From assembly GCA_016098155.1 (NCBI GenBank), contig JAAAJB010000265.1, forward strand, positions 1-46,160: DNA of 46,160 nucleotides. Reading direction: 5' to 3'. This DNA comes from Actinomortierella ambigua. Taxonomy: Eukaryota > Mortierellomycota > Mortierellomycetes > Mortierellales > Mortierellaceae. Of this stretch, positions 1 to 46,160 are shown piece by piece. The stretch's first letter is position 1. Every line of letters begins with the position of its first letter. The notes below the pieces were generated by a model. It ran no database searches. It was given only the letters and a program-made list of their open reading frames with translations, and was not told where the DNA came from. Made by a program: the position numbers and the translations under genes.

Positions 1-877
1 TTTCTTTACGAGGTGCAGTAGCAATAAAGCAGCCTTTTCTATCTACCCTGCCATTAGCCAACTCCAGAAAATGGCAACTACCTTATCTTTCAAGAAAAGC
101 ACAGCATTTTTCAATTTCCCCCTCTCCTCCTCTTATGGACACACAGTCTTTGGAAGTTGATTGACATTTCAAGCCTACGAAAAGTCTTGGAGTAGCTTGT
201 GAATAAATGGACAAGAGAACTACTCTTTATTCAGCAAAAAAAAAAAAAAGAATGTTGATAGACTACTTTCAGACGTACATACATCAGTCATTTCCTAAAA
301 ATGGGTGAAGACATACGGCGATCAATCCCTTGTCTGTTAGTCTCGAGCTATGCCTTGCACCTGTGAGGATCAGAATCCTTGCAGCATACCAATTATGCTG
401 ACCACAGCAATAGAGCTCAAAGCATTTTAGTCATGGCGCTTTTCTATATTCAATGTTCTGGTACAACCCCTTCTACGAAGAGCGAGGGTGCAGAAAATCC
501 TATTGACCCATCCTTATTTGGCGTCCCCAGCGGGGTGGGTGGTATAAATATCTTGGCTTCAACACAACCAACCATGCAGGAAATTTTCATTGTGCCACAA
601 CCACGAAGGAAAAGTTTAAAGTTGACTATGCCCGATGGTGTGGCAGGATCTCTTTGGGCAAGGGTTGCGAAGAAGTTATGGCACAGGTCTTGGAAAAGTG
701 CTTCGTACACCATAGGCGATGGGATAACGAAAGAGTAAAGTAGCGCTCATGCAATGATGGATAGAGCAACTTTGGGACCAAAGACTCTTCCGCCGGGATG
801 GAGAGCAACATGCCATTCAAAAGTTCCCTCCATCCTGTACCATTAAAAGGATCGAAGGAAACTATACGTTTCTCCTT

Positions 878-941
<64 letters not shown>

Positions 942-1337
942 CCATTTGCGTCGATGTCTCCACAGCCCTTCAACACCTCAGCATGGTCTCCACATCTCAT
1001 GCATCCCATATCAGTCTCCCTGTCCATGCCAGAATACCTTCCCACGCAAATATTTGGATTGTCACATATTGTTAACTTTCGATTAGGAAGATATGCGGGT
1101 CTTCCTTCCAATTACCCCACCTTTTCTTCTTTTCAAAGGATATTATTCCTGCAGAAGGTGAGGCGCCCTGCACAAGGCTTGGTTGCCTCATCTTGTAGCG
1201 ATCTTTTTTTTAATTGCCTCCAATCGCATTGTTAATCTGGCTTAAGGGATACTGTGGCGAGGGAGGGGAGTAAAGGTGTTCATGTGTGGGGAGGGGGAAG
1301 AGAGGGAGAGTAGATTGAGGAAATTGAGACACGCTCA
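1..1337. other. Intergenic stretch without a supported gene
   Basis: No gene can be supported here. The stretch holds a long (TC)n microsatellite at about 884-938 and an open frame at about 379-738 (+). That frame is mirrored by an equally open antisense frame at 450-713, so no coding strand can be chosen. No splice-linked family domain was seen. The 400-740 segment could be a decayed gene or transposon fragment, but this is a guess. Confidence 0.5.
884..938. repeat. (TC)n dinucleotide microsatellite
   Basis: An uninterrupted TC run of about 27 units, read directly from the sequence. It creates artefactual Ser-Leu and Arg-Glu open frames on the two strands. Confidence 0.95.
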
Positions 1338-1559
1338 TTAAGCGACCCACTGCTGAGGAGCCTCCATTTCCTGCCTGGCGCCGCAAGGCTTCTGGAGACA
1401 GACATAGGTGTACTCGCAGGAATAACCGAGACCCCTGCAAAAATCGGGAGCCAACTCGGGAGTCGATTCTCCAGGACAGTCTTTGTCACTCTTGTAACAA
1501 TTCTGGGCTGAAGCGATGGTCATGGCCAGAGTCAAAAGAAGCGGTAGTTTGAACTGCAT
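1338..1559 (-). CDS. Small secreted six-cysteine protein (73 aa)
   Basis: A single-exon frame of 73 residues, from an ATG at 1559 to a TAA at 1338. Residues 1-18 form a typical signal peptide: a Lys at position 4, a Leu/Ala/Met-rich core, and a likely cleavage after Ala-Ser-Ala. The mature part of about 55 residues has six cysteines at 21, 28, 41, 48, 54 and 59, an even number that fits three disulfide bonds. No family is recognised. Small cysteine-rich secreted proteins of this size are common fungal effector or antimicrobial candidates, but that role is inference. Two overlapping minus-strand frames look like shadows. An intron in the 5' leader is possible, because a pyrimidine tract ending in TAG precedes the ATG by about 15 nt. 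The gene is isolated, with no neighbour within 4 kb. Confidence 0.6.
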   Translation of the reverse strand: MQFKLPLLLTLAMTIASAQNCYKSDKDCPGESTPELAPDFCRGLGYSCEYTYVCLQKPCGARQEMEAPQQWVA

Positions 1560-4500
1560 GCTTGAAATCTAGGAGGGAGAGAGAGAGTGGGGTATCAAAT
1601 GAATACCCATATCAATCCACATGCATCGGTCGGTGGTTAGTTCTTGATGGTCGCAGGCAAAGGGGTTGTTGAAACTGTATGTGGGTAGCGGCGATGAGAA
1701 AAGCAAGAGTATAGGAAACAAAAAATTAGCGCAGGGAAGGGAAAATGACCACTATACCGAGATGAAGTTGGAGAGGTGGAATTGTTGACGAGAGAAAAAA
1801 ATAGAAATTGTTTCTTCTTTTATGAGAAAGAAAGAAAGTCGAGCATGTAGCCAAGAGACAAGTGGCGATGATACACGTCGTCTTTCATGCAAACAAAGAA
1901 AAGAAAATTGTTTGCAAACAGGCTCATCGACTTGGTCGTTGTACAAGCAGAATGGGGCTGCAAATTGAAGGTGTAGACGTGTCAGCTCTGTTGTGCGCTA
2001 ACGTTGGGCACGGCCTACACGTACCAATGTCAGATACAATTCTCACAGAGACAACAGTTGTTATCATCGTCATCATCATGGCGTGTCTTTGGGACTACCC
2101 GAAACCTTTTTGTTTGTGCGAGATTTCGTTTTCTGACGCTATACATGCTATCCATCAGGGACAATTCCTTTAGCTGAATGCGGGATAAGAACCCGCGCCT
2201 TTCCACCTTCTCTCTTTTTCCCTCTCTCAGGTGCGTTGAGAAAGATGATGACAGGGAATCGTGGCAGGATCCGTTATCCACAGCTTTGTGGAGATGGCAT
2301 ACCACGTTGGCAGCTGTTAGTGCCTCCCACTTAGACTATGTGCCTTGCTTACCAGAAACCACTCTTTGATATTCTACCTGTTCTCCTGCTTCTCAGGATG
2401 CTGTCCGCTCGCCACTATCCATCTCTAGTCAAATTCAATTGTGTGTTTACATGCTCCCACGCACGCATTGTCCTTCCATAGTATTGGGCTCTCACCGTCT
2501 TGCAATCGGCGTGTCTCCCATGCATAACAACACCCACCCATACATCGCCTATAAAGAGACGCAATCTCTCACGCCTCCCTCTCCCCCGGCTCCCCCTTCC
2601 CCTCTCCTCGCGAGAGAGTAGAGAGGTACCATGAGAGGGGACGGGACACCTAGGCAGGAATGATGAGATATTTCAAGCACCTCCCAGAAATGCAGCTGTT
2701 TGGCCACCACAAACCTCCTTGTCATCGAACCAGCACGACAGCAGCGATGTCTGTTTTATTGGGCTAAGTCACACTCGATTACCTACTCCATTCCCACGGC
2801 ATTCCCCTCCAGCTCATGCACTATGCAAATTCACTCATGATCTTTTTTTTGGGGGGGGGGGAGTTCCGTGTCTAACACACCTGCCTCCACTCTTTCTTCA
2901 GAATTAAGAATAATAAACGGGAACACACGAAAAGACCCATCATCGGCCTCTTGGAGTGTCATATGCACTACCGAAGCAAGCACTGCAGCGTGCTATATGT
3001 CTAAACACTAAAAATACATGGGACAGCCATGGTGACAACCCCTGCTAGGGATACATCACGCAGATGCCCATGCCTTGGTGGCAGAGTTCGTTTTTGGCCC
3101 ATGAGGACCGTCATGGTCCAGGAAAGCGAGAATGGGGCGGTGGTACTTGTCAATCGGGCCTCTGGAAAGACTCTGAAGGTCTCATCCGCAGTTTCTGCAT
3201 GTGTCTTCGTGGTTTGTTCCTCGCTGATTGACTCGACCGTTGCAACGACATGACATTTGGTGTAACACTATCAGGTGATTTCTCCCGAGGGCATTGCCAC
3301 CAATACCCTACATGCCCATGAGAATTATCACAACCTTCAATCGTTGCTTCTGCGCACCGCACCAAACTCCCTCGTGCTAACTGTTGCCAAGTATTTATCG
3401 CTTCGCAGTGCCCAGTCACGACAAACGGAAACAGAGGTACCCTAGAGTCGCCTGAAAGACTACCATTTCGTGATTGTTCAACCCCTTTCCCTGGTGAACC
3501 TCGCGCTCTTTTTTTTTTCAAGAGAGCTATCGAGAGTGCACAAGCAATCTCGCGCTGGTCGGACTGCACGGTCCATTTATTCCCAAGATTAGTACTCATA
3601 GAACCACTGCATTCAATGCAGGCAGGGCGAAAGCTCTGGAGGATGCAGAGGGGGATGTAGAAAGCAGAGAAATAGAATGTTGGATGTCTATCGTTATGGC
3701 GTTTTCTGGCGTGTTATTGACCAGTCTACTCGAAAGGAGTGCAACGGCTACTTTTTTGTTCTAGCTCATTGCTTTCAGGTCAAGGGTAAGGGATTGTATT
3801 CTTCATGAAGGAAAACTTGCCGTTGTACAAAAGATTACTGTCCCCCTCTCCCTCTCTCTCTCTGTCTCTCCCTCTCTCTCCCTCCCTCTAGACTCTCTCT
3901 TCATCCAACGCGCTGTGAGAAGAAATATGCAAGCTCTCCCCTTGCATGAAAGGTCCTCTTCCCTCCCAATATGGTAGTTGATTGATTTCTACTCTCTCCT
4001 TTGCGGAATTCCCATGGCCACGTCGCCGACTCCAACATCGCTTTCATGCACAGAGTCATCAAGGGGGCCGACTGCGTCTGCAAGCTTTTATGAACAAAAA
4101 AAAAAAAAAAAAAAAGCAGTGCCGCGAGCAAGTTGGATGTACTGGCAATTTGCGCCTATGAGACTCATAACAAACAGCTGGACGTCGTCTGTAGACACCA
4201 GTACTGGTACACACTGCCCTCTTCGTGCCTAGCCATTCCTCGCACTGGGATCACCTCTTACTACACATATCCCATCCCAAAGGGCGATGTGTGGGAACAC
4301 TCTAGAGACGAGTCTTTGTAGTCTTTCCTTTATCCAATACCTTCTGCAATGAAATTGACGTTGGGACTTGGTCGTGTCACCCATCCCTCTCCATCTCTCT
4401 ATTCTTTCTTTCTTTCTTGCAACAACATCCAGGATCCCCCCTTTCCATGGAGGTGGACCGAATGTGGGGAGTACGTCGCCGGTGTCTCTTGATCACATCA

Positions 4501-4725
4501 ACTGCATCTCCCATCTTGCCAGAGTGTGGATAGTACGCTGGTGTCCCTTTTACTGCATTTTCATGAGGGGGGGGGAGCCGTTCTTCTCGCCTCTATGCTC
4601 TTACCTACCACCTGTATGTTAGTTTCGCTCATCTCATGTGCGTCCTACACCACCAGCCTAGGTATCTTGTTTTGCTATGCTTGAAAATAAGTGCTGTGGT
4701 GTACGTGACCAGCAGAGATGGTGAA

Positions 4726-4992
4726 TTACAACACGAACAGAACAGGATGACATGGCTTGTAATGAGTGCGCTCGAGCAGCCAAACATCGTTAGTGATAGC
4801 GTCCTTGGCTGCCGTGCGTTTGAGAGGGACCCCCCCCCGCAGCTCCAAGGTTTGGCCGCAGAGCCAGGCGTATTTGGCATCCAGTGAGGAGATCGGAGTT
4901 GATATTTTCTCGAACCTCGGGAATGTGCTTTCCAATCTCACAAAGTCGCCTGCCTCTGCCAATGCCAAGGCCCTGAGAAAAAAAGAACCCGT
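4726..4992 (-). other. Possible orphan exon or coding remnant
   Basis: On the minus strand a polypyrimidine tract ending in TTTTCTCAG (near 4980) precedes an open frame running down to a TAA at 4726. The first 45 residues have a plausible amino acid mix (LALAEAGDFVRLESTFPRF and onward). A run of nine C on the plus strand near 4831 lies inside it. No upstream exon, start codon or domain was recognised, so it may be the last exon of an undetected gene, a pseudogene fragment or chance. Confidence 0.2.
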
Positions 4993-5761
4993 CAACCTTG
5001 CCACGAAAAAAAGGTTTCCAACGCAAATATGCCTTTTCACATATTTTGTACGTGCTCCTGGGCGCCTTCCCAGTCTCCATCGTTAATCACGGTCAGCATG
5101 TACCTATATTAAAACCATCGTATGTAGTTCTTAGCAGCTGACAGTCGTTACTACAACCGCAAGCAGGAATAAACGCCTCACTGGCCGTTCTAGCCAACAC
5201 GTTCGATTTTAGCCCTCTAAGGCTACAATCATGTTCTCTGACGTTTCCTTTCATCCACTCCAATGTTTTCCTTGCATCGAGCTTCCTACAAGGCAGTATT
5301 GCATGTTTAATTCCCCGATGGCCCCAGTACTCTCTATCCTTCTCATATCATTCCAGACAATGTATCCCGTATATTTCGTAATCAAGTCCAAAGGGATCTC
5401 AGGCCATGGTTCCCTGAGCACACCAGAGCACATCACAACACATCAGAGCACTACAGCCTTGCCCACGGAGTGTTTTTTTTTCTTTGGAGTTCCAAAATGA
5501 AAGTCAATGCCTGTGATCCGCTCCTACCTATTCTGCAGAAATTTAAATTTTGATCTCGTATCATTCCAGAGGCATGGCATGCATCCAGCTAGGCCCCTGT
5601 GCCCACTAGGCCGCTCATATTTACTTGCACTTGAGCCCTTGCTCCACAACAATTACCGTCACTACTGCGTGGCGGGGCGGGAAACTTGTGGCAGTAGGGG
5701 TCATGTTCATGCGCATATCCATATGCTGTCGTTTTTTTTTTTCGAAGAATAAAAGTATAGG

Positions 5762-5797
<36 letters not shown>
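5762..5797. repeat. (ACT)n triplet microsatellite
   Basis: About twelve ACT triplets in a row, seen directly. In one frame they encode a run of tyrosines in a short open frame that is not considered a gene. Confidence 0.95.
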
Positions 5798-5974
5798 TTA
5801 CACTTTGGCTCTATTCGCACGTTAATATTTACTGCACTTCTTCATGAACATTCCATCCACTTATCTGCCATACTTCTGCCGTTGCTTGGAGTTACAGATC
5901 TCTCTGCGATGTGTTCAGTGCCTAGACCGCCCTCCTCTCTCCCACTTGGGTCTATTTGCGACGCATTGCACGCG

Positions 5975-5981
5975 TATAAAA
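5975..5981 (+). promoter_or_regulatory. TATA box candidate for the CFEM-like gene
   Basis: TATAAAA in a GC-rich setting, 210 nt upstream of the ATG at 6191. It is the clearest TATA match upstream of this gene. A transcription start about 30 nt downstream would give a leader of roughly 180 nt. Confidence 0.4.
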
Positions 5982-6190
5982 GACAGCGCGAAGGGGGGAA
6001 CAGGGCCCTGGAAACAACGCCAAACAATATCTTTACAACTTTACACTCCCCACCACATCTCTCCGAGGACCAAAAACGTAATTTTTTTTTGCCCTTATCG
6101 GAAGCCCACACCGTCATAAAAAAAACACCGTCGCCATCGCTGACTCTGACTCACTGTATACGATGGGTTCAACTTAGATCTTTTCCAACA

Positions 6191-6657
6191 ATGGTTGCGA
6201 TTTCCAAGGCTCGAATTTTCTCCATCTTCTCGGCTGCCATGATGATGACTGCAGGTACATACATCATCCGCTCGTTCGAATCTGGCATTTGTAGCTCTGG
6301 CTCTTCCCTGACGACCCCTCCTACAGAGACTCTAACGAAATTACCTATTACCCTCTCTCTTTCCCTCTCTTTTCTCCTTTATATTTGTTTTTTTTGGGGG
6401 GGGGGGTCTTGACTCCTCCGTTAGTGAACGGTGGAATTGTGCCCCCGCTTCCATGCGGTCTCAACGACGTATTGGAATGCATTGCCAAGGCGGCCCCTCC
6501 CGAATGTGATGGGTTGCAGTGTCTCTGCGTATCGGCCACGGCAAAGCTCGAGTGCTTGGTGAAGATCACCCCCATCCCTGCGGATGTCGTCAAGGGCTTA
6601 CTTGACCCACTCACATCCATTTGCAAGGCGTTGTCAAGTGATCCTCCCAAGGAGTAA
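6191..6657 (+). CDS. CFEM-like small secreted protein (98 aa, two exons)
   Basis: Exon 1 is 6191-6254 and exon 2 is 6425-6657. The 170-nt intron has donor GTACAT and acceptor CCGTTAG, and the join is in frame. Exon 1 encodes a 21-residue signal peptide rich in Ile, Phe, Ala and Met. Exon 2 encodes a domain with seven cysteines at residues 32, 40, 49, 54, 56, 65 and 88, including Pro-x-Cys-Gly at the start and a Cys-x-Cys pair. The order matches the CFEM (eight-cysteine) domain of fungal surface and secreted proteins, some of which bind haem. The cysteine expected shortly after C65 is absent. There is no hydrophobic C-terminal GPI tail, so the product is probably soluble and secreted. The intron holds a T8 G11 run. 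The family call comes from cysteine spacing alone; haem binding is not shown. Confidence 0.65.
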
Positions 6658-7697
6658 CTCCTCCATCTTTATACATATTTCTTTTTCTTCTTTTCTTCTT
6701 CTGTTTCTTGCGCGTCATGCCAGGTACTGATGCCATACCACAGGCCATTGGCGGTCCGTTAGTGAAACGAAAAAATGTCAAAGAACATTTTTGTAAAGAT
6801 TTTTTTTTTTAGTTCTCGCGTCGAGGACAAACAAACGACGCAGGAAAAAAAATCCAATAAAACCTTGAGTATGTCGGGTACACCTTGTTACCTCCCCACT
6901 TGCCATGTCGAGAAAGAAATGTCTATCTAATTCTTCGCTTCTTTTCCTCATCCCTTCAAGGTCCCTTTGCATGTTTTCACTACGAGAGAGAAGTGGAAGA
7001 GATTCTTAGAAAAATATCGCTGCTGAGATCGAGTTAGCAAGTTAAAGAGTGAATAGATACTAGTGTGCAATCTCAAACATATCAGAGGACGGAGTGCCAT
7101 GGCTTTGAAAATTTTCCAGCCTCTGAACAAGATTGCACCACTAGCACTTTCTTTCCCTTTCGTCAAACAAGCACCCTGCCCAGTGTCGGACAGGCATGAG
7201 ATGCAATTGCGTGTTGCACACTCGCTGGCACTCTCCGAACAACGTATTCGTTGCTTATTGCACAGCGAAAAAATGGTTCCTACAAATGAGGGAGGGGGGA
7301 GAGATCATAAATGACACAAAACCTCATATGCACTGCACGGAAGGCCGACCAGGACAATGGATATCGCCCTGAACATGATTGCTCTTCTCTTTTTGTGTTT
7401 GAGTGTGTTACTGACTTTCCGTTCAATCTCAATGATATGAGCCCATGGGCAGTCACTTCTCTCACTCTGTCACAAACGTCGTTTCCTCGCTTCCCTTTCC
7501 CCCGCAAGATACAGGATAATGGCTATGCACCTCAGATCAAGCCAGTACTAGCTTTTAATGACTCGATACGGGCCTGTCGCTTTATCATCTCCTACTCATA
7601 TTCTGGTTATTTTGGATGATGTGTGAGAACAGCAAAGTCCATTTGATTCTTTGTCTTCTCCTTCGTGGATATATATATTATCTACAAACCGGCGGCT
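6658..7697. other. Intergenic stretch
   Basis: No supported gene. Open frames on both strands are under 105 residues, overlap one another and carry no recognisable motif. The first part should contain the 3' untranslated region and polyadenylation signals of the CFEM-like gene. Confidence 0.5.
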
Positions 7698-7871
7698 CTA
7701 TGGAACAACCTCGATTGTCTTTACGTTATTGTCGTCACGCGTGATTCTCACTCGTCCAAGAGGCCTGCCTGTCAAGAACCGATAACAGACAAAGGCCACA
7801 AACGAGAAAACAAGGACACCCACGCCTGCAATGATGGACATAATGATGCTAAATGTTGTATCGAAATCCAT
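7698..7871 (-). CDS. Small single-pass membrane protein (57 aa)
   Basis: A minus-strand frame from an ATG at 7871 to a TAG at 7698. Residues 1-7 are short and acidic. Residues 8-31 form a strongly hydrophobic helix of Ile, Val, Phe and Ala, followed at once by Cys-Tyr-Arg and a basic segment (RPLGRVRITR). The last ten residues are charged. This is the pattern of a tiny bitopic membrane protein. The frame can be read 38 residues further upstream, but that extension is low-complexity, so the internal ATG was preferred. No family was recognised. A conserved micro-protein and a chance hydrophobic frame are both possible. Confidence 0.4.
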   Translation of the reverse strand: MDFDTTFSIIMSIIAGVGVLVFSFVAFVCYRFLTGRPLGRVRITRDDNNVKTIEVVP

Positions 7872-9328
7872 TTTGTGTGTGTGTGTTGGAGGATGTGGCG
7901 CCTTTCTAAGAGCGCGAAAAGAAAAAAAAACCTCCCTCGTGTTGGCATCAAATTCAAAGGTAAATGCAGCGAGGAGGCACAACAAAAATGGCTACTTACT
8001 GCTGCTTCGGGCTCAAAGGAGGATAATGGTGAACGAGGATGCAAGAGAAAAAAATTGGAGGGGGGATTAGGAGCACCTCTTTTAAAAGGATTTGCATACC
8101 CTGCTTCATCATCCAGGGCGCACCGTATCCAAAGGTCGACAGCGGAGCCCTGCGTAATGCTCTTGCATGGGAGCCAGAGACGACAGTTTCCTGAATGGAA
8201 GTCAACCCTAAAAAGTATATCAGAGCCCCATCTGACATTTTTTTTCCTCTCTTTGATCGACTTCAGATATGGAGTGATTGGGTCCACATGCATGCGAGAG
8301 CTGGTTTCTGCACGCCATTCGACTCTGGATGGTGGATCCACAGCTACACAGCCCTACTTCCCTCCCCTTTAGCATGTCGTTACACAAAACCCGCTCACAC
8401 ACGGAAGAACATTTTGACATTTAGTAAAAACATACGCAGACTTGTTTGCACATGGCTCTACTACGTACCTCAAAACCTTTGCACCAACAGGATTGTATAC
8501 CCTAAACAACGGTGCAGGGATGCATAGACGTAGACCAAAATTTGAAGTTCCGATGCTGTGTTGTGATGTGTCGAAAAAAATTGAAAGGTAAGTCTTGCAT
8601 CCTCCTTCCCCTTCCCCTCCCTCACCGTTGAAGACCCACCGTACACACCCTAATATGGCTTATGTGGGGGATGGTCTGTACAGCATGAGCGAGGATCCCT
8701 CAACATTTCGAGGGCATGAGGTAGCTCCTGGTCAGATGTAACGTAGAATGCATGACATTTGGAGGGTCTGTGATACAAAATGTGACAATCCGGTTCAAGT
8801 GGTATCGCGTTTTGGAAGATTGGTGGCGTCGAGGGTGTTCATGTCGGCCCCATGGTGCCGCGCTGACGACCTAATGTGCACTCGCCATGATAGAATTAAA
8901 CAGCCATCCTCTTTTGAAAAAAAGGTGGCCTGCGTAGCGGTACATCAGGCTTCCTTTCTCATAAGCATCATAGTTAAACTAGCCAGTGGCACTCTGCCAA
9001 CATGAATAGGATGGCAGCTGCGACTCGATATTTCTTTTTCCTACCCACACAAGCTTGTCTAGCAAACACCCTTCTCTTGTACACATCCCCTCCCCTCCAC
9101 AGCACACGCACACCTACATTAAAGTTGTTTTCACTCACAACACTCACATCCAATAGATCCTGATAGATAATTCACATTGCTGTAGTTTGATTGCAAGTGA
9201 CATCTAAGCCATGTCGGTTTTTTACTTGGAACGGAGAGAAATGGGGGGAGAAAGCGGCAAGGGAGTGTTGGATCCAGGCAAAGATAGGCAGAGAGATGGT
9301 GGAGAGGTAGAGACAAATGTAGAAGTAA

Positions 9329-9359
<31 letters not shown>

Positions 9360-9576
9360 GATGCGTTTGCCATTCAGCACCTGCGTGGACAAGGACAGAT
9401 ATGATGTCTCTCGTGTCCCTAATATTCCCCTCTCCCTGCCGATTTTTTTGGCTGCCGTGCCCGTTTGAGGTCACATGCCACCGATGGACTGTTTTTCAAA
9501 GATCCCATAAGATGGGGTGAGTGGGCGGAAAGTGCTTAAATAGAGAAAGAAAAAGAAGTGGGTTCTGTATATTTTG

Positions 9577-9649
9577 TGTGAGGATTTTGAGCCTCATTCA
9601 TACGAACATACGAAAGTTTCGAAACGATGTGGGGATTTTGAGCCCCACA
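9577..9649. repeat. Two tandem hairpins with an identical loop and a compensated stem change
   Basis: At 9579-9596 TGAGG pairs with CCTCA around the loop ATTTTGAG. At 9628-9649 TGTGGGG pairs with CCCCACA around the same loop. The A-T pair in the first stem is a G-C pair in the second, so pairing is kept although the sequence changed. Function is unknown. Confidence 0.5.
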
Positions 9650-9780
9650 CATGAAAGTTCGAAAAGGTAAGTTCGAAAAAGATGATCCGGGTGTGTTAGC
9701 ACAGTCTACACAAACTCTATCTGAATTCATTGCTACTGAGGTTTTTACCTTAGGCTAGGCATGAATTTTGGTATTCGTTC

Positions 9781-9800
9781 GAAAGGGCTCCGGCCCTTTC
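9781..9800. repeat. Perfect 8-bp inverted repeat
   Basis: GAAAGGGC and GCCCTTTC separated by the tetraloop TCCG. Another short palindrome (GCCCC, TC, GGGGC) lies at 9896-9907. No gene end lies close enough to call either a terminator. Confidence 0.6.
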
Positions 9801-10329
9801 CGCACCCATCTTCATCTTTTTCTTCTTCATCTTTTTTCTTTGGAACATACAGATCACTCTAGAGCAATGGGTCATGTGCAGAGACCATGCTGGAGGCCCC
9901 TCGGGGCAATATATTTTTCTTTTTTTTTTCACGGGTCTCATCTTTTTTTTTTCGACGTGGTTATTTGTCGTGACATGGTAAACCCCCCTTGTCGTGACCT
10001 CCCGCTACAAGTTTTTAGTGTACGCACACACTAGTGAGCTTCACGCTCGACCTTTGAATTAGATAAAAAATGATATATGAATCTGTCGCTCCGACACTGT
10101 TGGCTTGAGCAGGTGGACTATAGAGCGTATTGCTTTCATGAACATCATGAGCAACACCTCTGTATCCACCTCTTCATAGGACTCAGCAGGATCGTTCAGT
10201 TGTTCGCTTAATTTTTTGATTCGGACACTCCTTAACCACATCGTCTTCCCCAGCCAAAAATTTAGAAAATGCTGTGCAAAACAATGGGATGCATGCAAAA
10301 CTCTATTTCCCGAGGACACACGATGCAAA

Positions 10330-11847
10330 CTAACGCACTTGAGGGTTGCGCGGGGGTTGAGTTTGTGTGGGCGTGATCATGCCATTGGCGTACAAGGGGG
10401 CTTGACTCTGGGCCGAGGAGGACGCTGCTGTCGCTGCTGCTGTTGCTGCTGCTACTGCTTTTATTGTTGTTATCGTTGCTTCTGTTGTGGTGGTTGTTGT
10501 TGCTGGTGTCCCCACTGAAGTACTGACGCAAGCAGCAATGGTCGCCGATGAGCCATCGGGTCTGTCATGGTAGAGATCCCCTCTCCACGCTTGCGGGGCA
10601 TGCCTCACAGGGGAAGAGGGCGAAGAAGGACGCGAAGACGAGGGACAAGACGGAGAATAAGAAGATGGTGTCGGGGGAGCCACTGGCGGTGAGCACGAAG
10701 AGACAGGGGAGGGGATGAGGGAGGTGATGGTGTCATTGTTGTTGTTGTGGTGGTACTGGTTGTTGTTGGGGTATGACCTCTTCCAGTAGAGGCCGTTCTC
10801 ACCGCCAGCCGTCCTCGCCGCTGCTGTTGCCGTTGCTGTTGCTGTTGCCGTTGCCGTCGCCCCTGACACTGGTGGGAGGCTTATCCTCTTGGGCTGCAAC
10901 GGTATTGGCTTGGGGATTGGTGCCGCTGTTGCCTCCGCCGCTGCGCGCGGGTTGTATAGTCGCTGCCCGTGGGTATGGGCTGGCCTCACATGCATGGGCG
11001 ACGGCGGTTGGTGGTGAGAGACAGGTCGCTGCAAGGGCATGCCAGGGTTGGCAGCCGTCGGTTGACCGGGTATGTGATAGTAGCGGCCACTCGGATGAAC
11101 GGGCCGCTGCAGTGATAGATGCCGCGGGCCACCATTGGAGCGAGCAGCCTGCTGAGGCGGTGGAGACTGCATGATATTCGGACGAACCGCCTGATGGTGT
11201 GGTAGAGGCTGCACGCCATTGGGATGCACGGCTTGCTGGCGCGGTGGAGGGGGCTGCATGCCGTTAAAAGGCACGATCATGTTGAGCTGACTAGAATTGG
11301 AGTGACGCGGCGGCGGTGATGGTAGGGGAAGTGGAGGAGAGGGACTAGTTGGTGGTATTGACACAACAGCCATGTTGGGTCCTGGCCTGTGCTCTTGCTG
11401 GACGTTGCCTTCGGAATCCGCGCGTAACGTGTAGCCTACCTCGAAGAAGGCAAGACATGAGACAACCAGACCAAGTGTTGTCGCCAGACGACCAAGAATG
11501 CATATTGTATAATCATCACCGGGAAAGACGCTGCAGTTGAAGAACGAAGAATCTGTGGCCGTGGATATGGTGATGAATTGCCCTTCCATGAAGAACATCA
11601 GGACCGCGAGGACAACAATAGAGGTGGCCCGTATCCAGGTGTCGAGTCGGGCCTTTCCCCACACAGAGAAACAGTACATAACCACGAGCAGAAGTAGAGC
11701 TATGAGAATCCCCCAGGCATGCCAGCTTATGTGCCGAATATCGCGAAAAACACTGCCGACAACCAGATATGCGATCTGTGAGGCCAATGAGAGGCACAAG
11801 AGGATACAGACTACAATCCCCAACCGCCTCAGTTTACTCGTTGCCAT
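10330..11847 (-). CDS. Four-span membrane protein with a long proline-rich tail (505 aa)
   Basis: A single uninterrupted frame, ATG at 11847 and stop at 10330. The first 145 residues contain four hydrophobic segments at about 9-31, 43-64, 72-93 and 118-139. The loop between the third and fourth has two cysteines (NCSVF and YTIC) that could form an extracellular disulfide. This layout resembles MARVEL-type or other tetraspan fungal membrane proteins, but no diagnostic motif was found. Residues 150-505 are low-complexity: poly-Pro, an imperfect repeat around His-Pro-Asn-Gly and Gln-Ala, Thr/Ala runs, and Ser/Pro-rich stretches, so probably a disordered cytoplasmic tail. Part of the tail is encoded by CTG/GTT-type triplet tracts on the plus strand, so its length may vary between strains. 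No intron is needed. Confidence 0.75.
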   Translation of the reverse strand: MATSKLRRLGIVVCILLCLSLASQIAYLVVGSVFRDIRHISWHAWGILIALLLLVVMYCFSVWGKARLDTWIRATSIVVLAVLMFFMEGQFITISTATDSSFFNCSVFPGDDYTICILGRLATTLGLVVSCLAFFEVGYTLRADSEGNVQQEHRPGPNMAVVSIPPTSPSPPLPLPSPPPRHSNSSQLNMIVPFNGMQPPPPRQQAVHPNGVQPLPHHQAVRPNIMQSPPPQQAARSNGGPRHLSLQRPVHPSGRYYHIPGQPTAANPGMPLQRPVSHHQPPSPMHVRPAHTHGQRLYNPRAAAEATAAPIPKPIPLQPKRISLPPVSGATATATATATATAAARTAGGENGLYWKRSYPNNNQYHHNNNNDTITSLIPSPVSSCSPPVAPPTPSSYSPSCPSSSRPSSPSSPVRHAPQAWRGDLYHDRPDGSSATIAACVSTSVGTPATTTTTTEATITTIKAVAAATAAATAASSSAQSQAPLYANGMITPTQTQPPRNPQVR

Positions 11848-12916
11848 GACTCGTAGGGGTCAAGCGTCCAGACACGAGGAGTATGTAGGGAAGTAAAGAA
11901 GGAGGGTGAGAAATGGACGTAGGAAAGCATCAAAAGAGAGAGGGAGAGAGAGAGAGAAATGCCATGGAGAAAACCAAATGGACAAGTCGACACTGAAGAC
12001 GGCAAAAGGGAAAAAAAAGTACTCTCGAATCTAGTCCTTTTCTCCCACACCATACGCACTCTATTGGCCGCATGGTGCGACCAAACAACAAAAGACAGTG
12101 TAGGACAACACAGCAGTTGGTGATTTACAAGATTGTTTCGACTGACCCGGGACACCGCATAGCCCACTCTTTGCAAACGATATTGTGCATGTGTGGGAGA
12201 GAATTCAAGACCTTGGGCTCCTCGACATCACCCCTCTACCCCCTCTCTCTCTTTCTCTCTCTTTCATTCACTCTCTTGGATATATTTGGTGGCAACCTGT
12301 CACAACCTCTGCATTGACGTAAAGTCCGCAAAAATGGTCGTCGGCAATTCCTAAAAAGTCGAGAAAACGATTGTCCGACGACTTCCTCCGCCCAACAGCA
12401 GCAGCAGAGGAGAGGTTCATCCAGCCAAGTAGCAAAGCTTTTCACATCCGCTCCAAAGTCATATGGGAAGATGGAGCCTTTTTTATTTATTTTATCGCGG
12501 ATCTTGAAATACTCCTCTCTGGTTGGTCACCAGGCTGGTACCTCTCACACCCCACGCTGCCCCACCTCAATTCATCCAACAGCCCAGCTGCACAGGCTGC
12601 CAGCAGCTTGACATTCCCACGCCACACCATCATCTCCGCGGTCCGTCTGACGTTTCGGACGTCAAAAAGTTCGTCGTTGCCTCTACAACACAGGAGGATC
12701 GGACAATGTTCTTGCCATGGCAAACATTTTCCTCCGTTTGGAAGACCGTGGGCTGGAATGGCATTGTAACACAACCACGATACAACTTTTTTTTTGTAGT
12801 TTGGATGGTTCTTTTTATAAAGTAATATAGTACATGTGGGATTATTCTATGTTTTAGGTAAAGGCATCTAGTCGGAAAGAGAGAATAGGTGATTTGTTTT
12901 CTTCCCTCCCCACTCT
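11848..12916. other. Intergenic stretch
   Basis: Probably holds the promoter and leader of the four-span membrane protein (read on minus from 11848 upward, with a GA-rich tract near 11935-11960) and the 3' region of the Avt3/4-like gene. A plus-strand frame at about 12371-12769 opens without an ATG and shows no domain, so it is not called. Confidence 0.5.
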
Positions 12917-14752
12917 TTACTGGAAGACCGCGCAGCGATCCAGGTCAGCATCGGGCGTGGACTCGACGACCCAGCTCCTGATGGTGATATAGACGGTGAA
13001 GATCATGGCCACCAAGCCAAAGAGACCCAGGATGACATCAAAGATCTTGGTCATGATGTTCTTGGCGCAGACCTTGTAGTGGAACATGGCCGGGAAGATG
13101 AAGCACAGGGGCACGCAGAAGGCAGCACCGACGAACGAGACAAACTTGTCGAGCGACTTTGCACCGACGCCAAACGAGACAAGGGCACAGACGATGATCA
13201 GGAGGGTACGCACCAAGTTCTTGAGCATCTTGATCTTGTTGGACTGGCCTCCCGACCGGTCACCAAAGATGCCTTGCTCGAGAATCTTGGACGCAGGCGA
13301 CAACATCAGAGGCACCGACAGGATGATGGCCAGCGAGTACAGGATCTGGATCGCAATCGTCCAACCAGAGGTCACGGGCAAGTTCAGGATCACAATCGTC
13401 TGCGTGTTGCTGCCAAAGGCCAGGTAGCCCAAAGCACCCACGCTCATGAAGAACAGCGTCACCACCGCAATCGTCATCGCAAGAACCTTGGGGAACTTCT
13501 CGGGCTCGGCCATCGACTCGGTAATGGGGATGACCAGACCAATGCCCTCGTACGAGAACACGGCCGTGCCGATGAACATAGCAAATTCTTCGCCGTTGAA
13601 CATACTCAGGTTGGGACCGACACCGTTTTCGACGACGCTGTCAATGGTGTAGTACCACAGGTAGACGATACTGAGCACGATAAAGACGTTGCTAACCATG
13701 CTCGGGAAGGACAGAATGGACATGCGGCGGATCAGCACCAAGGGGATCAGGACAATCAGAGGCAGCAGGATGTAGAATCGGGGCTCGATGGCGGTGAATG
13801 TACACCGTGTAAAAGTCTGGACAATCGCATCAATGTTTTGGGAGACAAAAATCCTATTAGAGTAAAAAAAAAAATTAAAGGTGAGTTTTTGAAGGGCCTT
13901 TTTTTTAAAAAAAAAAACACAAGACTTGGGGTAGGACAAAAAAACTCAAAATAGTGAGCGGCAATCAACTTACAGGTAGGCACAACAGAATCCAATCTGG
14001 GAAATGGCAACGGCAACCAGAATGGCCAAGCGCATCCACTTGCCATAGAGCACAAGACCCATATCACCAAAGGACTCGCGGATCACCAGACGGACCTTGA
14101 CCAGCATCAGGAAGGAAACAGTGCAGATGACGGCGACAAAGGCCAACATGAAACAACTAAAGGCGAGACCACCGTGCAAGAAAGCCTTGGGCAAGAAGAG
14201 CACACCCGTGCCAACAAAGGCCTTGCCGAGCAAGAAGGCTGCCTTCCAGGGACCCACAGTCCGCTTGGCGATCTCCTCCTCCGTCTCCTCACGAGGGCGG
14301 TAAGTGTAGTCTTCGGAGACCTCGATGGCATCCGAATGCATCGACTCTGCCTTGCCAGTAAATGTAGGGTATTTCTCCAGGATCGAAGCCGGCCGAGAGC
14401 GGGGCGCTTGAGCACCCTTCTCCGTCATGGATGCATCACCTTCGTGGCGGTGCTCCTCGTGGGAGTGATCACCTCCGTAGGTCTCAAACATGTTGGCGTA
14501 CTCGGTGTTGGTCTGCACCAGCCAAGAGACAGGCCGGGATCCGGGGCGAGAGCCAGGGCGAGAGCGGGATGTTGGCCTCGAGTTGGGGCGGGACGATGGG
14601 TTGCTGTTGCCACCGGACGAAGAAGTCATGTTCAAGAAGGGCGAGCGACCGCGGGTAACGGGCTCCAATGGCCGGGTGCTTGACTGGTGGTTGAAGGAAG
14701 ATTGCCGACTTGCGCTGACAGGGCGCTGCTGCGACGGCTGTGAGTCTGCCAT
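12917..14752 (-). CDS. Vacuolar amino acid transporter, Avt3/Avt4-like (AAAP family, 571 aa, two exons)
   Basis: Exon 1 is 14752-13974 and exon 2 is 13853-12917. The 120-nt intron has donor GTAAGT and acceptor TAATAG, and the frame is kept at Tyr-Leu-Ile. Residues 1-165 are a hydrophilic cytosolic extension with a Ser-Arg-Pro repeat (about 54-76) and a His/Glu-rich patch. The core begins near residue 167 with the family hallmark GTGVLFLPKAF (181-191) and continues with about ten further hydrophobic segments to the C-terminus. Yeast Avt3 and Avt4 and animal SLC36 carriers share this hallmark; the yeast proteins export neutral and basic amino acids from the vacuole with protons. Substrate here is inferred. 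The long N-terminus could carry phosphorylation or sorting signals. An Avt1-like gene lies 3.3 kb upstream on the same strand. A TATATAA box lies about 190 nt before the ATG. Confidence 0.88.
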
Positions 14753-14942
14753 GGTGGATGGAGGGAATGGGTATGAACGGAGAGTGAGGGAGAGAGGTGA
14801 GAAGGGGGAGAGAGAGATGAAGGTGTAGGATGAAAAGGGGGCGAAAAGGAGAGAGTGAGAGGGTGAGAAAAGAACAATGAAAAAAAAAGACCTTGAAGAA
14901 GAAGAAGAAAAAAAAAGAAAAAGGAGGGCCGTTTTGCTCTCC

Positions 14943-14949
14943 TTATATA
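14943..14949 (-). promoter_or_regulatory. TATA box candidate of the Avt3/4-like gene
   Basis: On the minus strand this reads CTATATAAGG, about 190 nt upstream of the ATG at 14752. The stretch between is GA/CT-rich, as in the leaders of neighbouring genes. Confidence 0.45.
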
Positions 14950-16680
14950 GACAATAGGAGAGAGGGGCTCCGTCTTGGGCCCCGCCTTGTCCCAGCCAGC
15001 CCTATCGCTCCAACTTTAATCTGAATATGGCCGGGGTAAGTTGAAGTTTGTACACGTCCTAACCTGCAGATACAGGTCCTGCCATTATTACCACCATTCA
15101 CACTACAAATGGTAGTAGTTCCTGCACCAGGGGCCCCTTTCGTAGCTCCTTTTCGCATCTCTGAAAAGCTCTTCCACATTCCCATCCTTTTACTCGTGGG
15201 AATACATGCAGGCCAGCAATGGAATGTCATCTCGCATCTACAACCCAAAACATAATAACGGCGTCAACCATCGGCAAGTCCATTATTGATATTATTATTA
15301 CATCTTGAGTAGAATGTGCTCTTTCTAATTCGATGTTTACTGACGATCCTTGCAGATCGGTCGAGTGTGGATAAGAAGCAATGTTTCTGTCAAGCTTTGC
15401 CTGATCATTCCAATGAGAACCAACACAGACAAGACAGGCTCAAAGCGGGCCGAAGAAGGGAGAGCGTCCAGTGGATTCTCACTCACCCAACCAACCGCAA
15501 CTCTTCCACGAGTAACAGGAAGGAGTTTTTCAGGGCCTAAAATGACCTCTTAGCAGATGGTGACCAGCGATGTTTGACTCAAAAAATCTTTCTAGTCCTC
15601 CCCTCCCCCTTTCCGTTCAACCAACAAGAAGGTTCCTAAACGTGAGACCACGACGGTGTGTGGGGGAGAGTGAGTCGCCAACGTCTCCCTTCAGGTTCCT
15701 GTTCGTCCCTCTTCCTCGCTACAACCCTCCTTGTCGCCCCCCCCCCTTTGAATCATTAGAGTTACTAATTATCCCGTCCTCCACTGTGTGCCTGAGACAG
15801 AGTGCAAAACGGACAATCGGCCATATGCACATGACTTGTTTGGCGGAGCGAGGAAAGCGCTAGCCAAAAGCCGTGCGAACTTACTCTATATGTTAACTCG
15901 GTCCCACCCATACATCCAGAGTTACCATTTACTGCAAATACCTGATGGTTTTTTCACACTCCTCCAACAACACTTACCAATAGTCCCTGCTCCAACTCTT
16001 CATTCTTCTGGACACTCCATCGAGACCCATAAAATAAGATACAGGGGAGCAAAAAAAGAAAGAAAGAGAAAAACAGTCATTTAGGCCCCGACTCGACCCC
16101 CCTCGGCTTAAAGACGATGTCATTGGGCAGCATAAGAGCATCGAGAATGAAATCCTCGGCTGTGATGCAGCCAACAAGTAGTGTAGGTACAATACGATGG
16201 AGAAACAAGAAAAAAAAATAGTGGTAGTAAGTAATACCACGCAAAGTACATTTTTATTTCTTTGTCTATCTATAAATTTGACATTCAATGACTTCAGAAA
16301 CCAAAAATGAGAACAATGTGGATGAGATGGGAAAGTGACATGGTGAGGAGGATGACAGACAAGCGGCGAGAGCAAATCTCTCTCTCGTCTTGTCATGTTC
16401 CACGTTTCGACTTTATTCTCCACCCGACCAACATGTTCTACCTTTGCATGCGACCACGAGAAATTGGTTGGGTAGCTGAGAATGGATCAAAGGTATCCAT
16501 GGAATAGGTAATTAGTCGTTTACCAAAAGGAGAATATAATGGTCGGAGGAGTTGCAAATAGTGAAAAGTCAGAGACCACTCAAGATCCCAAGTTCCTAAA
16601 AAAAAAAAAAAAAAAAAAAAACAACCTCCCCCGGGGGGTTTTTCCCCCCCCCCTCCTTTTATTTTAAAAATTTAAGAAGC

Positions 16681-16690
16681 NNNNNNNNNN
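16681..16690. other. Assembly gap (ten N)
   Basis: Ten undefined bases. The left flank is a run of about 22 A followed by blocks of C, G, T and C, which looks like poor-quality or collapsed sequence. GAAGC before the gap and GCTTC just after are reverse complements. The true gap size is unknown. Confidence 0.95.
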
Positions 16691-16902
16691 AAAAGCTTCC
16701 ACGGGAGGGCTATTCCCCTCCTCCTCCGTATCTCTATGCATGTCAAGGCGACTTGATGTATACGTACATTCATATTGGAACAGCATCGTGGTATGAATAT
16801 GAAGAACCATGGAAAGGGGAGGGGAGAGGTGAGGAAAGGAGGGGATCCATTCCCAACTCATTGCCCTCGCCTCACCCCTCGCCACATCTTGTCGAGTCAG
16901 AC

Positions 16903-16904
<2 letters not shown>

Positions 16905-16933
<29 letters not shown>
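16905..16933. repeat. (GA)n dinucleotide microsatellite
   Basis: About 14 uninterrupted GA units, seen directly. Confidence 0.9.
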
Positions 16934-16937
<4 letters not shown>

Positions 16938-17850
16938 TTAGTTTCAAAGTCCGTCAGGTCGACTGACATCACACACCTGTTTCCCCCACTGGCTCGGGGG
17001 ACAGAAGAAAGGCTGGCATTGGACGTCCTTAATTGACCAAGGGTACTGTACCACCCTCCTGCTACTGCTGTTGGCCGCCCACTGGTTTCTAGCGCCTACA
17101 AGGGGATTAGTGGCCGCGGGGATTGAAAAAGAGGCCATCGCCCCCCCCAAAAAGGGCCACTGGCAATTGTAGCAGCCAAACGGCCAATTTTCCAAGAGAC
17201 CCCCCTTACCATTTCTCATGACTCCACTCTCCCTCGGAAGGGGCGGGGGCGGAAGAGCAACCCCCTCTCCCCCAATCGTATCCGTTTCTCCCTCTCCTCT
17301 CTGTGACTCTAGCTCTTTCTCCTTCCGAACAATGCAGACGTTTGAGTGTTATCTTGTTGGAACATGGACATATCGGCAGTGTGTGTGTAAGGCCGGTCTC
17401 TCTTTCTCTCTCTCATTCTCTCTCACTCACACACACTCTCTCTCTTTGCTGCCATGATTCAAGTTAGATGGCACCACCCATCGCCTCGGGATGACTAGGG
17501 TGTGAAAGTGCAGTCTTTTTTTTTTGGTTGTTGCCCTTTTTTCTTCCTGTTTCTGTGGATTGTAGACGTCGTCTCTATCTACTAGGAAATTGAACATTCC
17601 TGGCGCTTTGTTCGTGATCATCGTTCGCTACCACAGTCCGTGCGCGTGTGTTTGTTGTGTGTTTCCCTCTCTTACCTCTCGTCTCTCTCTCTCTCCCTCT
17701 CAATTTCTTTCCCACTTCCCCGTCTTTTACACCTCCCCCCCCCCTAACCTTCGTTCAACTTTCGTGACGTGTCGCTGAAGAAACTCAAAGTATAAAATTG
17801 TTTTACAGATCTATGGATGAACAACAGGTGAAAGAGAAAGGCAAACAGAA

Positions 17851-17904
<54 letters not shown>
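17851..17904. repeat. (ACAG)n tetranucleotide microsatellite
   Basis: About 13 ACAG units in a row. They are followed by GA-rich and GT-rich sequence and two copies of a TACGTGAGCTCGTCT-like unit (17957-17987). Confidence 0.9.
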
Positions 17905-17905
<1 letters not shown>

Positions 17906-18021
17906 AAGAGAGAGACAGAGAGAGGAGAGAGACAGAGGTGTGTGTGTGTGTATGGGTACGTGAGCTCGTCTGTGTACGTGAGCTCGTCTATGTACGTGTG
18001 TGAAATGTGTACAAAGTAGCT

Positions 18022-19768
18022 CTAATGTTGGCTACTATGTACATCTCTGTATATATCTCGGATAGCATCGATGGAACCCATCACCATAGCTACGATGCCT
18101 ACCGCCAAGGTCATGACTGCAAAAGCTTTGTGTGCGAGCGATGCGCCCTGGTATCCTCCGAGCTTGTAGTAGCACATCACGGGCAGAATAAACACAAACA
18201 TGGAGCCTGTGAGTGCGCCGAGCAGGTCCATGACATCGCCAAAGAAGGGGATGACCAAGGAGATCAGGCAGACACTCGCACTGATCGCCGTCCGCAGGAT
18301 GGCCCGATAGGTGAATGAGTGACCCTGGTAATCGTCTGCAAACTGCACCCAGCGGGTAGATAGGGACGTTTCAATCATCATCGAGAGCGAGGTCAACATG
18401 ATTGGTGAGGCCAGCATGACATGCGCCGTAATTAGAAGGTTCGCCGAAGTTGTTAGGGGCCCTGCAAAAAAACCCTCCCCCAAGAGAGAAAGATAGACAG
18501 ATAGATAGATAGATAGGAAAAGTCAATGAAAAAGAGTATGCTAGATTCGGGCATCCTGCTCTACACGAGGAATGCGAGAGTTGCTCCCGCCTTTCTCTCC
18601 ACTTTCGGTGCTGTCTCATTCTTTTGTTCTTTTTTTTTCTTCTTTTGCAGCCCTTGCATGATACCAACTTGCAGCGAAACAAAAGAGTTGTGTACGTACC
18701 TTTGGGAAGATTGCTTAGAATAGGGCTTAGCGTATCTTGTCCGTATGCCGCGTATCCCACAGCGGCGATGGTGAAGTACAGGATGAAGCATGTTACGAGC
18801 GCTAGCCAAATAGCCCGGTTCCACTTTTTCGGCTCTCGCATGCTCTGTTCCACGTGTGGATACACTACGTTGCCGCCGTAGGCAAATGAGATGGTGGCCA
18901 TCGCCCGCGGTAAATTGGTCGTGATGATCTCATGCTGTACAATGATCCCTGCGGCTGCCTGACGAGCCATCTCATCGGCAGACATTCCTACCACAATGCA
19001 GACCACAAACAGTGTTGCCAGTGCTCCGAGAATACTGTCAAAGAAGGGATAGAAGACAAAAAGAAAGGAAGAAAAAGGGGGGAGAAAGCGGAGGGGGGAG
19101 GGAGACAAAAAAACATGAGCATGTAGGCAATTCCAGGAGCCTCATTACCTCCTTTCAGGGCCCATTGCATATGGGACAACTCCAATGAGAGGGACGCACC
19201 TGAGAAACGCCGTCTCCTTGAGGGTTCTTGTAAAGACAAAACAGGCCCAGCAAAACACGGCAACGAAGAAAATGTACCACTTGATCGACATTGTATCTTT
19301 GCCGGTCGCGTCGACGATGGTCGAGTGCAATATCCCGGCGGCAAGAATATTGTAAACAAGTGCCGTACCGTGCAGGCCGATGGCGCTTGTAGAGTATGAG
19401 ATCCAGTATCCAACCTTCCCAAAGGAGTCCTTGGCAATTTCTTGGTACGAGTGTCTCCTCTTGTTACTACTCAAACATAGTGTGAGACAGAAAGACCGCG
19501 GACACAAAAGAGGGAAAGAAATGGGGGGGGGGATGGAGCAGTTAAAGAACTCGTGTCCAAGACAGTAAATTTCATGCGTCCCCAATAACATGCCTTTAAC
19601 TGGTATTACGTTTTGAGGTACAACGATGTGATGAGAATAATGCCGGTATAGACGCTCATAAAAAGACTCAAAACGATGAGGCCAAGGCCTGCCCACCCTG
19701 CCAATGATGTAGCGTGCGCAAGTCCCAGCGTTCCTGTACCAGCCAACGTGCAGCTACGACGAGAAATT

Positions 19769-19823
<55 letters not shown>

Positions 19824-20236
19824 TGCGTAGAGAGTAGAGTGAATGAGAGAGAAAGATAGAAAGTGAGACACCAGGCTTCTACATTCTCAGACAATTCGTT
19901 TCTAGGACGTTACGCGATCGTCTCAACTTACACAAGGTTGGCGTACGCTTTGATCGTACTTGAACCGTTGGGTCGGGTGGCGAGCATATCTTGTGAATGG
20001 AACTCTGAATCACGCGAGTCGATGGAGGCTGCAGAGGCCTCTTTGGTTGGATGGCTTGCGTCTATCAAGTTAGTTACAGACTGGCGAGTAGCAGTTTTCT
20101 CGGAGCCGTCGGAGGTTGCCGATTCACGACGAAAAACCCAATGATGAGGTGGCTGCATTGGTGATGAATTTCCTGCCGAGGTTACCATGGCTGGTTCAGA
20201 TGCATTATGGGAAGAACTTGCACGGACTGCATCCAT
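18022..20236 (-). CDS. Vacuolar amino acid transporter, Avt1-like (AAAP family, 496 aa, five exons)
   Basis: Exons on the minus strand are 20236-19932, 19753-19610, 19466-19200, 19034-18700 and 18461-18022. All introns are GT-AG and every junction keeps frame. The acceptor of exon 3 is ambiguous by one codon. Residues 1-100 are a polar, Ser-rich cytosolic region. The first transmembrane segment carries GTGTLGLAHA (107-116), matching the unwound helix of AAAP carriers. Later segments include YQEIAKDSFG and, in exon 4, a conserved block around Phe-Ala-Tyr-Gly-Gly and Glu-Gln-Ser-Met-Arg-Glu-Pro-Lys, typical of fungal Avt1/UNC-47-type proteins. Yeast Avt1 imports large neutral amino acids into the vacuole. 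Substrate here is inferred. Intron 1 contains a long GA microsatellite. The neighbouring Avt3/4-like gene may supply the opposite flux. Confidence 0.85.
19770..19823. repeat. (GA)n microsatellite inside an intron
   Basis: An imperfect run of about 26 GA units within intron 1 of the Avt1-like gene (19754-19931). On the coding strand it is a CT tract just before the acceptor, so it also serves as a very long polypyrimidine tract. Confidence 0.9.
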
Positions 20237-21303
20237 GAGAAAGATCAAAGTTGGTGGTAAGAGAACGAATGAGAGGAAAAGAGGAGAGAGTGAGAGGCGA
20301 GAGGGGGGAGGGAATAAGACAGGGTGACAAAAGCAGATGCGAATGCTGTGGGGAACTAAGAGCTGAGAGGCTGCGAGAAAAAGGAAGGAGAGATATGGGG
20401 ATATGTGTGCATAAGCTCGATGTTGGGACAGATTGGAGGAGGGAAGAGTGAAAGGACTCTTTTTATGGACCCAGCGCAAAGTGTACAGGCGAAAGTAACA
20501 GAAGGTCTAACTATTGGGAGGGCAGTTCTCTTTGTTGCTCTTCCTCAAGGCAGGCAAAGCGGCTACAATATCCACCACCGGGTTGATTCTTCTCTCACCC
20601 CTCACTCTTTTTCTCTTTCTTGCTCACTGTCCCTCGCCCCCTCCATCTCTTGCTGCTCTGCTTAAAAGGAAAGGAGCGACGCGAAAATCTGAACAACACT
20701 GTGCTGGAATTGATACCCAGGGAGCAAAGGGCAGTTTTGATTGGTTCCCTGGGTTATTTTTACTTTGTTCCACGCTTGGGTCTTACACTTGCTTTTTCAA
20801 CGGCCCATCACGCTGTGCATCTTCAGCAGTTAGGTCTACCCCGTCACCCACCTCCACCCCCAAAAGAAAGACCTGTGAAACAACGTGTCCTTCAGCCGTG
20901 AAGGTGCCCGTGGAGTTGAATCGAACAAACAGAGCATGTTGGACTCTACTTCGGGGCGATCTCATGACGGTGTTATGGCGATGGTCTTCAAGATGCGCCG
21001 AAATCACTGTCTTGTTCACCCGTTGAACGTGCAAATTCGCAGCCAGCTTGTGGTTCCATCGCCGATCTTGTAGGCCTTGGCGAAGAGTGCGTCTTCGTGA
21101 AGAGCTGTCGAGTCTCCGGTGCTTCAAAGAACTCTGAGATAGATCATTTCATGCTCTCTCCATCATTGCGAGCATTCCAAGGCCCATGATCGATACGAAA
21201 GAGCCCATGGAATCAAAGAGCAAGGTGCTAAACATATAGCAACCTAGTCTACCGTAATTCGGCACTCCTATCCGCCTTTTGCCTTTTTTACACAATTGTC
21301 GCC
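20237..21303. other. Divergent intergenic region
   Basis: Lies between the Avt1-like gene (-) and the disordered-tail membrane protein gene (+), so it should contain both promoters. A segment at about 20880-21060 resembles a decayed copy of the first exon of the plus-strand gene and is treated as a finding. No intact gene is supported. Confidence 0.5.
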
Positions 21304-23942
21304 ATGGACCAATACTTTGTAACAGCAAACGTACCTGTAAAAGCCAAGGAGGGCTCGAGGACTGTGATCGAGTTTAACTGGTCGACGCAATGGATCCTTA
21401 TGACTGTATCGCTAGTCGACGTTGAACAGAACACAGTTTTAGAGACTTTTCCGTCGTTCGAGCCACCCACCGACTCGGTCACCATCGTCTGGCCCTTGAT
21501 GAATGGAACGATCAAGGTATGGACCATATTGTTGTGTCACAACAAGGCGCTGCACAGAACCCGGTGTACATGCACAGGGCGCATTTACCATCAACACTGA
21601 CCTTGCAGAAACTATTCTTGTTATCTGGTATGAATCGAATGATCTTTGTGTATTCGCCTGATAACACCGCTGGGATAAAAAAATCTTTCTCAAAGTCAGT
21701 TCGCCTAGAAATGTTTTGCACCACCCCTGCGAATTCCAACGCTATACTTTGTGGCCGATCAAAGAACATCTCTATCTCTCCCCGAGCTATCCCCACTCTA
21801 CCTACTCCAGAACCAACCGCCTCAGAAATACTCATCACGCTCAATCCAACAGTGCCGATGCCTCCCGTGGTGCCCACTCTAGGTCCTGGTGACATACCTG
21901 CCGAACCAGGCATTCCGAAGCCTGGTGTGCCGCGTACCAGCACACTACCTTCTTCAACTTTGAGCATCGATGGTAGCACCTCTACACCATCACATTCCAT
22001 CCCTCCAACCCCTCCAACCCCTCCCACTTTCCGTACGTCAACTTTGCGAGCGTCCCCAACCGCCACAAGCTCGCCTTCTTCCTCTTCCTCTTCCTCATCA
22101 TCGACCATCGCAACCGTCGCTATTGCTTGCGGCGTCATTGTTTTGTTGGTTGTCCTCCTAAAGGTCAGACAATGCATCCGGGGCAACTTTTTATTTCGGA
22201 GCAAGGCTTTCCCATCCAATCGTGGACGTGGTCGCGTGGGTCACTCTCAACCAGGCAACAAAACAGCCATAAAGGCCATGCTGAGCGCGGCAGTGGGGCC
22301 TATCAAGCATGGGGTAGAGATGCTTGGGGGATGGATCGGTTTCCGTAGCCAAAAGCCCAGGCCAACAAACAAAAGCCCGTCGAGCAACATGAGCGGAAGA
22401 AGAGGTCGAAGCAAGCCTTCCACACCCCCGACAATTACAATTGCGACGACCCCCACCACTGGGACTAGTGAGCCAGAGGCGACACCCATCCTGAGCCCAA
22501 AGCCTGTTCATCTTGCACGAGGAAGAGGACCACGACGTCGAGGAGAAGGTGAAGTCTCAGCTCCACAATCGCCCACTAGCTATCATCATCACCGTTCCCG
22601 CCCAATTCGAGCTGCCTCTTCGCCTTTTGACGAGGAGGAGGAGGAGGACAATGGTGGTTATGGCAAGTATAGACAGCAAGATCGCAATCATCCTCATCTT
22701 TCGCCGGCATCTAACCAGCGACGGCGCGGCACTACACGACGCCATGGCGGCGCAGTAATGCGTATCGATCCAACGGCGTACATAAGCCAGCCGACGTCCA
22801 ACATTGCACCTGGTCAGGAGTCCATTTCACATGATGATAGCCCCTTTTACGAACCGGGTCGAGGACGAGCTCGAGGACATGATCCCTTACGTGGTAGAGG
22901 TAGGGAGGAGGAGGAGGAGAAGGACGAGATAATGGCGGCCTTGCCTTCAGGGGCCCATCGACCACGTAGTCATGAGCGCCACCCAGCGTGTGACATTCAA
23001 GAGCATCAACAACAGCAACGGCAGAAACAGCGCCAGCGTCAACTGCAGCTGCTCCAGCAACTTCAGCAGCAGCAGCAGCAGCAAGTCCATCACACTGCAA
23101 AACGGAGCCCACTGCAGCAAGTGGATCCCCTTCGGACCCGGCTCGACCATATTACGATCGAGCCTTTGCGCGATGTCCTCGTCGTCGTCGATGATGATAA
23201 TGATGACGGGAATATTCGGCGAGATCGCTCTCTAAGGCAGACACATCGGCCCTCTCACGGCCGAGGACAACAACAACTACAAGATCAGGCCCGCAAGACT
23301 CAGGAGCATACACTTCATCGTTCGCCTCCCCCTAGGTCGCCAGTACTACCGAGCCGGCGTCATGGAGGCCAGTCTTCGTCTTCCGCTTGTTCGTCCCCAA
23401 TGACTCTTGCCTCGCCGTTATCCGCATCGTCATTCCAGGGCCATCTTTCTCCTCCGCATCGATCCACTCCTGATCGCCGCCAGATCCGTCATGACACTGT
23501 TGCCAGAGAGCGAGGGAGGGATGATGGTGGCGGCCAGGAGTATATCGGGAAGGACGACCATGTGTACCGCCAGACACACCACCTACAGCAGCAGCAGCAA
23601 CGTCGTCGGCGCGATGACACATCGGTAGACAGGCGGTTCAAGGCTCCGAGTGAACACGAAGAACAAGGAGAAGAAAGAAGCGGGATGGAAGATAGACGAT
23701 TGATGGGCGTCGACAGGGCTCGTTCACAGCGACTTGAAGATTCCCATCGCTCGTATCGGCGCCACGGTCAGGATCAAGGTCATGGTCACGGATACGGTCA
23801 CGGTCACGGATACGGACACGGTTACGGACACGGCCACGGTCAAGGAAGCCGCGACCGTCCTCACCAGCAACCACCACACCGCCACCAGCAGCAGTGCTCT
23901 GATCCTGCGGTCTGGCATCCTCAAGACTTGATGTTGAGATGA
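21304..23942 (+). CDS. Single-pass membrane protein with a large disordered His/Arg/Gln-rich tail (848 aa, two exons)
   Basis: Exon 1 is 21304-21516 and exon 2 is 21609-23942. The 92-nt intron has donor GTATGG and acceptor CCTTGCAG, phase 0. Residues 1 to about 140 look like a beta-rich ectodomain with alternating hydrophobic residues. A Pro/Thr/Ser stalk follows, then one transmembrane segment starting at Thr-Ile-Ala-Thr-Val-Ala and ending with basic residues (KVRQCIRG). The remaining 600 or so residues are low-complexity: acidic runs, a Gln run (about 23050-23090), Arg-rich stretches, and a near-C-terminal array of His-Gly and Tyr-Gly units (about 23779-23850). No family is recognised. No signal peptide follows the ATG, so an upstream signal-encoding exon may have been missed. 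It could be a wall-stress-sensor-like protein, but that is inference. Confidence 0.6.
23779..23850 (+). repeat. 12-bp-type tandem repeat encoding His-Gly and Tyr-Gly units
   Basis: Variants of GGTCACGGATAC recur in tandem inside exon 2 of the membrane protein gene and encode alternating His-Gly and Tyr-Gly. The codons vary between units, so the protein pattern is better kept than the DNA. Confidence 0.8.
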
Positions 23943-24359
23943 GACGGAGCAGGTCATAGTCTTGGTGACAGTGAGGGAGGTTGTTCTTTACACAATGAAT
24001 ATAATACTACAAAGATATAGAAAGAAATAGAGGTTTTCATATGAACCATTTGGAAAAGAAAAAAAAACGATCGCATGCCTACCCCTGAGTCCAGGTAAAG
24101 CTGTCGGCGAGTGGCAATGCAGGAAGGGAGAAAGAGGATGGTGCGCATAGGCACTTGGTATCGTAATTTCGTGCTGCAAAACTTTAGGTGACAGCCTTTT
24201 TGCTGCATCCATGCAGAGGGAGAGGGGGACAGAGTGACAACAGTCCACATCAGCAGCAGAGCTCTGTTGACTGGCCCTCTTGTTCCACTCCTCAATTCTT
24301 CATCTCCCATTTCCCTCTCTCTTCCTTTCTCCCCACCACACCTTCAAACAAATCAAATC
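23943..24359. other. Intergenic stretch
   Basis: Holds the 3' end of the membrane protein gene and the promoter and CT-rich leader of the INO80B-like gene. No gene was seen in it. Confidence 0.5.
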
Positions 24360-26573
24360 ATGCCCGTTTCATCCACTCGGCGGAGGAACCAGCCCCAACG
24401 CAACTACAAAGAGGAGGACCCTGACGACATGTCCCTGACCGAGGACAGCGATGCCCTGGAATCTGCCGATGACGAAGACCAGGCCAGTAGCGGCTACCCA
24501 TACGAAGATGCAGAAGATTTCGACATGGAAGAAGACGAAGGAGAGGAAGAGGCAGCAGCAGCAGCAGTAGCGGCAGCCCCTCAAGGGCGTTACGCAAGAG
24601 GTGGCGCTAGTCGCCGCAAGACTTCTGCTTCACCTGCCAAACCACCACCACCAGCCCCTTCTTCGTCCAGGAGCAGGGCGAAATCATCGGCAGCAGCAGC
24701 AACAGCAGCAGTACCACCACCACCACCACCACCACAAGCAAAATCCAGATCGGCAGCAATAAAAGGTGCCGCCACATCATCCCGATCGAGGAAGCCACCG
24801 GTGAACTATATCGAGGACGAGGACGATGAGGACGATCTGATGGAGGACGAGGACGACGAGGAGGAAGAGGAAGACGAGGAAGAAGAGCAAGTTCAACAAC
24901 AGCGTAAACGGGATACTCGTGCACCGTCCCGGAGATCTCCCATCAAGCGTCGAGGTAACTGCAACACTCCTGGACAGTTGACGTTCTGTATGGACTCTTT
25001 GATCAACACCCATTTTTTTTTCTTTGTCTTGGCTGATCTTTGATCTCTCTTATCACTACTTTCTTCAATAGAATTTTCGCCGTTGAGCTCGGAAGGGGAG
25101 GAAGAGGAGCAGGAAATTGACATGGAAGAGGAGGAAATCGACCTCGAGGAAGGCCTGGAGGAGAATGAGGAAGAAGAAGAGGAGGAAGATATCGACGTTG
25201 GCATGGATGAAGACGAAGAAGAGGAAGAAGATGATGACGACGACGAAGAGGAAGATGACGAAGAGGAGGAGGATGAAGGAGAAGAATCCACATCCACACC
25301 GAGCAGGGGAAGAGGCGGGCCCGGTGGCAAAAAGGGTGCATCAGCGTCAGCAGCTGCTGCCTCTGGTGGTGGTCGTGGCGGACGTCAAAAGGGCAAAGGT
25401 CGAGCCTCTGCCAGCAAAGGCGGTGCTGCTGTCAAGGGCAACCTGACGGACGACGAGTTTAGCGACGACGAAGACTTTTCAACCCCTCAACCGGGTATGG
25501 GCTTTGGCGGCAATTTGACCAAGCGACAGCGATCCAAGCTTGATGGTAGTGAAGCATTTCCTTTGGATTTCCTCGAGTTGCCAAGTGGTAAGCCATCCCC
25601 CACCCCTACCCTCACCCAAAGAAATATAGAAAAACCAACAGGGGGACGAGGACAGATATCGGCTCCAGCTATGAAACAGACGGAAGGGTGTGTGTGTGTG
25701 TACGTGGAGGAGGAGGGCGTTGGTCCATGGACCCATGCCCCCTTCTTGTACTATCTTATTCGATGTGCTAATTAGTTTCCTCCGCATCCTCCCTCTCTTC
25801 CCCCGCCCTCTTTTCACTCCCCACTAGCTGCATCGCGCAAGCGCCACAGGACTGAAGAGGAGCTCGCACTCAAGAAGAGTGAGCTGTCACGTCGACGGAA
25901 AAACATGACGGCGCAGCGGGCTGAACAGGACAAGATTGACACCATCAACCGTTTATTGAAGAAACAGGCAGGCAAGCGCAAGAAGGGCGGTGGCGATGAC
26001 GAAGAAGGTGGTGCAGGAGGCGGTGGTGGTGGTGGTGGCGGTAGTGCTGGCAGCGGTGGCGCAGGAGAAGGCGGCAACCTTCGACGGGACCAGGACAGCG
26101 ACAGGATGCGCAAAGTTCGGCACGTGATCCCGCCAACGTATCTTCGGACGATCTGCCGTGTCGAGGGCACGACCTTGTCGATCCCTGAGGTGTCGTTGGA
26201 TCGGGTGCGCGAGTGGATGAACGAGTCGATTCAAGAGCCCAAGGGTGTCAAGCCCTTGGTCACCGTGTCCGCTGTCAAAGAAAAGGCAGAAGCGAATGAC
26301 CAAATCTCACAAACCATTACAAAGCAAGAGGCAGGAGGCGAAGAGGCCTCTGGCGATGCAGCCACAGCAGAACAGATCAAGGCGCACAAGCCTATCGAGA
26401 TTCTGGAAGAACCTTTGGTGCCGCCCAAGGCACCCACGTATCCAGTACCCCGTGGCCATTGTGCTGTGGAGGGCTGTGTGCAGACCTGGAAGTACCGAGG
26501 CGTGAAAAGCAAGAAGCAGGTTTGCGGGGTGGAGCACCTCCGGTTAATAGAGAGCAAGGCATCCCAAGTCTAA
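24360..26573 (+). CDS. INO80 chromatin-remodelling subunit, Ies2/INO80B-like PAPA-1 protein (618 aa, three exons)
   Basis: Exons are 24360-24954, 25072-25587 and 25828-26573. Introns of 117 and 240 nt have donors GTAACT and GTAAGC, acceptors AATAG and ACTAG, and keep frame. Residues 1-345 are mainly acidic Glu/Asp runs with basic and Ala-rich patches. Residues 346 to about 420 form a PAPA-1 region: LTKRQRSK, then LDFLELPS, then TEEELALKKSELSRRRK and a terminal NRLLKKQ, the signature of Ies2/INO80B. A Gly-rich linker follows. The last 40 residues contain Cys582, Cys587, Cys603 and His607 around a WKYR core, like a reduced HIT-type zinc finger, also expected in this family. The protein should act in the nucleus, where Ies2 activates the INO80 nucleosome-sliding ATPase. 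Exon 2 borders fall inside the PAPA-1 region. The acidic tracts are encoded by GAA/GAG/GAC repeats and may vary in length. Confidence 0.85.
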
Positions 26574-26858
26574 CAAAGAAAGAGAGAATGAGAAAGAAAG
26601 AAGTAATGAAAATAAAAAGTAATTCCTGTACGATCCATTTCAACCTACACCGACTTTTGACATACAATTTCGCAGATCAACTTTCGACGGGATAATTGCA
26701 GTAACTGGGGTGGTTTGAATTTACTTGGTGTAGTATGTTCCTGACTAGCAGGGCAGGCCTAGCCATGGTCGAAGCCAATGCTCATGTATTCAGCATGTTT
26801 ACTGTTTATATAAAATAAAAAAAAAATGTGTGCTATACATAGACCACCCTTATGCCGT

Positions 26859-29204
26859 TTACATACCACGCTCGCCTCGGCGTTGGCCATGTGAAGGCTC
26901 ATAATGGAACCAATTATCATCCGAGTAGACAGACCCATGAGGATTCGGGTGCTGGCCACCGACGCCCAGGGGGTGGTAGCCAAATTGGTGAGGATGGTGG
27001 TGGTGCTGGAATTCATTGCCGCCCCTGCCATAACGCTGGCCAGGCCCGTCGCCGGGGCCCATACCACTGCCGTCCAGGCCATCCACGTCGCGGCCCTGAT
27101 ACTCAAAGCGATCGCGCAGGCGATCTCCAAGTTTGCGGCCATAATCTTCGACATGGTCCATTCCCTCCCTTCCCTTGCGTTGGGCATCTTGGATCTGCTC
27201 TTGCCACCAGCGTCGCCCTTCTTGCATCTTGTGGTCGACGTCTGTTTGGAAACCCTGTCTCTTGACACGGTCCTTGACTTGTCCCAACCTGTCCTCCCAC
27301 TGGTGTGAGTGCTCGTATGACGGCGAGGCGGGTGCAGGTGGTGACGCTGAAGAGGGCAAGGACCGAGAGGACGTGGGTTCACCACCTTGTTTGGTGTGGG
27401 TGTTCCACCACTGGCGAGCTGGCGACGGCGCACGGTCTTGCGAAGACGAGGAGAAGCGATCGGCAGACGGCTGCTGCTGCTGCTGCTGCTTGGCTCGTGC
27501 CCAGGACTGTTGGCCTTCCTCACGAACCGTCTCGAAGACGGAGGGACGGCGATAGCGAGGACGGGCACCACGAGATTCCTCCTCGTATTCTCCTTCTCCG
27601 TCATCGCGCTGGAAGGAAGATGAAGGATAGGTGCGCGGGTGGCGTTCTCGACCGCGATATTCTTCGTCCCGGGTAGTAGGGCTCGCCTCCATGTTTTCCT
27701 GATCTCCATACCTTTGCTGTTGCTGCTGCCAACGTGCCTCGCGTGTGCGATGCCACTCTCGCCACGATGGCTGCTGATGCTCTTGTTGCTGCTGCTGCTG
27801 CTGCCATTCGTGTTGCAGCTCTGAAGGTTCTTCGTCGACCACCCAAGATCGGCGGCTTGAACGGCCGCGAGGCCATTCTTCCTCCACTTCTCCCTTTCTT
27901 CTTTCACGTAGCTTCTCCCCCTCTTCTCGAGCCCAGTTCCGAACACGATCCCAGCCACGCTCGGCCCCATCGTGCACATCTTGCCGCACTTGGCGTTGAC
28001 GTTGGGACCATTCTTCCTTGGCATGTTCACCGGCCTCGTGGGCCGACCGCTTGAACGAATCGAATTCTTTGGGGATCGTTCGCTGGGCTTCGTCAACATG
28101 GGAGTGGACCCACTGCCTGGCCTTTTGTGCCGAGGCCTCGGCATCGTCCTTGAAGGACTCGGCTGAAGCCTGGGCCCGGTTGGCGGCCTCGTGGCCCTTG
28201 GCTTTCCAGTCCTGCGCGACTTCTTGACCTTTGGCCTTCCAGTCCTGCGCAAACTCTTGACCCTTGGCCTTCCAGTCCTGCGTAGCCTCTTTACCTTTCG
28301 CCTTCAAGTCATGAGCGACCTCTTGACCCTTGGCCTTCCAGTCCTGCGCCACCTCGCGACCTTTGGCTTTAATGTCATGGGCGACCTCCTCCGACCGATC
28401 CTTGAGCTCGTGCGCAACATGAGAAGACTGTCGCTGGACACCCTCAAAGGCATGTTGGGCCTTCTTTTGGAGTTTATGGGACTGGTCCTCCAAATCATGC
28501 GCGACCTCTTTGGCCTTGTGCTCTGCAGCCTGAAACCCGCCCAGAGCAAAGTCAACGGTTCCCTCAGCAAGGCCGACGACGGTGTCCTTGGCCGAGACGG
28601 CCGATTGCTGGAGATGATAGACCTTGTGCTGGGCCTCTTGTCCGATCTGCCGGTAGTCATACGTTTTCAACCCATCCAGGAGTTTGTTTGTCGTTCGTGG
28701 GATCGTGTACGCGGCCGCGCCGAGCGCAAACGCAAAGGGGGACACGAACCGGACGAGGAAATTGCTCTTGCGCGCTAGAAAGGCGCCGACAAACCCGGCC
28801 GCTGTGATGTACAGCACCGCAGGGACGAGCTCTTCTTCCTCGCGCTGGCCAGCTGCCATGGAGGTACCTCGGCCGCGGGTTGATCGACGGTACTCCGCTC
28901 TGTCGTCAGGGAAAGAGTGTTGGTATGGGGAGGACCGGTAGGGTGGGTCGGCGAGATCAAGAGTTTCACCCTGACGTAGTATGTGGTATATCATATGAAT
29001 GAGTTCTTCAATGCGGGATGTGGTGTGCCATTAGACATTAAACGTTGGATAGGGTGTCGAGGGTGGGGTAGGTGGACTTACTCGCTGGCAGTGTAGAGGC
29101 TTGGCGCGAGCATTGGCGATGCTGGCACCTATCACAGTAGATGACACAAGAATCACAGGCTGTGTGAACTGTGCAAGAGTATTAGATAGTTTTTGTTTAG
29201 TCAT
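26859..29204 (-). CDS. MICOS subunit MIC26/MIC27-like (apolipoprotein O family) with an 11-mer repeat extension (744 aa, two exons)
   Basis: Exon 1 is 29204-29082 and exon 2 is 28970-26859. The 111-nt intron has donor GTAAGT and acceptor ACGTCAG, phase 0. The start is uncertain; an in-frame ATG at 29279 would add 25 residues. Residues 89-150 match the apolipoprotein O/MIC26-MIC27 core: a hydrophobic helix from LVPAVLYITAAGFVGAFLAR, a second hydrophobic segment (about 113-131), then Pro-Arg-Thr and a Leu-Leu-Asp-Gly motif. Such proteins sit in the mitochondrial inner membrane and shape crista junctions. Relatives are usually 200-270 residues, so this one is about three times longer. Residues 231-307 are seven tandem 11-residue repeats near KAKGQEVAQDW, and the rest is charged, Gln/Arg/Trp-rich and probably disordered. 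It is divergent from the L-2-hydroxyglutarate dehydrogenase gene. Confidence 0.72.
28173..28403 (-). repeat. 33-bp tandem repeat encoding seven 11-residue amphipathic units
   Basis: Seven consecutive 33-bp units in the MIC26/27-like gene encode Lys-Ala-Lys-Gly-x-Glu-x-Ala-x-Asp-Trp/Leu. Eleven-residue periodicity with Lys, Glu and Ala is typical of LEA group 3 and apolipoprotein-like lipid-surface helices. The repeat also keeps other frames open on both strands. Confidence 0.85.
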
Positions 29205-29657
29205 GGTTGTCAAGTTTCCATCGCTGCATGCAGTTGTCGTTTGGTTAGAGGGGAGTACCCTGCGAAGCCGGTGGGTCATAGCGAGACTCTTAGCTTTGTA
29301 CATGGTGTGTAAGTGTGTGTCAGGAAGGGGATTGAGGAGGATAGGGTTGTAAAAGAAAGGTGAAAGATGAAGGATGAGGAGACAAAGTAGAGACGCCCTA
29401 TGTCTTGGCATCAAAGGCAAAAGATTTTCAAGGCCGCGGTTTCGCTCAGATTGGGGAGGGTCAGCATGTCTCACTCATGCGATGCTTATCTCGCCTGAAG
29501 AAGAAGCGCTGTACCCGACAGTCGTCTCACGCCGCGTTTTGGGCATTGGTGGCAATGATTCGCCTCCGAGTGACTGTTTCTTCCAATCAATGGTGCCAAC
29601 GCGTCCAGGTCCAGGGCACAATGGTCTTGTCATGCCGCCCCCTTCCCCCTTCTGAGA
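29205..29657. promoter_or_regulatory. Divergent promoter region of two mitochondrial genes
   Basis: Separates the start of the MIC26/27-like gene (-) from that of the L-2-hydroxyglutarate dehydrogenase gene (+). The distance is 453 bp, or 378 bp if the upstream ATG at 29279 is used. Overlapping open frames here show no domain. No clear TATA box was found for either gene. Shared regulation is possible but not shown. Confidence 0.5.
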
Positions 29658-29981
29658 ATGCTCCAACGGACAATACGACCAGCGGCAGCTGCCGCTACAG
29701 CATTCTCTCGGGCATTTAAGGCCCAGAAGCCAACCACACGATTGCTCTCGACGGTGCCTGCATCCCAGAATGACCATGCCATGCGCGAAGCTGATTTCAA
29801 GGTCGACCATCTTGTCATTGGTGCTGGCGTAGTAGGGCTGGCAGTCGCAGAGCGACTCGCTGCTCGGGGAGGTTCAACGCTCATTGTTGACAAGAATCCA
29901 GCCGTCGGCCAAGAGACGAGGTATTTTTTTTTTCTATTTCGCCCTCACCCCACACCAACACACCAAGCATAGCTGCCGTCC

Positions 29982-30018
<37 letters not shown>

Positions 30019-31294
30019 TTGCATAGTTTTTTTTGACACGCGCTACTTTTCTTTTTGGTTAGTTCGAGAAACAGCGAGGTGATTCATGCAGGCATCTATT
30101 ATCCAGCAGACTCGCTTAGGACTCGGCTATGTCTACGTGGAAACAGGATGCTTTACGACGTCTGTTCCAAGAACAAGATTGAGCACTCACGCGTCACAAA
30201 GTGGGTCGTGGGCCACTCGGATCAGGATACAGAATACCTCAGCCGCTTGATGCACAAGGGTCATCAGCTCGGCGTCACCCAATTAGCACTTATCTCACAG
30301 GACCAGATGCGCAAACATGAGCCTCATGTCGCCGGCACTGTTGCGCTCGTCTCCCCTACAACCGGCATCGTGGATGTTCATGGCTTCATGGATTACCTGG
30401 CTCAGAGCATTCTGGGTCATGGTAGCGACGTGGCGCTCGAGTGCAAGGTGACACACATCGAGCATCTCGGCTCTTCTACATCATCCTCGCCTCCGGCAGC
30501 AGCAGCATCGTCACCACCATCACCCTCCAGCATCCCCGAGAGTGAGGACGGTCCGTTAGCAGGACCCTTCCGTGTTACCATGGAAACACCTGCAGGTGTG
30601 ACGGTTGTAGAGGCCGCAACGCTCATCAATTGTGGAGGACTACACTCGGATAAGATTTACAACATGGTCTATCATGGGTTTGGATTTGAACAGGACGATG
30701 CAATGCGCGCTCGATGCCCCTATCGAGTCTACTATTGCAAGGGTCACTACTACAGCTACAAAGGCCCGACGCTCGTGTCGCGGCTAATTTACCCAGTCCC
30801 AGACCCCAATATCACTAGTCTGGGCACTCACCTCACTCTCGACCTGGCAGGCCGGATGCGGTTTGGACCAGATGTGCTTTACGTCGACCGTTCGGATGAC
30901 TATGCGATCGACCTAGAGACCCTGGCAAGTCCTGAACACCTCCAGATGGTGAGCCGTGTTATCCAAAGCTACCTGCCAGCGATCCAGCCGGATCATATTT
31001 ATCCGGACTATGCTGGTATTCGGTATGTATTATTGACTCATTATCTCTATCGCTTGAAGCATCCATGTTGTCTTTGTAGCCACCGAAGGTGTCGATGGTC
31101 AAAGTATGAGTAAGGGTCCTTCTCACACAGTTCTAATATTCTCCTGTAGACCAAAGGTTCAAGCGCCGGGTGACCCATTCAAGGATTTTGTGATTGAAAG
31201 ACGTGGAGGCTACGTACATTTGGCAGGCATCGAGAGTCCTGGATTGACATCATCGCTGGCCATTGCAGAGCATGTCGAGGCTCTTCTATTCTGA
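29658..31294 (+). CDS. L-2-hydroxyglutarate dehydrogenase, mitochondrial (455 aa, three exons)
   Basis: Exons are 29658-29920, 30063-31022 and 31150-31294. The introns of 142 and 127 nt have donors GTATTT and GTATGT and acceptors GGTTAG and CTGTAG, and all joins keep frame. The N-terminus is rich in Arg and Ala without acids, like a mitochondrial targeting sequence. Residues 50-80 hold the FAD-binding Rossmann motif GAGVVG (55-60). Exon 2 contains NSEVIHAGIYYP and the exon 2/3 junction rebuilds IRPKVQAPGDPF; exon 3 ends with GIESPGLTSSLAI. These blocks are hallmarks of L2HGDH, which oxidises L-2-hydroxyglutarate to 2-oxoglutarate. Length is close to the human enzyme. A Ser/Ala/Pro-rich insertion of about 30 residues (near 30470-30560) interrupts the substrate domain and is probably a surface loop. 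Intron 1 has a CT microsatellite. Confidence 0.92.
29986..30014. repeat. (CT)n microsatellite in an intron
   Basis: About 14 CT units inside intron 1 of the L-2-hydroxyglutarate dehydrogenase gene (29921-30062). Confidence 0.9.
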
Positions 31295-31588
31295 ACCAAA
31301 ATTCCACATCATAAGATTCTTGGAGCATCTCATCTCCCCCCTTGTGCACATCATACCCCCCCTCTCTCTCTCTCCCTTCATCCATGGCAGCTATGAGGCA
31401 CGTCGAGACTAAATTTATTATGTTGCTATTGCTTATAGCCATCCACCTTGAGTGTCAATTTGGTGTACTTTTTTCACAGTATGTTATACTTGGCTGTTGA
31501 CAGAATCCATTGGTAGTTGTGCACAATTGGAGGGAGGTCAGAAGGGCAGAACCATTGCAAAGCCCGAGGATTTTTGGTTCGTCCATGT

Positions 31589-33725
31589 CTAGCCGCTTGC
31601 TGGCTCCAACGCATAGAGGACATTGTTGAGGTTGCCACTGTCATCGGGTACTGTTGGAAACTCTGTTGAGCAACGCCACACGTTGTCGATGACGAACTTG
31701 AAATACTATCGCACAAGAAAGGAAAGGGAGAGCAGTTACATAAGAGTTTCACTCTGCTCGCGTGCCACGCTAGGGCACCTCATTTTTGTGTTTTTTTTTT
31801 CTTACAATGTTTTGTGTTCGGTCAAGCTCGATAGTGGCCATGTACTCGTCTGTGGTGGAAGGAATTTTCTTCATTTGAATGGTGCCTAAAATGTTGTTTT
31901 GGGGTGGTTCAGAGGGATTAGTATCGAGCTTGGTTCGCCTCTGTACGCCCACCATCACCCCCTCTTTTCCTCTTGATTTCAAGTTCGCTCACCCCTTCTC
32001 CCCTCTCCCCCATTTTTTTTTCTAAACGTGTTCCTGGGATCAAAAAAAAAAAAGAGTCGTACCCCTCCCCTTTAGCAGGAGACGCGAGGGTTTTCCCCAC
32101 CCCCCTTTCTTGATGGGTCCTTTACCACCCGAGGAATGACAGTGTGAGTCGACTGATTCTACCTCCTTCACACCCCCTCCCGAGAACATTGAAGAGAATA
32201 TCAGGAAAAAACAGCAAAGAGGTGGGGTGTAGGTGGCCCATGTTCGGTCATCGTACGACAAACTTCTTAGTCCGATGACTTGGGTCACCCCCCTCATCCA
32301 ACCCTCCTTCCCACCTCCTCCTTCCTGTCAATTCTCTTTTTTTTTCCCACCAGTAGGGTCAAAAAGAACCCAAGTGTTTGATGAGGGAAAGTGTTTGGTG
32401 AAGGAATGAGAGAGACTTACGTTGCCAATTGTCAAAGGTACCAGTGACCTGTACACTCTCGCCGCCATGTTTCCAGTGAAACTATGTAAAATGTTGATGC
32501 ATATAGAAAGTGATAGAGAACAGAGCGAGCAGGAGATCATACAAGATGGTGATTAGTATTTGACTGCACAGCTGCACTATCTCGCATACAACATTTGCCC
32601 TGTTGCATGCTTCGCTTCAAGGTGTCGTGCATGGCTCGTTTATACAAGAGCAAGACCCCCTTTTTTTTCCTCGGCTGGACTTACCTTGTGAGTTTGGTTG
32701 CTAATCGACTTCTTGTGGGAGGCTGGTCGTGGCGTCTTGGGGGAGGGAAGACCACTTTTGTGGAGCGACCCCGCATCAGCAGGAGCACCGGTGGCAGCAG
32801 TGGGAACTTCATTCTCTGACGAACGGACTGGTGGAGGAGTGACTGGGACGTGAGGCTCCACAGGCGTTGCCACGGGTGTTGGGGTTTGCTGATCAACAGT
32901 AGAAGCACCAGCGGCAGCAGAAGCCACCACGGGGGGAGGGATCGCCTTGCCAGACTCGGACCTGTTCTTATTCTTCCTCTTCTTAGCATCGGTGGTCGTC
33001 GCGGTCTGGGTCTCTGGGGTGGAGGGCAAGGGGGCAACACCAACACGTGCAGAATCTCCAACAGGAGCATGTGCCTCCTTTTGAAGGGTAGAGCTAGTGG
33101 CTGTAGTCGTCGAAGAGGCAGCGGTGCTGGGAGAGGAGGCTGGCTTGGAGTCGATGGCTGGCCCTGGCGCTGATTCTGTTGACCTGGCTGTGGCCGTCCT
33201 CGCAGTGGCCGCCCGCGGCGTATTTGGGGCAGGAGCAGGAGCGGGAGCGGGAGCCTCCTCAGGCACAGTCTTGACAGAGAAGGGCTGTTTGGCGGACATG
33301 GTTGAGGAGGTTGTGGTGGCGGTTGTCGAACTGGAACTGGTGGAGGACGACGAGCGTGTTCTCTGCGTGGCCGGCAACATTGATTGAGGTGATTCTTGCG
33401 GGGTGGGTGATTGTGCACCACCAGATTTGAAAGTACCCGAGTTGCTTCGCGCGGTGTTGGTCGACGATACCTTGGGTGCACCAGAGGCTGTAGTCGGCGA
33501 TACAGGAGACGTGCGACCACCATTACCAATGCCGCTGCCACCGCCGGCACTGTTGTTGTTGTTGTTGCTACTGCCGGTCTGGAAAGCCTGCATTCGCTGC
33601 TTGACACCGTTACCAGCCGCGCTTTGGTTCGCCGTGCCCGATTTTGCTTGAAGGGCCGCCTTCTGTGCTTGAACGGAGCTGACCGATCCTGGCACGGCGG
33701 GAGTCTTGGCCTTGGGGGTGGACAT
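31589..33725 (-). CDS. Disordered protein with a C-terminal AMPK-type glycogen-binding module (CBM48-like, 432 aa, four exons)
   Basis: Exons are 33725-32685, 32481-32421, 31885-31806 and 31705-31589. The donors are GTAAGT, GTAAGT and GTAAGA, the acceptors ACATAG, TTTTAG and CGATAG, and all joins keep frame. Exon 1 encodes 347 low-complexity residues rich in Ser, Thr, Pro, Ala and Asn, with a basic KKRKNKNR patch that could be a nuclear signal. Exons 2-4 join into one domain: FHWKHGGESVQVTGTFDNWQR, split over exons 2 and 3, then TIQMKKIPS and YFKFVIDNVWRCS. This is the AMPK-beta/Mdg1-Crp1 type carbohydrate-binding module. In Mdg1 and Crp1 of yeast the module is N-terminal; here it is at the end. 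No AMPK-beta ASC domain follows, so it is not a full AMPK beta subunit. Glycogen binding is inferred. The gene converges on the L-2-hydroxyglutarate dehydrogenase gene. Confidence 0.8.
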
Positions 33726-34636
33726 GGTGTTGGTCGTCTTGAGCGAGTCTTCTTGATGCTTAGAAAGGGTCAAACGATGGAGAGTCGTGAGCAGGGTGTG
33801 AGCGAGGAGAAGAGGAACAAGAAAGAAGAAGAGCGCGAAAAGTGAAAGTGGGGTGAAAATATGAGATAGAGAGAGAGGGAGAGAATTTGCTTGAGGGGAG
33901 AAAGAAAACGCAATAGTGTGATCAGGTGCAGAAAGGGGGTGATGCATTGTTGTTCATCCATGCACAGGAGAGACTCTGGAACCAGGGTTCACATCCTTTC
34001 TTTCGTGTTGTTATAGAAGGATAGGAGAGGCACCAGAGCTGACAGCATGGTGTGGTTGAGGTCTGACTCAGATAAAGCACTTGCATCTGCGAAGAAGTAT
34101 TGCCAGTTTCCATGGGTACGAGGGGTGTATGATAGCGTGGCTCCGGTCACCACCCTTGCACACCTCACATTCGGACTTTCGACCTTCAGTCTCACTCACC
34201 CACGACTCGAGTGAGCTTATCGACTTTATATTTTTTACTGGTGGTCTGAGATGGCTGCGAACTACACCATGCCATTCCAATAACACCATGACACCCATGT
34301 GGCCATCTGTCTCGTCATGACTGCGCTGGAACCACAACCCAAAGCAGCGCCCAAAGGTTTGTGAGGACGAGAATAGGATTGGTGACGGCACTCTCTGAGC
34401 TACGCCGCCAAATTTTTAGACCTATGCGGAGGCCTTGTAACACAACCTTTTCGCTATCATACTTTAATGCTAAAGCTGCAGAGCTGGTTAATGGACATGT
34501 TGAATCCCAATAATCTACGAGAGGATTCCGTCACTCATGCCTATTGCGCACACATGCGCCACGTCAAGTGTTGTCTTGTGAATGGAAAGACCCGGACGTG
34601 CAGACACCTTCACTGGCAGGTTACCAATGAAAGTGA
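33726..34636. other. Intergenic stretch
   Basis: Contains the promoter and GA/CT-rich leader of the glycogen-module gene (minus). No gene was recognised in the rest. The kinase part expected upstream of the Sel1 pseudogene is not present here. Confidence 0.5.
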
Positions 34637-35440
34637 ATGTCGACCATTGATGTCGGTGGTGACAGCGACCCAGATGTAGCCGCAGTGATCAAGCGCTTAG
34701 AGGCTAATGATATGGATGCACTGTTTGCTCCAGCCAAGATCTACTATGTACACAGGCAACCAGGACGACGCCACCCCCCCCCCCCAGAACGATTCGGAGA
34801 CCTTCTGCTAATGTCTTTGCCTTGCTGCGCGAGGTCACCTCCGAGTAAAGCGTGGCCCAGGTAGTTCCAGAGTCACCACAAGCGGCGCTCTCCAGGGTCC
34901 AGAGCTACACATGGTGCTAAAACGGCTGAATAACGAGGCCAGCTGGGCACCATGTATCAGCATGGTCATGGCGTCAAAAAGAGCAGTGTTGAGGCCGTCG
35001 CTTGCTATCGACAGTCGTCTGGGCGGGGTAAAGCTCTAGAACTGAACAACATCGGATCGAAGTACAGGACTGGCCTAGACTATATCCGTAGCAATTATGA
35101 GGTCGTGAGGTGGTTTACGGAGGCCATTGTCCAAGACAATTCAACCGCTCCCTCTTTAATCGTGGTCGGATACGCTCGAAGAATAACCGTGGTGTTGAGT
35201 TGAGCATGGGACGGCCCTGATTGGTGCTGCAAGAAGGCCAACCAAGGCGGTGCAGAGGCGCAGTGCTAGCTTGATTCATTACACGGCAGTGGTTTTGATA
35301 TCGACCAATGCGATACTGGAGCCTTGGCATGCTACCACATGGCAACGGAGTAGGGTGATTCTGTGGCCAAAATCGCCTTGGCCTAATGTACAGTAAGGAC
35401 TGTGTAGCCGTGGCGTCAAACTGCCTGTTCCAATATCCCA
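34637..35440 (+). pseudogene. 5'-truncated, frameshifted kinase-Sel1 pseudogene
   Basis: Fragments of the same family as the two intact downstream genes, in changing frames. The start matches the linker and first Sel1 unit (VIKRLEAND against LIKRAEAND). DNA at 34784-34800 matches 43011-43027, and 34874-34894 matches 43101-43122. From about 34955 a clean stretch (YQHGHGVKKSSVEAVACYRQ) matches Sel1 repeats 3-5. After about 35200 only scattered matches with stops remain, such as a Leu-Gly-Leu-Met-Tyr-like piece near 35370-35430. The whole kinase domain and the ATG exon are missing. The sequence is closer to the second intact gene (41717-45279) than to the first, notably at GGCGCTCTCCAG. It is probably a decayed partial duplicate. 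Confidence 0.8.
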
Positions 35441-36051
35441 TCCAGCAGCGCCGTGTTTGGTCGTTTTGATCGCGATAGTGCTTACTGCAGTTGCTGTGCT
35501 ACGTACCCATTGCATGCCTTCCCGTCGATGATTTTCCCGCTCCCTCACCACAAGAGGCTGTACATGAATGCACTGCCTTTGTTCTGTTCCTCTTGCATGC
35601 TCATGCAGATATATACCAGACCCGAGCCAAGCTTTCTCTCAGAGTCAGAGTTCGCCAAGGGTTGACAGGATTTTCACACGAAGCTCCCGCTCAGACGATG
35701 ACTCCATCTCCCGTATGGCCGTTCGTATCGCTCAATACTAGATACATACTGGCAATACTGGCAATACTAGCATGGCGCCATTCATGGGGAGGTAGCCCCC
35801 TGTTACTCTACGCACTCTGACAGCAGTCAGTGCATGATAGGTAAGGGACTTGTAAGGACTTTAGAGGGACAAGTCAGCCACAGATGTGATGTAAGTGTTT
35901 TGGGCAAGGACTCTCACATCTCCTTTCTCCCTCTCTCCACCTTCAACCAGTTCACACGCACATTCTCTTCATTGCACTCATTTCCCTGTCTTCATTGTCC
36001 ATTCGGCCTGCATTTTTGCGCGCATCCCCTTCGTGACTTCAGCTTTCTGCA
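35441..36051. other. Spacer and promoter of the first kinase-Sel1 gene
   Basis: Short open frames without domains. The last 150 nt are CT-rich and contain the conserved GTTCACACGC element at 35950-35959. Confidence 0.5.
35950..35959 (+). promoter_or_regulatory. Conserved GTTCACACGC element, copy 1
   Basis: Ten bases identical in all three family members that retain a start. Here it ends 93 nt before the ATG at 36052, in otherwise poorly matching CT-rich sequence. It may be a promoter or leader element. Confidence 0.45.
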
Positions 36052-39000
36052 ATGGTATGTAGGACTGAGAGGTACTTGTATAGCATCGATCATCCATTGA
36101 AACTCCGATCCATACTCACATTCGGTGCTCTCTTTCTCTTTCGCTCTCTCTCTTCCTGACGGTCTTACACCACAGACGGGGCCAACATTGCTGCTAGGGA
36201 GGCGTATCGGCAAAGGCGGTTGTGGAACTGTTTACCAGGCAAAGTGGGGCAACCGCAACGTAGCTGTCAAGAAGTTCACCGTCTCCCATGAAGAGGCCAA
36301 AGACAATCCACTTGTGAGGAAGGAGATTGAAATACTTTCGCGGCTCCAAGACAAACACATCATCCAGTTTTACGACACCTCCTACCATGAAGGGCAGCTT
36401 GTTCTCATTATGGACTACGCCGAAGGAGGATCCCTCAAAAATGCCATCGATCATCATCAACTTAATTGGAGAACCAAGACACAAATCGCCCAAGGCATCG
36501 CCCGCGGACTTGATTACATGCACTCACAGAAGGTGCTTCACCGAGATCTCAAGAGCGCCAATGTCCTCCTGACCAAGCACATGGAAGTGAAGCTCTGTGA
36601 CTTTGGTCTGGCCACTGTCAAGGTCACATCAATCTCCAAGGCCAGTAGCCTGAAGGGCACTCCCCGCTGGATGGCACCCGAGCTGTTTGATATCAGGCCA
36701 AAGTACTCCACCAAATCCGACATGTACGCGCTCGGGATGGTCATGTGGGAGATGGCTGCCGAGAGCACTGTGCCTTTCAAGAGTCAGCCCAACGACTTTG
36801 CCATAGTCGCGCTCATTTTGAGCAACAGCCGAGAGACTCTACCAGACGCTACCCCGAAGAAGTACCGCGGGTGGGTTGAGCGATGCTGGCATAGTGATCC
36901 CAAAGAGCGTCCCGAAGCTCACGAGATGTATGAGAGCGACGACGATCCTGAAGATGCTACCTCCGAGGACCTCACGATGGGCAAGGGTGATGCTCGGACC
37001 CACGGCGTCGGCTGTGATGACCCTGACGATGGTCGACTTGAAGACGACGGTCACAAGGTAGAACCAACAAATCCTGCACCCAATGTGCAGACTCGAACCA
37101 CACTGAGCACCACGCTGAGCACCATCGACATTGTAGAGGGGCTAGACATGATATCCTCCTCCTCCATAGCCACGCTGTCACTGCGTAGCGGCGAAGGCGT
37201 CGGCTACCTCAAAGATGGCAGGCTAGACGTGGGTGAGCTGACCAAGCGAGCAGAGGCCAATAACGCAGAGGCTCAGTTCACTCTAGCAGATCTATACGAT
37301 AAGGGCAGCAGAGACGAAGTGGCTCAGAGCGACTCGGATGCCTTCTATTGGTACCTTCGAGCTTCCAAACAAAACCACCTGCACGCGCAGCGCCGCTTGG
37401 CCGGCCTCTACCACAGCGGACGTGGTACCCCCAAGAGCGTCGCGGATGCCGCCAAATGGTACCAGAAAGCGGCCGACCAAGGTGATGCCAAAGCGCAAAA
37501 CCGGTTTGGCCACATGTGCCAGTTTGGTCACGGCGTCAAACAGAGTGATGTCGAGGCCGTGGTCTGGTACCGTCAGTCAGCGGGACTAGGTTATGCGCCG
37601 GCCCAGAACAACCTTGGATTGATGTACCGAGCTGGTCGAGGCTTCATTCGCAGCGACGCCGAAGCCGTGAAGTGGTTTCAGAAAGCTGCCGAACAAGATC
37701 ACCCCAACGCTTGCTTCAATCTTGGGTGGATGCAAGAGAAGGGTCGTGGTGTCGAGATGAGTATGGAAAAGGCCCTCGTTTGGTACCGCAAAGCAGAGAG
37801 TCTAGGTGATCCGGCAGCTCAGTATCGTCATGCGCGGATGCACGAGAAGGCTCATGGCATCGACAATGCCGAAGCCTTCATGTGGTATCGCAGGGCGGCT
37901 GAGCAAGGTCATGCGAAAGCGCAGAGTAAGCTTGGTATGATGTTCCAGCATGGGCACAGTACTGATGCGGACGATGAGATGGCGCTCTCATGGTATCGGA
38001 AGGCTGCAGAGCAAGATGACGCAAGTGGCCAATACAACCTCGGCTGGATGTACGAGAACGGTCGGGGCACTAAGAAGAGCGACCCCGATGCCCTCACTTG
38101 GTATCTCAGGTCGGCTGAGAATGGCTACTCAGATGCTCAAGAGAAGGTCGGCTCCTTGTACCAGGCTGGTCGCGGTGTCGAGAAGAGCAACACTCAGGCT
38201 CTCACATGGTACCGCAAGGCCGCTGAGCAGGACCACGTTGGTGGACAGCACAGCCTGGGTATGATGTACCATAACGGATTAGGTGTCGAGCAAAACTATT
38301 ACACCGCATTCACATGGCTCCAGAAGGCTGCCGACAAAGGTCATGCGAGTGCACAAGTCGCTCTTTCAGGGATGTATGCCGCCGGCCATGGCGTGGCACC
38401 AAATGAGGCACATGCTGCCAAGTGGTGTCAGGCGGCTGCTGCTCAGGGGGTCGCGGAGGCACAGAAGCTTTTGGGAACCATGTATCAGGAAGGCAAAGGC
38501 GTAGTGCAAAGTGACAGCATAGCCGTCGAGTGGTTCCGCAAGGCTGCAGAGCAAGGTCACGCCATTGGCCAAAACTGTCTAGGACTCGCGTACAGCAAAG
38601 GCCGTGGTGTTGAAAATAACGATGCTGTGGCTGTCGAATGGTACCTTAAGGCAGCAGAGCAAGGTTATTCAAGCGCCCAGAACAATATCGGCGCGATGTA
38701 CTTGGCCGGTCGCGGAGTCGAGCGCAGTGCCTCGCAAGCTGTCATATGGCTACGCAAGGCCGCTGAGCAAGGCAATCCTGATGCCCAATATGGACTCGGC
38801 ATGCTCTACGAGAACGGCCATGGCGTCGAGCAGAGCGACACCGATGCAGTCCAGTGGTATCGCAAAGCTGCAGATCAAGGCAACGCCAAGAGCCAATACT
38901 GCCTCGGGATGTTGTTCAAGAAGGGTGGGCGTGGTGTCGAGAAGAGTGTGCGCGCGGCCTATGAGTTGTTTCAAAAAGCGGCCAATCAAGGACACTCTGT

Positions 39001-39898
39001 TGCCCAGTATCATCTAGGAATCATGTACTTGGAAGGGAATGGCGTCGAACGCAATCTTTCTCAGGCTGTCGCATGGCTCCGCAAAGCTGCTGACCAAGGT
39101 GATGCCGAAGCCCAAGACAGTCTGGGGAGTCTCTACAAAAATGGTATCCACGTCGAGCAGAGCTACACCATGGCAGTTGGGCTGTACCGCAAATCGGCTG
39201 ATCAAGGCAACGCCAATGGTCAGTACAGCCTCGCGAGGATGTACAGCACAGGCCGAGGTGTGGTGAAGAGTGATGCCAGGGCACTCGAGTTGTATCAGAA
39301 GGCGGCGGCGCAAGGTCATTCCCCTTCCCAGCACATTCTCGTCGTCATGTACTTTCAAGGACAGGGAGGTGGGCCTAACATCACTGAGGCTATGAAATGG
39401 ACTCGAAAAGCCGCTGAAAATGGCTCTGCCCAATTCCAAAACTTGCTCGGTATGATGCACGCTATCGCAGATGACTACGACGAGGCCATCGAGTGGTTCC
39501 GCAAGGCCGCAGCACAAAATTATAGCGCCGCACAGTACCAACTTGGCCTCATGTACTACAAGGGCCGAGCTGTCGAGAAGAGTCTCACAAAGGCTTACTT
39601 GTTGTTCCGTCTCGCCGCCGAACAAGGGGACGAGGATGCTCAAGGAGCGATTGGCGCAATGTATATGGATGGCGAAGGTGTTGACCAAAACGATGAGCAG
39701 GCGGTGTTGTGGCTACGCAAAGCGGCTGAGAAAGGTGAAGTGCAGGCACAGAAACGCTTGGGGTTGATGTATTTCAAGGGTCGCGGTGTCAGCAAAAACA
39801 ATGAGATGGCAGTATTTTGGCTCCGCAAGGCAGCGGAAAAAGGAGATGAGGAGGCCAAAACCGCTCTTGGGCGCATTGAAGCTTGTACCATTTTGTAA
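36052..39898 (+). CDS. TKL-type protein kinase fused to 24 Sel1 repeats (1241 aa)
   Basis: Exon 1 is just the ATG at 36052-36054 and exon 2 is 36176-39898. The 121-nt intron has donor GTATGT and acceptor ACCACAG, phase 0. This start was preferred to the in-frame ATG at 36125 because it reproduces the structure of the two sister genes. The kinase domain spans about 8-255: glycine loop GKGGCG (13-18), Lys33 in VAVK, Glu51, HRDLKSANVLL (His123, Asp125), DFG (143-145), GTPRWMAPE (162-170) and Arg246. All catalytic residues are present, so it should be active. The HRDLKSAN and GTPRWMAPE forms suit the tyrosine-kinase-like group. Residues 256-355 are an acidic, Ser/Thr-rich linker. From about 365 to the end are 24 Sel1 units of some 36 residues plus a partial one. 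Sel1 arrays form alpha-helical solenoids for protein binding. No signal peptide or membrane segment was seen, so it is probably cytosolic. Confidence 0.88.
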
Positions 39899-41716
39899 CC
39901 ACAATTATGGAATCAGTGCCGCCGCCGCTACCGCTGCTGTTGCTTCTTCTCCTGCTCCTGTTCTTCCATCCCTTACGCCCGCCTCCATTCCATCGTCTGT
40001 CGTTCCAGCTTGCTGTCCGAAAACGGGGTCAGCGCATTGCACCGAGTCAGGTGCTTGGCACAACGCTTCTGTATCAAGTCTTTGTTGCCATACGATGGCC
40101 TCCCAGCTCTTGGGGTTTCCTCTATAACTGTTTTTATGCAGTACTAGATATGCTAGCCTTCAAATGCAAAGAGAACAAAAAAGTAACGGCTTTTATGATT
40201 GGGATATAGTTGTAAAAGTCATTAGGCGGAGATAATTAAAAGCAGGATGTTAGACCGGGTCTTCATGCGTTCTCATCTCGCGACAACCTCAACTCGTTTG
40301 ATAGTCTGATGAGAAACCCGTTTCAACGCCATACTCTTGTACCGATTCAAGCAATCTATCTGGGGAAATATCTCAGAATGGTCACACCGGATGGTACCGA
40401 TCATGTCACTAATGAGACGGTGTCACTATTGCTCCAGCTCCTGCTGTAAAGATTTACAAGCGTATCTTTCTCATATAGACTCAAAAGAACCGCAAGCGTG
40501 CTCTGTTTTGTATTGCTCAGATATCGATGCTGCTGCACGAGCACTCTAGCTTCAGACGTCGCCCCTGTTCTCGAAAACGTTGTCTACGTAGTAGAAGATG
40601 GAATATAGGTAGAGTTAGCAGGGGGAAGCAGAACATGAACATGAAAACAGGCGGAGCTTTCTCCCTCATGAAAACAATGTAGACCACTCTTTGTCTTTCG
40701 GTTGTTCGCCCATGATTGATGGTAGTTTCCGAATTCTAGCCTTCGTCTCTCCCAAAACAAGGAAGCGGCTGTTCAAATTTTGGATAGCGAACCCTTATAT
40801 TGGCGCTTGGTTATTGAGCAACGGTGTAAAACGATCTAGTCATTCCTTGCTCACTTGGTGGCTGGCCTTAAATTAAACCTATGCATGGTAGCATATCTTG
40901 CTAGAATAGTGAAAACGTCCCCAGAGTAGTCACGGTTGAGGGGTTGCTACCTTTGGTTGTTGTGGTAGCCTTGAGCGGTGTTGCTACCTGTAACTGTAAA
41001 GATACTGATGTGCAGGTGCAATACCTAGTTTCCAGCAGTGCCTTTCTACCTACCCCCTACTCCTATTCAGTTGGACCAATGGAAGGTGATTCTCATGTAC
41101 GATGCTGTGCTACAATCTTGCCAGGGAATTCCGCGGAGGCAATGGTCCATTCCATAGTACACTAAGAAGAGATGCATATCATCTACTCCCATCGTCCCGC
41201 AGAGATTCGACACAAACAAATAATGTACAGCACAACCCCTGAGACGAGGAGTTCCCTGAGCACTGAGAGCGACAAGTCTAGTGAGAATTTTCCTTGTACA
41301 TTCGCCAACAGTGACAGCGTCATTATCCCTCCTCCTGTTGCATACTGTAAGAGGCAGAGAGGACAAAGGCTTCAATACCCCAGCTCTTGCTGGAGCCAGA
41401 AATATCGACTAGCAGGGCCTTCCATGTCGAATGCTTGAGAGGAGGCATGCCATAGGAAAAAAGGGCATTGAATCCCCTCTTCGAACTCTCATAGACAGAC
41501 AGACACACCTTGACTTCTATCGTTGAGTGAAGGTGCGTGGGGAGAGGCGAGAGCGAAGGAGGCTCTGGCTGTGGGATGTTTCGCAGGATGTAAATTTTAT
41601 GCTTTCCTTGTCTTCTGTTCACACGCCCTCATCATTCCGTTCATTGCACTTTCATCTCTACATTCCAAACTCGCATTCTTCATCACCACTTGCTGAACTT
41701 TATTTGCACTCGTGAT
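39899..41716. other. Spacer between the two intact kinase-Sel1 genes
   Basis: No gene supported. A segment near 40062-40117 resembles one near 45450-45500 downstream of the second gene (shared CTCTGTATCA-like and CTCCCAG blocks), suggesting the 3' flank was duplicated too. The end of the spacer is CT-rich and holds the second GTTCACACGC element. Confidence 0.45.
41617..41626 (+). promoter_or_regulatory. Conserved GTTCACACGC element, copy 2
   Basis: Ends 91 nt before the ATG at 41717. Flanking sequence (TCTTCTGTTCACACGCCCTC) also matches the third gene closely. Confidence 0.5.
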
Positions 41717-44700
41717 GGTAAGTCGATTTTTTTTTTTTTCAATTTGGCTTCACAACCAGTCATGACATGCCAGAGATACAAAAGATTCTGACTACTCTTC
41801 GCTCCTTGATTGCCATACACATTTAGGCCGAACTGCCTTTGATATTAGGCGAACGCATAGGCAAAGGCGGTTTTGGGGTCGTCTACCACGCCAAGTGGGG
41901 GAGCCGCACCGTAGCCGTCAAGAAGTTCACTGTCTCCCAGGACGAGGCCGATGCAAGTGCAGAAATAAAACGAGAAATTGACATGCTCGATCGGCTCAAA
42001 GACAAGCACATCATCCAGTTCTATGGCACTACCTACCATGACGGCAATCTCGTCCTAGTCATGGAGCGCGCCGAAGGAGGATCCCTCAAGAGTGCCATCG
42101 AACAAGGGAAGCTCAACTGGCGAACCAAGAAGCAAATCACCCAAGGCATCGTCCGTGGGCTCGACTACATGCACTCACAGAGGGTGCTTCATCGTGATCT
42201 CAAAAGTGCCAATGTCCTCTTGACCAAATACATGGATGTCAAGCTTTGCGATTTCGGTCTGGCCACTGTCAAGGTCACATCAGTTGCCAGACTCACCGGC
42301 ATCAAGGGCACACCACGCTGGATGGCACCTGAGCTGTTTGATTCTAAGCCAGTCTATTCCGCCAAATCCGACATGTATGCACTTGGGATGGTCATGTGGG
42401 AAATGGCCGCCAACAACACCGTACCCTTCCGGAGCCAACCCAACGACATCGCACTTATAGGACTCGTCATTTGCGGAAAACGAGAGACACTACCAGACGA
42501 TACACCAGACGAGTACCGCAAGTGGGTTGAACGGTGCTGGCTCCATGACTATAAGGCACGCCCCAATGCTCATGAGATGATTGAGGATGATGATGAATAC
42601 GACGATGTCGATCCTGGCGATGTCTCCCCAAAGGCGAGCGATCCAGGCAAGGACGCTCCAAAGGCGAGCGATGCTGCCCACGACGCTCCAAAGTCCCGCG
42701 AGGCTAGCCAGCGTGCTCCTGATGTCGGTAGTCCTGGCAAAGACGTAAATGGGAATGGCTCCGTGAGGTCTGCGACCCCTGTGCGCCTGAGTCTCATCGA
42801 CAATATGGAGGTGCTCAGCATACAGTCCTCTTCCGCAGCCTCGCCACCATTAGCAGGGGGAAATCACGACGACGGCAATGACAGTGATCTGGAGCTTGAT
42901 CACGACCATCTCGACATGGCCGTGTTAATCAAGCGAGCAGAAGCGAACGACGCTGAGGCACAATTTGCGCTATCCGAGATCTACGAAAAGGGCAAAGTCA
43001 AAGACGTTATCCAGAACGACTCGGAGGCCTTCTATTGGTGCCTTCGTGCTGCTAAGCGAAACCATATCCGGGCACAGCGTCGCCTTGGTAGGTATTACTT
43101 CACCGGACGCGGCGCTCTCCAGAGCTTCACAGAGGCAGCCACCTGGTACGAAAAGGCGGCTGCACAGGATGATGCTAAAGCGCAAAACCAGCTGGGTACG
43201 ATGCACCAGCATGGCTATGGCGTCAAGAAGAGCGATGTCGAGGCTGTCGCATACTATCGACAGTCGGCTGGGCAAGGCTATGCTCCAGCCCAGAACAATC
43301 TCGGACTGATGTACACTGCTGGCCGTGGTTTCGTCCGCAGCGATTTCGAGGCTGTGAAGTGGTTCATGAAGGCTGCCGAGCAAGGCGACCCAAATTCTCT
43401 CTTCAATCTTGGGTGGATGCACGAAAAGGGCCGAGGTGTGGAGATGAACCTGGAGACGGCTCTCACATGGTACCGCGAGGCTGGCGAGCGTGGTCACACG
43501 GTAGCACAGTTCACTCTTGGGCGAATGTACGACAAAGGCCGTGGGGTCGAGAGAGACGAAGAGAGTGCCCTTCTCTGGTACTTCCATGCGGCGGAACAGG
43601 ATCATGCTGAGGCACAAAACATTCTTGGCACGATGATCCGAGATGGTCGCGGCACCGATAAGAGTGACGAGACGGCTCTCTTATGGCTCCGCAAAGCTGC
43701 GGAACTGGGTAGCGTAAAGGCGCTCTACAATCTCGGCTGGATGTACGAGAAAGGTCGAGGCGTTGAGAAGAACGAGATCGCAGCCTTCACCTGGTATCTG
43801 CGGTCAGGAGAAAAGGGCGACCCAGATGCTCAAAAGAGGCTCGGGGACATGTATCTGAATGGTCGTGGTGTCGAGGAGAGCAACGAACAAGCTGTTGCAT
43901 GGTATCGCAAAGCTGCTGAGCAAGATCATCCCGGTGGGCAGAACATCCTGGGCAAGATGTACCATGCGGGTCTAGGTGTCGCGCAGAACTATTCCCTCGC
44001 ATTCAAGTGGGTACACAAGGCGGCTGACCAAGGCGACGCGAATGCGCAGTGTCGACTGGCAGGGATGTACATTGCAGGCCATGGCGTAGAGAAGAGTGCA
44101 ACACAGGCTGCCAAGTGGTTCAACCTGGCTGCCTCGCAAGGAGACGCTGACGCTCAGGGGCTTTTGGGCGCGATGTACCAGGCAGGCGTGGGTGTCCAAC
44201 AAAGCGATACCATGGCTGTTGAATGGTACCAAAAGGCAGCTTCTCAAGGGCATGCTGGTGGTCAGAATAGGCTCGGCTTGATGTACGGGAAGGGTCGTGG
44301 CGTCCAGAAGAGCGATGACGAGGCTTTCAGGTGGTTCCAACTGGCCGCAGAGCAAGGTGATCCTGATGCTCAGTTCAATCTTGGCAACCGATACTTGTGT
44401 GGCCGAGGAGTCGAACGGAGCCTCACCCAGGCTGCCACCTGGTTCCGCAAGTCTGCCGATCAAGGCAATGCTGATGCCCAAGACAGCTTGGGTACGCTCT
44501 ATGAGAACGGTCAGGGTGTCGAGCAAAACCACACGAAAGCTGTCGAATGGTACCGCAAATCAGTAGAGCAAGGCAATGCCGATGGCCAGAACAGCCTCGC
44601 GTTGATGTATTTGAACGGTCGTGGAGTAGAGAAGAACGAAGCAAAGGCCGTAGAGTTGCTGAAGAAGGCAGCAAACCAGGATCATGCCAGCGCCCAATTC

Positions 44701-45279
44701 AATCTTGGTGGACTGTACTTGAGTGGTAGAGGGGTCGAGCTCAACGTCTCTGAGGGCATCAGGTGGCTCCGAAAGGCGGCCGAGCAAGGTAACGCCAATG
44801 CCCAGACCAACCTCGGTATGCTGTACCGTACCGGGAAAGGCGTTACGCAGGACCACATCGAGGCGATGAAGTGGTTCTTAAAGGCTGTAGAGCAGGATCA
44901 TGCTGCTGCAAAGTACCATCTAGCCTTTATGTTCTATCATGGTGAAGGCGTTGAGAAGAGTCTCGAGAAGGCCTTTGTGTTATTTCAACTTGCCGCCGTA
45001 CGTGGGCATGAAGATGCTCAGGGAGCTGTTGGTGCCATGTACATGAATGGTCAAGGTGTCGACCAGAACGACGATTTGGCGGTGTACTGGCTACGCAAGG
45101 CAGCCGAGAAAGGCGATGCGCAGGCGCAGAGACGTCTAGGGTTCATGTATCTCCGTGGCCGTGGTGTCAACCAGAACAGTGAGATGGCAGAATCGTGGTA
45201 CCGCAGGGCAGCGGATCAAGGAGATGACGAGGCCAAGAATGCCCTTGCGCGTATGAAGTCAGATTGCCATGTCTCCTAA
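41717..45279 (+). CDS. TKL-type protein kinase fused to 21 Sel1 repeats (1151 aa)
   Basis: Exon 1 is the ATG at 41717-41719 and exon 2 is 41827-45279. The 107-nt intron has donor GTAAGT, a T-rich tract and acceptor ACATTTAG, phase 0. Without the splice the frame has no ATG before the glycine loop. Kinase domain at about 8-255: GKGGFG (13-18), Lys33, Glu51, HRDLKSANVLL (His123, Asp125), DFG (143-145), GTPRWMAPE (162-170). All key residues are intact. The linker (256-365) differs from the sister gene and has short repeats around Ser-Pro-Lys-Ala-Ser-Asp and Asp-Ala-Pro-Lys, plus an acidic end. From about 377 to the end are 21 Sel1 units and a partial one, three fewer than the upstream gene. Target and pathway are unknown. 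Fused TKL-Sel1 kinases are known to be expanded in some Mucoromycota; that supports the assignment but not a function. Confidence 0.9.
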
Positions 45280-45837
45280 CGCGCGAAAATAAAATCAATA
45301 TTCGAGGAACATTTTTGTTGCTTCAATATACCCACGGTTCAGCAACTGCCATTGACAGTTCTGCGAGATGGCCACATCCATCGTGCTGCTGCTAATGCCT
45401 CACTCCGATCAATCTGATGTGTCTACTTTATGGAAGGCCCACTCGCCGAAAACGCCTCTGTATCAGAGAACACCAAACATAGCGGCTCCCAGGGATAAAC
45501 AGTGGAACAGAATAGTGAGAAAGATTGTCGGTTCCTGAGCCTCGGAGAAAATCAGTGCTCACGTCATTCACTGCATCTGACAACTACATAGGAAATCGAG
45601 AACTTTCCATAATTTATGCAGAGAACAAGTGTGTAACCATTTGACCTTGACCATGCCAAAGGGAGAGGGCGGAAAGGGAGGCTGCAGTTATGGGAAAACT
45701 TCGCAAGGTCAACAAAGATGCCCCCCCCCCCTTGTCTTCAGTTCACACGCCCTCATCTTTTCGCTCATTCATTGCTTTCATCTCTCCATTCGAAACTCAC
45801 ATTCTCCATCACCACCAGAACTTTATTTGCACTCGTG
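45280..45837. other. Spacer before the third kinase-Sel1 gene
   Basis: No gene seen. The last 130 nt align with the upstream region of the second gene, including a run of C at about 45721-45731, the GTTCACACGC element and the sequence CTTTATTTGCACTCGTGATG up to the start. Confidence 0.6.
45741..45750 (+). promoter_or_regulatory. Conserved GTTCACACGC element, copy 3
   Basis: Ends 88 nt before the ATG at 45838. The surrounding 90 nt are similar to those of the second gene. Confidence 0.5.
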
Positions 45838-46160
45838 ATGGTAAGGCGATTTTTTCCAGCTTGGTTTTGCAATAGTCATAGCCTGCTGCAAAATACCGAA
45901 GATACAAAGATACTGACCACTATTTTCTCCTTGGTTACCATACACATTTAGGCCGAACTGCCTTTGATCTTTGGCGAACTCATAGGCAAAGGCGGCTTTG
46001 GAGCTGTCTACCATGCCAAGTGGGGGAGCCGCACCGTGGCCGTCAAGAAGTTCACTGTCTCCAAGGACGAGGCCGATGCAAGTGCTGAAATTAAACGAGA
46101 GATTAACATCCTCGATCGGCTCAAAGACAAGCACATCATCCAGTTCTATGGCACAACCTA
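45838..46160 (+). CDS. TKL-type kinase of the same family, cut by the window end
   Basis: Exon 1 is the ATG at 45838-45840 and exon 2 runs from 45952 past the end of the window. The 111-nt intron has donor GTAAGG and acceptor ACATTTAG and is clearly homologous to that of the second gene. The visible 70 residues cover the N-terminal kinase lobe: glycine loop GKGGFG, VAVKK, the alpha-C Glu and KHIIQFYGT, nearly identical to the second gene. One difference is Phe-Gly-Glu-Leu instead of Leu-Gly-Glu-Arg before the glycine loop. Whether a Sel1 array follows cannot be seen. Confidence 0.85.

Follow-up and report, generated by a model that had tools for sequence, protein, structure and literature searches.

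A tandem cluster of kinase–Sel1 fusion genes in Actinomortierella ambigua belongs to a large family with a variable, putatively ligand-binding repeat face

Fungal NLR and heterokaryon-incompatibility repertoires are large, turnover-prone families that couple a repeat sensor to a signalling domain; incompatibility receptors carry near-identical repeats within a gene and show positive selection at binding sites. The DELE1-HRI stress relay consists of two separate proteins, one of Sel1 type and the stress kinase that it acts on. MLKL-type necroptosis pseudokinases combine an inactive kinase with an N-terminal four-helix executioner. eEF2K is an alpha-kinase. In arbuscular mycorrhizal fungi (Rhizophagus irregularis, Paraglomus), the passages cited count Sel1 and kinase domains among those expanded; some of the genes form tandem arrays, and the sets can be specific to a strain (PMC8647823, PMC6123716, PMC9453076). 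A 2022 survey, in the passage cited, lists MLKL-like proteins that carry a repetitive Sel1 domain and have 'no clear function', confined to Glomeromycotina among the fungi that it covered (PMC8778642).

The window analysed here is an entire contig (G000:C185, 46,160 bp) of A. ambigua, locus tag DFQ27. It ends in four kinase–Sel1 copies arranged head to tail on the forward strand: a decayed copy, gene 1, gene 2, and an incomplete gene 3. A sequence-only reading had described this four-member, single-strand array, with its 24-unit and 21-unit genes and a third start, and our analysis bore it out. Because the window is the whole contig, gene 3 is not extendable past 46160. The features are as follows.

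34218..34386, + strand: decayed copy, weak kinase C-lobe remnant (tblastn against kinase residues ~185-261 of genes 1, 2, and paralogue C644)
34604..35412, + strand: decayed copy, linker and about six Sel1 units in broken frames (tblastn against gene 2 residues 340-591, E 3e-25)
36052..36054, + strand: gene 1, predicted exon 1, ATG alone (donor ATG/GTATGT, intron 36055-36175, acceptor CAG)
36176..39898, + strand: gene 1, exon 2, encoding kinase, acidic linker, and 24 Sel1 units (1241 aa)
36188..36934, + strand: gene 1 kinase domain
36935..37267, + strand: gene 1 linker, acidic, poorly conserved (39% to gene 2)
37268..39850, + strand: gene 1 Sel1 array, 24 units
41606..41714, + strand: gene 2 leader, similar in gene 3 (45730-45837; blastn and alignment)
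41715..41717, + strand: gene 2, predicted exon 1, ATG alone (intron 41718-41826)
41827..45279, + strand: gene 2, exon 2, encoding kinase, disordered linker, and 21 Sel1 units (1151 aa)
41839..42585, + strand: gene 2 kinase domain
42586..42960, + strand: gene 2 linker, mostly predicted disordered (pLDDT <50 at model residues 251-354)
42961..45230, + strand: gene 2 Sel1 solenoid, 21 units (HMM count and structure model)
45838..45840, + strand: gene 3, predicted exon 1, ATG alone (intron 45841-45951)
45952..46160, + strand: gene 3, kinase start, truncated where the contig stops (91% identity with gene 2 across 69 residues)

The decayed copy had been placed from 34637 onward. Its presence was confirmed, but it begins earlier, with the C-lobe remnant, for which the best regional E value was 0.010 (tblastn) and the top bit score was matched by 0 of 100 shuffles. 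Genes 2 and 3 form a recent pair, with 91% identity across 68 codons and a dS of 0.26, and from the leader onward they align by blastn at 85% over 440 columns (41606-42035 versus 45730-46160). Genes 1 and 2 are an old pair with 71% kinase identity and a dS of 0.95. The linker, Sel1 number, and Sel1 sequence differ between them, as had been proposed, linker identity being 39% and the unit counts 24 and 21. The sequence-only reading had also named near-identical, misassembled copies as a possible source of the array; the copies are clearly diverged and so are not a single gene misassembled. These data demonstrate head-to-tail duplication and decay in the cluster. Omega between genes 1 and 2 was 0.21 for the kinase and 0.18 for the Sel1 array, indicating purifying selection in this pair.

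Both window kinases scored far above the Pfam Pkinase and PK_Tyr_Ser-Thr cut-off (192.7 and 188.3 bits versus 31.7), and the Sel1 arrays, which are tandem 36-residue helix pairs, far above the Sel1 cut-off (624 and 610 bits versus 30.7). A unit HMM trained on units of the window genes and C644 counted 24 and 21 units, the numbers first read from the letters; Pfam counted 22 and 21. The catalytic lysine, HRD aspartate, and DFG aspartate, expected to be kept, are present in 43 of the 45 family genes with DNA, including both window genes on alignment. The kinase may be TKL-like: it matches CTR1, MLK, and RAF, but the STE20-type MST3 scores as high and an EGFR entry ranks first. The window carries a single tandem cluster of a very large family in which such kinases are joined to Sel1 solenoids. 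The structure model of gene 2 comprises a kinase, a disordered linker, and a solenoid of helix pairs. In fold comparisons it showed an ordinary protein kinase fold, and the top solenoid matches were Sel1 proteins. Relatives of the array with solved structures include DELE1 (E 3e-18).

Several known architectures were rejected. Within an E limit of 0.001, neither window protein gave an alpha-kinase match, which together with the ordinary kinase fold excludes an eEF2K-type enzyme. At the same limit, neither matched a NACHT or NB-ARC nucleotide-binding domain, so they are not NLR/STAND receptors. An MLKL-type pseudokinase is incompatible with the intact kinase residues and with a kinase lying only about five residues in from the predicted start codon. 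Since the kinase begins so close to the start, the family proteins are probably intracellular, judging from sequence. The start codon itself is split off as its own coding exon in 37 of 44 family genes; six altered patterns gave 2-6 of 44, and the same pattern farther upstream gave 7 of 42. These single-ATG first exons are predictions from the DNA letters.

The search for further kinase–Sel1 fusions that had been suggested revealed at least 187 related kinase-domain places in the genome. Tandem arrangement and fusion to Sel1 are both common among them, and of 51 close neighbours 43 share a strand. Arrays reach 26 units, and some have only 0-2. A strict activation-loop pattern matched only three places. 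In protein searches with gene 2 that covered full lengths of about 630-4186 aa, the 120 matches listed per search included neither the window genes' own proteins nor close counterparts in other strains. The window's transporter is present in the protein database while its kinase genes are missing from the matches listed; nothing can therefore be concluded from absence in other strains. Clustering of this database at 90% also biases the cross-strain pairs found there toward diverged ones. Single-copy orthologues with conserved Sel1 number had been put forward as an observation against a fast-evolving family, and part of the family does behave in this way: the orthologue-like pairs P0035/P0039 and P0033/P0036 have 12 and 12 units each, and P0071 does not lack a DFQ27 counterpart, having one at C663 that is 99% identical over its full length.

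Comparison of paralogues revealed how the genes change. The C157 paralogues differ by four separate 36-residue indels in the Sel1 array, demonstrating gain and loss of whole units. In the C15 neighbours, kinase DNA windows are 90-100% alike over ~720 bp, flanked by sequence at most 61% alike before the kinase and, after it, by 83% dropping to at most 74%. This tract, common to the neighbours while linker and Sel1 differ, looks conversion-like. P0012, a protein of strain DFQ26, matches C541 gene A of DFQ27 at 84-97% over residues 1-360 and C541 gene B at 93-100% over residues 401-780; it is a cross-strain mosaic in which the kinase of one DFQ27 gene is joined to the array of its neighbour. Together, the kinase tract, unit turnover, and mosaic make the evolution of the family look modular. 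We consider it very unlikely that part of the mosaic evidence is an assembly error, in which contigs built from short reads were linked across tandem genes that resemble each other. The window does terminate inside gene 3, P0012 sits on a 10,580-bp contig, and its switch falls at the longest exact run shared by C541 genes A and B (32 bp). Measured against commonly used k-mers, however, such a run is short for producing a false join, although P0012 is known here from its protein alone; the C15 tract is internal to a single contig and flanked on either side by divergent DNA, and the groove counts described below are independent of contiguity.

Concerted evolution of units within a gene was not supported, because units at equivalent positions in genes 1 and 2 resemble each other more (mean 54%) than units at different positions do (37.5%); the best match was the same-position unit in 13 of 21 cases, some misses being register shifts. 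Within a gene, unit identity averaged 37% with a maximum of 67%. This low similarity is unlike that of fungal incompatibility receptors and counts against a sensor repertoire. An incompatibility receptor with highly similar repeats was rejected on these values and on a groove omega not convincingly above 1.

The groove set comprised unit positions 1, 4, 8, 11, and 12 (of 36) on one face of helix A. It was fixed after a five-pair variability table and the TPR groove positions 2, 5, 9, 12, and 13, to which we take the Sel1 positions to correspond. The five positions ranked 1-5 of 36 in variability in ten hand-picked paralogue pairs, none of them in the table but all chosen after odds ratios were known. 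Given that order of events and the hand-picking, the comparison was rerun on pairs picked by rule, which weakened the groove result: the same positions again held ranks 1-5 of 36 in ten pairs, and the groove exceeded other surface in 8 of 10 (sign test P 0.11, not significant; hand-picked, 9 of 10). Pooled counts in the ten-pair paralogue comparison were 192/337 for the groove versus 421/1120 for other surface. The ten pairs are distinct but not wholly independent, because several belong to a single subfamily. With own-genome loci added, the groove was higher in 13 of 18 pairs (P 0.10) and position 21 replaced 11 in the top five. P0007/P0004, both merged gene models, were for that reason left out of these groove counts; a six-pair pool that still included them untrimmed gave no groove excess (78/286 versus 307/1021).

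Of 35 own-genome pairs, 31 had a higher dN in the groove than on the rest of the surface, and all twenty-nine reciprocal-best pairs below 62% identity, not taken for orthologues, had the higher groove fraction. Groove omega ranged from 0.12 to 1.61 and was above 1 in 8 of 35 pairs, with bootstrap intervals of the least diverged pairs that include 1, so relaxed constraint may account for these values; no dN/dS value was convincingly above 1, and whole-gene positive selection was not seen. The helix-A face is the most variable part of the unit between paralogues. Among nine paralogue pairs whose kinase dS was below 0.7, eight had a higher omega for Sel1 than for the kinase, always below 1. The earlier idea of a fast-evolving recognition scaffold on a constant kinase is therefore moderately supported for the family, by the variable groove, the faster Sel1 array, and the shared kinase tract. 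The window genes themselves do not show it: omega is about 0.2, Sel1 is no faster than the kinase, and the groove shows no excess (47/86 versus 147/296).

These rates also suit neutral birth and death, in which tandem duplicates diverge at their least constrained surface without selection for diversity. Groove omega near or below 1, the decayed copy, arrays of 0-2 units, and the lack of a significant sign test on rule-picked pairs would all be expected. We nevertheless judge this account unlikely, since the catalytic residues are so widely kept and since, in the cross-species pair P0039/P0035, the groove is strongly conserved (1/50 versus 43/170, P 8e-5), so its positions are not free of constraint there.

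The hand-picked analysis had included three orthologue-like pairs, leaving out P0071/P0106 and others. Among six such pairs, the groove was more conserved in three (P0039/P0035, P0033/P0036, and P0016/L034), no different in two (P0071/P0106, 4/25 versus 13/93; P0041/P0013, 6/46 versus 30/172), and more variable in one (P0043/P0049, 25/53 versus 44/177). Conservation in half of the pairs, the full-length counterpart of P0071, and purifying selection on the window genes agree with fixed wiring, in which each paralogue is a signalling kinase holding its own constant internal partner or substrate on Sel1, with no role in defence or non-self recognition. Sel1-like repeats on a kinase are also known from eEF2K, in the passage cited (PMC11514114). 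Such wiring would not call for as much turnover as is seen in the 187 or more kinase places, the decayed copy, the changing unit number, and the single strain mosaic, and we regard it as somewhat unlikely.

The best explanation as a whole, which we advance tentatively at a little under even confidence, is a duplicated kinase–Sel1 family forming a groove-specific repertoire of internal sensors with a shared phosphorylation output. The helix-A face would form a groove for a ligand or adaptor, different in each paralogue, and binding might position or activate the constant kinase through the disordered linker, so that the family as a whole could act as internal sensors with one common output. The Mortierellaceae lineage is known for bacterial endosymbionts. 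A more specific proposal, which we consider doubtful, is an internal receptor repertoire without NLRs in Mortierellaceae: kinase output and Sel1 groove specificity would serve non-self recognition (endobacteria, viruses, other mycelia), kinase tract exchange would keep the family coherent, and unit turnover with module exchange in tandem arrays would diversify it.

If the groove reading is correct, the family becomes testable, since a change of groove between paralogues should bring a change of binding partner and the residues to look at are named; it would be a sensing repertoire like NLRs in logic but built on kinases. Expanded Sel1 and kinase genes of early-diverging fungi had previously been listed, in the passage cited, with 'no clear function' (PMC8778642). 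The likeness to NLR and incompatibility repertoires lies only in how the system would work; the window proteins have no nucleotide-binding match and low internal repeat identity. The arbuscular mycorrhizal expansions share the growth of both Sel1 and kinase domains and the tandem arrays; in the present case, a Mortierellaceae genome carries many copies of the fusion, the kinase residues are kept, and we measured how units turn over, how far the kinase tract extends, how often the start is split, and how variable the groove is, which the passages cited do not treat. eEF2K likewise carries a kinase and Sel1-like repeats on one chain, according to the passage cited (PMC11514114). It has four units, whereas the A. 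ambigua family has an ordinary kinase fold, up to 26 units, and many copies. DELE1 is a relative of the array with a solved structure; in A. ambigua the kinase and Sel1 parts are fused and expanded.

The window ends in four kinase–Sel1 copies, all on its plus strand, which bears out the head-to-tail array read from the sequence alone. Genes 1 and 2 have the 24 and 21 Sel1 units ascribed to them (22 and 21 by Pfam). The supposed third start is gene 3, of which the contig end leaves 69 residues, the window being the complete contig G000:C185 of a 33.8-Mb assembly in 846 contigs. A degraded copy is indeed present, but at about 34218–35412, earlier than the 34637 proposed, and it includes a weak kinase C-lobe remnant. 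Other features of the window and the predicted first coding exons of the array are as follows.

12917–14752 and 18371–19696, minus strand: two adjoining amino-acid transporter genes (Aa_trans), one piece below the Pfam cut-off
25905–26573, plus strand: PAPA-1-like region, upstream of the array
26859–28994, minus strand: ApoO-type gene, upstream of the array
30055–31113, plus strand: FAD-dependent oxidoreductase, upstream of the array
36052, 41715 and 45838: predicted first coding exons consisting of the start codon only

Genes 1 and 2 share 71% identity in the kinase (dN/dS 0.21), 61% in the Sel1 array (dN/dS 0.18, at a dS of 1.5, near saturation), and 39% in the linker, which had been noted to differ; stretches of 36 and 68 residues of the gene 1 array are missing from that of gene 2. 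Over 68 codons, genes 2 and 3 are 91% identical (dS 0.26, dN/dS 0.15). Purifying selection dominates in the window genes. The structural model of gene 2 (mean pLDDT 85.7, pTM 0.54, 40 sequences) comprises the kinase, a linker without predicted order (residues 251–354), and a stretch of helix pairs (residues 360–1142). Its best fold matches are Sel1 proteins, followed by the kinases MST3, ASK1, and RAF; with such a pTM, the modeled arrangement of kinase and solenoid cannot be relied on.

Three genome searches, in which only the best candidates were scored, yielded at least 187 distinct kinase-domain places on 116 contigs (from 150 listed matches, 47 of 50, and 46 of 83), after removal of matches that lacked most of the kinase domain or repeated the window. 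These are places counted by kinase domain alone, not genes, as some open frames carry two. Thirty-six clusters (spacing <12 kb) take in 87 of them, and 43 of 51 neighboring pairs within clusters lie on the same strand. The catalytic residues K, D, and D, said to be kept, are present in 43 of the 45 distinct kinase genes with DNA, and arrays hold 0 to 26 Sel1 units (24 genes on larger stretches, some of which cut a gene). The nearest solved kinases include plant CTR1, MST3, MLK, and RAF. Public records give several members the name "copper transport protein ctr1", probably a misnomer inherited from the CTR1 kinase.

Other architectures also occur. Two successive kinase domains lie in open frames at G000:C10 6922–13379 and C294 2213–4354; the database protein P0003 has three, then Sel1 units; and P0116 (DFQ27_009850) has two, then PF00072, presumably a response-regulator receiver domain, with no Sel1 listed. 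The kinase–Sel1 proteins P0089 and P0093 (strain DFQ26) carry a GTPase-like domain at the C terminus (PF04548 and PF01926, which we take to be AIG1 and MMR_HSR1).

The expectation that Sel1 evolves faster than the kinase held in 8 of 9 family pairs with kinase dS <0.7, but not in the window pair (dN/dS 0.18 versus 0.21). Sel1 dN/dS was below 1 in all nine; these pairs are not independent of one another, and two of the comparisons draw on 34 codons. In two pairs, dS breaks clearly along the gene. In neighboring genes on contig C15, with 12 versus 1 Sel1 units, kinase DNA windows are 90–100% identical across ~720 bp, flanked by ≤61% before and by 83% then ≤74% after; one internal 30-codon window has a dS of 0.46. 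In paralogues on C157 (16 versus 12 units, four separate 36-residue indels), dS is 0.06–0.21 across kinase, linker, and first unit and 0.44–0.75 beyond. Across strains, residues 1–360 of P0012 (strain DFQ26) resemble gene A of contig C541 (84–97% per window) and residues 401–780 gene B (93–100%), making P0012 a candidate mosaic of two adjacent genes (L073, G000:C541:3500–13400), with the switch near the first Sel1 units.

Unit positions, anchored on conserved L6, G7, and Y10, differed in variability. Five pooled recent pairs singled out 4, 8, and 11, along with 5, 24, and 25. We take positions 1, 4, 8, 11, and 12 to correspond to TPR positions 2, 5, 9, 12, and 13, the concave ligand surface; in the gene 2 model, these putative groove positions lie on helix A in a single arc of 100 degrees. 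In ten within-strain database-protein pairs, selected by rule in descending order of identity and without using any protein twice, they were the five most variable of 36, with 192/337 residues differing versus 421/1120 at other non-structural positions. The groove was higher in 8 of the 10 (P 0.11), in 13 of 18 pairs once own-genome loci were added (P 0.10; top positions 8, 1, 21, 12, and 4), and in 9 of 10 hand-picked pairs. Between genes 1 and 2 there was no groove excess (47/86 versus 147/296), and P0089 and P0093 have similar grooves (5/42 versus 26/141). Among the 74 pairs that passed filters, which are not independent, groove differences were 62% versus 43% in 62 within-strain pairs, 51% versus 39% in 10 cross-strain A. 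ambigua pairs, and 13% versus 36% in 2 cross-species reciprocal best pairs.

Groove dN/dS ranged from 0.12 to 1.61 in 35 own-genome pairs, exceeding 1 in 8 and the other-surface value in 31, with bootstrap intervals that include 1 in the least diverged pairs. Among six orthologue-like pairs, the groove was conserved in P0035/P0039 (1/50 versus 43/171), P0033/P0036 (11/43 versus 73/154), and P0016/L034 (4/40 versus 34/140), no different in P0071/P0106 (4/25 versus 13/93) and P0041/P0013 (6/46 versus 30/172), and more variable in P0043/P0049 (25/53 versus 44/177), which may be paralogues. The family behaves like a kinase set with paralogue-specific putative binding faces, which may serve to sense non-self or stress, as first suggested. 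The two nearest alternatives are fixed wiring of paralogues to different internal partners and neutral drift at a tolerant surface.

In genes 1, 2, and 3, the ATG is followed directly by a predicted intron of 109–121 nt. This split start recurs in 37 of 44 family genes with DNA, and the predicted intron measures 90–130 nt in 33 of the 37. By comparison, each of six altered patterns matched 2–6 of the 44 genes, and the unaltered pattern, when sought farther upstream, matched 7 of 42. On this sequence evidence, the predicted split start is a trait of the kinase–Sel1 family. With the start codon alone in its exon, promoter, leader, and ATG would be separable from the kinase as one module. Such a start is overlooked by plain ORF calling.

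The groove pattern, split start, and kinase tract are not described in the parts of the open-access literature consulted, where Sel1 and kinase expansions have been catalogued, mostly in arbuscular mycorrhizal fungi.
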